NCBI RefSeq assembly: GCF_024498075.1
Contig: NZ_JANHOF010000002.1
Coordinates: forward strand, 230,431 to 294,430
Source of the DNA: Paenibacillus mendelii
Lineage (GTDB): Bacteria; Bacillota; Bacilli; Paenibacillales; Paenibacillaceae
Length of the DNA: 64,000 bases
Direction: 5' to 3'
The number at the start of each line of letters is the position of its first letter. Positions within the stretch are counted from its first letter, which is position 1. Under the pieces are notes generated by a model. It did no database searches. It had not been told where the DNA came from and saw only the letters and a list, made by a program, of their open reading frames with translations. Positions 1-64,000 of the stretch are shown piece after piece. A program made the position numbers and the translations under genes.

Positions 1-544
1 CGGCGACATATTCCTTCCATCTCAAGGAATCGCCCAGCTTCGCCTCTTCATTCAACGCATTAAACGCCGTCCGGTTATCCGCTTCACTCCAAGCCGCCTG
101 GAACGCTATCGCACTCTTGGCCTGCAGCACGCTGGAAACGTAAGCCGCCTGCAGCTTAGACCGGCTTATGATGTCGGTATACCCGGCAGTTCCAGAGACG
201 AGAATACCGCCGCAGAAACGGTCCGGATACGCAAGCAGCGCGGTTAAGGCCGGGAACGAGCCAGCCCCATATGAACAGACATAGGCCTGACGCACCTCGC
301 AATAATCAAGCAAACGTTTCATATCCTCCGCTATCAACGGAAGCGACAATGCCGCTTTCCCCGCTTCGGAATGCCCGTGGCCGCGTATATCCATCGTAAG
401 AATGCGACTCGAACCGGCAAGCTCCGTCTTGACATAGTTGAATAGGCGGCTGGTTAGACATGGAGGATGAATGCATAGAACGGGTATGCCGAAGCCTTCT
501 TCGTGAAAGTGAAGCGAAACCTCTCCATTGCGAAAAAAGGGCAC
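1..544 (-). CDS. alpha/beta hydrolase, 3' end outside window
   Basis: The first 181 residues of an alpha/beta-hydrolase-fold protein are visible; the C-terminus runs off the window edge. A GTG start at 544-542 is chosen because an AGG-containing Shine-Dalgarno lies about 9 nt upstream. The N-terminus holds the typical strand and oxyanion-region pattern (HPPC), then MDIRGHGHSE, the usual RGxGxS loop of this fold. The nucleophile elbow reads VCSYGAG, with Ser in the expected place but Val where the first Gly of GxSxG is usual. The catalytic Asp and His would lie beyond the window. No signal peptide is seen, so it is probably cytoplasmic. It follows yuiB on the same strand; a hairpin at 570-595 between them has no T-tract, so co-transcription is possible. 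Substrate unknown. Confidence 0.75.
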   Translation of the reverse strand, partial: MPFFRNGEVSLHFHEEGFGIPVLCIHPPCLTSRLFNYVKTELAGSSRILTMDIRGHGHSEAGKAALSLPLIAEDMKRLLDYCEVRQAYVCSYGAGSFPALTALLAYPDRFCGGILVSGTAGYTDIISRSKLQAAYVSSVLQAKSAIAFQAAWSEADNRTAFNALNEEAKLGDSLRWKEYVA

Positions 545-639
545 GTAACCACACCTCGGATCTCTCTTGCCCATCCTGGCCGCAGCTAGGATGGGAATGA
601 TTTTCCCTTAGTATGGCCATGCCCTTACGGTTTTCATGT

Positions 640-945
640 TTAGAACATTTTGTATCCGCCGCGCCGCAGCGCACGGATGGCGGCACCGCTTATATACGCG
701 CCAGCAACAGCACCGATTCCCGGTATAATATCAACAAATGTAAACGCCGTGAAATTGCCTGTAAATGACTTGTCATTATCCCAGGTTTGCCAGATGAATA
801 AAGGCAGCAGGACGATGAAAAGCAAATAAATCGGAAACCAAGTCGTTTTGAGCAGCATGTTGAGAATAAACCCGATTCCGAACATCATGACAAGAAATAA
901 TACGGTAGCGATTACAAGCTGCAGTATATCGACATCTGTATTCAT
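640..945 (-). CDS. yuiB: YuiB-like small membrane protein
   Basis: A 101-residue integral membrane protein resembling B. subtilis YuiB. It has three hydrophobic stretches: about residues 8-30, 33-52 and a Gly/Ala-rich one near 75-90. The motif GIGFILNMLLK after the first helix is typical of YuiB. The ATG at 945 is chosen over a longer frame because AAAGGGG lies upstream of it and a good sigma-A promoter lies just before it. In B. subtilis the homologue sits beside the type II NADH dehydrogenase yumB and near yumC; the same neighbours occur here, with hemQ inserted. Function is unknown; a link to respiration or membrane redox is only suggested by the neighbourhood. Confidence 0.7.
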   Translation of the reverse strand: MNTDVDILQLVIATVLFLVMMFGIGFILNMLLKTTWFPIYLLFIVLLPLFIWQTWDNDKSFTGNFTAFTFVDIIPGIGAVAGAYISGAAIRALRRGGYKMF

Positions 946-973
946 AACCCATCGTTCCCCTTTCGCTACGATT

Positions 974-1002
974 AGTTTAGTAGATGGCCGAATGGAAGTC
1001 AA
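974..1002 (-). promoter_or_regulatory. sigma-A-type promoter of yuiB
   Basis: On the minus strand, TTGACT (1002-997) and TAAACT (979-974) are separated by 17 nt, about 30 nt upstream of the yuiB start. A 10-bp inverted repeat brackets the -35 box (see findings). Confidence 0.55.
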
Positions 1003-1034
1003 TTTCATTCGGCCACTTGTCACAAGACCGTCAT

Positions 1035-1064
1035 TTGCTCTTCCTTACACGGGTACGTTACAAT
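1035..1064 (+). promoter_or_regulatory. putative promoter of hemQ
   Basis: TTGCTC (1035-1040) and TACAAT (1059-1064) with an 18-nt spacer lie about 70 nt upstream of the hemQ start. The -10 is good, the -35 weak. Confidence 0.45.
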
Positions 1065-1131
1065 GAATGCAATCTTTAAACATACCGATATTGGGGTGCT
1101 TAAGACACCTTAAGAGGGAGAGATAATACTC

Positions 1132-1878
1132 ATGAGTGAAGTGGCTCAAACATTAGAAGGCTGGTACGCCCTGCATGATTTCCGTTCGATTAATTGGAGC
1201 GCTTGGGGACAAGCGGATGCAGGCACCCGCAGTGCGGCGCAAGACGAGCTGCAAGGCTTTTTGAAACAATGGCAATCGATTGAGGATGCTAAGACAGGAA
1301 GTACAGCTTTCTATTCCATTATCGGCCAGAAGGCCGACTTCGTTCTCATGCATCTGCGTGAAACGCTTGAAGAGCTGAGCGAGATCGAAACGGCCTTTAA
1401 TAAGACAGCTTTTGCTGGATTCACCACTCCGGCTTACTCCTATGTTAGCGTAGTCGAGCTGAGCAACTATATGACGCCTCCCGGAACGGATCCGATGCAA
1501 AGCCCGGACATTATCGCCCGTCTAAAGCCGACGCTGCCGAAGGCGAGTCATATTTGCTTCTACCCGATGAATAAACGCCGCCAAGGCAATGATAACTGGT
1601 ACATGCTCAGCATGGAAGAGCGCCGCACCATGATGCGCAGCCATGGCATGATCGGCCGTCAGTATGCCGGCAAAGTAAAGCAGATCATTACCGGTTCCGT
1701 CGGCCTTGACGATTGGGAATGGGGCGTTACGCTGTTTGCCGATGACGCGCTGCAGTTCAAGAAGCTCGTCTATGAAATGCGCTTCGATGAAGTAAGTGCG
1801 CGCTTCGGCGATTTTGGCGACTTCTACGTAGGTAACCTGCTGACGGAAGAGAAGCTTTCTTCGCTGCTCCACATCTAA
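1132..1878 (+). CDS. hemQ: coproheme decarboxylase HemQ
   Basis: A 248-residue protein of the chlorite-dismutase-like family. It performs the last step of the coproporphyrin-dependent heme pathway of Gram-positive bacteria, turning iron coproporphyrin III into protoheme by two oxidative decarboxylations in the cytoplasm. Family marks are visible: FYPMNKRR with the catalytic Tyr at about 144, the [10 protein letters not shown] block, and [11 protein letters not shown] with the proximal heme ligand His at about 171. Length is normal. GAGGGAGA upstream supports this ATG. It is transcribed alone and divergently from yuiB, and ends at a strong terminator. Its place among respiratory genes (ndh, yumC, ctaA downstream) fits a role in supplying heme for aerobic growth. 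Confidence 0.93.
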
Positions 1879-1890
1879 GGGCACGAATAC

Positions 1891-1931
1891 AAATAACCGT
1901 CAGGGCCAACCAGCGGCCCTGACGGTTATTT
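1891..1931 (+). terminator. rho-independent terminator after hemQ
   Basis: A perfect 17-bp stem (1891-1907 with 1915-1931) and 7-nt loop. The stem ends in AAATAA/TTATTT, so it can act in both directions and also serve the converging 1955-2209 gene. Confidence 0.9.
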
Positions 1932-1954
1932 GTTATGCTGCATGTTCACGCGAA

Positions 1955-2209
1955 TTAGTCGTCATCGTCCTCTTCCAGCAGCCTCTTCGCTTCGAGATAC
2001 GCTTCCGTCTGGCGATCACGCTCCCGCCCCTTCTCCTTCAGCCGTTCGATTGCGGGGAGAATCAGGATATCGACTTCCTTCTGCACCGTATAGGAGAGAT
2101 CATACCGGCTCTGTGATTCCAAGAACGAACCAACTTCCATAAGCGCATTGTACCGTTCCAGTTCCTCACGTGTCAGCAGACTGCGGACTTGCACGCTGCA
2201 GTGGCGCAT
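1955..2209 (-). CDS. small acidic hypothetical protein coupled to ndh
   Basis: An 84-residue soluble protein of unknown function. It is predicted to be almost all helical and highly charged, and ends in EEDDDD. Its ATG overlaps the ndh stop in a TAATG arrangement (positions 2211-2207), so it is almost certainly translated from the ndh message by re-initiation. It has no Cys motif, membrane segment or signal peptide. I do not recognise the family. The coupling suggests a partner or accessory role for the dehydrogenase, but that is inference. Confidence 0.7.
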   Translation of the reverse strand: MRHCSVQVRSLLTREELERYNALMEVGSFLESQSRYDLSYTVQKEVDILILPAIERLKEKGRERDRQTEAYLEAKRLLEEDDDD

Positions 2210-3402
2210 TATAGTATTTTTCCTTTGCGTACAACGAGTGTAATTCCGCCTATAATATAGAGATATCGGATATCAATGGCTTTCTTAAACCAAGCTGCCT
2301 TACTGCCCTTGTATTTCTTGCCGAATACAACGCCGATCGCCTCACCCTTGCCAAGAGAAGCCACTGTTCCTTTGTTCTTGAATTCGAATTGCTTGGGCGG
2401 CTGGTTGCGGATGGAAGCCACAAGGTTATGAGCGCACACGACGCCCTGCTGCATCGCAATTTGTGCGGTAGGCGGATATGGACGGCCTTCCGGGTTAAAC
2501 ATCAGTGAATTGTCGCCGACGACATATATATTCTCATGGCTTGGAACGCGAAGGAACTCATCCACCTTGACGCGTCCGCGCATCGTTTCGATGCCTGCTT
2601 CTTCGATCAGACGGTTACCCCGAACTCCTGCTGCCCAAATCACGGTAGCGGCACGAATCTCTTCACCCTCGCCGACGATTACGCCATCCGGCGTACACTC
2701 TTTAATAGCGGTACCGATGCGGAACGTAACGCCTTTCTTGGTCAACACCTGCATGCCATACTCGACCAGCTCCGGATCAAAGCCCGGCAGTGCAGTAGGA
2801 GCCGCTTCAATATTGTAAAGTTTGACCAGCTGCGGATCGACATCGAACTGCTTGCACAGCTCCGGTATGCGATCGGCCAGCTCGCCAACAAACTCGATGC
2901 CTGTAAAGCCTGCACCGCCGACCACAAAGGTAAGATAATCGGTGCGATGCGGCTCGCGCTTGTAACGCGCGAATTGATATTCAATGTGCTCGCGTATTAA
3001 CCGGACGGAATTTAAGCTGCGAATGTTCATGGCATATTCAAGCATGCCGGGTATACCGAAGGTTTCCGGTTCTCCACCTACGCCTATGACCAGGTAATCA
3101 TAGGACAATGTGCCGTCCTCAAGAATAACCTTCTTATCCTGTGTACGGATTTGAACTACGGTGGATTTCACGAAATCGATTTTGAATTCGTCAATGAGTT
3201 TGGAGATGCTGACACGCGCGTTCTCGGCTTTATCCGTACCTGCCGCAGGCATATGCAAATGCGTTGTAATGTAATGATAATCATGCTTATTAACAAGCGT
3301 AACATCAGCTTCGTTGTAATTTAACTCTTTCTGGAGGCGGAGCGCCGTCAATATGCCACCGTATCCAGCTCCTAGAATAACAATTTTCGGTATGTTACTC
3401 AT
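2209..3402 (-). CDS. ndh: type II NADH dehydrogenase (NDH-2)
   Basis: A 397-residue FAD enzyme that oxidises NADH and passes electrons to menaquinone without pumping protons, on the inner face of the membrane. The N-terminal FAD-binding motif GAGYGG lies at residues 12-17; the second Rossmann motif (VGGAGFTGIE) for NADH is at about 163. The quinone-site motif AQxAxQQG follows YPPT near residue 310. The last part (LYIIGGITLV) is the amphipathic membrane-attachment segment. It resembles B. subtilis YumB and YjlD. It is divergent from yumC; a Rex-like operator and a palindrome lie 27-66 nt upstream, suggesting control by the NADH/NAD ratio. A second, more distant NDH-like protein is encoded at 19756-20823. 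Confidence 0.92.
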   Translation of the reverse strand: MSNIPKIVILGAGYGGILTALRLQKELNYNEADVTLVNKHDYHYITTHLHMPAAGTDKAENARVSISKLIDEFKIDFVKSTVVQIRTQDKKVILEDGTLSYDYLVIGVGGEPETFGIPGMLEYAMNIRSLNSVRLIREHIEYQFARYKREPHRTDYLTFVVGGAGFTGIEFVGELADRIPELCKQFDVDPQLVKLYNIEAAPTALPGFDPELVEYGMQVLTKKGVTFRIGTAIKECTPDGVIVGEGEEIRAATVIWAAGVRGNRLIEEAGIETMRGRVKVDEFLRVPSHENIYVVGDNSLMFNPEGRPYPPTAQIAMQQGVVCAHNLVASIRNQPPKQFEFKNKGTVASLGKGEAIGVVFGKKYKGSKAAWFKKAIDIRYLYIIGGITLVVRKGKIL

Positions 3403-3437
3403 CGCAGAATCCCATCCATTCCTGTTTCCTTTTAACT

Positions 3438-3455
3438 TTGTGAAAAATTACACAA
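3438..3455. promoter_or_regulatory. Rex-like operator before ndh
   Basis: TTGTGAAAAATTACACAA matches the Rex consensus TTGTGAA-N4-TTCACAA at 13 of 14 fixed positions. It lies 36-53 nt upstream of the ndh start, inside a larger 12-bp-arm palindrome (3429-3440 / 3457-3468). Confidence 0.6.
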
Positions 3456-3556
3456 TCAAAGTTAAAAGAGTTAACATTTCTTTTTCTGTAGTGTACGATA
3501 TCGCGAATGCATCTATGTACTCGCGTAGTTTCGACATGTTATGTTTAATACCTCAC

Positions 3557-3585
3557 ATGATACAAACTTTTTCATTAAAGTTCAA
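3557..3585 (-). promoter_or_regulatory. putative ndh promoter
   Basis: Minus strand TTGAAC (3585-3580), 17-nt spacer, TATCAT (3562-3557). This gives a leader of about 150 nt that carries the Rex-like site and palindrome. Confidence 0.45.
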
Positions 3586-3631
3586 GGGAAAAGTATACGA
3601 AAAACTTTAGAATAACATACAATTTTTTTAT

Positions 3632-3660
3632 TTCCCACAAGCTTGTCGAAAAGCTATAAT
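3632..3660 (+). promoter_or_regulatory. putative yumC promoter
   Basis: A perfect TATAAT (3655-3660) with a weak TTCCCA -35 (3632-3637) at 17-nt spacing, 34 nt upstream of the yumC start. Confidence 0.5.
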
Positions 3661-3694
3661 GGGTTCTGTGAATTGATAAATTGGAGGTGCCACC

Positions 3695-4696
3695 ATGTCT
3701 AACTCTGAAGCAATAGAGCCGATCGTTGATATTGTCATTATCGGCGGCGGCCCGACTGGGATGTTCGCCGCTTTTTATGGAGGAATGCGACAAGCTACCG
3801 TTAAAATAATCGAGAGTATGCCGCAGCTTGGAGGCCAGCTTGCTGCTCTCTATCCGGAAAAATATATATACGATGTAGCCGGCTTTCCGAAAGTGACCGC
3901 TCAGGAGCTGGTCGATCAGCTTAAACAGCAGATGGACCATTTTAAACCCCAGGTGCTCCTGGAGGAGAAGGTACAGGAAGTGATTAAACTGGACGAGCGG
4001 TCGTTCATGATTAAGACCGATAAGACCACGCATTACGCCAAGGCGGTCATTATTACAGCGGGTGTCGGCGCATTCGAGCCGCGAAGATTGGAGCTGCCCG
4101 AAGCGGCTAAGTTCGAGAAGAAGAATCTCCATTATTTCGTAAGCGACCTGCAGCAATTCAAGAATCAGCATGTTCTGATCAGCGGAGGCGGAGATTCCGC
4201 CGTCGATTGGTCCCTCATGCTCGAGCCGATTGCCGCCAGCGTTACGCTCATTCACCGCCGCGATAAATTCCGCGCCCACGAACACAGCGTCGAGAATTTG
4301 ATGAATTCCAAAGTAAACGTGCTGACGCCGTACGAAATTACGGAGCTCCATGGCATGGATCGTATTGAACGGCTAACGCTGCAGAATATTACGACCAAAG
4401 AAACGAAGGAATTGAACGTCGATTCGGTCATTATCAATTTCGGCTTCGTATCTTCGCTCGGACCGATTTCCGATTGGGGCATCGATATCGAGAAAGGATC
4501 GATCCTTGTCGATTCACGGATGGAAACGAGCATACCTGGCATATTTGCCGCAGGAGATATTACGACATATCCCGGCAAGCTGAAGCTGATCGCCGTCGGC
4601 TTTGGCGAAGCGCCTACCGCGATCAACAACGCCAAAGTATACTTTGATCCCGATGCCAGATTATCGCCAGGACACAGCAGCAATATGAAGCTGTAA
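3695..4696 (+). CDS. yumC: ferredoxin/flavodoxin-NADP+ reductase, TrxR-like type (YumC)
   Basis: A 333-residue flavoprotein that moves electrons between NADPH and ferredoxin or flavodoxin in the cytoplasm. It belongs to the thioredoxin-reductase-like FNR type of Bacilli: it has the FAD motif GGGPTG near residue 16, the NADPH motif [10 protein letters not shown] near residue 165 and the C-terminal AAGDI block, but no redox CxxC, which separates it from true thioredoxin reductase. Long stretches such as [20 protein letters not shown] and [16 protein letters not shown] match B. subtilis YumC closely. The start has TTGGAGGTG at good spacing. It is divergent from ndh, as part of a redox gene neighbourhood. 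Confidence 0.93.
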
Positions 4697-4784
4697 ATAC
4701 AATCATGATTGAACCATAAAATGAGGGTATCCTATTCTATACCGAAGGTTGAAGAAACCAAGCGGAATGAGGAGGATACCCTTT

Positions 4785-5039
4785 ATGTTATGTCCCATAT
4801 GCAATGGATTGGAGCAGCTGTCTGCCGCATGTCCGGTCTGTTCAAGCCCGGCAGACGATTGTGGATTACTGGTCGATTACACTGCTCCATATGCGCCTTA
4901 TCAGCCATATGACGAAGCCTCTTCCAATTTCATGGAAACGATGATATTCGATCAAAAGTGCCAGCATGTTGTTTATTGTCAACGATGTGATGTTGTCTAT
5001 GAGGTGACGATCCAGAAATGGCGCGAGGGCGGGACTTGA
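4785..5039 (+). CDS. small zinc-ribbon-like protein
   Basis: An 84-residue protein with three Cys-containing pairs: CPIC near residue 3, CPVC near residue 16 and, near the end, CQHVVYCQRC. This pattern suggests one or two small zinc-binding ribbons. The ATG at 4785 is chosen over an upstream in-frame start because GAGGAGG lies 9 nt before it. The Shine-Dalgarno is part of a 10-bp inverted repeat (4724-4733 / 4773-4782) that could hide it in the mRNA. It is probably co-transcribed with yumC. I do not recognise a named family; a role with metal or iron-sulfur proteins would be a guess. Confidence 0.65.
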   Translation: MLCPICNGLEQLSAACPVCSSPADDCGLLVDYTAPYAPYQPYDEASSNFMETMIFDQKCQHVVYCQRCDVVYEVTIQKWREGGT

Positions 5040-5072
5040 ACCGATCCTTCCCGGTTCTTATCTTCTTTTCTC

Positions 5073-5216
5073 TTATGCGGTAATGCGATAGTTGTCCGGG
5101 TTGATCTGCCTGCGTTTCATTTCTGCGACGAGCAGTATGATGAATTCGGATTCCAAGCTAAACTGGATCGCTGCATGATAGGCGTCTATCAGCAGCTCGT
5201 CAGACAGAATCTCCAT
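5073..5216 (-). CDS. sda: Sda-like sporulation checkpoint peptide
   Basis: A 47-residue peptide. In B. subtilis Sda blocks the sporulation kinases KinA and KinB when replication has just started or is stalled. The N-terminal LSDELLIDAY matches the first helix of Sda (LSDELLIESY), and the second helix ends in EMKRRQI, like Sda's EIKRR. Length (46 in B. subtilis) agrees. GGGG lies 9 nt before the ATG. A cluster of five DnaA-box-like 9-mers lies 72-170 nt upstream, as expected for a gene controlled by DnaA. A short gene easily missed by automatic callers. Confidence 0.87.
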   Translation of the reverse strand: MEILSDELLIDAYHAAIQFSLESEFIILLVAEMKRRQINPDNYRITA

Positions 5217-5249
5217 ATCCCACACCCCTTTCCTATTTCTTCCTTTTTC

Positions 5250-5278
5250 ATCTTAGCATTTCGAATTTGGCAGAACAA
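5250..5278 (-). promoter_or_regulatory. putative sda promoter
   Basis: Minus strand TTGTTC (5278-5273), 17-nt spacer, TAAGAT (5255-5250). It lies directly downstream of the DnaA-box cluster. Confidence 0.4.
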
Positions 5279-5287
5279 GCGTTCCGC

Positions 5288-5386
5288 TTATCCACAGATA
5301 AGTGTGGACAGCATGTGAGTATGTTGTGGGTAATCGTCGAAAAAACAGGAATATCAACGAGGATAGTGTGGATAGTGTTATGCACA
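5288..5386. promoter_or_regulatory. cluster of DnaA boxes upstream of sda
   Basis: Five 9-mers within 99 bp: TTATCCACA (5288-5296, perfect), CTGTCCACA (5303-5311, minus), TTACCCACA (5325-5333, minus), CTATCCACA (5367-5375, minus) and TTATGCACA (5378-5386). Two fit TTATNCACA fully; the other three differ by one base. They lie just upstream of the sda promoter. Confidence 0.8.
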
Positions 5387-5491
5387 GTCTGCTCCTTACA
5401 AATTCCAATAAAAAACTTTGATGGTAATCTATGAACCTATCAACCAAATATATTAAACGTCATTAACCGCAGGGCAGCATTTCGAAACAGC

Positions 5492-6166
5492 TTATTGAGG
5501 TCTCGTATTCACTTCAAATATCCACAGCTTGCCGCCTTGATCGATACCGAAATCGAAGCCGAGCTGATCGATTCCGGGAAACCGGCTTTCAAGCACCTGT
5601 GTGGACAGCCTTGTCAGTTCCCGCATCTCCCTTTTCTTTCTGGAAACAGCCGATATGGAAACCGAGCGGCGTATCCCTTCAGAACCCGTCAGCAATGTGC
5701 CGCCGCGGCATAGATTCGTCACGAACAGACCGGGACGGGCTAACCGCCCAACGATCGCACGAATGTTCCATCTGCCGTCCGTCTTCACGTATTTAACACG
5801 ATAATCAATGGGACGCCCTGCGATCGTCGCCAGCCGTATGCCTTTTTGTATCAGATACTTGCGCCCTTTACGCAGCTTGTTCAACGACGCGTATAGTTCC
5901 TCGAAGGTTGAATATCGTCTGGTCTGTGAGTAGTACGTATGTGTATAACCGCCCTGCTCCTTCGTTACTTTAATAACCCCGTGCCCGCCTGCCCCCTTAA
6001 CCGGTTTGATGACCACCATGCTGTGTGATGCAATCATATTCCGCAAATTTTCCGCCGTGAACATTCGCGTCTGCGGTATATGCGGTGCGATTCGCGAATG
6101 AGACAGCAGTGCTTCCGTCTTCGCCCATTTGCTTGCCAGCTGCCTTCCCTGTCCTTCACCCATCAT
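5492..6166 (-). CDS. YheC/YheD-family ATP-grasp protein
   Basis: A 224-residue protein of the YheC/YheD family, whose members are endospore coat-associated in B. subtilis and have an ATP-grasp fold. Visible marks are the nucleotide-binding strand VVIKPVKGAGGHGV near residue 51, the DYRVKYVKTDGRWNIRA stretch and the closing block LGFDFGIDQGGKLWIFEVNTRPQ-like segment with the metal-binding Glu and Asn. Family members are often longer (350-450 residues), so this is a short, core-only form. The reaction is not known. It lies next to sda, another sporulation-linked gene, but on a separate promoter region. Confidence 0.75.
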   Translation of the reverse strand: MMGEGQGRQLASKWAKTEALLSHSRIAPHIPQTRMFTAENLRNMIASHSMVVIKPVKGAGGHGVIKVTKEQGGYTHTYYSQTRRYSTFEELYASLNKLRKGRKYLIQKGIRLATIAGRPIDYRVKYVKTDGRWNIRAIVGRLARPGLFVTNLCRGGTLLTGSEGIRRSVSISAVSRKKREMRELTRLSTQVLESRFPGIDQLGFDFGIDQGGKLWIFEVNTRPQ

Positions 6167-6405
6167 GCTCTCTCCCTTCTTACTGCCTTCTCATAGATAG
6201 CATATGTCTGAAAGACACGTGTCTCTTGGATGATTGTCCTCTATCCTCTCAAAAACCATCAATAGCCTTGATGCTGCTAGGTTTATGTACACGGCTTCGC
6301 ATGAAGAAAAAATCAGATGAATCACGTGCAATTACCGGTAAATGTGGAGGAGTGAATTATCCGGCTTATATAGAAGAATCCAATAGATTAATACGCAAGA
6401 TATGG

Positions 6406-6431
6406 AAGAGACTCCCGTGAGGGAGCCTCTT
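6406..6431 (+). terminator. hairpin, possible terminator
   Basis: AAGAG-A-CTCCC pairs with GGGAG-C-CTCTT around a GTGA loop, followed by a T-rich stretch on the + strand. It lies 3' of the converging gene at 6463-7185 and may act weakly in either direction. Confidence 0.45.
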
Positions 6432-6462
6432 ATTTATTCATTCTATTTATGTTAGCTTCGAC

Positions 6463-7185
6463 TCATTGTTCGGTTCGGGCGAGCTTCTTGAGCTGTTCAT
6501 TCACGTTGACATGACTTAAACCGCCGTGGTAACAAATCGCCTTCTCGACGTCGAGTTCCAGAAACTTCTCCAGGGAATGGAGAGCCTTATCCATGTCTAA
6601 CGTATTTCGTTGAAGAGGCCCGCTCAAATTACCGTTCACGCATACCATCGCATCGCCCGCAACAAGGGTTCTGCTCTGTTTTAAATAAAGACTGATATGA
6701 CCGGGAGTATGTCCAGGGGTAAAGACAACCCGAATCCCGCCGCAGTACGGAAGCTCTTGCCCGTCCTCCAGCGTCTTGTCCACCTTAGCCTTCGGCGGAT
6801 TCGCATATAAGTGCCTCACTGTCTCTGGAAGAGACTCCCACGCTTCATTACTCATTCGGGTTCGATCCGCTTTAATCAGGGGTAAGGTCCCCTCGATATA
6901 GGGCTTGTCCAATTCATGTGCGTACACTTCAATGCGGTGACCCGATTCTTGAACAATCTCAGGAAGGCTTCCGATGTGATCCAGATCCTGGTGGGTTAGA
7001 ATCACTGCTTTCAATCTGTCAAAAGGAACTCCGGCCTCACGCATTGCCTCGCGTATTGGTTTCAATTGTCCAGGCATGCCCGTATCAATTAATAGTGCTG
7101 TTTCGTCATCCCAAATCAGAGTCGGATTCAGCCCAAAGCCCTGGATGTTTAATTCAAGCATGGCTGTTCCATCTGCAATGTTCAA
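6463..7185 (-). CDS. metallo-beta-lactamase-fold hydrolase
   Basis: A 240-residue cytoplasmic MBL-fold protein. The metal motif reads H65-Q-D67-L-D69-H70, that is HxDxDH instead of the classical HxHxDH. This variant is common in a Bacilli subgroup with THQDxDH. Further metal ligands are likely at PGHTPGH (around residue 160) and in AGDAM, with a late His in CYHGG. It starts with TTG, supported by AAGGAGGG 8 nt upstream. A near-perfect consensus promoter drives it, so expression may be strong. The family includes lactonases, glyoxalase-like thiolesterases and others; the substrate is not predictable. Confidence 0.85.
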   Translation of the reverse strand: MNIADGTAMLELNIQGFGLNPTLIWDDETALLIDTGMPGQLKPIREAMREAGVPFDRLKAVILTHQDLDHIGSLPEIVQESGHRIEVYAHELDKPYIEGTLPLIKADRTRMSNEAWESLPETVRHLYANPPKAKVDKTLEDGQELPYCGGIRVVFTPGHTPGHISLYLKQSRTLVAGDAMVCVNGNLSGPLQRNTLDMDKALHSLEKFLELDVEKAICYHGGLSHVNVNEQLKKLARTEQ

Positions 7186-7272
7186 TATTTTTCCCTCCTT
7201 ATGGATAGATTCGTATTATTTACAACATACTTTTACCACATCTTCAGCAGTATAATCAAATAAAAAATAAAT

Positions 7273-7301
7273 ATTATACCATAAAAATAATTATTTGTCA
7301 A
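7273..7301 (-). promoter_or_regulatory. consensus sigma-A promoter of the MBL-fold gene
   Basis: Minus strand TTGACA (7301-7296) and TATAAT (7278-7273) with a 17-nt AT-rich spacer: both boxes perfect. It lies about 90 nt upstream of the TTG start. The rest of 7186-7515 is AT-rich; I see no gene there, only a TATAAT at 7491-7496 before the next gene. Confidence 0.85.
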
Positions 7302-7515
7302 GTGATATTTGGAGTGTTTTTACAGGAGATTTCCAGTATGTATGGCAAAGTAAATCTTGGCACGAATAGTTTGATTAGACATAAGTAAAATATAACTTTG
7401 TTAGCTATGACAACTAAGGCTTGTCGGAGGATATTAGTTTGAGTGGCAGTTCGCCATGAACGAAACGATATTGGCCTTGTTGTGTTGAACTATAATCAAA
7501 AGGAGAATCGATGAT

Positions 7516-7698
7516 ATGAGCCGTTTGTATGACTATATTGAAAATTCAAAACAACTGGATACGTTAAATCTTATTTTAAAACAACATGTCGTTAATGCGG
7601 AATTCGTTACGACCACTTTGACCAAAGTATTTGGAGAAGACAAGGAATTGCCGAAGGAATTGTTGGAGGATTTAAATCAGTTTCAAGCGACTTTGTAA
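7516..7698 (+). CDS. small hypothetical protein
   Basis: A 60-residue, probably helical, soluble protein with balanced charge. AAGGAG lies 10 nt before the ATG and a perfect TATAAT lies about 20 nt upstream (7491-7496), with only a poor -35. It ends before a strong hairpin terminator. It has no Cys, membrane helix or signal peptide, and I do not recognise the family. The ribosome-binding site, -10 box and terminator make a real small gene likely. Confidence 0.6.
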   Translation: MSRLYDYIENSKQLDTLNLILKQHVVNAEFVTTTLTKVFGEDKELPKELLEDLNQFQATL

Positions 7699-7741
7699 AT
7701 TATACTAAGTCTGCACTTTGAATGATTTGATTCGTGGATAG

Positions 7742-7788
7742 ATCAAAAGGACCCTGTCGTTAAAGCTAACCGACAGGGTCCTTTTGAT
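7742..7788. terminator. bidirectional terminator
   Basis: A perfect 18-bp stem (7742-7759 with 7771-7788) around an 11-nt loop, with AAAAGG/CCTTTT bases giving a T-tract in both directions. It serves the converging genes at 7516-7698 and 7804-8067. Confidence 0.9.
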
Positions 7789-7803
7789 GTTAAGAAAAGA
7801 AAG

Positions 7804-8067
7804 TTACGTTTTCTCGCGGTTGCGGCCGCGCATACCTGCCAATCCGATCAAACCGAGCAGACCGAGCCAACCCCAGTCAATGTCATTATCGTTGTTAGCA
7901 TATGCGCGGTAATTGTTGTTTCCGCCTGCACCGTTCATATTCATGTCGTTGTTCGCGGCGGTTTGCACCGATTCACCAACCGTATCCATCGACTGGGCAA
8001 ATACGGGCACCGCCATCAGCAAAGTCAGACAAACGAGTAGACAAAGGCTTGTAATTCGCTTCTTCAT
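7804..8067 (-). CDS. secreted WGxxGxxG-type small protein
   Basis: An 87-residue exported protein. It has a clear signal peptide (MKKR, then a hydrophobic core to about residue 24, cut after VFA), a low-complexity Asn/Gly-rich middle, then WGWLGLLGLIGLAGMRGRNR at the C-terminus. That end fits the WGxxGxxG family: a tryptophan-glycine start, a Gly-rich hydrophobic helix and a basic tail, like a sorting or membrane-retention signal. GGAGG precedes the ATG. Family members occur in Bacilli and cyanobacteria; the function and the handling of the C-terminal signal are not established. Confidence 0.75.
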   Translation of the reverse strand: MKKRITSLCLLVCLTLLMAVPVFAQSMDTVGESVQTAANNDMNMNGAGGNNNYRAYANNDNDIDWGWLGLLGLIGLAGMRGRNREKT

Positions 8068-8261
8068 ATATACGTAACCTCCAGTGGTATGTGGATTTCT
8101 GCCTTAGTATCCCCGAAACAACGAAAGCTATTTACGGACTAGCATTCTACCTGCAATTAAAATGTGGTTGTTTTGAATGGACAAGAATGGAAGGGGTAAA
8201 ACAATGATTTTTGAAGAAGCTATGTTTGCATGAAAAACCATTTAAATGGAGGAAAGCCATA

Positions 8262-8609
8262 ATGTATCAAAACCAAAATTTGTATAACCAGATTAATCAA
8301 TGCGAACAAATCGTGAACCAATTAATGATTCAAACTCAACAAGCAACGCAGATGTATCAACAAATGCTTCAACAAGAGCAGCAGAATGCAGCAACACTTC
8401 AGGATTTGGCACATAGAGAACAGCAGGCATCTCAAATGATACAAACGGCTTTACATGGGCATCAACAAGCCATGCAGCAAATGCAGCAGGTTGCCCAAAT
8501 TTGCAAACAACTTGAACAGTCTGCTCAAAACTTTACTATGACTAATTTGGGGCAATCGCGACCTATGAATCAAATCAATACGAATTATAATACGAGAGGT
8601 TTCCAATAA
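8262..8609 (+). CDS. glutamine-rich coiled-coil protein
   Basis: A 115-residue protein, very rich in Gln (roughly a quarter of residues), with Met and Ala in a long heptad-like pattern from about residue 8 to 90. It should form a coiled coil. Two Cys (near 12 and 77) are present. The ATG at 8262 is chosen because GGAGG lies 9 nt upstream; a longer in-frame start has no such site. A 9-codon frame with its own ribosome-binding site lies upstream (8204-8233). The composition recalls spore-coat-like proteins of Bacilli, but no family is recognised. Confidence 0.65.
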   Translation: MYQNQNLYNQINQCEQIVNQLMIQTQQATQMYQQMLQQEQQNAATLQDLAHREQQASQMIQTALHGHQQAMQQMQQVAQICKQLEQSAQNFTMTNLGQSRPMNQINTNYNTRGFQ

Positions 8610-8675
8610 TAAAATGAGTTAGACAATAACACGACGTTTCACCCATGCTGCACATAATGAACTCGTCTCACCTTA

Positions 8676-8715
8676 CAAAAAGTGGTGGTACTGGAATGAC
8701 TTCCTGTACCACCGC
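8676..8715 (-). terminator. terminator after the BceB-like permease gene
   Basis: On the minus strand a 15-bp stem with one mismatch (8682-8696 with 8701-8715, loop of 4) is followed by CTTTTTG. It lies 16 nt beyond the permease stop. Confidence 0.75.
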
Positions 8716-8731
8716 TTCATGTTATAGTTTA

Positions 8732-10690
8732 TTACACTGCCGCCTTCAGCATCCGCTTCATATAAGCCGTGTAGGCCACGATGAAGTAAATCGTCTGCAT
8801 CACAATATAAATCCCAACCACCACGCTGGCATAAACCCAAGTGCTAGCGTTAAGCAAGTTGCTCAGTGACTTCATTGCAAAGAAGGTGTGCAGAATGCCC
8901 AGACCAAGCGGCACATAGAAGATCATGCCTACCTGCGAAGCTACGATCCGGCGAATCTCGCCCGCTGTCATCCCGATTCGTGTCAGCGAGCGGAACTGCG
9001 CCTCATCGTCCTTCATCTCGGTAAACAGCTTGAAGTACAGCATGCTGCCCGAGGCGATGAAGAACAGCAGACTGACGAACAAACCAATGAAGAGCGTCAG
9101 CGCCGACGTTTGCTGCAGATTCACATACTGCTCGACGCGGAACGTATTCGCCTGATTCTCCGCTTCTCCGGACAAGGAAATCTCCTTCTCGATCTTCTTA
9201 ACCGTCGGCAAGGCCGTCTCCCAATCCGCAATTTCGAAACCATACATGACGTGCTGGCTGCTCTTCGGCACCGCTCGCTGAACCTCTGCGAAGCGCTTAT
9301 CACCTACAACTAACAGGTAAGTGAACGGGCCTTCCGGAGACATGACCGCACCGAACCTGGATTCGTCCAAACGATACGAAGCCCATTGTCCACCGACCTT
9401 AGCCTTGATCGCCTCTCCCTTAAAGACGGGATTATTCCGCATCTCTTCGTAAGGGTATATCATTGCGGCGGAACCCTCGTTAACCGACAGAGAATCATAT
9501 CCCTTCTCCGAGGCAGCCCGATTATAATCCGAGGCGGAGATGATCACAGCCTGCAAATTCACCTGGCTTCCGGCTCCTCCTCCCTCTGGAGCAGGTTCGG
9601 TCAGCTCAGCGGGAATACCTACGGTCCGCAGCTCATAAGCTAACTTGCGGTTGTCTGCTTCGATAATCGAACGTACCTTGGCCGGATCAATGACCTCATG
9701 TTGATCAAGGCCTTTCTCATAAAATCCGATCGTCTGCGGAAAATGCGACGTGAGCTGCGCCTTACCGCTCTGCTGAAACACATAGAATGTGCCCGAGGCC
9801 GTCAATACGATCGCGCTCAGCAGCGATACCATAAACAGAATGCGCGCGTTGTCTTTCACCTTGAAGGCCATCTGAGAAAAGGTAATGAGATGAGTCCGCT
9901 TGAAATAAAATGGCTTATTCTTCTGTACCAGGCGGAGCAGACCTATACTGCTTTGCGTGAACAGAAAGTAAGAGCCTAACGTGACTAAGCCAAGAATCGG
10001 CAGTGCGAAAATGAGAAAATTGTACATGTTCATATTCCAAGCCAGCGCATATCCGCTAGCGAGACTGATAACCGCCAGCAGCGACAGCCACGGCGATGAA
10101 GCCGGAATTTTCTTCGGCTTGCTCGCCTCCTTGAGCAGATCAACAATTTCCGATCGTCCAACGCGAATGCTGGTAAGCGCAGACAGAAAGAGAAATAAGG
10201 TAAAGTAACCTATCGACGTGATCAATACCGCCTTAAGCGGCACAATAAACCGAATCGGATTGTCCACGTTGAGCAGCAGCGCAAGCGCCATGAAGAACAG
10301 CTTACTGAACAATATGCCTACACCGATCCCGACCGCAATCGCGAGAACGGCAATAACGGCACTCTCCATGATGATCATGCGCTTGAGTTGGCCACGCGTC
10401 ATACCGAACAGCGTGAAGAGGCCAAATTCCTTCTTGCGCGTCTTCAGAAAAGCGGAATTGGCGTAGAGCACGAAGAAGAACGAGAAGATGACCACGATAT
10501 ACTGACAGGCCTCCATCCCCTTGCGCACCCCTGCTGCTGCTTTGATGTGGCCATTGATCACATCGGGATGATAAATAAACGATCCGTATACATAGAAGAC
10601 GAACACGGAGAACACGCTGCTTAGGAAAAAGGCGTTGTATGCCCGCCAATTGCCTTTGATGCCGCTAAGCGCGAGAGAACGGAATGTCAT
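8732..10690 (-). CDS. BceB-like ABC transporter permease
   Basis: A 652-residue FtsX/MacB-type permease resembling BceB, which works with a BceA-like ATPase to clear peptide antibiotics from their lipid targets and to sense flux for the partner kinase. It shows the expected ten-helix plan: TM1 near residue 20, three helices before about 290, a large outside domain between two helices (about 310 to 520), then three C-terminal helices. The ATG at 10690 has GGGAGGG upstream and overlaps the ATPase gene by 26 nt, so translation is coupled. B. subtilis BceB is 646 residues. The drug cannot be predicted. Confidence 0.85.
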   Translation of the reverse strand: MTFRSLALSGIKGNWRAYNAFFLSSVFSVFVFYVYGSFIYHPDVINGHIKAAAGVRKGMEACQYIVVIFSFFFVLYANSAFLKTRKKEFGLFTLFGMTRGQLKRMIIMESAVIAVLAIAVGIGVGILFSKLFFMALALLLNVDNPIRFIVPLKAVLITSIGYFTLFLFLSALTSIRVGRSEIVDLLKEASKPKKIPASSPWLSLLAVISLASGYALAWNMNMYNFLIFALPILGLVTLGSYFLFTQSSIGLLRLVQKNKPFYFKRTHLITFSQMAFKVKDNARILFMVSLLSAIVLTASGTFYVFQQSGKAQLTSHFPQTIGFYEKGLDQHEVIDPAKVRSIIEADNRKLAYELRTVGIPAELTEPAPEGGGAGSQVNLQAVIISASDYNRAASEKGYDSLSVNEGSAAMIYPYEEMRNNPVFKGEAIKAKVGGQWASYRLDESRFGAVMSPEGPFTYLLVVGDKRFAEVQRAVPKSSQHVMYGFEIADWETALPTVKKIEKEISLSGEAENQANTFRVEQYVNLQQTSALTLFIGLFVSLLFFIASGSMLYFKLFTEMKDDEAQFRSLTRIGMTAGEIRRIVASQVGMIFYVPLGLGILHTFFAMKSLSNLLNASTWVYASVVVGIYIVMQTIYFIVAYTAYMKRMLKAAV

Positions 10691-11441
10691 CGAAGTTCCC
10701 TCCCAATACGCTGAGCGCGTCCAGTATTTGCTGGAAGAACAGCTGGCGATTCGTGCCTCTGCGAATTTCCGAGAAGAAGCGGCCGTCCTTGATGAAGACA
10801 ATCCGTTTACAGTAGCTCGCTGCGAAAGGATCGTGGGTAACCATGGCGATCGTCGCGCCCATCGTCTCATTCAATTTCTTCAGCGATTCCATAACATCCT
10901 TGGCAGCCTTGGAATCGAGATTCCCTGTCAGCTCGTCCGCGAGCAGAATGGAAGGCTTGTGAATGATCGCCCTCGCGATGGCAGCGCGCTGCTTCTGTCC
11001 GCCGGATACTTCATAGGTCCGTTTGTCCAAAATCGGCGTTATACCCAGAAGCTCCGCATAGGGCAGCAAGCTCTCTTCGATTCGCTTGACCGGCACCCCC
11101 TCCAGGACCAGCGGGAGGACGATATTTTCCTTAATAGACAATGTATCCAGCAAGTTAAAATCCTGAAACACGAAGCCAAGCTGCCTGCGCCGAAACAAGG
11201 CAAGCTGTTTTTCCTTCAACCGGGACGGTTCCGTTCCATTGATCTCGATCCTGCCCGAGGTTGGCTTGTCGATCGTGGCCAGCAGATTGAGCAGCGTCGT
11301 CTTCCCGCTCCCCGATGGTCCCATAATCCCGACGAATTCACCGGCTTCAACCTCCAGATGAATATCCTCTAGTGCTTTGTATGTCACATTGCCTTTACTG
11401 CTGTATGTTTTACACAGCGCTTCTGTTTTGAGTACGTTCAT
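10665..11441 (-). CDS. BceA-like ABC transporter ATPase
   Basis: A 258-residue cytoplasmic ATPase. Walker A is GPSGSGKT (residues 40-47), the signature VSGGQKQR lies near 144, Walker B is ILLADELTGNLD, and the switch His is in VTHDP. The DELTGNLD form is typical of the BceA/MacB/LolD branch. A BceR-like operator and a possible -10 (11506-11511) lie in the 136-bp gap to the kinase gene, so the transporter pair may be induced separately from the two-component genes, as in B. subtilis bce. Confidence 0.88.
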   Translation of the reverse strand: MNVLKTEALCKTYSSKGNVTYKALEDIHLEVEAGEFVGIMGPSGSGKTTLLNLLATIDKPTSGRIEINGTEPSRLKEKQLALFRRRQLGFVFQDFNLLDTLSIKENIVLPLVLEGVPVKRIEESLLPYAELLGITPILDKRTYEVSGGQKQRAAIARAIIHKPSILLADELTGNLDSKAAKDVMESLKKLNETMGATIAMVTHDPFAASYCKRIVFIKDGRFFSEIRRGTNRQLFFQQILDALSVLGGNFDDIPFSRA

Positions 11442-11566
11442 GTGCTCCTCCTAAACGTTATGACCCAAGTAAACTGGACCTCATAAGCTTTGCTTTACGT
11501 TACCCAGTATAAACCGGAGGAAGCCTTGGTCCCCATCGATTTGTCTTTCAATGCCGATGACGAACC

Positions 11567-11580
11567 TTACAATCCTGTCA
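11567..11580. promoter_or_regulatory. BceR-like operator
   Basis: On the minus strand TGACAGGATTGTAA fits TNACA-N4-TGTAA, the inverted repeat reported for BceR-type regulators. It overlaps the kinase stop codon and lies about 60 nt upstream of a TATACT -10 (11511-11506) before the ATPase gene. Confidence 0.5.
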
Positions 11581-12696
11581 CTCTTCTACAAGCTTATGCA
11601 AGGTTTGCGCCTGAAAAGAAACCGAGATCGTCGTACCGCTGCCCGGCTCCGACTTAACCGACAGCCTGTGCCCGAGCTTCGAGCATACCTGCTTGGCTAA
11701 GTACAATCCCATGCCGGTCGATTCCTCAACAAGCCTGCCGTTCTGTCCGGTATAGAACGGGTCGAATATTCGCGGCAGCTCATGCTCCGCGATGCCGATC
11801 CCTTCATCCGTTATGTGAAGCGTCACGCTGCCCTCATGCGACCGGTCGATTTGCAGCAGCAGCTTCTTCGTGCCCGGCTTCGGCTTGCTGTATTTCACCG
11901 CATTGCCGACAAGCTGATGGACAACGAAGGCGATCCATTTCTCATCGGTCTCCACCTCCGCCTCCCCGATAATTTGCGGGAAAATCGAATGCTTGATGCA
12001 GAGCCTCTTATAGGTGTTCGTGACTTGGCGGACAAGCTCATGGAGCGAAATGCGGCGAATATGAACGTCCATCTCGAACTTTTCGAGCCGGGCGGTGCTG
12101 AGCATCATATCCAGTCCCCGTGTAAGCCGCTCCGTCTCTTCCCGGATGCTGCTAAGATCACTCCGCGTATTGGCTGCGCTCTCGCCATGATCAGCCTGCT
12201 GCACGATCAAATCAATGACCGCTACGGGCGTCTTCATCTGGTGAACCCATTGGTGAATGAAGTGGTGATGCATCTCCTGCTGACGGCGGTATCCCCCAAG
12301 CTCATGCATATAAGCTTCATACTGCGTTTGAAGCAGCTGCTGGACAGCGATCTGATCCTTCATGACCCCTGACCTTACGCGAAGGGCGGCGTCCAGCACC
12401 GAAGCATGCCGCCTCGCCTCTTCCAGCTGGCGATAGTAAGCGCGTTGGCGTATATAATCATATCCCAGCCACAGAGATAAGCAGAAGAAGGCCAATACAC
12501 CCGCGTATACGGCCGTCCTCGGATCAACGTCTCCCGGGCCGCTTAGCGCTCCCAGAATAAGAGCTGTCTCGGATAATAGCAGTGCGGCCGCGAATGCAGC
12601 TATATAGCTTAGACGATCCTGTATATATCGAAGCGGCTTAACCGCCGTTAGCGGCTCGTCCGTATTCGCTTCAACATCCGTTTTGTTTCTACCCAC
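11578..12696 (-). CDS. BceS-like intramembrane-sensing histidine kinase
   Basis: A 372-residue kinase (GTG start at 12696). Two helices at about residues 29-51 and 61-81 are joined by a very short outside loop, as in BceS-type kinases that do not bind the peptide themselves but read the transporter's state. The H-box is FIHQWVHQMKTP with the phosphorylated His near 152. The ATPase domain has the N-box (VGNAVKYS), DEGIGI and GMGLYLAK. GTG is preferred because GGGGAG lies 9 nt before it; an ATG 9 nt further up would sit against the Shine-Dalgarno. It follows the regulator by 19 nt. Confidence 0.87.
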   Translation of the reverse strand: MGRNKTDVEANTDEPLTAVKPLRYIQDRLSYIAAFAAALLLSETALILGALSGPGDVDPRTAVYAGVLAFFCLSLWLGYDYIRQRAYYRQLEEARRHASVLDAALRVRSGVMKDQIAVQQLLQTQYEAYMHELGGYRRQQEMHHHFIHQWVHQMKTPVAVIDLIVQQADHGESAANTRSDLSSIREETERLTRGLDMMLSTARLEKFEMDVHIRRISLHELVRQVTNTYKRLCIKHSIFPQIIGEAEVETDEKWIAFVVHQLVGNAVKYSKPKPGTKKLLLQIDRSHEGSVTLHITDEGIGIAEHELPRIFDPFYTGQNGRLVEESTGMGLYLAKQVCSKLGHRLSVKSEPGSGTTISVSFQAQTLHKLVEE

Positions 12697-12715
12697 TAAA
12701 AGCATCTCCCCGCCA

Positions 12716-13411
12716 TTAGCTTTCACTTGGAACGAACTTATATCCTTGGCCGCGGACAGTCTCCACGCTGCCTGGAAGACCAAGCTCCTCCAGCTTCTTG
12801 CGGAGCCTCGTAACGTTTACCGTTAGTGTATTATCATCCACGAACTGAACGTCATCCCACAAGGTTTCGAGCAGCCGCTCGCGCGTCACGATTCGCCCGG
12901 CTTGACCAATTAGGCATTCTGCCAGCAAGCATTCATTCTTCGTCAGCGGCATCGCAGCCCCCTTCCATTCCAGCTCGCTTCGGCTGATATCCAGCTTCAA
13001 TCCGCCAGCTTCAAGCTGCGATCCTGTATGATGCGAAGACGCATACTCGCCATAAGCTCTGCGCAGGAGCCCTTTGATTTTGGCTACAAGCAAGTCGAGC
13101 GGTATCGGCTTCGTAATATAGTCGTCTCCGCCATTCTCAATGGCCATCACCTGATCCATCTCGCCGGATCGCGCAGAGACGAAGATAATGGGCGCGCTTG
13201 TAACCGTTCGGAATTGCCGGCACCAATAATAGCCGTCGAAATGCGGCAGATGAATATCAAGCAGAATCAGATGAGGCTCTGCCTCCACCAATTCATGCTT
13301 CAAGTCATGAAAGCGGATGGCCCGAATCGAAGCGAATCCGTATTTATCTAATGACTGCTTAAGCAGCAAGCCGATTTTGTCATCATCTTCTACAATGAAA
13401 ATCCGATACAT
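12716..13411 (-). CDS. BceR-like response regulator (OmpR family)
   Basis: A 231-residue regulator. The receiver has the acidic pair at EDDD (residues 8-11), phospho-accepting Asp52 in LLDIHLP, Thr/Ser in FVSAR and Lys101 in YITKPI. The C-terminal winged helix ends in NVTRLRKKLEELG and VRGQGYKF. The ATG at 13411 has AGGAGG 9 nt upstream. It heads the operon regulator-kinase-ATPase-permease on the minus strand, and its likely target is the site at 11567-11580. Confidence 0.9.
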   Translation of the reverse strand: MYRIFIVEDDDKIGLLLKQSLDKYGFASIRAIRFHDLKHELVEAEPHLILLDIHLPHFDGYYWCRQFRTVTSAPIIFVSARSGEMDQVMAIENGGDDYITKPIPLDLLVAKIKGLLRRAYGEYASSHHTGSQLEAGGLKLDISRSELEWKGAAMPLTKNECLLAECLIGQAGRIVTRERLLETLWDDVQFVDDNTLTVNVTRLRKKLEELGLPGSVETVRGQGYKFVPSES

Positions 13412-13649
13412 TGCGCTGAACCTCCTGTTCACCATCAACCTCGTAATCTTCAGGCCCTTCCATTAGCACCTGAACGCCGATTGTGGTTTCATTCATGGCT
13501 TCTATTGTACTCGAATGAATTTTCGAATCGCAATACTCCGGGCATTTGCACGTTAGGTTAGTTGGTAACTTTCATTTCAGTTCTTCTTTTCGATCCTTTG
13601 GTTAACTATAATGAGAGAGACATTCTAAGGATGAAGGAGAGATGGTTCA

Positions 13650-14594
13650 ATGAAATTTCGCAAGCTAGGGAAGAATGGTCCCGAAATATCCGTTATCGGC
13701 TTTGGCTCTTGGGCAATTGGCGGGAGCGGATGGGCAAGCGCTTGGGGAGAGCAGGATGATGATCAGTCCTTCGAGAGCGTGCGCGCGGCGCTCGATGCCG
13801 GCGTTACCTTCTATGATACGGCAGCTGTATATGGACTTGGCCATTCAGAGGAGATGGTCGGCAAGGCACTCGGCAGCGATCGCCATAAGGTTGTGCTCGC
13901 AACCAAATGCGGACTGGTCTGGGATGAGTCCAATGCCGTTTCCCGCAGCGGCGCTTACGACTCCGTCATCCGCGAAGCGGAGGCCTCCCTTCGCCGTCTC
14001 GGTACCGACTATATCGATTTGTATCAAATGCACTGGCCTGCGGAGGATGCTCCGGCGGAAGAGACGATGCGCGCCATGGACAAGCTCGTGCAGGACGGCA
14101 AAGTAAGATATGTGGGTGTTAGCAATTACAATGTCGAGCAGCTCCAGAAATCGCTCACCGTCCGGCATGTAGATTCCCTCCAGCCGCCTTATTCGATTCT
14201 GAGGCCGGCAATCGAGGAGCAGCTGCTGCCCTTCTGCCAACAGAATGGAATCGGTGTCGTCGCATACAGCCCGCTGACATCCGGATTGCTCTCCGGCAAT
14301 TATACGTATGACACGAAGTTTGGCGATGACGACTGGCGGTCGCGGAATAAGGCGCATACCGGCGAAGGCTTGCGGAAGAACGTCGATCGGGTCGAGCAGT
14401 TGAAGGTTATTGCGGCTCGCCACGGCTTGACGATGCCGCAATTAGCGGTTGCTTATGTGCTTGCGCATCCGGCACTGACCAGCGCGCTTGTAGGCGTACG
14501 CAAACCCAGCCACATTACAAGCGTGCTCCCTGCCGCAGACGCGGCGCTCGACGAAGCGACGCTTGCTGAAATTCGCGGCATTGCCGCACAATAG
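13650..14594 (+). CDS. aldo/keto reductase
   Basis: A 314-residue NADPH-dependent oxidoreductase with a TIM-barrel. The catalytic tetrad is visible: Asp in FYDTAAVYG, Tyr in the same segment, Lys in LATKCG and His in LYQMHWP. The cofactor-binding end has SPLTSGLLSG. It resembles the YhdN/IolS-like group acting on small carbonyls; the substrate is unknown. AAGGAG lies before the ATG and a TATAAT (13607-13612) with a poor -35 lies 37 nt further up. It converges with the metE remnant across a terminator. Confidence 0.88.
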   Translation: MKFRKLGKNGPEISVIGFGSWAIGGSGWASAWGEQDDDQSFESVRAALDAGVTFYDTAAVYGLGHSEEMVGKALGSDRHKVVLATKCGLVWDESNAVSRSGAYDSVIREAEASLRRLGTDYIDLYQMHWPAEDAPAEETMRAMDKLVQDGKVRYVGVSNYNVEQLQKSLTVRHVDSLQPPYSILRPAIEEQLLPFCQQNGIGVVAYSPLTSGLLSGNYTYDTKFGDDDWRSRNKAHTGEGLRKNVDRVEQLKVIAARHGLTMPQLAVAYVLAHPALTSALVGVRKPSHITSVLPAADAALDEATLAEIRGIAAQ

Positions 14595-14667
14595 CGGCAA
14601 GCTGGGCATCCGCCGGCTTGATAGCCGCCGGAGCCTCGCTTCTCATCACATCATTTCTCCTGCCTAA

Positions 14668-14706
14668 GACAAGAACAAGCCTGCCGGGTCGGCAGGCTTG
14701 TTGTCG
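14668..14706. terminator. terminator between aldo/keto reductase and metE remnant
   Basis: A 12-bp perfect stem (14674-14685 with 14691-14702), loop of 5, with further pairing of GAC/GTC outside. T-tracts are short on both sides, so strength is uncertain. Confidence 0.65.
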
Positions 14707-14707
14707 C

Positions 14708-16000
14708 TTATTGGGCAGCGGCGTATTTGTCCCGGGCAAGACGGGTCGCATCCACCATGTGCTGCAAGGATGTCACCGTTTCTTCGCGTCCGCGCGTTTT
14801 CAAACCGCAGTCCGGATTAATCCAGAACAAGGCGGGATCCAACACTTGAAGCGCACGGTCGATCATGTCGGTCATTTCTTTAACCGGTGGAACACGCGGG
14901 CTGTGAATATCATAGACGCCAAGCCCGATCCCTTTATCGTACGTGTTTTCCTCGAAGCTGTGAATCATTTCACCGTGGCTGCGCGACGTCTCAATGGAGA
15001 TGACATCCGCGTCCAGCGCTTTGATGGCATCGATCATGTCGTGGAATTCACAGTAGCATATATGGGTATGGATTTGCGTCGAATCCGCTATGGTACAGGT
15101 GGCCATCCGGAATGCTTTGACCGCCCAATCCAAGTAGGCTGCATGCTCCTCTGGTTTGAGCGGCAAGCCTTCACGCAGTGCAGGCTCGTCGACTTGGATC
15201 ATGCCGATTCCCGCCTTCTCCAGCGCCTCCACCTCAAGACGAAGCGCGTAAGCAATCTGATAAGCCACCTGCTCGCGTGTAATGTCTTCACGGACGAACG
15301 ACCAGTTCAAGATCGTAATCGGTCCGGTCAGCATGCCTTTGACAGGTTTATCGGTTAGCGATTGCGCATACACGGTCTCTTCTACCGTCATTGAACCCGT
15401 AAAGGCGACATCGCCATATATGACCGGCGGCTTCACGCAGCGGGAGCCATAGGACTGCACCCAACCGTTCTGGGTGAAGGCAAAGCCAGCCAGCTTCTCC
15501 CCGAAATATTCAACCATGTCCGTACGCTCGAATTCACCGTGGACAAGCACATCAAGACCAATCTCAGCTTGAAGCTCGATCCAGATCCCGATCTGATCGC
15601 GGATAAACTCACTGTAGCGCTCGGAGCTCCACTCGCCCTTGCGCCAATTCTGACGTGCCTGACGTACCTCCGTCGATTGCGGGAAGCTTCCGATTGTCGT
15701 CGTCGGCAGCAGCGGAAGCTGCCACTTCTGCTGCTGAATGGCATGACGTTCCTTGAAGCTGCTCGTGCGTGCAACCGATTGCGCCTCCATCGCCGCTACC
15801 GCTTGCTGTACATCGCTCCGGTTCCGAGCAGGCGACTGCTGAAGCTCCCGCAATGCCTGCTTCTGCGCAGCTAATGTCGCTTCGGCTGAGGAGCTGCTTA
15901 CTGCCGCCTTGGCAAGGAGTACGATTTCATCCAGCTTCTCATCTGCAAACGCAAGGCATTCCGCAGCTCGTGGGCAAGCTTCGTCTCCCTCTCAGCGGTT
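14708..16000 (-). pseudogene. metE: metE remnant: catalytic domain, most of N-terminal half missing
   Basis: An open frame of 381 codons (14708-15853) holds the C-terminal catalytic domain of cobalamin-independent methionine synthase: TTTIGSFPQ, the zinc ligands HICYC (His, Cys) and the late Cys in NPDCG are all present. Intact MetE has about 750 residues with a related N-terminal half. Upstream, the linker continues in the same frame to about 15960 ([17 protein letters not shown]), then the match jumps frame (ETKLAHEL, about 15965-15985) and soon fades; the rest of the N-terminal half is absent. So this is a truncated, frameshifted gene rather than a natural short core enzyme, though the domain alone might still fold. 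No S-box riboswitch is seen upstream. The outer boundary is approximate. Confidence 0.75.
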
Positions 16001-16192
16001 ACCGGTATCATTATGACAACAGCCAACGGTGCATGCATTATCTGATCCACCCATTAGAGCAGACTAGAAGGGAAATATATACAACAGAACATATGTACGT
16101 TACAATTGAGTTTAGTTCATAGCTGTTTCAGGCCTGATGGATAGGGTGTGGAATCTTAAATCATAATCCAATAACCGGAAGGATGAAGACCA

Positions 16193-17131
16193 ATGCTTGC
16201 TAGCAGCAATACGCTATCCGATCGTGCCCTTGAATGGGTTGTCAATGCCGTACATCCCGAGGCTAGCGTTCTGTCGTATCAACAGCTTCACGGCGGTGTC
16301 TCCTCGCTTGTCCATCGTGTATCACTGCGCGTGCACGGAGAAGAAAGCTCCCTCGTATTACGACAGTTCGACAATGCGGAGTGGGTGCAGCGCCTTCCCG
16401 ACCTGCCTTATCACGAAGCCGAGAACTTGCGCCGGGCCTCGCAAGCCACAGGCGTGCCAATACCGAAGCTCATAGCTTTCGACGAAACCGGCAGCGAATG
16501 CGGCACACCGGCAGTGCTTATGACTCGGCTCGAAGGATCCGTCGTCTTGGAGCCGGCGGATCCTTCGAAGTGGCTGGACGGAATGTCTCAAGCACTCACG
16601 CATATTCATGCGGTGGAAGCGGGCGATTATCCATGGACGTTCACGCCTTACTGCGACGCTTCAACGCTGGATACGTCATCTTGGTCGAAGATTCCTGACA
16701 AGTGGCAGTCCGCAGCCGCCATCCTCATGGGGCCTCGCCCGCCGTTCACGAAGCGTTTCATCCATCGGGATTATCATCCAGCCAACATATTATGGGATAG
16801 AGGCGAGGTAAGCGGTATTGTCGACTGGGTCAACGGCTGCATCGGTCCCGCAGGCATCGATGTCGGCCACTGCCGCGTCAACTTGGCACAATTATACGAT
16901 GTAGAGACTGCTGATGGTTTCTTAGCTTCCTATCGTGAGCATGCGGGTGCATCCTTTACTTACGATCCTTACTGGGATCTCATTACTCTGGTCGATTTTG
17001 CTTACTGGCAGCCTGAAGTTTATGGAGGTTGGACAGCCTTAGGCGTGACCGGGTTAACGAATGAGATGATGGGCGAACGCCTGGATCGCTATTTGATCAG
17101 CTTATTGGACCGTGTGGCTTCCAAGGCATAA
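16193..17131 (+). CDS. aminoglycoside phosphotransferase-like (APH/choline kinase) protein
   Basis: A 312-residue kinase-like protein of the APH family. The catalytic loop HRDYHPANILWD and the metal-binding IVDWVNG are intact, with an N-terminal Gly-rich region (LHGGVSSLV) and a Lys/Arg-poor nucleotide strand. Chromosomal copies like this usually phosphorylate small metabolites rather than giving drug resistance; the substrate is unknown. GGAAGGATG lies before the ATG. It is followed 55 nt downstream by a small lipoprotein gene on the same strand. Confidence 0.82.
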   Translation: MLASSNTLSDRALEWVVNAVHPEASVLSYQQLHGGVSSLVHRVSLRVHGEESSLVLRQFDNAEWVQRLPDLPYHEAENLRRASQATGVPIPKLIAFDETGSECGTPAVLMTRLEGSVVLEPADPSKWLDGMSQALTHIHAVEAGDYPWTFTPYCDASTLDTSSWSKIPDKWQSAAAILMGPRPPFTKRFIHRDYHPANILWDRGEVSGIVDWVNGCIGPAGIDVGHCRVNLAQLYDVETADGFLASYREHAGASFTYDPYWDLITLVDFAYWQPEVYGGWTALGVTGLTNEMMGERLDRYLISLLDRVASKA

Positions 17132-17186
17132 CCGCAGACTCCACGCCAATCAACCGTCCAGGCATTGAACATAGGCAGGTGAGAGA

Positions 17187-17630
17187 ATGAGGCTGAAGAC
17201 ATTCATACTTTGCTTGGCAGTCTTATTATTAACTTCATGTAACTCGTATTCGGTTAACGAAGCAAAGAAAAACGGGGATATAATCACAGGCTCAGCAGGA
17301 GAAATCAATCTTGGGAAGATTGACACCTTTATGAATGATGTTGAGAACAACAAAGAAAGCAAGGTTAGGATCACTGGATTTGGGATCGACGGAGAACCCG
17401 TCGTACAGGACCTTGGATATGATGGCAATCAGATCAAATACGTGTTTGATCCGCTCGGAGATAAGCTTATTGAGAAGACGGTATGTGACAAAATCGAGAA
17501 AACCCATATCACACGAGAGGATCAAGTAGCAGGGTTCGAATATGCTTTAAGCAGCTGCGAGCAAATCGTCGGCGTTCACCGCGAAGATGGCAACGAAATT
17601 CTAATCTTATTTGTAGCAGATAAGAAGTAA
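17187..17630 (+). CDS. DUF4362-like small lipoprotein
   Basis: A 147-residue predicted lipoprotein: a signal peptide with lipobox LLTSC (Cys at 18), then a small domain with the pattern GEINLGKIDTFMNDVENN...VRITGFGIDGEPVV, which resembles DUF4362 proteins of Bacilli. Two further Cys (near 98 and 118) may form a disulfide outside the cell. The function is unknown. It may share a transcript with the kinase upstream. Confidence 0.7.
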   Translation: MRLKTFILCLAVLLLTSCNSYSVNEAKKNGDIITGSAGEINLGKIDTFMNDVENNKESKVRITGFGIDGEPVVQDLGYDGNQIKYVFDPLGDKLIEKTVCDKIEKTHITREDQVAGFEYALSSCEQIVGVHREDGNEILILFVADKK

Positions 17631-17674
17631 CTGTGTGTTGATTCCCTAGATCGTTATATTACAGTGCCTGTATT

Positions 17675-17728
17675 CAAAAAATCCTCGATAACGAAATTTA
17701 GCTGCGAACTAAATTTCGTTATCGAGGA
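17675..17728 (-). terminator. terminator after the A-type Fe-S carrier gene
   Basis: A perfect 20-bp stem (17682-17701 with 17709-17728), loop of 7, followed on the minus strand by ATTTTTTG. It lies between converging genes and may also stop the lipoprotein transcript. Confidence 0.9.
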
Positions 17729-17754
17729 CATAAAATTCTACACACCTTTAACGA

Positions 17755-18117
17755 TTAACACTCACCTGCAGCAGCCGGCTTACCCGCCGCTGTAGCCGTG
17801 CGGAACGAAGAACCGCACCCGCAAGTTGTGGAAGCATTCGGATTATGCATCGTGAACCCTCCGCCCATGGCGGATTCCTTAAAGTCAATCTCAAGCCCGT
17901 TCAAATACTTGAGGCTTTCGGCATCTACGGCAACTGTTAGCCCGTTATGCTCCATGAATTGATCGTCGGCATTGCGCTCGTCGTCAAAGCCCATACCGTA
18001 TGAAAATCCGCTGCAGCCGCCTTCCTTCACGCTAACGCGAAGAAACATATTCGGCGTACCCTCGGCCTCTAGCATCTCTATTAATTTCTCGTTCGCTAAT
18101 TCGCTGATTGTAATCAT
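17755..18117 (-). CDS. A-type iron-sulfur carrier (ErpA/IscA-like, cf. YutM)
   Basis: A 120-residue Fe-S insertion protein. The three conserved cysteines are present: GGCSGFSYG (about Cys35) and the C-terminal CGCGSSF. It is slightly longer than usual because of an Ala-rich tail. The ATG at 18117 is chosen for GGGAGG 8 nt upstream. Such proteins hand Fe-S clusters to apo-enzymes; nearby NifU-like (21197) and radical SAM MqnE (18559) genes fit. A good promoter lies about 90 nt upstream. B. subtilis has the homologue yutM near yutI and yuzB, as here. Confidence 0.9.
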   Translation of the reverse strand: MITISELANEKLIEMLEAEGTPNMFLRVSVKEGGCSGFSYGMGFDDERNADDQFMEHNGLTVAVDAESLKYLNGLEIDFKESAMGGGFTMHNPNASTTCGCGSSFRTATAAGKPAAAGEC

Positions 18118-18203
18118 GTGCATTCCCTCCCAATTTCGCTGCTTTCGTGTCAAGGTAACTCCTGCTACGGAGCGGCCTTTTAGGAAAGTGCGCTGATACT
18201 TAC

Positions 18204-18232
18204 AGTATACTCCTAATCCACGAATGCCTCAA
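18204..18232 (-). promoter_or_regulatory. promoter of the A-type carrier gene
   Basis: Minus strand TTGAGG (18232-18227), 17-nt spacer, TATACT (18209-18204). The remaining stretch to the mqnE start (18233-18558) holds no gene or convincing promoter; a TTGACA at 18419 lacks a -10. Confidence 0.6.
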
Positions 18233-18558
18233 GAGACGGACGTCCGTTCATTAGCTTGCCCAAAATCCGCGGTCTCCTACCCCCCGTTTCGACTTTTCTT
18301 GTTGCCGCACAGAAGAGAGAAGATTATAATAGGTACGAATGAATCTGCTCGGGTCGAGAAAGTACTTTTTTTCACAAAGTTTTTCCTGAACCATGACTCC
18401 GTTTGAACGATAATCGCCTTGACATGGTTTTTTTCTGCACAAATCGTAGTTCACTGCTTCCCTGAATCATCAGACAGGCAGCCCAATCGACCATGCGCAA
18501 CACATCTTATACCATTATCCGGACCAATTCGTGCCCGGCGGACCAGGAGGAAACTCTC

Positions 18559-19662
18559 ATGAACGTCGTTATTCCAACAGAAGAGAAACAAATGCAGCAC
18601 ATCAAGGAGAAAGTGCGTTCCGGTGAACGGCTTTCGCATGAGGACGGCGTATTTCTGTACCGTTCCGACGACTTGTTAACGATCGGCCAAATGGCTAATG
18701 AAGCTAATTTACGCAAGAACGGCCGCAAAGTGTATTTTATCGAGAATATGAGCTTGTACTTTACGAATGTGTGCGAAGCTCATTGCGCGTTCTGCAATTT
18801 CCGTAAGGATGAGGGCGCCGAGGGTGCGTATACGCTTAGCGGCCCTGAGATGATCGAGTACGTGGAGCAGCATTTCCATCCAGGCGTGCGGGAATTCCAT
18901 ATTGTAGGCGGCCATAATAACCATGTGCCGTTTCAATACTACGTAGATTCGTTAAAAGCATTACATGAACGCTATCCCGATGTAACGCTCAAAGCCTACA
19001 CGGCTGCCGAGATTGATTTCTTCTCCCGCATTAGCGGCCTTAGCTACAGCGAAGTGCTGCAGGAGCTGATGAAGGCTGGTCTGAAGAGCCTCACTGGCGG
19101 CGGAGCCGAAATTTTGTCCGATGAATACCGTCGCAAGATGAAGGTCAACAAAGCCGATGTGTCACAATACCTGGACGTTCATCGCACCGCACATAATCTC
19201 GGCTTGCGTACTCACACGACGATGCTGTACGGTTCGGTCGAGAAACATGAGGACCGCATTCATCATATGATGCAAATTCGCGAGCTGCAGGACGAGACGA
19301 ACGGATTCCTTGTGTTCATCCCGCTCTCCATGCAGCCGATTAGTCCCAAAGCAAGCATCCGCCGCCGCAACTCGGCCTTCGAGGATCTGAAGACGATTGC
19401 CATCAGCCGCTTAATGCTTGATAATTTTCAGCATATTAAAGCTTATTTCATCAATATCGGAACACAGCTGACACAGGTGTCGCTGACCATGGGCGCCTCC
19501 GATGTTCACGGTACGATCGTGAAGGAACGGATCAGCCATGCAGCCGGGGCTCTTACACCAGAAGGCATTACACGCGACGACTTGATCTGGCTGGTGAAGG
19601 GTGCGGGGCGTATACCTGTTGAACGGGACACGTTCTACAATGAAGTTAAAGTGTACGAGTAA
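18559..19662 (+). CDS. mqnE: aminofutalosine synthase MqnE
   Basis: A 367-residue radical SAM enzyme of the futalosine route to menaquinone. It joins the enolpyruvyl group of the MqnA product to the adenosyl radical, giving aminofutalosine. The cluster motif is CEAHCAFC (CxxxCxxC), preceded by NMSLYFTNVC and followed by NFRKDEG, typical of MqnE rather than MqnC. GGGAEILSDEYR and FIPLSMQP are further family blocks. The ATG at 18559 has AGGAGG upstream. Menaquinone is the electron acceptor of the NDH-2 enzymes in this window. The other mqn genes are not in the window. Confidence 0.92.
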   Translation: MNVVIPTEEKQMQHIKEKVRSGERLSHEDGVFLYRSDDLLTIGQMANEANLRKNGRKVYFIENMSLYFTNVCEAHCAFCNFRKDEGAEGAYTLSGPEMIEYVEQHFHPGVREFHIVGGHNNHVPFQYYVDSLKALHERYPDVTLKAYTAAEIDFFSRISGLSYSEVLQELMKAGLKSLTGGGAEILSDEYRRKMKVNKADVSQYLDVHRTAHNLGLRTHTTMLYGSVEKHEDRIHHMMQIRELQDETNGFLVFIPLSMQPISPKASIRRRNSAFEDLKTIAISRLMLDNFQHIKAYFINIGTQLTQVSLTMGASDVHGTIVKERISHAAGALTPEGITRDDLIWLVKGAGRIPVERDTFYNEVKVYE

Positions 19663-19755
19663 GGCTTCCCGCGCATACTACTTGCATAAGCAGCGATACC
19701 ATCATGAGTGCACCATTCATACAAATATCATGCAGGAACGAAGGTTGGGATTTCA

Positions 19756-20823
19756 ATGAAACGCATAATCATTCTAGGTGGAGGCTATGGCGGCCTTACC
19801 GTCGCGCATGAGCTTCTTCAAGGCGAACTGCCGGATAATACGCACATCGTCCTCATCGACCGTATGCCGCATCAAGGCTTAAAGACGGAATATTACGCGC
19901 TCGCAGCGGGAACAGTAGCAGATGTCGATCTGCGGGTCGAATTCCCGACAGATCCGCGTCTAATAATAACGTATGGCGAAGTCCTTGATGTCGATCTGAG
20001 TAACAAGCAAGTCATGCTGGCAGGTCAAGACCCGCTTGAATATGAATGGCTCGTTATGGCGCTTGGCTGCACGGACAAGTATCATGGCATTGATGGTGCA
20101 GAGCAATATTCCAGCAGCATTCAGACGTTCGGCGCTACGCGCAGGACATACCAACGATTAAACGATGTGAAGCCATACGGCCAGGTTACGATTGTAGGAG
20201 GCGGGCTTAGCGGAGTTGAGGTGGCCTCGGAGCTGCGTGAAGGACGGCCGGATTTGAACATTCGTATTCTGGATCGGGGTCCTTCTATTCTCTCCGCATT
20301 CCCGAACAAGCTCCAGCACTATGTCTCCGAGTGGTTCATGGAGCATAATGTGGAGATGCGGGGGCATGTCGCCTTGAGCCGCCTGGAGAAGGGCGTGCTC
20401 TATGACAGCAATTCGCCTCAGCCGATTTTATCGGATGCTACGGTCTGGACGGCAGGTATTCAACCCGTATCCGTTATCCAAAGAATGCAGCAGCCGAAGG
20501 ATAATTTAGGCCGTCTGATCATTAACGAATACCATCAGCTGCCGGAATACCCAAATGTATACATTGTTGGCGATTGTGCTTCACTTCCCTTCTCGCCAAG
20601 CGCACAAGCTGCCGAAGCGCAAGGCAAGCAGGTAGCCGAAGTGATGCAGGCGATATGGAATGACAAGAAGCCCCGGCTTTCCAAAATTAAGCTCAGGGGC
20701 GTTCTCGGCTCGCTCGGCAAGAAAGCGGGCTTCGGACTCATGGGACGCACGGCCATTATGGGACGTGTGCCGCGTTTCTTGAAGAGCGGCGTGTTGTGGA
20801 AATCCAAGCGGCATCTCGGATAG
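19756..20823 (+). CDS. NADH dehydrogenase-like FAD protein (YutJ-like)
   Basis: A 355-residue FAD/NAD(P)-binding protein of the NDH-2 family, like B. subtilis YutJ. FAD motif GGGYGG is near residue 8; the second Rossmann motif is VGGGLSGVEVASE near 138; VYIVGDCASLPFSPSAQAAEAQGKQ near 260 corresponds to the quinone-site block but lacks the exact AQxAxQ. The ATG is placed at MKRIIIL because the fold begins there, although its Shine-Dalgarno is weak. It ends 27 nt from the converging yuzB. Whether it is a respiratory dehydrogenase is not certain. Confidence 0.85.
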   Translation: MKRIIILGGGYGGLTVAHELLQGELPDNTHIVLIDRMPHQGLKTEYYALAAGTVADVDLRVEFPTDPRLIITYGEVLDVDLSNKQVMLAGQDPLEYEWLVMALGCTDKYHGIDGAEQYSSSIQTFGATRRTYQRLNDVKPYGQVTIVGGGLSGVEVASELREGRPDLNIRILDRGPSILSAFPNKLQHYVSEWFMEHNVEMRGHVALSRLEKGVLYDSNSPQPILSDATVWTAGIQPVSVIQRMQQPKDNLGRLIINEYHQLPEYPNVYIVGDCASLPFSPSAQAAEAQGKQVAEVMQAIWNDKKPRLSKIKLRGVLGSLGKKAGFGLMGRTAIMGRVPRFLKSGVLWKSKRHLG

Positions 20824-20850
20824 ATGGTGCGCAGATCAGCGGATCGGGCA

Positions 20851-21111
20851 CTAGGGACGTTCTTGCCCCTCGCGCTCGATCCGCTGGGTTTTAATTTCAT
20901 CCATAATGCGATCGTATAATTCATCGGCCGTAACAGCCGCTATGATTTCACCATTCACCAGGCCGAAGGGAAATAAATAGCATTCTCCGCAATTGCCGAG
21001 ACAGCCGTATTCGATCACTTCCATCTCGGGATCCTGCTCTAACCGTTTCATCGTTTGATCTGTGTCCAGATGCATATTACTTGCGCAAAATTCAATAATT
21101 GGCTTAAGCAT
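20851..21111 (-). CDS. yuzB: YuzB-like DUF1450 protein
   Basis: An 86-residue protein of the DUF1450/YuzB family. It has a conserved early Cys (FCASN) and the motif EYGCLGNCGECYLFPF-like block with three Cys, suggesting a bound metal or Fe-S cluster. In Bacilli it lies beside yutJ and the NifU-like yutI, as here. The function is not established. It is divergent from the NifU-like gene. Confidence 0.87.
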   Translation of the reverse strand: MLKPIIEFCASNMHLDTDQTMKRLEQDPEMEVIEYGCLGNCGECYLFPFGLVNGEIIAAVTADELYDRIMDEIKTQRIEREGQERP

Positions 21112-21144
21112 TAATCATTCACCTTGTTCCTGCGTTGATATCCA

Positions 21145-21173
21145 TTTTCAACGGCATCGATTTGTACTATAAT
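21145..21173 (+). promoter_or_regulatory. promoter of the NifU-like gene
   Basis: TTTTCA (21145-21150), 17-nt spacer, TATAAT (21168-21173); 24 nt before the start codon. Confidence 0.6.
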
Positions 21174-21196
21174 AGAGGAGAAAGGAGTTGATTGCA

Positions 21197-21442
21197 ATGA
21201 GCGAAAGTACACAAAGCACGATGTATGATGAAGTGCTGGACGTTCTCGATAAGCTTCGTCCGTTTCTGCAACGCGACGGCGGCGACGTTGAGCTCGTCGA
21301 TGTTGAAGACGGTATCGTTAAATTGCGTCTTGTAGGTGCTTGCGGCAGCTGTCCAAGTTCAACGATTACGCTTAAAGCGGGTATAGAGCGTGCCCTGCTT
21401 GAAGAGGTTGAAGGCGTACAAGAGGTTATGCAAGTATTCTAA
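21197..21442 (+). CDS. NifU C-terminal-domain Fe-S scaffold/carrier (YutI-like)
   Basis: An 81-residue protein made only of the NifU C-terminal domain. The cluster-binding CGSCPSS motif (CxxC) is in place, after the conserved [15 protein letters not shown] helix and strand. It acts as a scaffold or carrier of Fe-S clusters. The ATG at 21197 has AAAGGAG 9 nt upstream. With the A-type carrier at 17755 and YuzB it forms the conserved yut-type Fe-S neighbourhood. Confidence 0.93.
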
Positions 21443-21471
21443 GACCGATTTACTAGGTCCCTTTATTCAAT

Positions 21472-21526
21472 AAGAGTCTTGCCGGTATCCGCATTTCATC
21501 TTGAAATGCGAGCCGGTAAGACTCTT
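21472..21526 (+). terminator. terminator after the NifU-like gene
   Basis: A long hairpin (AAGAGTCTT-CCGG arm at 21472-21485 with 21512-21526, inner stem CGCATTTCA/TGAAATGCG) followed by TTTTT. It is partly symmetric and may also serve the converging SDR gene. Confidence 0.85.
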
Positions 21527-21550
21527 TTTCCGTTCATAATGGATTTATCT

Positions 21551-22339
21551 TTACGATTGATTGGCTATGCTTGTTTTAATAGGATCAAATCCGCCGTTCA
21601 CATCGACGATATTGCCGGTCAGATAATCCGATTGCGGCAGACAAAGAAACGTGATGACGCGGGCGATATCTTCTCCACTGCCCGGCCGGCCCAGCGGGGA
21701 TTCCTCGTCGCGTTCGTCCAGCACCTCGGCGATGGTCCTCTCCTTATTGGTGCCGCGAATGTCGCCAGGGCATATCATATGCACCGTTATGCCGCTTGGG
21801 GCTTCTTCGACGGCAAGCGTCTTCGTAAAGGAGACCAGGCCAGTCTTCGCGGCGGCATACACAGCCCGGTGCGGCCATGCACGGCCTTCTCCGGCGTGGC
21901 CGAAGCCGAAGTGAATGATTCGGCCCCACTGGCGCTTCCTCATCCCCCGCAGCAGCTTATGATCAAGCAGCATTACGCCGAGCAGATTGCCATGCAGAAG
22001 TCCAACGATATCTTCCTCTTCATAGTCGGCAAACAAACGTCGCTCCCGGATAAAGGGTCCCGCATTGTTGATCAGAATGTCGATGCCCCCTGTGGAAGAC
22101 CATTGCTCCGCCTGTACAGCGAGCTGTTCAACGTCCCCCCGGTTTGCAATATCGGCACGGATCGCGGTTGCGCGAACGCCGAGCTGACTGATCGCCGCAG
22201 CGAGCGAGTGCGCCTCTTCTGCGCTATTCACGTAGTTAAGGACGATGTCGCATCCCATATTCGCCAGCGCTAATGCCGTCATTTTCCCTAATCCCTTGGC
22301 ACTGCCCGTGACCAATGCCGTCCTGCCCTTCAGCTCCAT
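21551..22339 (-). CDS. short-chain dehydrogenase/reductase, catalytic Ser missing
   Basis: A 262-residue SDR. The cofactor motif TGSAKGLG (about residues 11-18) and NNAG are intact, and YAAAK holds the catalytic Tyr and Lys. The position usually filled by the catalytic Ser, 13 residues before the Tyr, is His in FGFGHAGEGR. It may therefore be a divergent reductase or have lost activity. The ATG at 22339 is chosen because AGGAGG lies 8 nt upstream; a GTG two codons earlier is the alternative. It follows the HEPN-like gene by 53 nt. Confidence 0.82.
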   Translation of the reverse strand: MELKGRTALVTGSAKGLGKMTALALANMGCDIVLNYVNSAEEAHSLAAAISQLGVRATAIRADIANRGDVEQLAVQAEQWSSTGGIDILINNAGPFIRERRLFADYEEEDIVGLLHGNLLGVMLLDHKLLRGMRKRQWGRIIHFGFGHAGEGRAWPHRAVYAAAKTGLVSFTKTLAVEEAPSGITVHMICPGDIRGTNKERTIAEVLDERDEESPLGRPGSGEDIARVITFLCLPQSDYLTGNIVDVNGGFDPIKTSIANQS

Positions 22340-22392
22340 GGGCACTCCCTCCTCATGTAAACGAACGACGTTTCCTTGAGAAGTATAGCATA

Positions 22393-23103
22393 TTACAGTC
22401 TATTCCTCATCCATCTTTCGGTGTACTCGAACGATAAACGCAAGCTTTCGATAACCAGGTCCATCCCTTGCTTCAGGTCCTCAGTTTGGGCTTGCAGATT
22501 CTCGAGCCGGTAGCCGGAGCCATACGCATCATGGGACTGCATAAGATCATCCTGCATTTCCGAATTCATGTAATGAATTTCGGTATTGCGGCGCTTGCGC
22601 ATGCGGCCCATCGGTTCCTTATACCGCTCCTTCAAATCGTTCAGTGCGATCATAAGCTCAGGATGGGAATTTCGCTGCCGCATATTGCGCAGGACGGTAA
22701 AGTATGAAAAATGTGCCTTAAACCGCTCGGTTTGCAGCTCCAAAATATCGTTGAGCAGCGTTCCGAGCTTATCCAGGATCGAGAACAACCGAATGAATGC
22801 ATTCTTATCGAAATAGACATAACGGTTGTAATCGCGCCGCTCCGCAGGTGACATGGCATCGACGGAGCCGGATGTCACTTTAACCGCAAACTTCTGGGAA
22901 ACGTATTGGCTCTGCTCCAGCTCATCTAGCGAAGCTAACAGCCCTAGCGTCCAGATCTCATATTTGCGAAGCTTGTGCTTGGAGTCGCTATGTCGCTCGA
23001 TTTGTTTGTTCAGCATGCTTCTGAACCGCTCCATAGCCTGCATCGCGATTAGCAGCTTGCCATCCGCTTGTCGCGGCTGTTCGTCGAAGATCATTCGCAG
23101 CAT
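22393..23103 (-). CDS. HEPN-like protein, probably the Cthe_2314 type
   Basis: A 236-residue, mostly helical soluble protein. Near residues 172-177 it holds R-NTEI-H, the RxxxxH pattern that marks HEPN domains, many of which are RNases in toxin or stress systems. The length and order of helices fit the Cthe_2314-type HEPN family of Firmicutes, but I cannot confirm this without a profile search. The start at 23103 follows GGGGAGGGG; a TTG further up is possible. No antitoxin-like gene is adjacent, so a toxin role is not supported by context. Confidence 0.55.
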   Translation of the reverse strand: MLRMIFDEQPRQADGKLLIAMQAMERFRSMLNKQIERHSDSKHKLRKYEIWTLGLLASLDELEQSQYVSQKFAVKVTSGSVDAMSPAERRDYNRYVYFDKNAFIRLFSILDKLGTLLNDILELQTERFKAHFSYFTVLRNMRQRNSHPELMIALNDLKERYKEPMGRMRKRRNTEIHYMNSEMQDDLMQSHDAYGSGYRLENLQAQTEDLKQGMDLVIESLRLSFEYTERWMRNRL

Positions 23104-23233
23104 TGTCTCTATATGCCCCTCCCCGCTTAGCAAGGTGTTCTTGGAATTTAGTTAGGTTGCCCTGCCTAAGGGTCGATAAGCATGAAAAATTTCACTTCAG
23201 CAGCTGACTTATGCCCTCTCACCAGCCGGCAAT

Positions 23234-24169
23234 TCACCGGTGCAGCCGTTCTCCCTGCCACTTCCAAGCACGAATGGCCAAGTCTGCCACGACCCCGAAG
23301 AAGGCGGATATAATTAAGTTATGGAGCATATTCGTAAAGATGAACAGCTCTTCATTCGTTAACGTTAACGTAAGAAGGGCTCCGCTGAGCACTTGCGCGA
23401 CAATCAGAACAAAAGCGATGGTAGCAGAGCGACGCAATCCTTCATTCGAACTGCAGACGCGATAGATATGAATCATCAGCCATCCTACCACAAGAAACAG
23501 AATAAACGCGGCAACACGGTGAGCAAATACGAATCGTGTTATTCCTTCCCATTCAGGAATGATCTCACCGTTACATAGCGGCCATCCCAGACAGCCGCCA
23601 GCCGAATCCGTATGGCGGATATAAGCACCCAAATAAATAACGAAATAACAATAAATAATGGTAGCTACGGCCAGCATAAAGACCGATCGCGGTACCGGAA
23701 CCGAAGGCTTGTCCACCGACTCGCCCCGATTCATCCGTCTTGCCCACAGCCAGAGCAGAAGCGTGAAGGCAAAGGCCATAATCGATAAGCCAAAATGGAG
23801 CGCCATCACAGCTGCGGATTGCGGCCACATCACTGCAGCAGCCCCCATCAGAGCCTGCAATACCGTAAAGAAGCCTGCTCCGGCCGCATATGAAAGCGCC
23901 TCGCGATAACGGTAACGGCGGTACAATTGGATGCTTCCAATAAAGGAGGCTAGAACAAGAAGCCCAACGATGCTTGTGACAAGCCGGTGGGAATATTCAA
24001 TTAAAGATTCAAGCGTATAGGCTGGAACGAATTTGCCGTGACATAGCGGCCAATCATCGCCACATCCACGGCCCGAATCGGTATTCGTTACGAGCGCGCC
24101 GCCAAGCAGTACAATAAGCATTCCGATGCATGTCACGGCAGTGAGCATGCGAAACCGGCTGGATACCAT
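23234..24169 (-). CDS. ctaA: heme A synthase CtaA
   Basis: A 311-residue membrane protein with eight helices that oxidises the heme O methyl group to give heme A for aa3-type oxidases. The two halves repeat: each has a Cys pair in an outside loop (CGDDWPLC near 36-43 and CLGWPLC near 193-199) and heme-ligand His (EYSHR, LHFG, FAHRV, MLHN). Length is normal for Bacilli. A TATAAT (24205-24210, minus) lies 36 nt upstream, and a perfect TGTGA-N6-TCACA site lies at 24243-24258. It links to hemQ and the respiratory genes in this window. Confidence 0.93.
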   Translation of the reverse strand: MVSSRFRMLTAVTCIGMLIVLLGGALVTNTDSGRGCGDDWPLCHGKFVPAYTLESLIEYSHRLVTSIVGLLVLASFIGSIQLYRRYRYREALSYAAGAGFFTVLQALMGAAAVMWPQSAAVMALHFGLSIMAFAFTLLLWLWARRMNRGESVDKPSVPVPRSVFMLAVATIIYCYFVIYLGAYIRHTDSAGGCLGWPLCNGEIIPEWEGITRFVFAHRVAAFILFLVVGWLMIHIYRVCSSNEGLRRSATIAFVLIVAQVLSGALLTLTLTNEELFIFTNMLHNLIISAFFGVVADLAIRAWKWQGERLHR

Positions 24170-24242
24170 ATGTCATCACCTTACTTCCGCGAATAATCTA
24201 CTCAATTATAGCGATAAAGACAGGCAAAAACCATGTTGAAAA

Positions 24243-24258
24243 TGTGAACATGATCACA
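24243..24258. promoter_or_regulatory. Crp/Fnr-type operator before ctaA
   Basis: TGTGAACATGATCACA is a perfect TGTGA-N6-TCACA. Its centre lies about 52 nt upstream of the start point implied by the TATAAT at 24205-24210. Confidence 0.55.
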
Positions 24259-24311
24259 TACTCAGAGCGTGTCACACTTCGGACATCCTTTAGTATAGCC
24301 CGTTTCTGCAT

Positions 24312-24357
24312 AAAAAAAGTCCGCAGGCCAGCCGGATGTACGGCATGGCCTGCGGAC
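24312..24357 (-). terminator. terminator after the thioredoxin-like gene
   Basis: A 12-bp perfect stem (24319-24330 with 24346-24357) plus an inner GCCG/CGGC pair, followed on the minus strand by seven T. Confidence 0.92.
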
Positions 24358-24376
24358 GGCAAGGCATAACGAAAAA

Positions 24377-24721
24377 TCAGGTATTCAGCGCCTCGTTCAT
24401 TTGCAGTGCGCGGCCTAGGAATTGCTCGATTTCTTCACGGGTTTTACGCAATTTGCTGACGAAACGAACGATTTCCTTGCCGCTGCGAAAGGCAATGAAG
24501 CTTGGAATGCCGAGTATGTTCAACTCGCTGCACAGGTCCGGCAGGTCATCCCGGTCGACATGAATGAACCGGATCCGCCCCTCATATTGCTGCTCGACAT
24601 CCGGCATGAACGGGTCGAGGAAGTGACAATCCTTGCACCACGTCGTCTTAAACACGGCGACCGTCAATTCTTCCGAAGCAACCGCTTCGCGGAACGCTTC
24701 ATCCGTGACAATGGTTTGCAT
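24377..24721 (-). CDS. thioredoxin-family protein
   Basis: A 114-residue cytoplasmic thioredoxin-fold protein. The active site is WCKDC (residues 29-33; CxxC), different from the WCGPC of classical thioredoxin, and the cis-Pro lies in GIPSF. It is like the YtpP/YdbP group of Bacilli. It lies 38 nt after the lipoprotein gene on the same strand and ends at a strong terminator, so it may be transcribed with that gene. The substrate is unknown. Confidence 0.85.
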   Translation of the reverse strand: MQTIVTDEAFREAVASEELTVAVFKTTWCKDCHFLDPFMPDVEQQYEGRIRFIHVDRDDLPDLCSELNILGIPSFIAFRSGKEIVRFVSKLRKTREEIEQFLGRALQMNEALNT

Positions 24722-24759
24722 CGCATGCGCTCCTTTCTAGGGCAGAGCCCTTCGGCTCG

Positions 24760-26403
24760 TTACAGTTCACGCTCAATAACGAGTACTTTCTCGTCATCGT
24801 AGCTGTCCTCCCAGTATACCTTACCGCCTAGTGATTTGACAAAGTCGCGGGCCGGTACATAGGTGATGCCATCCACGGCCGTAACAGGGAATGACCAATT
24901 CACGGCTTTGCCATTGATGATCGCCTGCTTGCTGCCGCTCTTGAGCTCTATAACCGTAGAGGTCGCAAAATCATTGATCGTGATGCTTTTTCCCTTGGCA
25001 GTCGCCTTCAGATCGGCGCCCAACCGATCGGCCGTATCCCTTAGCGGTATTAGCGTGATCCCTGCAGGTGTTACAATTGGCGGGTTATAGCTGTATTCCG
25101 GGTGCATCTGAATTTGTTGCCGCGAAATGTGCATTTGGTTGCGCAGAATATCATAGGCAACTGAATCGGTCTTAAACTGCCGGAGCACTTGATAGCCCTC
25201 CATCTCGGACAGCTGATCCGCTGTTAAATCCCCCTTGGATTGAACCGCTTCAACCGGTATTACGTTACCGTTCACATTAGACTTCTCCGAGGTCGCCTTC
25301 ATCCAGACCCCTTTAAACGGCGAGAATGACATGTCTTCTTCGTCTTCAATCACTGTAGGCTTAATGGACATTTCCATGACTGATTTACGAATGTCCAGTT
25401 TGCTATCGACGAATAAATCGGCTTTAACATACGTTTCATCGTTAAAGAAGAGATCAATGAAATTCGGATCTTCTTTCTCAGCTTGCTCCATCTCTTGCTT
25501 CAAATCAGATATGCCTTGAACGACTTCATCCACGGCATCATCAATCATTGCCTTCTGATCTTCTTCCTCTGGAATGGATCCGAAGATGCTCTCCGTTTCG
25601 ATTCCTGCGGATTCCAGCACTCCTTCTTGGCTTTGAATCAGTTCATACACAGTCGTAAGCATCTCGTGAAGTCCTTCTTTATCACTTACGAGCGCATCCA
25701 TGTATGATTTGACCCACGTGTAAATTTCTTTACCGGTCAGCTCTGCCTGTACATGCATCGCATTAACCGTTTCACCGCGAACGGTTTCTTGAGCCGGACT
25801 CACCTTAAGCCGTGTCGGATTCGGCATATTCTCGATGGCATAGCCTGCGACCGTTTCAATCAACTGTTGACCCGTCTTGGCCAGGCTCTCTTGTTCAGCT
25901 TTATCTGGTACTGCCGTAACAGTCCCCTCTGTATGTGTGCCATCTGAGAAGTCCGTGCCCAGGATCTCACCGAACAAGCCCGACGAAGCTAGTTCCCCAA
26001 GCTCAAGCACGATCGGTTTCTTAGCCCCTTCCAGATTAAGAACGGCAAGCTCCTCATTCATGGCGAGCGAGAAGCCGATACTCTTCGTACCCAGCTCAAG
26101 CTTCCCCTTGAGGGACATATTTGCTGCATCCTTCACCTTAATATCGTCCAGCGTCAGCTTGATATGGGATATGAGATCGAATATAGCCGTTTCTTCAGCT
26201 GATCCGCCGTCCAAGCCCTCGTCTTCCATCAGAAGCTTAAACTCGAAGGTTTGGCTGCCTTCATAAGAGGTTACCTTTAACGTTTGCTTCAACATTTGGT
26301 TCAGGTCGACACCGCCGACCGCCTGACAACCGACTGCAATAATCATAATTGCCGCCATAATTACCGATAATACCACTTTTCGTTTCATCCAATTGACCAA
26401 CAC
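24760..26403 (-). CDS. lipoprotein with C-terminal stalk (copper amine oxidase N-like) domain
   Basis: A 547-residue exported lipoprotein: signal peptide with lipobox IAVGC (Cys near 26), a long central region with repeated beta-strand and helix pattern and no family I can name, then from about residue 440 the stalk domain seen in copper amine oxidase N-terminal (Cu_amine_oxidN1) proteins, with PLRDTADRLGADL and VPARDFVKSLGGKVYWE as the two repeats. Such stalks are usual in Paenibacillus surface proteins. A GTG or nearby TTG start is used; the Shine-Dalgarno (GAGAGGGG) is the 3' arm of the terminator hairpin of the gene before it. Confidence 0.8.
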   Translation of the reverse strand: MLVNWMKRKVVLSVIMAAIMIIAVGCQAVGGVDLNQMLKQTLKVTSYEGSQTFEFKLLMEDEGLDGGSAEETAIFDLISHIKLTLDDIKVKDAANMSLKGKLELGTKSIGFSLAMNEELAVLNLEGAKKPIVLELGELASSGLFGEILGTDFSDGTHTEGTVTAVPDKAEQESLAKTGQQLIETVAGYAIENMPNPTRLKVSPAQETVRGETVNAMHVQAELTGKEIYTWVKSYMDALVSDKEGLHEMLTTVYELIQSQEGVLESAGIETESIFGSIPEEEDQKAMIDDAVDEVVQGISDLKQEMEQAEKEDPNFIDLFFNDETYVKADLFVDSKLDIRKSVMEMSIKPTVIEDEEDMSFSPFKGVWMKATSEKSNVNGNVIPVEAVQSKGDLTADQLSEMEGYQVLRQFKTDSVAYDILRNQMHISRQQIQMHPEYSYNPPIVTPAGITLIPLRDTADRLGADLKATAKGKSITINDFATSTVIELKSGSKQAIINGKAVNWSFPVTAVDGITYVPARDFVKSLGGKVYWEDSYDDEKVLVIEREL

Positions 26404-26458
26404 AAAAACCCCTCTCCATGGGTAGAAAGACTAATGCCTATTCTACCATGCAGAGGGG
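26404..26458 (-). terminator. terminator after the flippase gene, overlapping the next ribosome-binding site
   Basis: On the minus strand CCCCTCT...TTCTACC-type arms (26441-26458 and 26409-26427) form a long stem with one bulge, then five T. The last arm (GGAGAGGGG) is also the Shine-Dalgarno of the lipoprotein gene, whose GTG starts at 26403. Confidence 0.85.
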
Positions 26459-26488
26459 TGTTTTTGGAAGATATAAGAAAATAACAGA

Positions 26489-28141
26489 CTAGCTGCTCCC
26501 TGCCTTGCGACTTCTTGCAATCCGCATAACCGGTCCAAGAAGCTTACGCAGCGGTCCCGGGAATTGACGGATATCCTCCTGCCTGACGACTCTAAGCAGA
26601 ACGAGCAGCAGGACATAGAGGCCAAGCGCCACAATGCCTGTGAGCGCAGCGGAGCAGAAATACGTGAGCTTGGACGGCAGGCCGTCCAGCAGCTGTCTGG
26701 CTCCCATATCAACGAGCCAGCCTATTCCTGCGGATATTACGATCGTCATGCTATACCCGAACCAGCGCGTTCCGAGAATCGAGTATGGAACCTCTTTGCG
26801 GATCGCCCGCAAATTGAGTGAGGCGATGGTAATAAAGCATAATGTGGAGGCGATAATAAGTCCGTATGCACCAAGGAGCGGCGCGAGGATCACGCTGCCG
26901 GCGACCTTCACGATTAGGCCGACCACCGTATGCTTCATCGGAAGCTTCGCCTTGCCAAGTCCGAAGAGGACGGAGTTGCTCGTCATCATCGTAATCTGAA
27001 AGATCGTGCCAGCCGTAAGCGCTGCAACTAGCCCGCTGCCGCTCGCATCCTGATAGATCAGTCCGGTAACCGATTGTGCCGCTACAACCAGAGCAAGCGC
27101 TGCGGGCACTCCGGTGAAGACTACGATGCGCATAACAAGCGACGTCTGCCGCTGAACCTCGTCCATATTCTTGACGGAATACGCCGAAGAGATGATCGGG
27201 AGAATCGATGTACTTAGTGCGATAGCCAGAATCGGCGGGATACCTGCCAGCGCCTGCGCCCGGTTTCCGAGCTCCGCCAATGCCTTCAGCGAATCGGCAC
27301 TGCTTGCATAGAACGCATCCGTCAGCCTTTCAAACAGCCAGGTGTCAAAATTATAAATGAATTGAACTGTCATCGCTGCGATGACGATCGGTATCGAGAT
27401 GGCGAACATCTCCAGATAGATCGTCCGGAAGGAAAGGCGCCGGCTCGTGTCGGGCTGCGGCGCTGCTTCGCTGAGCGCTTCCTTGATATCCTGCTTCCGC
27501 AGTTTGCGGGCGTAATACAGCATGACGCCAAAGGCAGCCAAGCTGCCGAACACGCTGCCGAATGCCGCGGCAGCCGCCATCCAGCGGTCGCCCCAGCCCC
27601 ATGACAATACGATCAAGACCAGACCGATCGCGGTCAGAACACGGGCGAACTGCTCCACGATTTGCGAGACGCCGCCCGCCGTCATCATCTGGCGGCCTTG
27701 GAAGTAGCCTCGCATCATCGCGATAACCGGAAATACCAGCAATGCCGGCGCAATGGCCGCAACGGCTGCCGAGGCGTCGCGATGGCCTCCGGAAGCTGCG
27801 AACACGGGGGCCAGGAAGAATAATAATACAGCGATTACGAAACCTGCCAGCATGCCGAATAATAAAGCGGCCCGGTAGATCCGCTGTGCCTCCCGCTTTC
27901 GGCCCAGCGCATAGCGCTCGGACACCATCCTGCTGATCGCACTTGGGATGCCCCCAGTTGCAATAATGAGCAGGAGCAGGTAGACATTGTTCGCTATATT
28001 GAAATAAGCGATGCCGGCGCTTCCCATAAGATAATCGAACGGAATGCGCTGGAACAGCCCAAGAAACCGGGCCACCAGCGCCGCCGCTGCGAGTATGAGT
28101 GTTCCTTTGATCAAGGAGTCCTTTTTTACCATAAGCTTCAA
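26489..28141 (-). CDS. MOP-superfamily flippase (MurJ/SpoVB/YtgP-like)
   Basis: A 550-residue membrane protein with about 14 helices, of the polysaccharide-flippase group that includes SpoVB and YtgP (the MurJ-type lipid II flippase of Bacilli). Typical marks are the N-terminal SLIKGTLILAAAALVARFLG, IARxxG-like GLFQRIPFDYLMG and GQxxxGGxxQIVEQ at about 160. It has a TTG start with AAGGAG 6 nt upstream; an ATG three codons later is less well spaced. It probably moves a lipid-linked cell-wall or spore-cortex precursor. Which flippase of the set it is cannot be decided. Confidence 0.82.
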   Translation of the reverse strand: MKLMVKKDSLIKGTLILAAAALVARFLGLFQRIPFDYLMGSAGIAYFNIANNVYLLLLIIATGGIPSAISRMVSERYALGRKREAQRIYRAALLFGMLAGFVIAVLLFFLAPVFAASGGHRDASAAVAAIAPALLVFPVIAMMRGYFQGRQMMTAGGVSQIVEQFARVLTAIGLVLIVLSWGWGDRWMAAAAAFGSVFGSLAAFGVMLYYARKLRKQDIKEALSEAAPQPDTSRRLSFRTIYLEMFAISIPIVIAAMTVQFIYNFDTWLFERLTDAFYASSADSLKALAELGNRAQALAGIPPILAIALSTSILPIISSAYSVKNMDEVQRQTSLVMRIVVFTGVPAALALVVAAQSVTGLIYQDASGSGLVAALTAGTIFQITMMTSNSVLFGLGKAKLPMKHTVVGLIVKVAGSVILAPLLGAYGLIIASTLCFITIASLNLRAIRKEVPYSILGTRWFGYSMTIVISAGIGWLVDMGARQLLDGLPSKLTYFCSAALTGIVALGLYVLLLVLLRVVRQEDIRQFPGPLRKLLGPVMRIARSRKAGSS

Positions 28142-28162
28142 GCCGATCTCCTTGCTGTAAGT

Positions 28163-28885
28163 TTATTTCGCTTTGATTTCCTCAAGCGGCTGATGATTGC
28201 CGCGGACCGGCGCTGCCGCTCCGGACGGGGTTGCCCATTTGATTCCGTTACGGATGACTTGCAGCACGTTCTTGTCGTAGTAAGTCGGGTATGTCTCGTG
28301 ACCCGGACGGAAGTAGAATACTTTGCCTTGTCCACGGAAGAAGGTGCATCCGCTGCGGAACACTTCGCCGCCTTCGAACCAGCTGATCAGGATCAGCTCG
28401 TCCGGTGCCGGAATATCAAAGTGCTCGCCGTACATTTCTTCGCGCTCAAGCTCGAAGTGCTCCGGCAATCCCGCAGCGATCGGGTGAGCAGGATTAACGA
28501 CCCACATCCGCTCTTTCTCGTTAGCTTCACGCCATTTCAAGTCGCAGCCCGTACCCATCAGCTTCTTGAAGATTTTGGAGAAGTGGCCTGAATGGAGAAC
28601 GATGAGCCCCATTCCGCCCAGAACGCGGGCCTGTACGCGGTCGACAATGGCATCCTGAACTTGATCATGGCCCATATGTCCCCACCAGATAAGCACATCC
28701 GTATTCGCCAGTACTTCCTCGGTCAATCCGTGTTCCGGCTGATCCAGCGTAGCGGTACGCACTTCGAAACCATCGGTGCCAATGCCATTGGCCAAGGCAT
28801 TATGGATGCCATCCGGGTAAACCTTACGTACTTCTTCATGCTGCTTCTCATGCAAAAACTCATTCCATACTGTCACTTTAATCAT
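28163..28885 (-). CDS. ThuA-like domain protein
   Basis: A 240-residue cytoplasmic protein of the ThuA (trehalose-utilization-like) family, related to class I glutamine-amidotransferase folds. Blocks such as [24 protein letters not shown] and [18 protein letters not shown] are typical. The ATG at 28885 has AGGAGG 9 nt upstream. It lies 21 nt before the flippase gene on the same strand. A role in sugar metabolism is suggested by the family only. Confidence 0.85.
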
Positions 28886-28958
28886 AAGAAAAGACCTCCT
28901 AAAAGTTTGTATACGCACTACGCGTCCAATAGCCGCCGTGCAGGTCCTGCTTCGAGTT

Positions 28959-29435
28959 CTAGATCCAGATGAAAAACAAAATAATCATGATCAGCTGCAA
29001 AATAATTTTGACGACCATGCTGGAGAACAAGCCGACTACCGAGCCGAAGCCGACTTTAAGCGACTTGTCCCAATTGGAGCCTACAATCAATTCCCCGATA
29101 ATAGCGCCGATCAGCGGACCGAGTATGAGTCCGAATGCCGGAATGACGAACGGCCCTGCGATAACCCCGATTGTGCTGCCGATAACCGAGGCCCTCGAGC
29201 CTCCGAACCGTTTCACGCCCCATGCATTAACGGCATAATCGGCAATAAACAGCGCGGCGACGATTAACGTCTGTATCGTCCAAAACCAGAAACCGAACGG
29301 GGAGAAGGATATGAAGAAGCCGTATACGAAAAAAGCGGCATAGATTGCCAGCGCCCCCGGCAATATCGGAAAAATAGCACCGGCCATCCCGATTGCAAAT
29401 AATACGATAACAATGATCCAGCCGGCGATTTCCAT
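28959..29435 (-). CDS. DUF456 membrane protein
   Basis: A 158-residue protein with four or five helices and the Gly-rich pattern of DUF456 (YqgC-like): [15 protein letters not shown] near residue 21 and [17 protein letters not shown] near 78. No known function. It starts 7 nt after the HAD phosphatase stop, so the two are likely co-transcribed. Confidence 0.82.
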
Positions 29436-29442
29436 CGCATCC

Positions 29443-30195
29443 TCACCCTTTCAGCACAAAGTTTTGAATCAGATGCGCGACGGCGTTCTCGTTATTCGTG
29501 ACAATGACCTCATCGGCAGCCTCTTTCACCGCAGCCTGCGCATTCCCTACCGCTACGCCAAGACCTGCTTTACGAATCATATCGATATCATTCATGCTGT
29601 CACCCATCGCAGCCACCTGCGACATATCGATGCCAAGCAAGCTGCACAGCTCCTGAATTGCGGTTGCCTTGGTGACCCCTTCCGGGTTCATCTCCAGGTT
29701 GGAGAGCGATGAATTCGTGATCTCCATCCCGCCCCAGCTCGACGTTTCCTGATAGATCCTTGCCAGCATGTCGGAATCCTCGGTATAATAACCGAATTTC
29801 AACCAATGATGCGCCTCGTAATCGTCGTTTGGCTTAAGCCACTGCTCCTTGTTGTAAATGCCTCCGGTCGTGTAGGCCCAGTACCAGCATTCCTCATGCT
29901 GCAGGGCCAAATCATACAACCGCTTGATGTAAGAAACCGGCATCAGCGACCGTTTATGGAGCACATGCGGCCTCCGCCAAATTTCACCCCCGTTAACCGT
30001 AATCATCGGCGTATCGAGCTTCAACTGTTCTGCATAGGGCAGCGCGCTTTGAAACCCGCGTCCGGTTGCAAAACAAACCGTCACGCCTGCTTCGAGTGCC
30101 TTGTGTATCCATTTCTCGTTCTCTTTGCTAATCTCCTGCACTTCGTTGAGCAGCGTCCCGTCCATATCGAGCGCTACCAGTTTGATTGATCCCAT
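29443..30195 (-). CDS. Cof-type HAD-IIB phosphatase
   Basis: A 250-residue cytoplasmic phosphatase. HAD motif I is LDMDGTLLN (nucleophile Asp near 9), motif II ATGRG, and motif III/IV is MGDSMNDIDM. The central cap belongs to the Cof/IIB group that acts on sugar phosphates or FMN-like small substrates. GGGAGG precedes the ATG. It is the first gene of the pair with the DUF456 gene. Confidence 0.88.
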   Translation of the reverse strand: MGSIKLVALDMDGTLLNEVQEISKENEKWIHKALEAGVTVCFATGRGFQSALPYAEQLKLDTPMITVNGGEIWRRPHVLHKRSLMPVSYIKRLYDLALQHEECWYWAYTTGGIYNKEQWLKPNDDYEAHHWLKFGYYTEDSDMLARIYQETSSWGGMEITNSSLSNLEMNPEGVTKATAIQELCSLLGIDMSQVAAMGDSMNDIDMIRKAGLGVAVGNAQAAVKEAADEVIVTNNENAVAHLIQNFVLKG

Positions 30196-30371
30196 AAATG
30201 TCCTCCCGATCCGCCCGCAAAAGTCGTGTTGCCTAAGTGCAATCTTAGCACATTTGAGCCTGATTCCAAACTGTTACCGCGAATAAATCCCTTAAATTCC
30301 CTCACAAGTGATCATGTTAAGATTCAGACTTTCAGGATAGCTTACACATCTCCACCGAAAACCTGAACAAC

Positions 30372-30399
30372 AAAAAGCCACAGCGCGATGCTGCAGCTT
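30372..30399 (-). terminator. terminator after the metal-importer operon
   Basis: On the minus strand an imperfect hairpin (AAGC..CAGC arms) is followed by TTTTTG. It lies about 40 nt after the last permease gene. Confidence 0.5.
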
Positions 30400-30440
30400 C
30401 TTGAGTAATGAATAAATAAAGCTTGGGCCTGAAGTGTTTA

Positions 30441-31328
30441 CTAGGGCTGAATCGTTTGTTCCTGCATCCGCCGGCGGCGAAGATAGCGCGCCAGCAGTCC
30501 ATGGGAAGGCGAGAGCAGGAAGGCCACGATGAACAGCAGCAGCGCCGCGCAAACCATACATCCTGCGATTGAAGCATCCAGAATGACGGCCGCCCCATAG
30601 CCAAGGAAGGTGCTGGCAATACCGATCCCAACGCTGATTACGATCATATGCCCCAGTTTGTCAGTGAGCAAATAAGCGGCAGAAGCCGGAATAATCAGCA
30701 TGCCGACGACAAGAATGGCGCCGACGCTCTCGAACGAGCTGACCGTGGCCATCGATACGAGTCCCATGAGCAAATAATGAAATAACGCAACTGGAATGCC
30801 CACAGCGGCAGCCAGAGCGGGGTCAAACGAGCAAAGCTTGAACTGCTTATAGAACAATCCGATAACCACTACAATGATAAGCAAGGTCAAGCCCAGCATC
30901 CATACTGCCTTCGGACCGACATCGGTTCCGAACAGCTCCCATGTGTTCCAATGAACATGCGCGATTTCGCCATACAAGACGCAATCCAGGTCAAGATCGA
31001 CCTGCCTTAAATTCAAGCTGACGAGCACGACGCCGATGGCGAACAACGCGGTGAAGACGACGCCAATCGCCGCATCGGACTGTACCCCGCTCTGCTGAAA
31101 CATCTGAATCAGAAACACGGTTATGAGTCCAAGCACGGATGCCCCGAGCAGCATCCCGAAGGATTCACGAGAGCCGCTGATCATGAAGGCAATCACAATT
31201 CCTGGAAGAACAGAGTGGCTGATCGCATCGCCGATGAGCGACATCCTGCGGAGCACGAGAAAGCTGCCGAGTATGGCACAGCAGCAGGCGACAAGCGCCC
31301 CTGTCAGCAAAATCCAGAAGTCGGTCAT
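30441..31328 (-). CDS. mntD: Mn/Zn-type ABC importer permease
   Basis: A 295-residue permease with eight to nine helices of the ABC-3 family that imports Mn2+, Zn2+ or Fe2+. The cytoplasmic coupling region has LLGASVLGLITV and GDAISHSVLPGI near the N-terminus. It is the second permease of an operon in mntABCD order, and its ATG overlaps the stop of the first one by 4 nt. The two permeases probably form a heterodimer. Metal preference is inferred from the binding protein. Confidence 0.82.
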   Translation of the reverse strand: MTDFWILLTGALVACCCAILGSFLVLRRMSLIGDAISHSVLPGIVIAFMISGSRESFGMLLGASVLGLITVFLIQMFQQSGVQSDAAIGVVFTALFAIGVVLVSLNLRQVDLDLDCVLYGEIAHVHWNTWELFGTDVGPKAVWMLGLTLLIIVVVIGLFYKQFKLCSFDPALAAAVGIPVALFHYLLMGLVSMATVSSFESVGAILVVGMLIIPASAAYLLTDKLGHMIVISVGIGIASTFLGYGAAVILDASIAGCMVCAALLLFIVAFLLSPSHGLLARYLRRRRMQEQTIQP

Positions 31329-32281
31329 AGCGACCTCCCTCCCTCTTTGGCGAGTTCTTGGACAGGCTGCTGTGCCGTATGCTGCTCCAGCTGCCGCTTT
31401 GCCCTGATGCGTGTGAGCTGCTTAGCCAGCAGTCCCCGGCGCGGCCCGAGCAGCAGCGAGAACAGAAACAGCAAGGTAGAAGCCAGAACGCTGAGCGGAC
31501 CTGTGGGCAGGCTGGCTGTCGTAGAGCTTAACCATGTTCCCACAACCCCGCTTAGTGCGCCGAACAAACCGGACAGCATCACCATAGCCCCTAAACGATC
31601 GGTCCAGTAGCGGGCTGACACGGCAGGTGTAATGAGCAGCGCTGCGACAAGGACAACACCCACCGCCTGAATGCCGACCACGACGGATACGACGATAAAG
31701 AACATCATCAGCTGTTCCAGCAGCACGACCGGATAGCCGATGCCGCGCGCAAAGCCCGGATCAAAGGAAAGCAGCTTGAACTCTTTAAACAACAACGTAC
31801 AGGCTGCGATAATAACACTGCAGACGATCAGCATCGTCGTGACGTCCGAACCGATCATAGAAGCCGCTTGACCGAACAGAAATTTATCCAATCCGCTCTG
31901 GTTTCCATAATCGCCATGTTGAATCTGCGTGAGCAGCACTATGCCCAGTCCGAAGAAGCCGGACAGCACAATCCCCATGGCAGCATCGGGTTTGATGCGG
32001 GAGTTTCGTGTAATAAAGCCAATTCCGAGCGTAGCGACCAGGCCGGCGATACCCGCACCGATAAGAAAGAGCAGAATGGACTTAATGCCCGTCAGCATGA
32101 ATGCGATGCATATGCCGGGAAGTGCGGCATGGGCAAGCGTATCGCCCATTAAGCTTTGTTTGCGCAAGTAGGCGAAGCAGCCGATCACACCGCTGCACAA
32201 GCCGAGCAGCATGCAGCCAAGCAGGATCCACTGCGTGTTCGGATCCTTAAGCATCGACAAGATCGAATCCACCGCGCTCAC
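31325..32281 (-). CDS. mntC: Mn/Zn-type ABC importer permease
   Basis: A 318-residue permease of the ABC-3 family, with GDTLAHAALPGICIAFML near residue 32, the same block as in the partner permease. It overlaps the ATPase gene upstream and the permease gene downstream by 4 nt each, so the three are translationally coupled. The C-terminal tail is basic and Gln-rich, probably cytoplasmic. Confidence 0.85.
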   Translation of the reverse strand: MSAVDSILSMLKDPNTQWILLGCMLLGLCSGVIGCFAYLRKQSLMGDTLAHAALPGICIAFMLTGIKSILLFLIGAGIAGLVATLGIGFITRNSRIKPDAAMGIVLSGFFGLGIVLLTQIQHGDYGNQSGLDKFLFGQAASMIGSDVTTMLIVCSVIIAACTLLFKEFKLLSFDPGFARGIGYPVVLLEQLMMFFIVVSVVVGIQAVGVVLVAALLITPAVSARYWTDRLGAMVMLSGLFGALSGVVGTWLSSTTASLPTGPLSVLASTLLFLFSLLLGPRRGLLAKQLTRIRAKRQLEQHTAQQPVQELAKEGGRSL

Positions 32282-33069
32282 CCCTTCCCTTGCCCGGACA
32301 GAAGGAGCAGCTCATCATCTTGGCGGTCGAGAAACGACAACCGCCCGCCATACGTCCGCTGCAGATTGGCGCGCGTAAAGACTTCATTCGTTAATCCAAA
32401 CTCCTGCAGCTCGACATTCAACAAGAGGACGGAGTCAAAGTACTCCTTAACCGTCGCGAGATCGTGGTGAACAACGATGACCGTCTTGCCCGATCGCTTC
32501 AGCTCCTGCAGCAGGGATATAATGGCCTTCTCCGTTGCCGCATCCACGCCTGCGAACGGCTCATCCATGAAATACAGCTTCGCGTCCTGCGCCAGCGCGC
32601 GGGCAAGGAAGACGCGCTGCTGCTGGCCTCCGGAGAGCTGACTAATTTGCCGGGTTGCATAGTCGGCCATTCCCACTTTGCTTAAACATTCCATGGCGAT
32701 CTCTTTTTCCTTCGAGCCCGGCCGGCGGAACCAGCCCAGATGTCCGTAGCGGCCCATCATCACGACATCCAGGGCATTGGTCGGAAAATCCCAATCGACC
32801 GATTCGCGCTGCGGCACATAGCCGATTAACTGCCGCTGCTGGTTGCATGGTTTTCCGTAGACCTTCACTTCCCCGGCAAGTCGCGGGATGAGTCCCAGCG
32901 CTGCTTTGATCAGCGTCGACTTCCCCGCCCCATTCGGTCCGATGACGCCGATAAGCTCGCCTTCCGTTACCTCGAATGAGACATTCCTTAGCACCGGCTT
33001 CTTCTGATAAGCTACACTCAGACCGGTAATTTGCAATGGCGCATGTATAGCGCTGTTTTTTTCTGGCAT
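32278..33069 (-). CDS. mntB: Mn/Zn-type ABC importer ATPase
   Basis: A 263-residue ATPase. Walker A is GPNGAGKST near residue 42, the signature is LSGGQQQR, Walker B is LYFMDEPFAGVD and the switch His is in VHHDL. The GYVPQRESVDWDFP block near 80 is typical of the MntB/ZnuC-like branch for metals. The gene lies 67 nt after the binding-protein gene. Confidence 0.88.
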   Translation of the reverse strand: MPEKNSAIHAPLQITGLSVAYQKKPVLRNVSFEVTEGELIGVIGPNGAGKSTLIKAALGLIPRLAGEVKVYGKPCNQQRQLIGYVPQRESVDWDFPTNALDVVMMGRYGHLGWFRRPGSKEKEIAMECLSKVGMADYATRQISQLSGGQQQRVFLARALAQDAKLYFMDEPFAGVDAATEKAIISLLQELKRSGKTVIVVHHDLATVKEYFDSVLLLNVELQEFGLTNEVFTRANLQRTYGGRLSFLDRQDDELLLLSGQGKG

Positions 33070-33135
33070 ATGGTTTCACTCCCATTCGTTACGTCCGCTT
33101 ACGCAGCGGTCTTTCTGCGCGCCTGTCAGGCCGTC

Positions 33136-34086
33136 TTATTTAAGTGCATTCACGATTGTATCCACGTTGTGCTTCACCATGCCAATATATGTGCCTTCCT
33201 CTGTACCGTTCTTGCCCATGGCGTCGGAGAACAATTCGCCGCCGATCACAACCTCATGCCCCATCTTGCCGGCCCCTTCAATAACGGCTTCGATCGATTT
33301 CTTCGGAACGCTCGATTCCACGAAAACCGCCTTGATTTTGTTCTCGACCAAATAATCGCGCAGATTGCTGACATCCTTAGAGCCATATTCGGATGCCGTG
33401 CTGATGCCCTGCAGACCCATGACTTTGATGTTGTACGCTTTACCGAAATAGCCGAACGCATCATGGGCTGTTACCAGTACCCTTACCGGCTCCGGTATCG
33501 TAGCAATTTGCTCCTTGGCGTAAGCATCCAGCTCTTCAAGCTTCGCGATATACTCCGATGCGCGCGTCTTATAGCTGTCTGCGTGAGCCGGATCCTTCTC
33601 GACAAGCGTATCCCGGATGACTTCAGCGGCAGATATCCAGTTGCGAACGTTAAACCAGATATGCGGATCCGGTGCATCGGAAGCAGTCGGATTGGACAGC
33701 AGCTCCGATGACGGGATGGCTTTCGATACAGCGACAGTCGCCTTCTTCTTCTCCAGCTTTTCGAACATTTCGCCCATTTTCCCTTCCAGATGCAGTCCGT
33801 TGTAGAAAATGATGTCCGCATTGTCGAGCTTCTTGATATCGCCTTGCGTTGCCTTATACAGATGCGGATCGACACCCGGGCCCATTAATCCGATCGCCTC
33901 GACCTGATCACCGCCGATATTGTTAACCACATCCGCAATCATCCCCGTTGTGGCTGTCACTTGGAGCTTACCGCTTCCGGATGCCGCCTTGTCATCCCCG
34001 CAAGCAGATATGACAACCGTCGTCACCGCTAAGAACAGAACGGTCATGAACCAGCGCCGGATAGCTGAATTTGTTTTCGAACGCAT
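33136..34086 (-). CDS. mntA: metal-binding lipoprotein of Mn/Zn ABC importer
   Basis: A 316-residue cluster A-I (TroA-like) binding protein. The lipobox is VISAC (Cys near 29). Likely metal ligands are His in DPHLYKATQGD (about 76), His in DPHIWFN (about 142), Glu in VFVESSVPKKS and an Asp near the end. There is no long His-rich loop, which fits Mn2+ better than Zn2+, though that is inference. AAGGAGG precedes the ATG. A 20-bp palindrome and a DtxR/MntR-like sequence lie in the leader (34143-34170). Confidence 0.85.
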   Translation of the reverse strand: MRSKTNSAIRRWFMTVLFLAVTTVVISACGDDKAASGSGKLQVTATTGMIADVVNNIGGDQVEAIGLMGPGVDPHLYKATQGDIKKLDNADIIFYNGLHLEGKMGEMFEKLEKKKATVAVSKAIPSSELLSNPTASDAPDPHIWFNVRNWISAAEVIRDTLVEKDPAHADSYKTRASEYIAKLEELDAYAKEQIATIPEPVRVLVTAHDAFGYFGKAYNIKVMGLQGISTASEYGSKDVSNLRDYLVENKIKAVFVESSVPKKSIEAVIEGAGKMGHEVVIGGELFSDAMGKNGTEEGTYIGMVKHNVDTIVNALK

Positions 34087-34142
34087 GATGAATCCTCCTT
34101 CGAATCTTAACTATTTATTGGCCTCGCTTTTCACACAGCTTG

Positions 34143-34170
34143 TTTTGCCCAAGTGAACATTAGTTTACTT
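34143..34170. promoter_or_regulatory. candidate metal-regulator operators before mntA
   Basis: TTTTGCCCAAGTGAAC (34143-34158) resembles half of the MntR site TTTGCCTTAAGGCAAA. Overlapping it, AAGTGAACATTAGTTTACTT (34151-34170) is a 20-bp inverted repeat (8-bp arms, one mismatch). They lie just downstream of a TATAAT at 34193-34188 on the minus strand. Confidence 0.45.
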
Positions 34171-34247
34171 TATGCCTCTTTTTTATTATTATACAACAAT
34201 GTTTCTCATGTGCAACATTTATTTTTATATTTAGGCTCTTGAATGAC

Positions 34248-34285
34248 AAAAAAGCCCATTGCTATGCAGCTGCATAGCAATGGGC
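34248..34285 (-). terminator. terminator after the PBP gene
   Basis: A perfect self-complementary 32-nt hairpin (34254-34285) followed on the minus strand by six T. It ends 8 nt after the PBP stop codon. Confidence 0.93.
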
Positions 34286-34293
34286 TCTTCATC

Positions 34294-36327
34294 TTATTGT
34301 GCGGTACTTGTGTTATTCGTTCCATTCGATGCCGATTTCTTCGGAACACCATGAAGACCGATGTTTTCATCGTAAGCATCGAATATTTTTCGTGCAATTG
34401 GGGCCGCTCCGTCGGATCCGAAACCGCCGAACGGCACGACGACCGCAACGGCAATAACCGGGTTCTCGGCAGGAGCATACGCAATAAATACCGAGTTATC
34501 AATTGTCTTGCCGGCAACCACCTGCTCGGATGTCCCTGTCTTGCGATTCACCCTATACGGGGCATCCTCGAATACCTTGACCTTAACCTGGGACATGCCC
34601 GATTCGACTTCCTTCCAGTAAGAGGAGGGAAATTCAACCGTATTGAGCACTTCCGGTGTGAAGCCCTTCACCAGATTGCCTTCTCTGTCCGTAATTTTAC
34701 TGACGAACTGAGGCTTCATCCGCTTGCCGCGGTTTGCCAGCATCGCCGTGTACTGAGCCAGCTGCAGCGTTGTATAGCGGCCCTGCTGTCCGAACGATGC
34801 CTGGATCAGCGCTGACTGCGCACTCGCATCCTTCATCTCGTGGAAGTAGTTGATAATGCCCTTCTGCTCGCCCGGCAGGCCGCTTTCCGTAGATACGCCT
34901 AGACCGAACTGCTTCATATAGCTGTCCCAAACTTCCACGCCTTTATCGCCTTTTTTGTCTAAGTAAAGTGCATTACCAATCTTTTCCGCCATGAACGGGT
35001 TGGATGACTTCGCGATCGCCCTCGCCGGATCCATAGATCCATAGGCATGGTTGCCCGAGTTTCGGATGGCGCGGCGGTGCGTTCCTTCTTTGCCGTAGTA
35101 GAATGCTCCCGTATCGTTATAGCTAGTTGAGGTGGATATGAGCTTCTCACTCAATCCAACGAGAACCGTAAGCGGCTTCTGGGTCGATCCGAGCGGTACA
35201 AGTGAAGAGGTTAGACCCTTGAGTTCTTCATCTTTCTTGTACGGGCCGTATATTGAACGAATCGTTCCGTTCCCCATGATCCCCTTGATCTGCTCGTAAT
35301 CATCGTTGCTGATTCCGCCGCCTTCCCAAACGACCGGGTCGTAATCCGGCATGCTCGCCATCGCGATCACCTTACCGGTGTTTACTTCCATCGCCACGGC
35401 GTACCCTGTCTTCGCTTTCATCTGCCGTTTCCGCGAATCCGAGGTCGTGTGCAGCCAATCCAGCTGATCCATAATCGCCTGCTCCGTAGCCAATTGAACG
35501 TCCCGGTTAATCGTCAGCACGATATTGTCGCCCTTCTCCGGTTTCGTGATGACCGGCGGCCCGATGATGCGCCCGCTCGAATTGATGGGATATGTCTTCA
35601 GCCCGTTCTTGCCCCGGAGCTCGTCTTGATACATCATCTCCAGCCCGTCGTAGCCCACGTCCTCCTGTGCCAGATAACGCATCTGGAGGTCCTTGTTCTT
35701 GTCTTTACCTTTATACTTTTCGAGCTCGTTGGCACCCTTCTCGAATTTCTTTAAGTAGCCCACAAGCTGCACGGCAATCGTACTCTTGTCATAGTGCCGG
35801 ATGCTTTCTTCTACGATCTCAATTCCTTTATACAGATCGCGGTTCTCCAGGAAATAAGCGATTTCCTTCTGATTCAGCCCGGTCTTAATTCGTCTTGGAA
35901 CGGAAATCGTATTCTTCCTGTAGTCCAAATCCATATTCTTGATGATATCTTCCAGCGATAGAGGCTGCTCCTTATCCGCATTCCCGTATTTAACGAAGTC
36001 GGCATACAGCCTTGCAGCCAGCGCCTTCGAATCCTCTACCTTAGTGCCAGGCTCAATGGTGTAGTACATCGACTGCGTAGACGTGGAGTAGGCGATCGCC
36101 TGCCCGCTGGAGTCAAGTATATTGCCTCTAATCGGGGGTATCGCTACCGGCTTGGAGCCGAGTGCCGACTCCTCTTCCTTGAGCTGGGGTCCTTCGACAA
36201 ACTGCAGAATGGCAAGACGGACGATAAGGACGCTAAAAAGAAAGAATGTAGCAAAGAAGAATAAGTTCAACCGGAAGGAAAAATGCCTCCGATTCATGAT
36301 TTCCCTCTTTTGCGGGTCGTCCTGCAC
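34294..36327 (-). CDS. class B penicillin-binding protein (PBP2 type)
   Basis: A 677-residue bitopic transpeptidase that cross-links peptidoglycan outside the membrane. One N-terminal helix (about 20-43), a PBP-dimer domain (with RGNILDSSGQAIA near 67), then the transpeptidase domain: S381-TQ-K384, S441-x-N443 and K596-T-G598. It starts with GTG, with AAAGGAGG 8 nt upstream. A TATAAT (36403-36398) lies upstream. It resembles PbpA/PBP2-type proteins tied to rod shape or side-wall growth; the exact role needs comparison. Confidence 0.88.
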   Translation of the reverse strand: MQDDPQKREIMNRRHFSFRLNLFFFATFFLFSVLIVRLAILQFVEGPQLKEEESALGSKPVAIPPIRGNILDSSGQAIAYSTSTQSMYYTIEPGTKVEDSKALAARLYADFVKYGNADKEQPLSLEDIIKNMDLDYRKNTISVPRRIKTGLNQKEIAYFLENRDLYKGIEIVEESIRHYDKSTIAVQLVGYLKKFEKGANELEKYKGKDKNKDLQMRYLAQEDVGYDGLEMMYQDELRGKNGLKTYPINSSGRIIGPPVITKPEKGDNIVLTINRDVQLATEQAIMDQLDWLHTTSDSRKRQMKAKTGYAVAMEVNTGKVIAMASMPDYDPVVWEGGGISNDDYEQIKGIMGNGTIRSIYGPYKKDEELKGLTSSLVPLGSTQKPLTVLVGLSEKLISTSTSYNDTGAFYYGKEGTHRRAIRNSGNHAYGSMDPARAIAKSSNPFMAEKIGNALYLDKKGDKGVEVWDSYMKQFGLGVSTESGLPGEQKGIINYFHEMKDASAQSALIQASFGQQGRYTTLQLAQYTAMLANRGKRMKPQFVSKITDREGNLVKGFTPEVLNTVEFPSSYWKEVESGMSQVKVKVFEDAPYRVNRKTGTSEQVVAGKTIDNSVFIAYAPAENPVIAVAVVVPFGGFGSDGAAPIARKIFDAYDENIGLHGVPKKSASNGTNNTSTAQ

Positions 36328-36423
36328 GCATGATGCCTCCTTTCGGTTATGATGGTTCGGAAGGCTGACAACTCGCCAGCCTGATCGGGTGATCTCTATT
36401 ATACTAGACGATACATACCCGTC

Positions 36424-37584
36424 TTAAGTTTCTTTAATATGCGTTTGCGAGAATCCATCGGAATTAAACCAATTACCCGATGACGCCCATGTTGCGTCAA
36501 GCGGTATCCACTCTCCCCCTTGATCGGCTAGACGGACTTCATTCCACGCATGAGGCCCATACCCGCCCCGTCCATCTGCGCCAAGGCCGGTTACGACCTT
36601 AACCTCCAATCCAGCTGAACGCGCCATAACGGCATACAGCCTCGCCGTATCGATGCAGACGCCCCGACGGGTCTCGAACGTCTCCGCCGGCGTCTGTTCC
36701 TTCCATTCGCCCCGCTGCTCGTAATTGCGTGCCTTATCCCAGTCGTAAGCGATGCGCGAACCGAGCCAGTCGTACAGCGCCTTCGCCTTCTCCTTATCGG
36801 TATCCGCATTGCGAACGACAGCCACTGCCGCCTGTTCGATATCCTTAGGCACAGCAGCGTCGATAACCTCATACTTCCGCTGTAGCACCCGGCGGAATTC
36901 CGCCTGCACCGCTTCCGTGAAGACCGGTCCCCGCTTCGCCAGCACGTCACCCGCTACGGGCTCTAGCAGCTCATCCGTCGTCTTGTTATAGAATGCCGAA
37001 GCGCGGATAGAATCGGTTAGCGGCGCATCCGGCAGCAGCGTAACATAGACGAATAGAATCGCAATGGCAATAAACGCCCTTCCGGCCCCCATTAACGCAC
37101 CCAGTGCAGCGCCGGTCGCACGGCTGGCCGCTTGGCCATTGTTACGAGTCGACTCGTAACGCCGCTCCCCGCCTTCGATCCGATCGAACAGCATCCCTCC
37201 AAGCGGGTAGAGCCAGCTCAGGGCAAACCGAAGCAGCAGATAGCCAAGCAAGAAAAGCAAGCCGAATCGCAGCAGCTCGAAATCACGCAAGCTTGTCACC
37301 AGCGTGTACCATAGCTGCTTCAAATTACCCAGCTGTTCATTGGGAACCATTATTTCCCGCGCAATAAGCCAATCCCTCGTGATTGGCGACAGCAAGGAAG
37401 CCAGCTTGCTTGCCAATATGAGTGAGATGACGGCTGTCACTGTCTCCCAGACAAAAAAGAAAAGGTGCTTCGCAGATCCCGACGCACCTCTCCTCAATCC
37501 TTGAATAAGCGAGCCGAGCAGGAAGAGCAGCACCATGAGCGCAACTGGTTCCGGCTTAAGCAGCGCCCCAAACCACGTGTTCAT
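36424..37584 (-). CDS. membrane protein with transglutaminase-like domain
   Basis: A 386-residue protein: about five N-terminal helices (residues 10-210), then an outside transglutaminase-like domain. The Cys-His-Asp triad is visible: RRGVCIDTARLYAV, GYGPHAWNEV and IPLDATW. Such domains are usually papain-like thiol enzymes or inactive binding modules acting on proteins or peptidoglycan. The ATG at 37584 has GAGGAG 9 nt upstream. It lies between a PBP gene and a small membrane protein gene. Confidence 0.78.
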   Translation of the reverse strand: MNTWFGALLKPEPVALMVLLFLLGSLIQGLRRGASGSAKHLFFFVWETVTAVISLILASKLASLLSPITRDWLIAREIMVPNEQLGNLKQLWYTLVTSLRDFELLRFGLLFLLGYLLLRFALSWLYPLGGMLFDRIEGGERRYESTRNNGQAASRATGAALGALMGAGRAFIAIAILFVYVTLLPDAPLTDSIRASAFYNKTTDELLEPVAGDVLAKRGPVFTEAVQAEFRRVLQRKYEVIDAAVPKDIEQAAVAVVRNADTDKEKAKALYDWLGSRIAYDWDKARNYEQRGEWKEQTPAETFETRRGVCIDTARLYAVMARSAGLEVKVVTGLGADGRGGYGPHAWNEVRLADQGGEWIPLDATWASSGNWFNSDGFSQTHIKET

Positions 37585-37682
37585 GCGACAATTCTCCTCA
37601 TTGAGAGCCGCTTTATCTATTCCGCTAAGATCAAGCGAAATTGATATCACTGACGGAACAGTCCGTTGCTCCCGCCAAACGG

Positions 37683-38126
37683 CTAACTGTTATTCTTTGC
37701 TTGATCGATTAATGTCTGAATCGTTTCGTCAATTTTCCAGGTGCCTAGCGATGCGCCTTGAAATGACACTTTAACCTCATTGTCGCCCGGATTACCGTTG
37801 ATCTCTATATTTTTTGATTTTACCGTGAAGGTTCCATCGCTGTTGGTTGTATATGTCGCATCTTTCACTTCTCCGGCCATAGCCGTAACCGCTTCTTGCT
37901 TGACACTCTCCGCCACCTTTGCACCGATTCCCTTCACATCCTCCAGCGTATAGCCGCTGTATAGAACGACTCCGATGAGAATCACAGCTACGATTGCCCA
38001 CTTCACAACCGTCTTGACGATCTTAATAACCAGAAAGAGAACGATTAGCGCGATGGCGAGTACAAGCCAGTTGTCTTTGAAAAATTGAACCCACGTATCC
38101 ATGTCATAGTTAAAATCAAAATTCAT
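37683..38126 (-). CDS. small membrane protein, unknown
   Basis: A 147-residue protein: two hydrophobic segments (about 18-36 and 38-58), then an 85-residue domain with beta-strand-like pattern outside or inside the membrane. GGAGGA precedes the ATG at 38126. I do not recognise a family. It is upstream of the transglutaminase-like gene on the same strand, 98 nt apart, and may share its transcript. Confidence 0.6.
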   Translation of the reverse strand: MNFDFNYDMDTWVQFFKDNWLVLAIALIVLFLVIKIVKTVVKWAIVAVILIGVVLYSGYTLEDVKGIGAKVAESVKQEAVTAMAGEVKDATYTTNSDGTFTVKSKNIEINGNPGDNEVKVSFQGASLGTWKIDETIQTLIDQAKNNS

Positions 38127-38416
38127 CCGATAGTCTCCTCCATTATACTGCTTGCAAACCATGATTACAAAACATTATACCTGATGCAGAAATGGGCGTA
38201 AACGGTTCAATTGCATGAATCATGCAGCTGCTTTATCCAAAGCTCTGGCATCGGCAGACATATCGGGGCTTATCCACGCGTACAAGTAGTAACATGGCCG
38301 CGGCGCGGGCTTCAGGAGCTCATCTGCCAACGAACGCCGAAGGCGTTGTCGCAGCTGCGCCATGATGATGAACCAAGGCGGCATATAACTGCCGTTACAG
38401 TGGGGGAGGTAATGTT

Positions 38417-39658
38417 TTGAGAACCGCGGTATGGCTCTACTTATTCTTGTTCGTCGCTTTCTTCGATCTTCACGCGCAATACCCGATCTTAACGCCGTTT
38501 GCCGTTTCATTGGGAGCTGCGCCTTCATTTATCGGATTGATGATGGGGCTTTACTCCATCACCCATCTGCCTGGGAATATCATTGCCGGCTACGGCGTGG
38601 ATCGATACGGCAGCCGTTTATTTATCGTATTCAGTCTGGCCGCAGCAGGCATTATTCTCGTATTTCAATCAAAGGTAACCGACCCTTGGCAGCTGCTCGT
38701 GCTTCGTTCCATCAGCGGCTTCGTGCTTGCTTTTCTATCGCCTGCCTGCATGGCACTGCTCGCCAGGCTTGCCAATGACCGGGTTCAGCAAGGGAAGCTG
38801 ATGGCCGGTAACGGTCTTATCCATACACTCGCTTCCGTTGTTTCTCCTGCAGCGGGCGCGATCTTGGTTGCACAAATCGGATTTACGACGGCTTTCCTCA
38901 TCCTCGGCTGGATCCTGATCGGTACGGCAGCATGCGCACTGTTATTTATCCGGGATGTACCTAATCAAGCCGGTGAGGCTCAGCAAGACGAGACGGTCAC
39001 GGAGGAGGCTGATCACCAACATAGCCATAGTCGAACGCCGCCCCGGAAACACAAGAAAGGCACCTTGAGCAAAGAAGAATCCCGCGACTTGGCCATTCCT
39101 TGGCTTGTATACGCACTTCCCATCGCCATGAGCTGCGCACAGGGTATCCTCTCCTTCGAGCTTCCGCTTATGTCCAGCACGAAGGAAGGGATGATGACGA
39201 CCGGTCTTCTCTTCTCCGTTGTCAGCCTTGGTGCGCTCATCACGCTTTCCCTGCTGTTTCTGAATCGGAAGTCTGCTTATCTTCGGACGCTGTGGGGGGC
39301 CTTCATGCTGGCCATCACTTATTTTGCGATTGCTGCAGGAGCCCCCCTGCCGCTATTCGTCCTGCTGTTCATTCTCGGGATGGCTAAAGGCGTGATCTTC
39401 CCCGCCCTTTCTTCCCTGCTCATCGAGTTAAGCGGAGGAACCCGCTACGGCCGAACGTTCTCCGTGCTGTCCATTGCGTTCTCAATCGGCTCCTTCATCG
39501 GGCCGATGCTTGCCGGGCAATTGCGGGATTATGTGTCGCCGTATTATATTGCTTTTGTCGGATTAATGATTGCGGTCTCCGTGCTGCCCTTCCATACGCT
39601 TCGACCGCCGAAGGCCAACGCCCATTTTACGAGGTATCCATCCAATTACAATCCTTAA
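38417..39658 (+). CDS. MFS transporter
   Basis: A 413-residue major facilitator with 12 helices and a His-rich charged loop (HQHSHSR, about residues 195-215) between the halves. GYGVDRYGSR after helix 2 is the MFS motif A. It starts with TTG, supported by GGGGGAGG 7 nt upstream. The His-rich loop might bind metal, but that is a guess; the substrate is unknown. Confidence 0.83.
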   Translation: MRTAVWLYLFLFVAFFDLHAQYPILTPFAVSLGAAPSFIGLMMGLYSITHLPGNIIAGYGVDRYGSRLFIVFSLAAAGIILVFQSKVTDPWQLLVLRSISGFVLAFLSPACMALLARLANDRVQQGKLMAGNGLIHTLASVVSPAAGAILVAQIGFTTAFLILGWILIGTAACALLFIRDVPNQAGEAQQDETVTEEADHQHSHSRTPPRKHKKGTLSKEESRDLAIPWLVYALPIAMSCAQGILSFELPLMSSTKEGMMTTGLLFSVVSLGALITLSLLFLNRKSAYLRTLWGAFMLAITYFAIAAGAPLPLFVLLFILGMAKGVIFPALSSLLIELSGGTRYGRTFSVLSIAFSIGSFIGPMLAGQLRDYVSPYYIAFVGLMIAVSVLPFHTLRPPKANAHFTRYPSNYNP

Positions 39659-40018
39659 AGAATAAGAGTCCCCTGGATATTTCCTTCATTACAGTTCAAC
39701 GAAGAAACCAACCAAAAAACGAAGAAAAGCAATGATGCTTGATGAGGAAGCAATGGATCTTCTTATGCATGTACAGTGGGAAGGTTACAAGAACATGATC
39801 CGAATCAAGTCCGCGTATATCGTAGGATTTTTAGTTATCTGACAATGTAGTTAGTATGAATAAACTCTATACAAAGACTACACTGAAAAACCAGCACTAG
39901 TTTGTATAGATTTAATAATCGGAAGCGACTTTATCCTTAATGGCGAATCCGTTTATAATGAGGCTTTGCTAAATTTAAGAAAATCGTTACTCAATGGCAA
40001 AGTAGAATGTACGGTTAT

Positions 40019-40055
40019 AAGTCACATTAGAATAATCTCTGATGTGACTTTTTAT
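40019..40055 (+). terminator. hairpin terminator in remnant region
   Basis: AAGTCACAT pairs with ATGTGACTT (40019-40027 / 40042-40050), followed by TTTTT. It probably ended a gene now lost. Confidence 0.6.
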
Positions 40056-40182
40056 GTACTAGAATTATTTCTAACTGTTTATTGCATATGATCATAACGT
40101 TCAAGGCCGATGATTTCTCCTGTTGACATAAGCAAATGCTGCTGTCATCTCTGATGCTGATGGCCAATGCTCGATAGCGGGG

Positions 40183-40329
40183 CGCAAAAATAGTTGCCTT
40201 GCTTTCAACTGTTCCAGTACACCCATTCCATTTAATTGCCACAACAATAGTTGCTATGGAAATTATTTTCCCAAAAAACCTTTTGCGGTTCAATACTCCT
40301 TCCTAATCGTCACGACAATAGTTGCTATG
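40183..40329. repeat. divergent tandem repeat
   Basis: CACAACAATAGTTGCTATG at 40240-40258 recurs as CACGACAATAGTTGCTATG at 40311-40329 (18 of 19 identical, period 71); similarity continues beyond it on the minus strand. A third, weaker copy lies at 40183-40201. Each carries ATAG-TTG-CTAT or part of it. Confidence 0.5.
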
Positions 40330-40449
40330 ACTAAAAATTTTCGCCTTCAGGGCTCTGTCAACTTCATCTTGCCGCCGTATAACATTGTCTCAATAATCGC
40401 CCCTGTCCTTTAGGAGGCAACGGACATGAGTTACTCCGGAAACTCCAAA

Positions 40450-40480
40450 GAGACAGGCCGCTAAAGCCTGTCTCCTTGTT
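40450..40480. terminator. terminator of the carbohydrate operon
   Basis: A perfect 9-bp stem GAGACAGGC/GCCTGTCTC (40450-40458 / 40466-40474) with T-rich flanks on both sides. It lies 23 nt after the stop of the last operon gene (minus strand). Confidence 0.65.
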
Positions 40481-40496
40481 CTATTCCCCACTATTC

Positions 40497-43010
40497 TTAT
40501 TCATCAAGATATACTTCAATCGCACTGATCCGGGCTATGCCCATCATATCTCCCTTGTAACAATTGACCCTAAGCGCCCGGATTTTAATGACCGGGAACC
40601 GCATAACGACCGTTGTCAGGAGATTATCCCGAATCGTTGCTAGAATGGTCCATTCGTCTCCGTCCCAGCTCTCCATATCAAAATCTCTCAATTGTACCCC
40701 GGTCCCCGTCGTATACAGTTCAACATGATTAATGGCCGTTGTCTCACGAAAAGTGATTTGCAGCCATTCAGGACGATCATAGGACAGAATCTCGGAATCA
40801 TCCTCCGGGATCCGGGACGACCAGCCCGCCCAATTGCCATAATTGCCCGTTATGACTCCTGCTGGCCGATAGTTATTTATGTAGTCAGTTGAGGATGCTG
40901 TCACCTCCGCACCAACCAGCATAGGATTGTTGACGATATCTCGGTAACCGGGAATTACATAATCATAGAAAGCAGTCAGTCCCGAGCCATCCATTGTGGC
41001 GGCAGCAATTTTGACCGCCCCTTCCTTCATGCAGCTAATAACACCATAGGGACTAATGACAGCTTTATCCGTTGCCGTTATTCCATCCTCCTCAAAGACC
41101 GACCATAATATCCTCTGATCTCGTGTGTCTGAAGGATTAAATTCTGTAACAAACTGATGCTCCTCCCGCTTGATCTGAATGGATCTTACTATAGATGGCG
41201 GAGCGTGATTATCCTGTCTGGCCATCAGGATCATTTTTGTTGCGGTCAGTTTCCCTGCATCCCCTATAGCGTTAACCCGTACTTTGCCATTTCCCATTGC
41301 AGTAAGTAAGCCGCAAGAATCGATTATAGCCAGTTCAGTCGGTGTACCGTCCAAATTCGTTACACTCCACTGAGGTTCGGCCCCCATCCCTCCCGGGTTA
41401 ACCGCTGCCGACATTGCCATAGTCCCATACCGGGTAAAAATCGTCGTAGCCTGATTAGGACTTGAGACCACTAACTTAGGAGCAAGTTTGGTCTCGTCAG
41501 TGACTACCAGCAGCATCCAATCAAAGCGATCCGGTTTGTCCGGAATGGGCCATTCGCCGTTATGAGGCTGGATCGCATTAGAAATCAATGTATATTCACC
41601 TGTTCTAGTGTTATACCAGTGGGCCTTATAGCGTGAATCCTCCATTTCTTTGAGCGTGCCGGTTGACAGCGAGGTACTTGTGAAATAAGCGGTATAGATT
41701 TTTGAATCATCTGTCATAAGAAAGGCATGATTATTGTCCGTGAAATCTCCATAACGTATATCCTTAAACCGCGGGGTCAATCTCCACCATTTCAGGGTGG
41801 AATAAAACTGTTTGAAATAAGTCATCTGGCTCCCGCCGGCTGCATTCAGGCCATCGAACCACCGGTAATAAGGACCGTAATGAAACCAGTCATCAGGTGA
41901 GTTATTCAAGGCCCATACGCCTTGAACGCCATACCCGAATCCAAAGGAGCCGCACTGAAAAGCTCTGTATGCCGAAGTACGGGCACTGGCGGTTGGCTGA
42001 TTATTAAATTCATACCGCACTTCGTAAGCGATATAAGGCTTCACCGTTTCGGCATGCCAGAAAGATTCAAAATAATCTTTCGACAAATCAAGCGGTTGCA
42101 GCGCATGCCAGCTGTGACAATATTCCCCACCCCACCCTGAAACAGCATTGAACTCCATATGCGCCGTCAGCGGGTGCTTGTAACAATCATGATCATAGAT
42201 GGATTGTGCGATAATTTTCCAATGCTGCGGATCGATTTGGTTGTAGAAGTTCGGATCAACTTCCTGGGCTGTCGTCCATAATACAGGATATGCTCCATAT
42301 CTGGCTTGCCAATAAGCCCCAAGCTTCCTCAGAAGAGCAGCATCCGTTGTACTCAAGAAACTGGTGAACGTCAGAGTGGCATTGGCATGAACGAGTCCAC
42401 TGTCCGCGATATACTGAAATTTGCGGTCCAGATCTTGCAGCAGCGCCAGCGAATCTTGTTTAATGCCATGAGTTACATCCAGATAGTTTCCTGTTGTCAG
42501 GAGAGGCTCGGATTGATAGACTGTAAAGCCTTGACTGACCCGGTGGTCAACCATATATTTGAACTGTGAATCGATTCCGTCAACATTCGAGGCATTGAAA
42601 TCTTCTGACGGGAGGAACCAATGCGTATCTCCGAGATAGAAGAACGGCGTCCCGTCGTCATAAGTAAAATAACGGTGATGGTCACATATCCGCAGAAAGC
42701 CATGTTTATAGATTTCCAATAAACCACGGTAGGCGATACAGTTGAAAGCTATAGGTTCGCTAATATTTAGGGCCTGGTTGGTTTCATCCGAACACTCCAC
42801 GATTACAGTCCATTCCCCTATAGCAGGGGGCGCAAACCTTACCTTCCACTCATTGCCCCCATCCCAAAATGCCTGACGGGCAAGCCTTATTCCTTCAGGA
42901 CCGTTGAAAAAAGCCGTTACGTCCACATCCATAAAAGGATTTTCGTATACTGCAGCACTTGATAGTGTAAACTCCAAACTGCGCCACTGCTCTGTATCAG
43001 CAAGTTTCAT
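40497..43010 (-). CDS. DUF5060/DUF4038 glycoside hydrolase without signal peptide
   Basis: An 837-residue enzyme. Domains in order: DUF5060 beta-sandwich (about 8-95), DUF4038-type TIM barrel (about 105-490; relatives include GH140 apiosidases), two Ig-like (Big_2-like) regions (about 505-680) and an F5/8C-like module (about 690-837). Acidic residues in TAQEVD (about 250) and AYEVRYE (about 330) align with those of the secreted paralogue at 59552 and are catalytic candidates. There is no signal peptide, and the frame upstream shows none, although such modules are normally outside the cell. The ATG at 43010 follows GAGGTGGAG; a GTG four codons earlier is possible. Last gene of the operon. Confidence 0.82.
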   Translation of the reverse strand: MKLADTEQWRSLEFTLSSAAVYENPFMDVDVTAFFNGPEGIRLARQAFWDGGNEWKVRFAPPAIGEWTVIVECSDETNQALNISEPIAFNCIAYRGLLEIYKHGFLRICDHHRYFTYDDGTPFFYLGDTHWFLPSEDFNASNVDGIDSQFKYMVDHRVSQGFTVYQSEPLLTTGNYLDVTHGIKQDSLALLQDLDRKFQYIADSGLVHANATLTFTSFLSTTDAALLRKLGAYWQARYGAYPVLWTTAQEVDPNFYNQIDPQHWKIIAQSIYDHDCYKHPLTAHMEFNAVSGWGGEYCHSWHALQPLDLSKDYFESFWHAETVKPYIAYEVRYEFNNQPTASARTSAYRAFQCGSFGFGYGVQGVWALNNSPDDWFHYGPYYRWFDGLNAAGGSQMTYFKQFYSTLKWWRLTPRFKDIRYGDFTDNNHAFLMTDDSKIYTAYFTSTSLSTGTLKEMEDSRYKAHWYNTRTGEYTLISNAIQPHNGEWPIPDKPDRFDWMLLVVTDETKLAPKLVVSSPNQATTIFTRYGTMAMSAAVNPGGMGAEPQWSVTNLDGTPTELAIIDSCGLLTAMGNGKVRVNAIGDAGKLTATKMILMARQDNHAPPSIVRSIQIKREEHQFVTEFNPSDTRDQRILWSVFEEDGITATDKAVISPYGVISCMKEGAVKIAAATMDGSGLTAFYDYVIPGYRDIVNNPMLVGAEVTASSTDYINNYRPAGVITGNYGNWAGWSSRIPEDDSEILSYDRPEWLQITFRETTAINHVELYTTGTGVQLRDFDMESWDGDEWTILATIRDNLLTTVVMRFPVIKIRALRVNCYKGDMMGIARISAIEVYLDE

Positions 43011-43061
43011 TGCCAGCTCCACCTCATTCTTTGTTCCAAAGGACGGGAACTCACTTACCCG

Positions 43062-44189
43062 TTATCCTATTATTCCGATAAAAGCTAACCGAAACCGGGT
43101 ACCTTGACATCTGGGGCCGTTCCCGTGAATGACTTCGATTTCTGCCTCATGTCTCTCTGGCAGCAGGTCCTCTGCCACTGTCTCGATGTGAAACAGGCCT
43201 TCAGCCGGACACCATTCCGCACGTTCCATCCTTATTTCCAGAGCCTCTCCATCATCAATCCGGCAGAGGAAATCCGCAGAAAACATCCCGAAATCGAACC
43301 CGAGCGTCAGCCCCCTTCCGTAGAAGACAAAGCGAAGTTTCGCTCCGACAGCAGAAGTTGTCAGCATTTGCTCCATCCAGACCAGATTGACGCTCCTGTG
43401 AACTGCCCACGGCCCCTCCGTCTGCACTTCCCTGAAGGGAACGAAGGAGACATTCCCCCAATGATGCCTATTAAGCGGTTCCGGCAGAACCCGTTCACCC
43501 CGGTTCTCAGTTAACGATGGCACTTCCCCTACACCCGGCTGCCGAATACGCTCCATATGCAGCTGTTTCTCCAGGAACGTGATTACACTTTGAGCATAGC
43601 TTAAGCTGCCGCGATGGGTCGGGTGTAAACCGTCAGGCAGCCATTCTTCCCATGCCATCCTTCCTTTGCGCACTTCCTCGAATGCATAAAGCCCCATCCA
43701 CACCGATCCAATATTATAATGCTCGCCAAGCTGCTCGAGCTCCTTAATCGATTCCGGAACGCCGCCTGCCTCCATCTCTGCATACATGGCCTGCAAGTAG
43801 GTATAGACCAGTACAAGATCCGCCTCGCTACTGGCAAGCAAAAGACGCAGCAGCCCTTCGCGCGACCGACTTCTCCGTTCATGTGGAGCGTAATGATCAT
43901 TCACTGCATATTCCACAAAGACAACATCGCAAGACTTCGCAACGATATCACGCCCGGCTCGAAACACAGCCAGATCGCTGCCTGTCGCTCCAATTGCGGC
44001 ATTCTCAACATAAAATCGCACTTGCGGGTAGGTCTCAACGAGCCAGGCCATGACTTTCTCCGGCCAATTATGGCCTGGTCTGGCCTCCGTAATCGATCCG
44101 CCAAGAAAACCTATCGTCACCTCTCCCCGCTCGATCGCGGCTTGCAGCTTTAGCAGGGAGCTGCGGGGGTTCCAAATTCTTTTGTCCAC
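43062..44189 (-). CDS. SGNH/GDSL esterase
   Basis: A 375-residue two-domain enzyme. The N-terminal SGNH fold has GGSIT (Ser near 32), AAIGATGSD, YAVND and the C-terminal DGLHPTHRG with Asp and His. A second domain from about 215 is beta-rich. It starts with GTG, 6 nt after AAGGAGG. In glycan loci such enzymes usually remove acetyl groups from sugars. It has no signal peptide, so it would act on imported material. It lies 51 nt before the glycosidase gene on the same strand. Confidence 0.82.
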   Translation of the reverse strand: MDKRIWNPRSSLLKLQAAIERGEVTIGFLGGSITEARPGHNWPEKVMAWLVETYPQVRFYVENAAIGATGSDLAVFRAGRDIVAKSCDVVFVEYAVNDHYAPHERRSRSREGLLRLLLASSEADLVLVYTYLQAMYAEMEAGGVPESIKELEQLGEHYNIGSVWMGLYAFEEVRKGRMAWEEWLPDGLHPTHRGSLSYAQSVITFLEKQLHMERIRQPGVGEVPSLTENRGERVLPEPLNRHHWGNVSFVPFREVQTEGPWAVHRSVNLVWMEQMLTTSAVGAKLRFVFYGRGLTLGFDFGMFSADFLCRIDDGEALEIRMERAEWCPAEGLFHIETVAEDLLPERHEAEIEVIHGNGPRCQGTRFRLAFIGIIG

Positions 44190-44254
44190 TCTGGACCTCC
44201 TTATAAATCAAGACCGGCAGATCCGAAAGTGAAGCCTCTGCCGGTCGCTGTCAT

Positions 44255-45655
44255 TTACCTTGTGGCATTAAATTTGTCTGCAGCCGGGCCAAAAATTTCC
44301 GCTATGTTCGCCGCATCGAACATGATTGGCGGTAATCCGCCATTAATAGCGGTCGAATAATCGCCATAATCGACGATATTCATCCCTTGACTGGCACAGC
44401 ACACTTCACCGCTGTATAGCTGCTTAATCGCATCGATATTTTTTCCTTGCCACGCTTTGGCGTTAGTAAATAAATATTGCTGCAGTTCCTCGTTAAGCCC
44501 CCAAGGCGTGTCGCCCCAATCAATCGCGAACTTTCTCCCTTCATCGGAGATCATATATTTATAGTACAACCACGCTTCTTCCTTATGCTTGGAGGCACTT
44601 AATTGTATAAATGGAGCCGTCAAAAGAAGCGTTGGCTGCGATACCGTTCCGCGCGGGAAGAACAGCACATCCCAATCGAAAGCCGCCTGCTCATTGTATG
44701 CGCCGGTCATCCATGGCCCCTGAACGGTGAAGAGTGCCTTGCCTTGCATAAACGCATCGCCCAGACTTTGATCCACGGCGGTTTTACTGTCCGGCGTCAC
44801 TTTATGCTTGGTTTGCAGCTCCTGTATCCACTGCATATCCGCGAGTACTCCCGGCGTGTTCGCTACGCTTTTGGAGCCATCCGCCGTCAAAAACGTATGA
44901 CCTCCGGCATTGCCGTTGGCAATCGCCATGCTGCTGCTTAAATAAACGGCAACCGTGCCGGACGGGTCAATGCCCCACTCCCCTGCTGCCGGGTCGGTTG
45001 CCTTCTTCGCCATCTCCAGCATGTCGTCATAGGTCCAGTCCGGAGCCGGCATTTCCATCCCGTGCTTCTCCAGTAAATCCTTGTTCACGAAGATAAGAAA
45101 AGGAGCGGCATTGGCGCCAGGCAGCGCAAGCAGCTTGCCGTTGACCTTATAAGTATCCAGGAAGCTCTCCGGGAATTGGACATTCTTCAGATCCGGGTCG
45201 GATTCCAGCCGGGGAGCCAGGTCTTCATACAAATCCGCCCCTGAGGTCAGTTCGCTGGTCATGATCAAATCTGCCGGCGTTCCAGCCACCTGCAGCGCAA
45301 CCGCTTTGGCTACAATTGCCGCAGGCCCTTCCAATACGGTCTCCACTTTAATGGTGATCCACGGATAATGTTTGTTAAAGTCTTCAAACATGGCCTTGAT
45401 GTTCGGTTCCTCGCCCGTCCAATTAGTTACCATGGTCAACGTAACCGGGTCGCGTTTTTCCGGTGAGGCTTCATTATTACTCTTGCCCGATGCTTCGTTT
45501 GAGCCCTTGTCTCCTTCATTCTGTGCTACGGCCGGATCTGGTGTTTTTTCTGTATTATTCTTATTGCCGCCGGAGCAGGCAGATACGACAAGCATCATCA
45601 TCATTGCTGCCAGCAATAGAACTACTCTTCCTTTGCTTGCTTTTCTAGTTTTCAA
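44255..45655 (-). CDS. sugar-binding lipoprotein of ABC importer
   Basis: A 466-residue family 1 solute-binding protein. The signal peptide ends in lipobox VVSAC (Cys near 27), then a low-complexity Asn/Lys/Glu-rich linker and the two-lobed binding domain. The TTG at 45655 is chosen because GGAGG lies 8 nt upstream. It should feed the permease pair at 45920-47851. The ligand, probably an oligosaccharide, is not predictable. Confidence 0.85.
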   Translation of the reverse strand: MKTRKASKGRVVLLLAAMMMMLVVSACSGGNKNNTEKTPDPAVAQNEGDKGSNEASGKSNNEASPEKRDPVTLTMVTNWTGEEPNIKAMFEDFNKHYPWITIKVETVLEGPAAIVAKAVALQVAGTPADLIMTSELTSGADLYEDLAPRLESDPDLKNVQFPESFLDTYKVNGKLLALPGANAAPFLIFVNKDLLEKHGMEMPAPDWTYDDMLEMAKKATDPAAGEWGIDPSGTVAVYLSSSMAIANGNAGGHTFLTADGSKSVANTPGVLADMQWIQELQTKHKVTPDSKTAVDQSLGDAFMQGKALFTVQGPWMTGAYNEQAAFDWDVLFFPRGTVSQPTLLLTAPFIQLSASKHKEEAWLYYKYMISDEGRKFAIDWGDTPWGLNEELQQYLFTNAKAWQGKNIDAIKQLYSGEVCCASQGMNIVDYGDYSTAINGGLPPIMFDAANIAEIFGPAADKFNATR

Positions 45656-45919
45656 TTTGATAGCCTCCAATTCAATTGAATCTCGTGTCGTGCACTGCCT
45701 TGCAGCCCCTTGTATCCATTCATAGCCATCCTGTCACTTGCTGTTGTTGCTTGCCTTGCTGTCACTGACATTGCCGACTTCATGCTGCTGTCATTTACAT
45801 GCTGCAGCTCACCCTGCACATGCCCTCGCCCCACGTTACTTCAGCTTCCGCTACATCGCCCTCACCTCCTTGGCGTTCTGTCGTCTGAAGATCTGCTGCC
45901 TCACGCTACCCCGGCTTGC

Positions 45920-46885
45920 TTACTCTACCAGCCCGGTGCGTTCAATCCCCTCCGTGAACCAGCGCTGCGCAACCATATACAGCAAAGTCGGAGGCAGCAG
46001 GATGAGAAATACGGCCGACATCTTGGCTCCTTCTGTCACAGGATTGAGCTGGATGTTGAATTGACTGAACGTATTTCCTGTGAGCACCCGGTCCAAATTG
46101 TCCAAACGAATCGATAGCGGTGTAAAACTTTCGGATAAAAACATAGACGCCTCGTAATACATGTTCCAATACCAGATGAACGAGAACAGAAATACGACAA
46201 TACAGGCTGACTTCGCAAGGGGCAGCATAATGCGCCAGAACAGCCGGTATGCAGAAGCGCCGTCAAGTTTTGCCGCCTCCTCCAACGACTTTGGCTGCCC
46301 ATGAAAAAACTGGCTGAATATAATAATGAACAATGCACTCCGCAGCCCTTGCCCGAATAAAGCCGGAATCAGAAAGACGAACGGGGTATTCAGCAGCCCC
46401 AGCTTACCGTAAAGGACAAACAGCGGGATGACATATACCTGGGAAGGAATCAAAAACGTAAGCACGACCAGAAACAGCAAAAATTTTCTCCCCGGAAAAC
46501 GCAGCCGTGCCAGCCCGTAGCCTGTTATCGCACAAATAATCACTTGAATGCCGGAGCAGAACAGCGCAATAACCAGCGTGTTAGTGAACGCTTGCGGATA
46601 TTCCAACCCCTTCCACGCCTTGACAATGTTGTCGAAATTCCATTCGCGGGGCAAATATTTCACGGTCGGATCGATCAGATCACTGAGACTTTTGAACATC
46701 GTTGTCACGATGTATAACAGCGGCTGCATGTACAGAAAAGCCACTATAGTAAGCACAATATAGAGAAGCAGTTTGGCAATCCATCCGTCATTGCTGTTCA
46801 TTCCAAGAAGCATCAGCTTGCCCCGCTGGCCTTGCCTTCCTCTGGCAAAGGATTTAAACCGTTCCATTACCGCTAGAACCTTCAT
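45920..46885 (-). CDS. carbohydrate ABC permease (MalG/LplC-like)
   Basis: A 321-residue permease with six helices. The EAA loop EEAAKLDGASAYRLFWRIMLPLAK binds the ATPase. The start at 46885 is the second ATG after AAAGGAG, for better spacing. It pairs with the permease at 46967. It is followed by a 264-nt gap (45656-45919) before the binding-protein start; the gap holds a strong Shine-Dalgarno followed at once by ATG-TAG. Confidence 0.87.
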   Translation of the reverse strand: MKVLAVMERFKSFARGRQGQRGKLMLLGMNSNDGWIAKLLLYIVLTIVAFLYMQPLLYIVTTMFKSLSDLIDPTVKYLPREWNFDNIVKAWKGLEYPQAFTNTLVIALFCSGIQVIICAITGYGLARLRFPGRKFLLFLVVLTFLIPSQVYVIPLFVLYGKLGLLNTPFVFLIPALFGQGLRSALFIIIFSQFFHGQPKSLEEAAKLDGASAYRLFWRIMLPLAKSACIVVFLFSFIWYWNMYYEASMFLSESFTPLSIRLDNLDRVLTGNTFSQFNIQLNPVTEGAKMSAVFLILLPPTLLYMVAQRWFTEGIERTGLVE

Positions 46886-46966
46886 ACGCATCTCCTTTCC
46901 TGGACCTGTTCACGGGTATTCTCCAGTTGTAGAACAATTGCATCTGCACAACTGCCCCCGCCCCTA

Positions 46967-47851
46967 TCAACCACTCTTCCTTGACCTGCTGGTGAACCAG
47001 ATGACAGTCAGCATCATGACAAGCACAACCGCAAAATATAGCCATGCCATCGCACTGGAGTAACCGTAACCGGTTTTCTGCAAAAACATGTGCTTGCTGA
47101 CAAGCTCCATGATCGGATTAAAGGGAAAGGTAAACATATCTACAAACGTATACAACGTACACAAACCTATAAATGGCTTCATGGCAGGCAGCGTAATTTT
47201 CCAGAAGCTCTCCCACGGCGAAGCGCCGTCAATGCGGATCGCCTCATAAATGGAACCGGGTATCGTCTGAAAACCGGCAATAAAGATCAAAATTTGTACA
47301 CCTGAATACCACAAAATAATAACCGCTTTGCTCAATACGCCCAGTACAGGAGCTGCAAACTGCACTCCGACCGCGCTGGCGACGATTTCCTCCAGTCCGT
47401 ATTGGCTAATAAACGGCAAATCCCCCTGCCCTTGACGGAACAGTTCCATAAGAACCTGGCCGGTAGCAAAGATGACGGGCAGGAAGAACAGTGCGCGAAA
47501 CAGCATTCTTCCTCTAAACCGCTGATTGAGCAAAATGGACACAAGAAACGAGAACAAAATAATGAGCGGAATCATAATGACAACTTCCTGGAAATAAAGC
47601 AGCAGCTTGACCGAGTACTCACTGTCCTCTGCAAGCACCCTTCTGTAATTTTCAATCCCGACAAAGGTGTACTCCATGCCCTCCGCCTTAAAAGCAACCG
47701 TATGAAAACTGATAAACAAGGACCAGCCTATTGGAAATGCCATAAATACCGCAAAGCCAATCGTCCAAGGGAGAAGAAACATATAGCCTACGCTGTATTC
47801 CTTCCATCGGTACAAGCTTCGTCCCCGACGGGATGTGCCGGTTGCGGCCAT
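46967..47851 (-). CDS. carbohydrate ABC permease (MalF/LplB-like)
   Basis: A 294-residue permease with six helices. Its EAA loop is YEAIRIDGASPWESFWKITLP. It starts 3 nt after the DUF5696 gene stops, so translation is coupled. It lacks the long N-terminal extension of MalF, as is usual in Firmicutes. Confidence 0.87.
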   Translation of the reverse strand: MAATGTSRRGRSLYRWKEYSVGYMFLLPWTIGFAVFMAFPIGWSLFISFHTVAFKAEGMEYTFVGIENYRRVLAEDSEYSVKLLLYFQEVVIMIPLIILFSFLVSILLNQRFRGRMLFRALFFLPVIFATGQVLMELFRQGQGDLPFISQYGLEEIVASAVGVQFAAPVLGVLSKAVIILWYSGVQILIFIAGFQTIPGSIYEAIRIDGASPWESFWKITLPAMKPFIGLCTLYTFVDMFTFPFNPIMELVSKHMFLQKTGYGYSSAMAWLYFAVVLVMMLTVIWFTSRSRKSG

Positions 47852-47854
47852 AAT

Positions 47855-50071
47855 CTATTCCTCCCTGATCACCCGAAAGGTTGAAGTATTGTAGTCAACT
47901 ATCGTTTGGGTTCCGCCTTCATATTCCGTGGCATATACACCATTTTCTAATTTGCGGTGGCCTACAATCGCTTGGCCGTGTACGGCTGAAAGCTTCTTGA
48001 AGGCTGTATATTCTTGCAATATCCGCTCCTTCCATTTTGCAAAATGAGTGCTGAACAATTCACCCGACAACGTGTAACGAATATGAATAGAAGGCTCATC
48101 AGTCACAATAAAGGAGGGTACCGCCCCATATTCAATCGCTTTCAGAAAATGATCCTGATACCTGTCGCGCAAATTGCCCGCCGTGAACGAATACGGCATT
48201 AAACCATGTAGCACAATCGGATAAAACGGCACCGTCTCATCAATATTGAAATCGTAGCTGGATTCAAACTCCAGCTCATGTATACTGTCAGCTGCGGCGA
48301 GAATGTAATCGCCTCCTCCTGTGGCTGCTGCATGACCGAGCTGCTGCCCGGCATATTCCATCGCCCCCCGGAACAATAAGGCAGTTTGTTCCCGCTCAAG
48401 TTGACGGTCAGGATGATAATCCTTATACACATCCTCGCCATAGCCTGCGAACTTGACCCCATCAGCTCCCAACGATTGCAGCTTGTCGACCGCCATATAA
48501 GCTCTGCCTGCCGATTGCTCCGGGGCTATAACGAACATTCCCTTCTGCAATACAGCCGATCCGTCCAACCCCCGGATTCCATCCGTCCGTGGTGAAGCTT
48601 CCTTCGCATCCTCGCTATACCGGACAAAATCCTGCTCGAACAACACTTTATAACCTAATTGATGTGCCTTCTCCACCAATGAACGCGCACCCTTGTTCCC
48701 GCCAAGCGCCTGCTCTGCAGGAAAAATACCGGTCTGGCCCGCTGCACCGCCCGCTTGCCAGCCTCGCAGCGTAATATCCATCGCTTCAACGCCGCCTGCC
48801 GACAGCTCGGAGATCATCTCCTCCGCCTGTGCAAATGTAGTTGCTGCAGCATACCGCCTCCCGACGGCGGTAGAGCCGGAGCTGCCGCCTACAATCGTAA
48901 GCTGGAGCGGCAGCTTCTGCTCCTGATCCATCTTTTTCCTCAAGTCGCCGTTTTGTTGAAGATAGGTACGATAAGCTTGTGCCATCTCCACATAACCGAC
49001 ATTCTCTCCGGACAGCAACCGGTATTCAATGACTCGGTCCTGCTCGATGCGTTTCTGCTGAATGGTATTTACAGGGGGGCTTAACTGGCTCAGCCGCTGG
49101 CCGTATTCTACCCGGTAGGTCCACTCCGCGCCTACTGTATTAAAGCTGGACACCGTTCCGGCAGCCTGGGCCTTGATCAGGCTGTCGAATTTTCCATCCT
49201 TTAAAATCGCGACGAATGCCTCACTGCCGCGCTTGAGCCCAAAAACAGGATAGGTTATGGTCGCTTCCCGTACATTGTCCGGCTTCACGGGTTGATTTGT
49301 CAGGTCATTCCCATACATCGGATAACGGTAACCAAGACCTGCCAATGTCCGATTTTCGTCGAAGCGGATGATGCCACCCGGCCCGTCCGGCACAAAGAGA
49401 TAGCCTTGTTCGTCCTCATTGCGGGCAGCGCCGAAGAACGGAAGTACCTGCAGCGAGATCATAAAGTGATCACCCGCTTCGCGAATGCCGGTTGCCGGAA
49501 CACGCACCTCCATACCATGTTCGGTCAGTGCATATTGAATGGTGAAGGAGATTTTCAGCTTGGAGAAGCTGTATGTAACCTGAAGCCCCTCTGCGGCAAT
49601 CCGGTACGTTTTCGTTATGTCCTTGTTAGTCGCGTTCGTAATTGACCGCTGTGTTTTGCCTCTCTCATGATATTCAAGAATAAAGGGCGACTGCAGATTG
49701 GACAGCAATGTTCCTTTGACTGTCTCATGCGCCAGCTTTTCCTTCTGCGGGTTGCTGCGCCACAGATAGTCCGACTGCTTGTTTCGCAGCGCAATAACAC
49801 TCGTTTCCGGGTTCAAATACAGCGCGTAGCCTCGGTTCTCCAGCACAGGTGCGAACCCCTCCGCATCTGTCTGGCGAGGCCGCCATTCCTCTCCCTCGTA
49901 CAAAGACAACCGTACTGGCGATGGAAGAGGCAGCCCCATCTCTTGGAGCGTGGGCACTCTTTCCTTGCCGGTGAACAGCAGGAGCGCAGCGAGTAATAGC
50001 AATGCAGCAATGGCGGCCGGTATCCCATACTTCCGCACCCGCAGCATTGCAGAGCCGTCAAGCTTAGCCAT
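47855..50071 (-). CDS. DUF5696 membrane-anchored protein
   Basis: A 738-residue protein held by one N-terminal helix (about 14-33), with the rest predicted outside. Its middle has beta-sandwich-like segments, and from about 390 a TIM-barrel-like region (LTIVGGSSGS, DITLRGWQAGG, GYKVLFEQDFVRY) as in glycosidase-like folds. The DUF5696 family is common beside carbohydrate ABC genes in Paenibacillaceae; its reaction is not known. A glycosidase-like activity at the cell surface is inference. The ATG overlaps the restored YIP1 reading frame of the gene before it by 8 nt. Confidence 0.75.
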   Translation of the reverse strand: MAKLDGSAMLRVRKYGIPAAIAALLLLAALLLFTGKERVPTLQEMGLPLPSPVRLSLYEGEEWRPRQTDAEGFAPVLENRGYALYLNPETSVIALRNKQSDYLWRSNPQKEKLAHETVKGTLLSNLQSPFILEYHERGKTQRSITNATNKDITKTYRIAAEGLQVTYSFSKLKISFTIQYALTEHGMEVRVPATGIREAGDHFMISLQVLPFFGAARNEDEQGYLFVPDGPGGIIRFDENRTLAGLGYRYPMYGNDLTNQPVKPDNVREATITYPVFGLKRGSEAFVAILKDGKFDSLIKAQAAGTVSSFNTVGAEWTYRVEYGQRLSQLSPPVNTIQQKRIEQDRVIEYRLLSGENVGYVEMAQAYRTYLQQNGDLRKKMDQEQKLPLQLTIVGGSSGSTAVGRRYAAATTFAQAEEMISELSAGGVEAMDITLRGWQAGGAAGQTGIFPAEQALGGNKGARSLVEKAHQLGYKVLFEQDFVRYSEDAKEASPRTDGIRGLDGSAVLQKGMFVIAPEQSAGRAYMAVDKLQSLGADGVKFAGYGEDVYKDYHPDRQLEREQTALLFRGAMEYAGQQLGHAAATGGGDYILAAADSIHELEFESSYDFNIDETVPFYPIVLHGLMPYSFTAGNLRDRYQDHFLKAIEYGAVPSFIVTDEPSIHIRYTLSGELFSTHFAKWKERILQEYTAFKKLSAVHGQAIVGHRKLENGVYATEYEGGTQTIVDYNTSTFRVIREE

Positions 50072-52125
50072 ATTGCCCCACCTCCTTGGATAACTCGTAG
50101 ATAAAGTTGTAAACGTTGTAACTGAGCGCCGATAGGATGGTCAGCATGATCCAGATGACCCCGATCGTCAACAATGTAATGACTGAGTTTCGCAAAGACT
50201 CGATAAAATCAAAGTTATGAATAACCTGGGTCATGACAAACAGGAGAACGCCAATCCAAATCCACATGGCCTTCAGCAGCGTATCGGCAACAATCCGCTC
50301 CTCAAGTACAATAACGTTTGTCAGCACGAGATAAGGCACCCACCATAAATACGATGTACGGAGCGAACGCGAATGTGCTGGCCTGCAGCACTTCCCTCAG
50401 ACGTCCCTCGCCATCTTTGACCGTGCTGACCAAATAATTGGCGATGACCCAGGTTAGCCAGCCGCCGAGCAGGATCAGAACCGGCCATATCGGGTTGCGC
50501 AGTTCGGGAGGCAATGGATTGAAGGCAAAGCCTGTTGCATACGTCTGACATACCGACAGAACCACGACAAGCACTAAAATCGTCCCAATTGTAACCGGCG
50601 ATATACGCCGCTCTTTCAGCCGGTAGAAGCCTTCATACGGGTGCAGCAGCAAGTAGCCGAAATCCCGCCACTCCTGGCGGTACACAGCAATCTTCGTCTG
50701 CCTGTCCGCTCTGCCTGTATAACTCCGTGTACGCCGCAGTACGAATGCAAGCACAAACCAACAAGCTGCCGCAAGGAGAACGGCGTAAAACAGATATTGT
50801 CTGATCCAGCCAAGCCTGACATCCCAGAAGGCCTCGGAATATCCTTTGGCATCTTTTCCTTGCTTGAAATAACCGATTGCATCGGCATAAGCTCCCCGGT
50901 AAATCGCAGCTTCACCCAGCCCCCGATATCCGGCGTCAATCATTTCGTTCATCTCGATTGTCCGCTCCCAATAAGGCTCGCTGTCCGCATAGTAGCCTTT
51001 GTCGGACAGCGACATCGCCTCCAGCACAGCACTGCCGAACTCCGTCCGCTCGAAAATTTGCACCGTGCCCAGCTTGCTGTCCGCAACCCATAGCTCCTGC
51101 TTGGAATTAAGCGCAATCGCTGTCGGGAAACGGAACAGACCGAATCGCTGCGTATCGGCACTCATGCCGCCGAAGCGAAACAGCGCCGTCCCTTGCGGAT
51201 CGTACACGCCGATCGTATTGAGCGGACTTCGCGAGATGGAATACAGAAAGCCGTTGCTGTCGATGGCTGTATCGACAAGCTGATCCAGATCGCGGAAGCT
51301 CTTTCCCCTCAACATATCGATTCCGCCGGCATTAAGCCTCTTGATTTGTCCGCTGAACACCCCGAAATTGGACGTCAGCAGAAATCCGTCCATGTCGATC
51401 GTTACATTCGCAACCTCACCGGGCCGGGCGGCTTTCTCTTTCTTCAACTGCTCTGCCGACAATACCCAACGCTGCACCTGCTGTGTGAAGGTCAGGCTCG
51501 CCTTGTTCGCTCCGAAAAAGCCCGTGAATTGTCCGGCTTCGTTCATGCGAACGATCCCCTGATACGAGCCTTTGGACACGACATACATCGTTCCCCTCGC
51601 ATCCACCACAACCTTATGCGGAACATAGAAATAGGCTTCCGGCAGCATGCTCGAATCCGGTTTTTCATATGCCCGGATAAATTTGCCCGACGCATCGAAT
51701 ACAGCTATTCGCTCATTGCCGGTATCTGCAACGTAGACAATCCCGTCAGCCGTGACGAATACGCCTTCAGGCGCATTCAGGGAGCCTTCTCCTTCATCCA
51801 GACCGAGCTGGCTTGCAAAACTGCCGTCCGCATGCAAAATGACGATACGATTATTCCCGGTATCCGCAACATAGACCGTATCGTTGGCTGCAATAAACAA
51901 ATCATTGGGCTCGGCGAAGGCAAGCATTCCCTCCCCCATTCCCCCTTCCCCCCGGCCCGTCACGATCATGCGCGGCGTATAGAGCGGTTGAGTAGACCAA
52001 GCGTCACTTCCGCCCGTGTCCGGAATCACATACTCCGTCTGGTATGGCAGCGCTGCTGAAACGACTGCGGGGAAGAACAGGCAGCACAGGCCGATGAGCA
52101 CCATTATTCGTCTTACTAGTGGCAC
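50064..52125 (-). pseudogene. NHL-repeat/YIP1 membrane protein, apparent frameshift
   Basis: Signal peptide (residues 1-24), NHL-type beta-propeller repeats (NNRIVILHADG, NERIAVFDASG; about 70-360), a short TPR-like region (about 370-430), one helix (443-464), then a YIP1-like helical domain. The main frame stops after 607 codons at 50302. The YIP1 domain should continue: after residue 595 (APYIVFMV) the next frame reads PYLVLTNVIVLEE and runs 90 more residues to 50064, with further helices. The shift is at CCC (50339-50341). The restored protein would have about 686 residues. GTG start with GGGAGG 7 nt upstream. Either a sequencing error or a true break. Function unknown. Confidence 0.75.
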
Positions 52126-52146
52126 TGCGGAACCTCCCTTTTTCGT

Positions 52147-53010
52147 TTATTCTTTAATGCCGGAGTTGACCATGGTTTCCATCACCCTGTTCTGAAACAG
52201 CAGAAATACAATCAGATTAGGAACAAACATCATCAATCCGGCAGCCGCAATCATCCCTTGACCGGATACTGCATTTTGCGTTGCTTGGCTTAATGTCTGA
52301 ATGTAATAAGGCAATGTCTTGAGCGTCTCTTCATGAATATAAAGCGTAGACGCTTCCGTATCGCCCCATACCGCTTGAAAGGTCAAGATGGCTACGGTCG
52401 ATATTGCCGGAGCGGCGAGCGGTACGACGATGCGCATAAACATGGTCCATTCCGTTGCTCCGTCGATCTTTGCCGCTTCCAGCAGGGAGTCAGGAATTTG
52501 CCCGATAAACTGAATGAGCAGAAATACCGATACCGGCGCGGCGATAAACGGCAAAATATGTGCGAAATAAGTATCGCTGACGCCAATGCCGCTTATAATC
52601 AGGTACCTGGGAATCTGTACGGTCTCCGCAGCGAACATCAGCGATACATATATGAGCGACATGATGACAGAGCGAAAATGGAACTTAAACTTGGCCAGCG
52701 CATAAGCAGCCATTGAGCTGACGACGACGACGGCAACCAAAGTAGTGCTGACCACGATGACACTGTTAAATAAATAACGTGTAAAGGGCACCAGGTCATC
52801 CGAAGTGGCATTCCATAACCGCTCAAAGTTTTGCGCAGTCGGGTTTGACACCAGAAAACGCGGCGGGAACAAAAATAGCTCATTAAGCGGTTTAAACGCA
52901 TGGTTAAACAAAAAGACAATCGGCAGCATCATGAACAGGGCGAGCCCCGTCAAGGCAATGAGCAAGCTGAGACGCCCCAAACGAACCTTTCTTGTTGTCA
53001 TCACGTGCAT
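52147..53010 (-). CDS. carbohydrate ABC permease (MalG-like)
   Basis: A 287-residue permease with six helices. The EAA loop is LEAAKIDGATEWTMFMRIVVPLAAP. It pairs with the broken permease at 53016-53980 and starts 5 nt after it; an upstream extension of the frame is unlikely to be coding because it overlaps that gene. It should serve the CBM-fused binding protein. Confidence 0.85.
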   Translation of the reverse strand: MHVMTTRKVRLGRLSLLIALTGLALFMMLPIVFLFNHAFKPLNELFLFPPRFLVSNPTAQNFERLWNATSDDLVPFTRYLFNSVIVVSTTLVAVVVVSSMAAYALAKFKFHFRSVIMSLIYVSLMFAAETVQIPRYLIISGIGVSDTYFAHILPFIAAPVSVFLLIQFIGQIPDSLLEAAKIDGATEWTMFMRIVVPLAAPAISTVAILTFQAVWGDTEASTLYIHEETLKTLPYYIQTLSQATQNAVSGQGMIAAAGLMMFVPNLIVFLLFQNRVMETMVNSGIKE

Positions 53011-53015
53011 GTTGC

Positions 53016-53980
53016 CTATTCGCCCCCCTTCGGTATGAACAGGCGATAGCAGAACCGGAGCACCAGATAGCTGACGATAAGCAGCATGACGCAAAGTGCA
53101 GAAGCATAGCCCAGCTCGAAGCGCAAAAAGGCATAATCGTCGATATGGTTAATGATCAGATGTCCCGCATATTGCGGCGTTATCATTTGTCCGGTAAGCT
53201 GCACAGATATGCTGCCGGCCTTTAATGTTCCGACAATCGTCATAATGGCGCTAAACAACATTTGCGGCTTGATCGACGGAATCGTGATATAGAACACTTC
53301 CTGCAGCGGATTGGAAATCCCGTCTATTCTCCCGGCCTCATACATCTCCTGATTGACGGTCTGCAGACCGGCCAGAATAGCCAGAAAGCCGATGCTGAAA
53401 CTGGTCCATAACGAAACAATAATCATAACGCCCATTAGATACCGCGGATCCTGCAGCCATAGCTGCGGGCTGTCAATCAAGCCAAGCTGCAGCAAAATAT
53501 GATTGAGATAGCCCCTACGCGATCACCGCTGAAAGCAGCCCCCCATACAACGACGAGCGCAACGCCGCCGGCCAGCGAAGGCGCATAAAAAGCCAGCGTG
53601 TAATAATCCCTGATTTTCTTCGGAAGCTGGTGAATGAGCCAGGCGAATCCGAAGGAAAGGATATAGCCGCCCGGCCCGACGATTATGGCGAATTTCAACG
53701 TGTTGGCCAGAGCAAATTTTAGAAAAATAAGATCCTGAGATAAAATCGCGATAAAATTATCGATGCCTACAAATCTCGGGAACGAGAATCCGTTAAACGA
53801 AGTTAAACTGAGCAGTGCGGCAAGCAATACCGGAATAAAAATAAAGACAAGGAAAGAGATCAGGAACGGCGCAAGAAACAAATAGACGACCCTATCCCGC
53901 CACACTTCCCGAAAAAACCGGCACAAGCGGCTTAACGGACTTCCCGCAGCCCCCCTCACGGCAATAGCCTGCTTCATCAT
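53016..53980 (-). pseudogene. carbohydrate ABC permease (MalF-like), apparent frameshift
   Basis: Two open frames make up one permease of about 320 residues. The first (53477-53980) holds helices 1-3 and ends after GDRVG; the second (53016-53495) continues with NHILLQLGLIDSPQLW and helices 4-6, with the EAA loop YEAGRIDGISNPLQEVFYIT. The frame is lost at CCCC (53512-53515): one base less or two more than needed. Its ATG overlaps the stop of the binding-protein gene by 4 nt. If the break is real, this transporter cannot work. Confidence 0.8.
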
Positions 53981-56900
53981 CGCAACGTCCCCCCATCAAA
54001 TTCATTCGGGTGCGGAGTACCAGGGACATGCAAATTAATATCTTCAGGCAAACCGAAATCTTCCAGCTTGCGCCTGATTTCCCGCTGCAGGCTGTTGTTG
54101 CCATCCTCCAATGCTTCTTTGGCCGGTATCCCCCGCAAAACCCGATCGTTCCAAGCAAAATCCATCACCCGGGGCAAGAAATAATGCCCTGGAACAATTG
54201 GAATATTGTTAGCCCAACGGAATTGCTCCTTCATGGCATCCAATTCTTCCTTTGGCCATGGCATAGAGAATAACGCCTCTACATTGGCAGAGTTCCAGCG
54301 GTACTCCAGGCCGTACAAGGATTCGACATCCTCGCCGTAACGGCTCTGCACCCCGGTTGAAGTCCACCAATTCAGGAATGTCCAGGCATCCTCCTTGTTG
54401 TCGCTATTCTTCATCATCATCGCTCCCGTAGTTGGCTGCTGTGCCCAACGGGCAACTGTACCATCTTCCCCGGGCATACCGGGAATGGGCGCCATCTTCC
54501 AATTGCCGGTTATATCGGGTGCAGCAACGTTTAGCATGACATACATCGAGAAGTCAGCTATGCCGACCGGTACATCCCCTTTGCGAAAATGCTCGATGAA
54601 GGAAGGGACGTCCAGCGGAAACAAATGTTTGTCGAACAGCTCCGTCCATTCGGTAAAGGCTTCGAGCGATTTCTTCTCACCCAGCTTCGAATCTCTACCT
54701 GCTGCGGAGTAAAGATCGGCTTTATTTTGCAGGAAGAAAACGCTAAATTCTTTCGGTGGATAGAAGAATGTCATTCCTTGCTCCTGCAGCGTCGGCATCA
54801 TCCGGTATACATCGTCCCACGTCTGTGGCGGCTCCAGCCCCAGGCTTTGCAAAATATCGGTACGATAGTACAGCGCATAGAAATTTTGAATTTCCGGTAT
54901 GCCGTACGTGCCCCCATTATAGCGATAGCTGTTCATAACCCCAGGCAGAAACCGCTGCTCCACCTCTGAAAAACCGGGAAACTGCGAGAGGTCGGCCGCC
55001 GCATCGCGCATCGCATAATCAGCCGGCATCTCCGGGGAGACGCCAAGAACGACATCCGGCTGGTCACCGGCCGCATTGCTGAGAATGAGCGCATTCGGAT
55101 TCGGCATGAGATTGACATTCACCTTAATGCCCGTCTCCGGGGTGAAGTATTGTTCGATCATTTGGTTCAGTACATCGACATAATCGCGTCCTCGCTGCAC
55201 CCAAACGGTTACAGCCTCCTCCTTGTTAAGTGATTTCTCGTTATACTGCATGGAAAATGTACGAAAAAAATCAACTGTGGAATACCAGACATAATCTGCG
55301 GTACCCGCTTCGCGTAATCCTGTATCCGCGCCTGGCGTCCGCAGTGCCAAAGCGTCGATCATCACCATTTGGTCGGAGAGCTGATTAAGCCAGAGTGCAA
55401 GGTTATTTTGCGAAACGGTCAGGTCAGCCAGCCTGTTAGGAATATTATCCACATTGCTTGAATAAGTCCGCAGTGTCTCTACCGCAATTTGAATGGCTGT
55501 CACCGTATCAGTCTCCGCCTGATGGACTCCCTTCAAATAGGCTGCTGTCCGTTCAAGGCGCTCAATCATCGCTTGTAAATCAGTCCTGATGCCGGGATAA
55601 TACAACTCCACGTCCCAGGTACGGTTGCGGTCCATGTTGGGCGCATCCCGGCCAAAGCCAAAATTGCCGGTTATGGTCCTCAGCTTGCGATCAAAAGCAG
55701 CCATTTGCGATAGCGCCTGTTTAAGTGAAAGAGCTGCAGGTTCTACGACAGATGCATCTGCCGTCATACGCAGAACATGCTTTCCTTTCCCCAAATAAAA
55801 CCTGAATGGGATTCCATCGTTACTCTGCAGCGGATGAAGACTAAAATTGCCGCTGGAAGGCAGCGCATAAGCAAGCAGTTCACGGAATGGCACCTTGCCG
55901 TCAATCGTAATGGTGCGGTAAGAATTGGACTTTCCCCGCCATGATTGTAAATACTTGATCACTATTTCATAGAATCCGTCTTCCGGAACCTCAACCTCCC
56001 ATTCCACCCACTCCCCGGCAAGCCGCCAGCGTTCTCCTCCAATCGCGTTATACACAATGCGTCCCTTGGGGTCAGGTGAAATATGAGGTTCACGCAGCGA
56101 GACGGTCTGAATGCCAGGCTTGGATTTGCCCGCGAACTGTTCCCCCTCGAACACTTTAGCCCAGCCTTGATTGTCATTGCTCTTGCTTTCGTTGCTGGAG
56201 GCAGGGGATTGTCCGGCAAGCGCTTGCTGTTTATTCGACATCGCATCCTTATATTCGGCATAGGAATGCACCTGCTCCGGTGCAACAAACCTCAGACTGC
56301 CGAGCGCCACCGGTTCCCTGCCACCGGTCATTCGCAACACGTGACGCCCTTTCGTTAAATGCCATTGTAACGGCTGCGATGAAGCTTTGTAATCAGCTGC
56401 TGCCATAGTCCGCCACCCTATGCGTTCGGTTTGAACCGGCCGTAATTCATTGCCCAATTCATTGCGGCTATACGGATACTGATCGTCTTTCCATACACGG
56501 TCCAGCGTAATGGATGCCGCCTCCCGGAACGGGACGGCACCGTCAATCTCAATCCCTCTGACAACCGGAGAGAAACTGCCTTCCAATGGCAAATAGTCGA
56601 GTTCCATCTCGTACAGTCCTTCTTCTTGAACCTCCAGCTCCCATTCCACCCAACCTGTGTCGTTCATCCAGCGCATGATATCACCGCCTGTCTCTGCATC
56701 ATGCGTCCGCTCGATGTCCGCATCGGCTGATTTGGCCGTATAGCGGGCGGCAGCAATGACAATCTCGCTGTTTTTTTGTGCCTGTTTCAAGCCCAATGAA
56801 GAATAGGTACGCTGAGCGTCCAAATAGTAGGACGGCTGATGCTCTTCGCGGCCTCCTAAGCTGCCGGCAGCAGTAAGCTCGTCTACTGGCAGCTGCGGAT

Positions 56901-57003
56901 AGTTTACAGTTTCAGCATTAAGCGAGCGGATAGTCAGGAACAGCGCTGCCGCAGCGATGAGCATGACAAGTGTGACACTCGGTTTGTTCAACTTCCGGAA
57001 CAT
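53977..57003 (-). CDS. solute-binding protein fused to two carbohydrate-binding-like modules
   Basis: A 1008-residue exported protein, more than twice the usual length. An N-terminal hydrophobic segment (about 9-28) has no lipobox Cys, so it is a signal peptide or an anchor. Two similar modules follow (about 100-240 and 290-428), each with WVEWE-EV near its start, a VPFRE strand and ending KG-HVLRMT; they look like CBM6/35-type beta-sandwiches. Then a helical linker (about 430-590) and a family 1 solute-binding domain (about 600-1000). Its end overlaps the permease start by 4 nt and its beginning overlaps the ATPase gene by 16 nt. Confidence 0.85.
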   Translation of the reverse strand: MFRKLNKPSVTLVMLIAAAALFLTIRSLNAETVNYPQLPVDELTAAGSLGGREEHQPSYYLDAQRTYSSLGLKQAQKNSEIVIAAARYTAKSADADIERTHDAETGGDIMRWMNDTGWVEWELEVQEEGLYEMELDYLPLEGSFSPVVRGIEIDGAVPFREAASITLDRVWKDDQYPYSRNELGNELRPVQTERIGWRTMAAADYKASSQPLQWHLTKGRHVLRMTGGREPVALGSLRFVAPEQVHSYAEYKDAMSNKQQALAGQSPASSNESKSNDNQGWAKVFEGEQFAGKSKPGIQTVSLREPHISPDPKGRIVYNAIGGERWRLAGEWVEWEVEVPEDGFYEIVIKYLQSWRGKSNSYRTITIDGKVPFRELLAYALPSSGNFSLHPLQSNDGIPFRFYLGKGKHVLRMTADASVVEPAALSLKQALSQMAAFDRKLRTITGNFGFGRDAPNMDRNRTWDVELYYPGIRTDLQAMIERLERTAAYLKGVHQAETDTVTAIQIAVETLRTYSSNVDNIPNRLADLTVSQNNLALWLNQLSDQMVMIDALALRTPGADTGLREAGTADYVWYSTVDFFRTFSMQYNEKSLNKEEAVTVWVQRGRDYVDVLNQMIEQYFTPETGIKVNVNLMPNPNALILSNAAGDQPDVVLGVSPEMPADYAMRDAAADLSQFPGFSEVEQRFLPGVMNSYRYNGGTYGIPEIQNFYALYYRTDILQSLGLEPPQTWDDVYRMMPTLQEQGMTFFYPPKEFSVFFLQNKADLYSAAGRDSKLGEKKSLEAFTEWTELFDKHLFPLDVPSFIEHFRKGDVPVGIADFSMYVMLNVAAPDITGNWKMAPIPGMPGEDGTVARWAQQPTTGAMMMKNSDNKEDAWTFLNWWTSTGVQSRYGEDVESLYGLEYRWNSANVEALFSMPWPKEELDAMKEQFRWANNIPIVPGHYFLPRVMDFAWNDRVLRGIPAKEALEDGNNSLQREIRRKLEDFGLPEDINLHVPGTPHPNEFDGGTLR

Positions 57004-58136
57004 GAAGAGATTGCCTCCCTGCTGCGGATTGCCAGCCCATCTTCCTTACGGAAAAACAACGCCTTCTCCATTTGAATCACGGCCTCAGCTTGATCATCGA
57101 CCGCAATATTTGTATGCGCTTCCATTCGCGAAACGACCGGCTTATCCTGGCCCACATTTATGAAGACGAATGTATCGGAGCCCATCAGCTCCACCATCTC
57201 TACACGGCCTTGAATTTTCCATTGGGGGAAGTCTTCAAGCGCCATTGCCCCCGACATAATATGTTCCGGCCGGACACCGAGTACAACTTGCCGTGAAGGA
57301 GCGGGATCTTGGCGCAAATCATACGCTCGCCTGTCTGGCACTGCCAGCCTCAAGCGCTTGTTTTCGAAGTAAAGCTGGCCGTCCCGCTGCGTAATTTCCC
57401 CTTCAATGAAATTCATCTGCGGTGTTCCAATAAACCCGGCGACAAACATATTTAGCGGACGATCATACAGCTCTTGAGGACGGGCGACCTGCTGAATCCT
57501 GCCATCCTTCATCACAACGATCCGCGTTCCCATCGTCATAGCCTCTGTCTGGTCGTGCGTCACGTAGACGGTTGTCGTCTGCAGCTGGCTATGCAGCTTG
57601 ATCAGCTCGGCACGCGTCTGAGCGCGCAGCTTCGCATCAAGATTGGACAGCGGTTCATCCATCAGAAATACTTGCGGCTCCCGGACGATAGCCCGTCCAA
57701 GCGCCACGCGCTGCTTCTGGCCGCCGGAGAGCTGACTGGGCCGTTTGCTCAACAAATGCGATATTTCCAAGATTTTTGCCGCCCGGGTCACCTGAAGCTC
57801 AATTTCATACTTGGCAACCTTGCGCAGTTTCAGGCCAAGCGCCATATTCTCGTAAATGGTAAGATTCGGGTACAACGCGTAATTCTGAAAAACCATTGCA
57901 ATATCGCGATGCTTGGGCGCTACATAATTAATAAACTTATCGCCGATATAGATTTCCCCCTTGGAGATCTCCTCCAGGCCGGCAAGCATTCGCAGTGTCG
58001 TTGTTTTGCCGCATCCGGAAGGACCGACGAGCACCAGAAACTCGCCGTCCAGGACGTCAAGATTAAAATCGATCACAGACGGGCGATCCTCATTGCCATA
58101 GTATTTATATACCTGTTTAAATTTTACATCGGCCAT
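56988..58136 (-). CDS. carbohydrate ABC importer ATPase (MsmX/UgpC type)
   Basis: A 382-residue ATPase with C-terminal TOBE-type domains. Walker A GPSGCGKTT near 40, signature LSGGQKQR near 135, Walker B VFLMDEPLSNLD and THDQTEAM follow the MalK/MsmX pattern. It is the only ATPase in the operon, with two permease pairs, so it probably energises both; MsmX-type ATPases are known to be shared. The ATG at 58136 has AGGAG 9 nt upstream; an ATG three codons earlier sits too close to it. First gene of the operon. Confidence 0.92.
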   Translation of the reverse strand: MADVKFKQVYKYYGNEDRPSVIDFNLDVLDGEFLVLVGPSGCGKTTTLRMLAGLEEISKGEIYIGDKFINYVAPKHRDIAMVFQNYALYPNLTIYENMALGLKLRKVAKYEIELQVTRAAKILEISHLLSKRPSQLSGGQKQRVALGRAIVREPQVFLMDEPLSNLDAKLRAQTRAELIKLHSQLQTTTVYVTHDQTEAMTMGTRIVVMKDGRIQQVARPQELYDRPLNMFVAGFIGTPQMNFIEGEITQRDGQLYFENKRLRLAVPDRRAYDLRQDPAPSRQVVLGVRPEHIMSGAMALEDFPQWKIQGRVEMVELMGSDTFVFINVGQDKPVVSRMEAHTNIAVDDQAEAVIQMEKALFFRKEDGLAIRSREAISSCSGS

Positions 58137-58226
58137 ATCTGACATCTCCTAACCTGTTGCTTCACTCCATACTTTTCTAGCATAAAGGAATCTGATGCAA
58201 TTTTATTTAGCTGCCATAACGCATTT

Positions 58227-58246
58227 CTTGTTCTAGACTTTGTTCT
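58227..58246. promoter_or_regulatory. direct repeat upstream of the operon
   Basis: CTTGTTCT (58227-58234) and TTTGTTCT (58239-58246) with a 12-bp period lie in the only gap between araC-type gene and operon. The same TTTGTTCT occurs before the regulator gene (59291-59298). Confidence 0.35.
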
Positions 58247-58305
58247 TATTCGTTCATACCCTGGTTCTTCAAAGCAGCAAGTTGGCCTTCTTGACCACGA
58301 TTGGG

Positions 58306-59202
58306 TTAAGTTGGTGCAGATGTTTTAAGCGTATGGGCATAAAATTTCGGGGAAAGCCCCTCCATTCGTTTGAACAATTTGCTGAAATAATGAATATCCT
58401 TAATGCCAACCATCTCGCCGATTTCGGTAACGGTATATTTTCTTTCCAGCAGCAGCGCTTTCGCCTTCTCTATTCGCAGTTGATTCAGAAATTCAAGGAT
58501 GGTTTTACCCGTTGCCCGCTTGAACTGCACTCTCAAATAATTAGGGGACAGATGGACCAGTTCAGCCAAATCCTTTATATCGATCGGGTCTGAGTAGTGC
58601 TTGTACATATACTGGATAACACGGACAATATGCGGTCTTCCGAAATCATCTTTCCAGACGCCCTCATTGGTTGCAATCTCGGCGATCAACTGTCTAATGA
58701 CCGTCAGCATATTCGAACGCATGGCAAGGTGATAGCCGTAAGTCTTCAATTCGAAGCATTGCAGCATATCAACGAAGGGCTGGCGGTACTTCAAAGGCTC
58801 TTTCAGCCGTGTCAAATACGGAATTTCCACCTCGGCAAACTCAACGATTGGCCGCTGCAGCAGATCGTTCTGGACTGGAATATGATCAAGATTTATATAG
58901 TCCCATTTCGTATACACTTCTTCAGGAAAGTTCAAATTTTCACCCATATAGATCCAGTCAAAATGAACGGCATAATAGTGGAAGTTCTCTCCTGCAGGCA
59001 CATAACAGTAATGCTCGGTATGCGGGGGCATATAAAGCATATCCCCTGCCTGCAGAACGTACTCTTTCCCCTCGATCCAATAGACGCAAGTGCCCTCCAG
59101 CACATTGATTATTTCATGGTCATAGATGATCCTTTGCGGAACCTTGTATTCCTCGTTGCCACTGTTTTGCTGAATGTAACGTACATAGGGCGCGATATTC
59201 AT
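58306..59202 (-). CDS. AraC-family regulator with cupin domain
   Basis: A 298-residue transcription factor: an N-terminal cupin (about 15-100; GDMLYMPPHTEHYCYVPAG) that probably binds a sugar, and a C-terminal double helix-turn-helix (about 200-290) with HLSPNYLRVQFKRATGKT and DIHYFSKLFKRMEGLSP. The ATG at 59202 follows AAGGTGG at 6 nt. It is upstream of and co-directional with the operon, 170 nt away, so it is the likely activator. Confidence 0.88.
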   Translation of the reverse strand: MNIAPYVRYIQQNSGNEEYKVPQRIIYDHEIINVLEGTCVYWIEGKEYVLQAGDMLYMPPHTEHYCYVPAGENFHYYAVHFDWIYMGENLNFPEEVYTKWDYINLDHIPVQNDLLQRPIVEFAEVEIPYLTRLKEPLKYRQPFVDMLQCFELKTYGYHLAMRSNMLTVIRQLIAEIATNEGVWKDDFGRPHIVRVIQYMYKHYSDPIDIKDLAELVHLSPNYLRVQFKRATGKTILEFLNQLRIEKAKALLLERKYTVTEIGEMVGIKDIHYFSKLFKRMEGLSPKFYAHTLKTSAPT

Positions 59203-59246
59203 GAAATCCACCTTTTTAATCCACACACAGCAAGCCTCCCCTGTTA

Positions 59247-59275
59247 TGTATATTCATAGATTCATTACCGATCAA
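59247..59275 (-). promoter_or_regulatory. putative promoter of the AraC-type gene
   Basis: Minus strand TTGATC (59275-59270), 17-nt spacer, TATACA (59252-59247). The rest of 59203-59551 holds the terminator of the next gene and nothing else I can name. Confidence 0.4.
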
Positions 59276-59474
59276 GAATGCTGCTTTCTGTTTGTTCTGC
59301 TTGTTTCAAGGGTATCATTCGCTCCACTAATGGAGAATGGCCGTATTTTACCTTCTATAGGGGATAGATTTACCGCAGCTTCACAAGATGATTCCTCATA
59401 TCTTTAATATCCGCTCGATCTGCGAAAGGGGACGATATAAGAGAAGTTGGAAGCTGAGCAAACGGGATAACGGC

Positions 59475-59507
59475 AAAAAAAAACGCGCGATCATAAAGAA
59501 TCGCGCG
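59475..59507 (-). terminator. terminator after the secreted glycosidase gene
   Basis: CGCGCGAT/ATCGCGCG stem (59484-59491 / 59500-59507), loop of 8, then nine T on the minus strand. Confidence 0.92.
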
Positions 59508-59551
59508 CACTTCGTCTTCAGGCTTCAGGGGACAGCTGTATGAAGGGAAGT

Positions 59552-62431
59552 TCAGCCGAATAGCTGTAACTCCCTTATAGCCGCCCAGTTCACACTGCCG
59601 GTTATTGTAATACGGACATATCGGTAAGAACCGCTCACCGGATCGCTTGTGATTTGACCATTTATTCCTGACCCTGTATGATCCGCAAGCGTTGTCCAGG
59701 TGCTATTGTCCAGCGAGCCTTCAACTTTGTATTTCCACGAATCGATGGCATAAAATTTCGTGATCACTTCATTCATTTTATGAGACGTTCCCAAATCTAC
59801 ATGCAGCCATTGCGGCTTGGTTCCGTCTGCTGCGCACCAATAAGTCGAATCGTCTCCGTCCAATGCCATAGCGCCGCTGCAAGCAGCCCCATTGTTCGTG
59901 GAGACAGTCGCCGTCTTGCCCGATGCTGCATTCGTTTTTCCGTATATTTCGAACTCGCGAATGGCTCCCCAATTGACAGCATCCGTAATGGTGATTTTGA
60001 CATATCTAAAAACCCCGCTTACCGAATCATTGGCGATCTGATTGGTCACGCCTGCGGCAGTCTTGTCAACCAGCATTGTCCAATTGCCGTTGTCAGTCGA
60101 GCCTTCGATTTTATATTTCCAGGAATCGAGCGCATAGAAGCTCGTTGTAATCTTCTCCAGTTTGCTCATCGCACCAAGATCTACAGTCATCCATTGCGGT
60201 TTGCTTCCATCCGCCGCACACCAATAGGTTGTATGATCGCCGTCTACGGCTTTGGCGCCATTGCAGCCCGGACCATTGTCGCTTGATGCCGATACCGTTT
60301 TATGCTGCGACAACAATGACAACGCTTCTGTTCCAAGCACCCTGAATTCCCCAATAGCAGCCATCGTTTGTCCATCAAAGCCTGTGATGGTAATCTTCAC
60401 ATACCGGTAAGCGCCGCTTGCCGAATCGGTCGTATGCTGTGCCAATACTCCTGCTGACGTATGATCGGCAATTGTACTCCAATTGCTTTGATCGACAGAC
60501 CCTTCCAGCTTATACTTCCACCGATTCGAAAGGTAAAATGACGTCTCAATGCCCGAAATATTTTTGATCGCTCCCATATCCACCATCAGCCATTGCGGTA
60601 CCGTTCCTGAACTGGCAATCCAATGTGTATCATAGAGTCCATCCAGAGCCAGAGAGCCGTCGTGCCCCGGGCTGCTGCTTGATACCGTGACACTTTTGTA
60701 AGCGGATTGATTCGTATCCCCCTCATTATCCGCAATCGGCTTATTGCTGACGATCAGCAGCCATTCTCCGGCAGAAGGCCGGTTCGGTACCGTCCATTGA
60801 CCGCCAGCCGGCGTGAATGTATCCAAGTTTATATATTCGCCATTTCTCGGATCGTACCATTTGGCCGTATAGGATGCGGTTGCAGACATATTTTTTATGA
60901 CGCCTGTCGATTGTCCCTCGCCAAAGAAATAGACGACATACGTATCGCTGCCATCAGAAGATAAGAGCGTGTGCGAGGGATCCGTAAACGAGCCCCAAGT
61001 GCTGCTGTCAAAACGCGGCACCAGCTTCCACCATTCCAAGGCGGTATAGAATCGTTTGAAGAAACCAAGTTGATCGGCCGTGCGCAGATTGGCGCCATCG
61101 TACCACCAATAATAGCGCTGCGGCAGTTCATAAGCCGTTCCGAAATCGTCAGGCTCTCCGGGCTTGGAATAAACATCGTTCCAAACGCCTGCCGCCCCGT
61201 AGCCATAGCCGTAAATGCCATACTGGAAAGCTTTATACGCCGCCCCCAGCGCCCCTTTCGAATCGGCCCAAAACTTCTCGTACCCCGTCTCATAGAGAAC
61301 CGCAGGTTTATGTGGGGCAGTGTTCCAGAAGTCCTTGGCCGCATTCATATCCGTCATGTCAACATGCATCTGTACCGCCCAGCCGTCATGATAGGATTTG
61401 TCCGCCCACCAGGAATCGGATGCCGTCGTTGCGCCAGTTCCCTCCATATGAGGCATAATGAGATGATTATAATCGTCATTGTCTTCAATACCATTGCCTG
61501 CAGCAAACCATTTCCCTATTGTTGCGGCATTATAAGCGCCATACAAATTTTTGTCGATTTCCTGCCCAATGGTCCAAATAACCGGATAGGCACCGTAACG
61601 AGCGACCCAATATTTCGCAACTCGGGCCATATATGCTTCTGTATAAACATTCGGATAATTGACGGGATCGCCTACCCAACTAATCTGGGAGTTCGAATGA
61701 ACAAGTCCCTGATCGGCGATATAAGCAAATTTGCGATCCAAATTATGAAACCCCGCCAGATCGGCGCTCGAAAATCCGTCGCTCAGGTTAGCTACCTCTT
61801 CTTCGTTATTCTCGGCATGGTCGCCTCCGCCGTGCGGCTGCCAGATGGCCTGTGATTGATAAACGGTAAAGCCTTGACTTACCCGCTTATCGACCGTGTA
61901 TTTGAACTGGGATGGCACACCATCAACGTTGGATGTTTCAAAGCGCTCGTGAGGCATGATCCAATGCGTATCTCCCAAATAGAAAAAAGGGGAACCATCC
62001 GCATAGGTCAAATACCTGCCGTCATTGCTTTTACTCAAAAATCCGCGCTTGTAGATTTCATGGCTGCCGACGTACGGCCTACTCTCTATTGTTCGTGTAA
62101 TGTTGTGGAGTCCGCCGTCCGTAGGGTCGGATGAGGTCGTCGTCATGGTCCATAAGCCTGTTGCGACAGGCGCAAACCTGACCTTCCATGTATTTCCGCC
62201 ATCCCAAAATGCCGGGCGTGAAATAACAGCTCCGCCCGGTCCTGCGAATTCAGCCGTTACATCTACATCGTTGAAGGGATCTGCATATGTTTTGGAGCTG
62301 GTCAGTGATATTTCCGCAACTCTCCATTGATCGACCGAGTAATCGGCAGCAAGGCTGGTGGATACCTTGACACCTAGAATAAGTACGAGACTAACAATGA
62401 CGACAAGCGTAGCTATACTTTTCTTCCGCAT
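59552..62431 (-). CDS. secreted DUF5060/DUF4038 glycoside hydrolase with three F5/8C modules
   Basis: A 959-residue secreted enzyme, paralogue of the one at 40497. Signal peptide (1-29, cut near SLA-AD), DUF5060 (about 35-120), DUF4038 barrel (about 125-560) and three tandem F5/8C modules of about 130 residues (574-703, 704-833, 834-959). Modules two and three share the YWCAADG-KPQW block and are recent duplicates. Glu291 (GQEID) and Glu381 (YETGYE) are catalytic candidates. F5/8C modules usually bind carbohydrates. GGGAGG precedes the ATG. It is probably a single-gene transcript, between two terminators. Confidence 0.87.
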   Translation of the reverse strand: MRKKSIATLVVIVSLVLILGVKVSTSLAADYSVDQWRVAEISLTSSKTYADPFNDVDVTAEFAGPGGAVISRPAFWDGGNTWKVRFAPVATGLWTMTTTSSDPTDGGLHNITRTIESRPYVGSHEIYKRGFLSKSNDGRYLTYADGSPFFYLGDTHWIMPHERFETSNVDGVPSQFKYTVDKRVSQGFTVYQSQAIWQPHGGGDHAENNEEEVANLSDGFSSADLAGFHNLDRKFAYIADQGLVHSNSQISWVGDPVNYPNVYTEAYMARVAKYWVARYGAYPVIWTIGQEIDKNLYGAYNAATIGKWFAAGNGIEDNDDYNHLIMPHMEGTGATTASDSWWADKSYHDGWAVQMHVDMTDMNAAKDFWNTAPHKPAVLYETGYEKFWADSKGALGAAYKAFQYGIYGYGYGAAGVWNDVYSKPGEPDDFGTAYELPQRYYWWYDGANLRTADQLGFFKRFYTALEWWKLVPRFDSSTWGSFTDPSHTLLSSDGSDTYVVYFFGEGQSTGVIKNMSATASYTAKWYDPRNGEYINLDTFTPAGGQWTVPNRPSAGEWLLIVSNKPIADNEGDTNQSAYKSVTVSSSSPGHDGSLALDGLYDTHWIASSGTVPQWLMVDMGAIKNISGIETSFYLSNRWKYKLEGSVDQSNWSTIADHTSAGVLAQHTTDSASGAYRYVKITITGFDGQTMAAIGEFRVLGTEALSLLSQHKTVSASSDNGPGCNGAKAVDGDHTTYWCAADGSKPQWMTVDLGAMSKLEKITTSFYALDSWKYKIEGSTDNGNWTMLVDKTAAGVTNQIANDSVSGVFRYVKITITDAVNWGAIREFEIYGKTNAASGKTATVSTNNGAACSGAMALDGDDSTYWCAADGTKPQWLHVDLGTSHKMNEVITKFYAIDSWKYKVEGSLDNSTWTTLADHTGSGINGQITSDPVSGSYRYVRITITGSVNWAAIRELQLFG

Positions 62432-62485
62432 GGTTTCTCAAAACCTCCCGTCAAATTGTATGCCATTGCCGACTGCTGAAATCTC

Positions 62486-62524
62486 AAAAAAAGGTTGACC
62501 GACGCTAATAGTACCGGCAACCTT
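62486..62524 (-). terminator. terminator after the Gfo/Idh gene
   Basis: Minus strand AAGGTTGCCG / CGGTCAACCTT stem with one bulge, followed by seven T. Confidence 0.75.
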
Positions 62525-62538
62525 CTTAATAAGAACAT

Positions 62539-63606
62539 TTATGAATCGAATACAATTTCACGCTGCTGTTGGCCTGACTCGTAGATCGCACACAAAATTT
62601 TCATAATTTCAATGCCATCTTCGACCGTACTGATCGGCGTGTTCCCCGTTTGAATACAATCGATAAAATGGTCGATTTCATTCTGGAAAGCGGAATAGAC
62701 GTCAATATGCGGCTTATTTACCTGTGGCTGAAGATTGACGATGGTATCGTACTTCTCCGAAACGATCATAAACTCGGGATCAATTTCCATTCCGCCCTTG
62801 TCACCGAAAAGTTTGAGACAAACTTCATCTTTCTTGGCATGCAGCGTAAAACTGGCATCGACCTGAAGGCTCGAACCATTTTCAAATCGGATGAGCGCCA
62901 CTGCCAAGTCTTCGATCGTATTCGGGAGCTGGGTGTCATAATCCGCAGCTTTGTAAAAATCGAGTCCTTTCACATTCCGGCGATTGCCCAGTTTGTGATG
63001 AACGGCCCCGTTAACCGATTTCACCTTCGGCTTGCCCATTAAATACCAGCAGAGATCAATAATATGAACACCTACATCGATAAGCGGACCGCCGCCGGAC
63101 CGGTTAATATCGGCGAACCAGCCGCCGGGATTTCCAAGCCGCCGCAAACAGGAAGCTTTAGCATAGTAGATTTCGCCTAAATCTCCATTGTCGACAAACT
63201 GTTTAGCCGTCTGTGCGTTTTCATCGAACCGCCGCACAAAGCCCATTTGAAATATCTTTCCGCTTTGGCGCACGCTCTCTCCGATCCGCAAAGCTTCCTC
63301 GACTGTCTTGCATAGCGGTTTTTCAATCAGCACATGCTTGCCTGCATTCAACGCTGCAATCGCAATCTCTGCATGGGTATCGTTCCAAGTGCAAATGCTC
63401 ACTCCGTCAATTTCCGGATCGCTTAACAGCTCCCGATAATCCGTGTAATATTGTTCCACTTGATTTTGATCCGCAACCTGCTTGGCCCGCTCCGGATTAA
63501 CATCACATACCGCGCGCAATTCAACATGCGGGTTTTTGGCATAACTGGACAGATGAAGACCTGAAATCGTACCTAGTCCAATAACTCCAATTTTCACATT
63601 ACTCAT
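62539..63606 (-). CDS. Gfo/Idh/MocA-family oxidoreductase
   Basis: A 355-residue NAD(P)-dependent enzyme. The Rossmann motif is GVIGLGTISGLH near residue 7; EKPLCKT near 95 holds the catalytic Lys, and GGGPLIDVGVHIIDL holds the Asp/His pair. These enzymes oxidise or reduce sugars and inositols. GGAG precedes the ATG. It starts 45 nt after the isomerase gene on the same strand and lies beside the glycosidase, so it probably works on a product of glycan breakdown. Confidence 0.88.
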   Translation of the reverse strand: MSNVKIGVIGLGTISGLHLSSYAKNPHVELRAVCDVNPERAKQVADQNQVEQYYTDYRELLSDPEIDGVSICTWNDTHAEIAIAALNAGKHVLIEKPLCKTVEEALRIGESVRQSGKIFQMGFVRRFDENAQTAKQFVDNGDLGEIYYAKASCLRRLGNPGGWFADINRSGGGPLIDVGVHIIDLCWYLMGKPKVKSVNGAVHHKLGNRRNVKGLDFYKAADYDTQLPNTIEDLAVALIRFENGSSLQVDASFTLHAKKDEVCLKLFGDKGGMEIDPEFMIVSEKYDTIVNLQPQVNKPHIDVYSAFQNEIDHFIDCIQTGNTPISTVEDGIEIMKILCAIYESGQQQREIVFDS

Positions 63607-63651
63607 CGTAACACGCTCCTGCTCATCATTTAGATCCGATTAATCGTCTGG

Positions 63652-64000
63652 CTAGGCTTCGTTCCATAATCTGCGGGCATTATCCATTCCAACTTTAGCT
63701 CCGTAAAAGCACGAATGATTTCCCTCATATTCAATAGAGATATAGCCTTGATATCCCGATTGTTTAATCGCCCTGATTACTTCCGGCTGATCGATATCGC
63801 CATGTCCTACGATCGCGCCTCTTAACAGATTGCCGCCAAGTGTAGGAAACCATCCTTCACCGTATTCCCGCCATCCCTGTCGAAGATGAAAATCTTTCAG
63901 ATGGATCATGGAAGCAATAGGCAAGTTTTTCTTAACCGCCACGACGGAATTTTCATCTGCACACATAAAATTGCCTACATCCACCAATGTGCGGAAATTA
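63652..64000 (-). CDS. sugar phosphate isomerase/epimerase, 5' end outside window
   Basis: The last 115 or so residues of a TIM-barrel protein of the xylose-isomerase-like AP-endonuclease 2 superfamily. Visible are TLVDVGNFM, SMIHLKDFHL, GHGDIDQPEVI and GYISIEYEGNH, with metal-binding Glu/Asp/His typical of inositol or sugar epimerases. The frame is open to the window edge, so its start is beyond 64000. It appears to be in one operon with the Gfo/Idh gene; pairing of the two is common. Confidence 0.82.
   Translation of the reverse strand, partial: NFRTLVDVGNFMCADENSVVAVKKNLPIASMIHLKDFHLRQGWREYGEGWFPTLGGNLLRGAIVGHGDIDQPEVIRAIKQSGYQGYISIEYEGNHSCFYGAKVGMDNARRLWNEA

Follow-up and report, generated by a model that had tools for sequence, protein, structure and literature searches.

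The window, a 64,000-nucleotide stretch of an 8.13 Mb genome (79 contigs), has eleven genes on the minus strand between 58145 and 40497. ORF calls and Pfam place them in the order ATPase, 1008-aa binding protein (SBP), permeases A1 and A2, NHL-TPR-YIP1 protein, DUF5696 protein, permeases B1 and B2, second binding protein (SBP2), GDSL esterase and DUF4038/apiosidase enzyme, which is the full set and order named in the original prediction. The ATPase (56988..58145) is of the MalK/MsmX type, with ABC_tran, OB_MalK and TOBE_2 domains and a phmmer match of residues 4-374 to MsmX (PDB 6yir, E 1.2e-121). The membrane-anchored, stalked SBP (53977..57003) has its SBP_bac_1 domain at the C-terminal end (residues 611-886; Pfam and profile matches). 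The permeases A1 (53016..53980), A2 (52147..53094), B1 (46967..47851) and B2 (45920..46891) are of the CUT1 kind by Pfam, and a motif scan finds the EAA motif in A2, B1 and B2; the true start of A2 is probably an internal ATG near 53010. The next membrane protein (50064..52125) combines an NHL propeller, TPR and YIP1 by Pfam, and its structure model is that of an intact paralogue from the same genome (P0122). DUF5696 (47855..50071) has an N-terminal membrane helix (residues 6-34) and a GH129-like ectodomain (74-738) according to Pfam, alignments and a model. SBP2 (44255..45670, Pfam) has a lipoprotein-like N-terminus on inspection. Neither the GDSL esterase (43062..44189; Pfam; PDB 6hfz, E 2.4e-20) nor the DUF4038 enzyme (40497..43022), which is of the GH140 type, has a hydrophobic N-terminus. 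The latter has an apiosidase-like catalytic domain (PF13204, E 1.1e-37) and matches PDB 3kzs/5msy (E 7e-10) and 8t9w (E 1.7e-7). An inverted repeat at 40450..40474, listed on the plus strand with the same stem on the minus strand, is a possible terminator downstream of the last gene.

Gene spacing and reading frames need two corrections. Most core junctions are tight, but gaps of 75 (B1-B2), 249 (B2-SBP2), 65 (SBP2-GDSL) and 39 nt (GDSL-GH140) are found by ORF calls. All the listed genes are there, but two of them are broken in frame in the assembly. Permease A1 is split into 53477-53980 and 53016-53495, with the break near 53500-53515. The NHL-TPR-YIP1 gene is open from 52125 to 50302, breaks within the YIP1 domain near 50340 and resumes in another frame to 50064; the apparent 230-nt gap ahead of DUF5696 is due to this break.

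The locus also has genes upstream on the same strand. An AraC-family gene (58306..59226, AraC_binding/cupin and HTH_18 by Pfam) lies upstream of the ATPase gene and is a probable regulator. It is preceded by a terminator-like stem with a T run at 59508-59483, although such sites are only somewhat commoner in the region (25 found) than expected from shuffles (17.9, sd 3.8). Upstream of the AraC gene, a second GH140-type enzyme (59552..62431, Pfam) has a signal-like N-terminus and three F5/8 type C modules and is likely to belong to the same pathway as the cassette. The same upstream region also encodes a MocA-type oxidoreductase, a xylose-isomerase-like protein, another SBP and a two-component system.

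Seven of these genes recur together. The genome has 16 full-length copies of DUF5696, and all 16 lie in the same block, on one strand and in the order stalked SBP, A1, A2, NHL/YIP1, DUF5696, B1, B2; one copy (L020) has an extra SBP between A2 and NHL/YIP1. With one script applied throughout, the seven genes are contiguous in 15/16 loci of this genome, 12/20 loci of a phylum sample and 65/80 named loci, while NHL/YIP1-DUF5696-B1-B2 is contiguous in 16/16, 19/20 and 74/80, respectively. The median gaps between neighbouring genes are -8, 2, 14, -4, -4 and 10 nt, values that lean to overlap because ORFs were called from the first possible codon.

The Bacillota sample comprised 299 genomes, each searched with DUF5696, NHL/YIP1 and the SBP N-terminal region at a cut-off of E<1e-100. 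DUF5696 was found in 28 genomes spanning 11 families (by the family codes used in the sample), with weak matches only in nine others. NHL/YIP1 was found in these genomes and no others, apart from a partial match in G223. For the SBP N-terminal region the count is 27 of these genomes plus two others (G098, G140); in the 28th genome (G097) the SBP gene is cut by the contig end (E 2.7e-30). Matches to the SBP region in four genomes of family f13 are weaker and shorter. Among 14 control genomes, DUF5696 gave weak matches below the cut-off in two (Thermotoga maritima and Lactococcus lactis). Within the genus, 21/22 genomes have a DUF5696 match, and one other genome has 19 long matches (25 minus 6 fragments). 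The closest named relatives of DUF5696 are in Paenibacillus and Cohnella. The public annotation of a Butyrivibrio fibrisolvens rumen plasmid also shows this block, with a GH43 gene ahead of it and two SBPs behind it; NHL and YIP1 are separate genes there. Since the cassette recurs across its own and other genomes, it is more than a chance arrangement, and there is strong evidence for a conserved unit at the family level.

The cassette consists of two modules, A (SBP-A1-A2) and B (NHL/YIP1-DUF5696-B1-B2), which are recognised because B occurs without A in some loci and the order is reversed in others. The ATPase gene is an optional part. It lies directly before the cassette in 8/16 loci of this genome and 62/80 named loci but in 0/20 phylum-sample loci. 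Therefore, of the earlier proposal of two transporters on one ATPase, the MsmX-type gene ahead of the window cassette stands, but it is not a fixed part across copies. The EAA-like motif is the ATPase contact of CUT1-type permeases. By a loose pattern it is present in 16/16 copies of each of A1, A2, B1 and B2 in this genome, window included, and across loci in 98/104, 99/103, 98/110 and 113/115, respectively; the misses (6/104, 4/103, 12/110 and 2/115) are in other species. The window locus also has SBP_bac_1/8-type binding proteins by Pfam, as in CUT1 importers. The cassette is thus predicted to be a sugar importer of the CUT1 kind, and one ATPase may serve both importers. Among the MsmX residues named in section 6 of PMC7658222 (D77, R104, E110, K154), a hand count on the 6yir alignment finds D, R and E kept in the window ATPase and K154 changed to Q.

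The stalked SBP has a hydrophobic N-terminus without cysteine. Profile comparison relates it to a CBM35-like module (5x7g, E 1.8e-7), weakly to CBM6 (E 0.04) and, along a helical stretch, to coiled-coil proteins; of its two CBM6/35-like modules, the second is supported and the first is weak. SBP2 is a possible partner of permeases B1/B2. The NHL-TPR-YIP1 protein may be a membrane scaffold, by analogy with YknW, a YIP1-family protein that works with the YknWXYZ ABC exporter and is said in PMC4887032 to modulate its assembly.

The substrate seems to be set copy by copy. Near other copies in this genome are GH29, GH20, GHL6/GHL10, GH88, GH109-type and GH114-type enzymes, a GLAA-B-type (GH110) enzyme, DUF4855, NanE, MocA/isomerase pairs and regulators. 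Copies in other species have GH95 or a WbsX/pectin-lyase-like protein nearby. Several copies also lie near large genes that match no Pfam family. This diversity suggests that the cassette is not bound to one glycan, so an acetylated plant glycan lacks support as a general description of the substrate. For the window copy, an acetylated plant cell-wall glycan is plausible from the GH140-type enzyme and the GDSL esterase, with the plant origin a guess from homology. The GH140-type family is broad, and apiose release by the window enzyme is a homology-based prediction. The esterase is probably cytoplasmic. The lack of hydrophobic N-termini on both enzymes suggests uptake of intact esterified oligosaccharides that are then trimmed within the cell. 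In the closest orthologous cassette, from Paenibacillus nasutitermitis, DUF5696 is 56% identical, SBP2 (in the same place) 63% and the GDSL esterase 56%. A scan of three further genes there found no GH140-type enzyme.

The original prediction gave DUF5696 no established function. Its fold is now identifiable as a three-domain GH129 fold, although the GH129 catalytic pair is probably missing in most members. We take E478 of NagBb (PDB 5wzn) to be the second residue of that pair, the catalytic Glu. It is placed at window residue 584 (Thr) by HMMER and at 640 by MAFFT, and the hhalign alignment stops short of it. The other catalytic residue of NagBb, D435, is common to the Zobellia enzyme (PMC5698469). 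It is placed at 543 (Gly, low posterior) by HMMER, at 547 by hhalign (Asp in the window and in 10/236 rows) and at 551 by MAFFT (Asp, 229/236 rows). In the window model, Ala542-Gly543 is at the end of barrel strand 4 and Thr584-Gly585 at the end of strand 5 (580-584). Position 542/543 is preferred for D435 because strand 4 of the model ends at 542, and 551 is disfavoured because the same alignment puts E478 at 640, well away from strand 5. If D551 were the counterpart of D435, the catalytic Asp would be kept in 229/236 rows. At the preferred site, Asp is at 542 in 70/236 rows, at 543 in 20/236 and at neither in 146/236, the window included. The 90 rows with Asp could be enzymes. Glu at 584/585 is found in 26/236 rows, and both residues in 9/236; the window protein, with Thr at 584, lacks the catalytic Glu at this position. 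The pair has therefore likely been lost in most members, a conclusion that depends on the alignment.

As a whole, the observed gene set, order, co-occurrence, co-divergence, folds and EAA motifs would be best explained by a reusable Gram-positive glycan-import chassis, for which we see about an even chance. The stalked SBP of module A, with its carbohydrate-binding modules, would catch glycan fragments at the wall and work with permeases A1/A2. In module B, often with another SBP nearby, the membrane-anchored DUF5696 would bind glycan and pass it to importer B (B1/B2), while NHL-TPR-YIP1 would act as a membrane scaffold keeping the parts together. Both permease pairs are of the MalFG type and would depend on a MalK/MsmX-type ATPase, whose gene adjoins some copies; the others would presumably borrow one. 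Imported oligosaccharides would be de-esterified and then cut in the cytoplasm. Several observations count against this explanation: the uncertain placement of D435 (543/547/551) with Asp kept in 90 rows, module B without A in six loci, the ATPase gene beside 0/20 phylum-sample loci, the two broken core genes of the window, and a scaffold role for YIP1 drawn from one analogy.

The two modules could also be importers in their own right, each for a different product of one polysaccharide, co-inherited through joint use, with NHL/YIP1 and DUF5696 serving importer B alone and no physical link between A and B. Module B is found without A in the fetched stretch of L055, L058, L067, L071 and L072 (families f42 and f56) and L152, the order is reversed in L062, L069 and L146, and a further SBP lies on the same strand in 16/16 loci of this genome, 16/20 phylum-sample loci and 62/80 named loci, all of which would fit separate use. 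However, pairwise distances among the 16 paralogous cassettes of this genome are correlated for every pair of the seven genes (r 0.85-0.94; A versus B permeases 0.86-0.88, NHL/YIP1 versus DUF5696 0.94), with 0/1000 permutations reaching the observed value for any pair, which indicates that duplication and divergence involved the entire cassette. The correlations are similar among 96 cassettes of many species (r 0.85-0.96), where species history is mixed in. The modules also co-occur per genome even when not adjacent. The conserved unit thus includes both permease pairs and two SBP types, and the transporter sets, rather than being independent and adjacent only here, recur together and co-diverge. 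Since neither co-divergence nor co-occurrence shows contact, separate importers are a tentative alternative that keeps appreciable weight. A different concern is that the window copy is a decaying pseudo-operon, which we rate somewhat below an even chance. Two of its seven core genes are broken. Across the genome's 15 remaining cassettes every core gene, permease A1 included, is a single ORF except NHL/YIP1, which is single in 11 and divided between two ORFs in four (L014, L015, L016, L023). The two-ORF form is taken as natural because NHL and YIP1 are annotated as separate genes on the Butyrivibrio plasmid and also occur as two ORFs elsewhere among genomes. The ORFs called in L014 share 217 nt, and a break there is possible. 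However, short G runs adjoin both window breaks, which could reflect errors of assembly, and the remaining core frames are open. The window copy itself may be damaged. The family-level reading is unaffected by whether it is.

The main rival for DUF5696 itself is that it works as a surface glycosidase whose catalytic residues have been rearranged. It would trim the glycan just before import, and the two importers would take different products, such as a released sugar and a shortened chain. The protein keeps the full GH129 architecture, and the GH129-like Zobellia enzyme is active with only one of the two catalytic residues conserved (PMC5698469). Polar residues are near-invariant (E647 234/236, R560 234/236, D551 229/236, H622 228/236), W438 is kept in 236/236 rows, and W438, Y360, E647, N633, R560 and H622 are each kept in 228-236 of 236; one alignment also sets the catalytic Asp on D551. 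On the other hand, strand ends and HMMER place the Asp at 542/543, where 146/236 rows lack it, a quick tree of 116 rows requires at least 20 changes in its state, and Glu is rare at 584/585. An active enzyme is therefore a rather doubtful reading, and in our view DUF5696 would be a glycan-binding cleft in which classical catalysis is dispensable. A bolder form of the chassis explanation seems unlikely to us as it stands. It proposes that NHL-TPR-YIP1 physically couples two MalFG-type importers, that a retired GH129 glycosidase is their shared glycan receiver, and that Paenibacillaceae multiply the chassis (16 copies here) and re-aim it by swapping SBPs and neighbouring hydrolases, making it a Gram-positive counterpart of the Sus system in logic, not in parts.

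The cassette is related to several known systems. It resembles CUT1 importers (MalEFGK2 and those driven by MsmX in B. subtilis) in its SBP_bac_1-type SBPs, MalF/MalG-type permeases with EAA motifs and MalK/MsmX-type ATPase, but differs in having two permease pairs per conserved block, CBM-like modules on a stalked SBP and two additional conserved membrane proteins. Unlike GH129 (NagBb) and the Zobellia GH129-like anhydrogalactosidase (5opq, 8rzk), DUF5696 has a membrane anchor, adjoins a permease pair and lacks the catalytic Glu, and probably the Asp, in most members. Gram-positive polysaccharide-utilisation loci combine a regulator, an ABC importer and glycosidases, as does the window locus. 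We know of no such locus with the NHL/YIP1-DUF5696 pair and tandem permeases, and a literature search, judged by title and start of abstract, found none. YknW is likewise a YIP1-family protein paired with an ABC transporter, but it serves an exporter, whereas the cassette YIP1 is fused to or behind an NHL-TPR protein and goes with importers.

Full-length DUF5696 occurs in 28/299 sampled Bacillota genomes, with 16 copies in this genome and 19 long matches in another of the genus, yet the word itself was found in no paper of the open-licence library searched. If the proposed mechanism is true, it would give a function to two unnamed protein families, and the cassette would be a marker for new glycosidases, since large genes without a Pfam family adjoin several copies. 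It would also show how Firmicutes, which have no outer membrane, retain glycan at the surface and share it between importers.

The NHL and YIP1 parts of the cassette's NHL/YIP1 membrane protein are encoded by two adjacent genes or open frames in four other P. mendelii copies (L014, L015, L016 and L023), in four loci of other genomes (L053, L056, L059 and L061) and on a Butyrivibrio fibrisolvens plasmid (L164, NZ_CP146964.1, 147016-168770), which carries a complete cassette and a GH43 gene. Other loci have a single NHL/YIP1 gene. Since the two parts are separate in some loci and one gene in others, this fission or fusion supports a joint function of both.

In the window, NHL/YIP1 (50064-52125) has a frame break inside the YIP1 domain and permease A1 (53016-53980) is also broken, each with short G runs alongside. 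Intact versions of both are present in other cassettes of the P. mendelii genome.

In Bacillota genomes of family f13 that have no full DUF5696 (G007, G050, G087 and G116), the N-terminal region of the SBP matches shorter open frames (246-561 aa). In six genomes of family f80 (G163, G274, G295, G139, G253 and G187), DUF5696 weakly matched separate open frames of 592-599 aa, which are possibly GH129-like enzymes.

The ZnuA-type SBP and two ABC-3 permeases at window 30441-34086 are an ordinary zinc importer, and a penicillin-binding protein gene adjoins them.

Close to other P. mendelii cassettes, proteins of 735 aa (L009:15691-17898), 577 aa (L018:5278-7011) and 574 aa (L020:2652-4376) matched no Pfam family at E 0.001; it is possible that they are new glycan-active enzymes.
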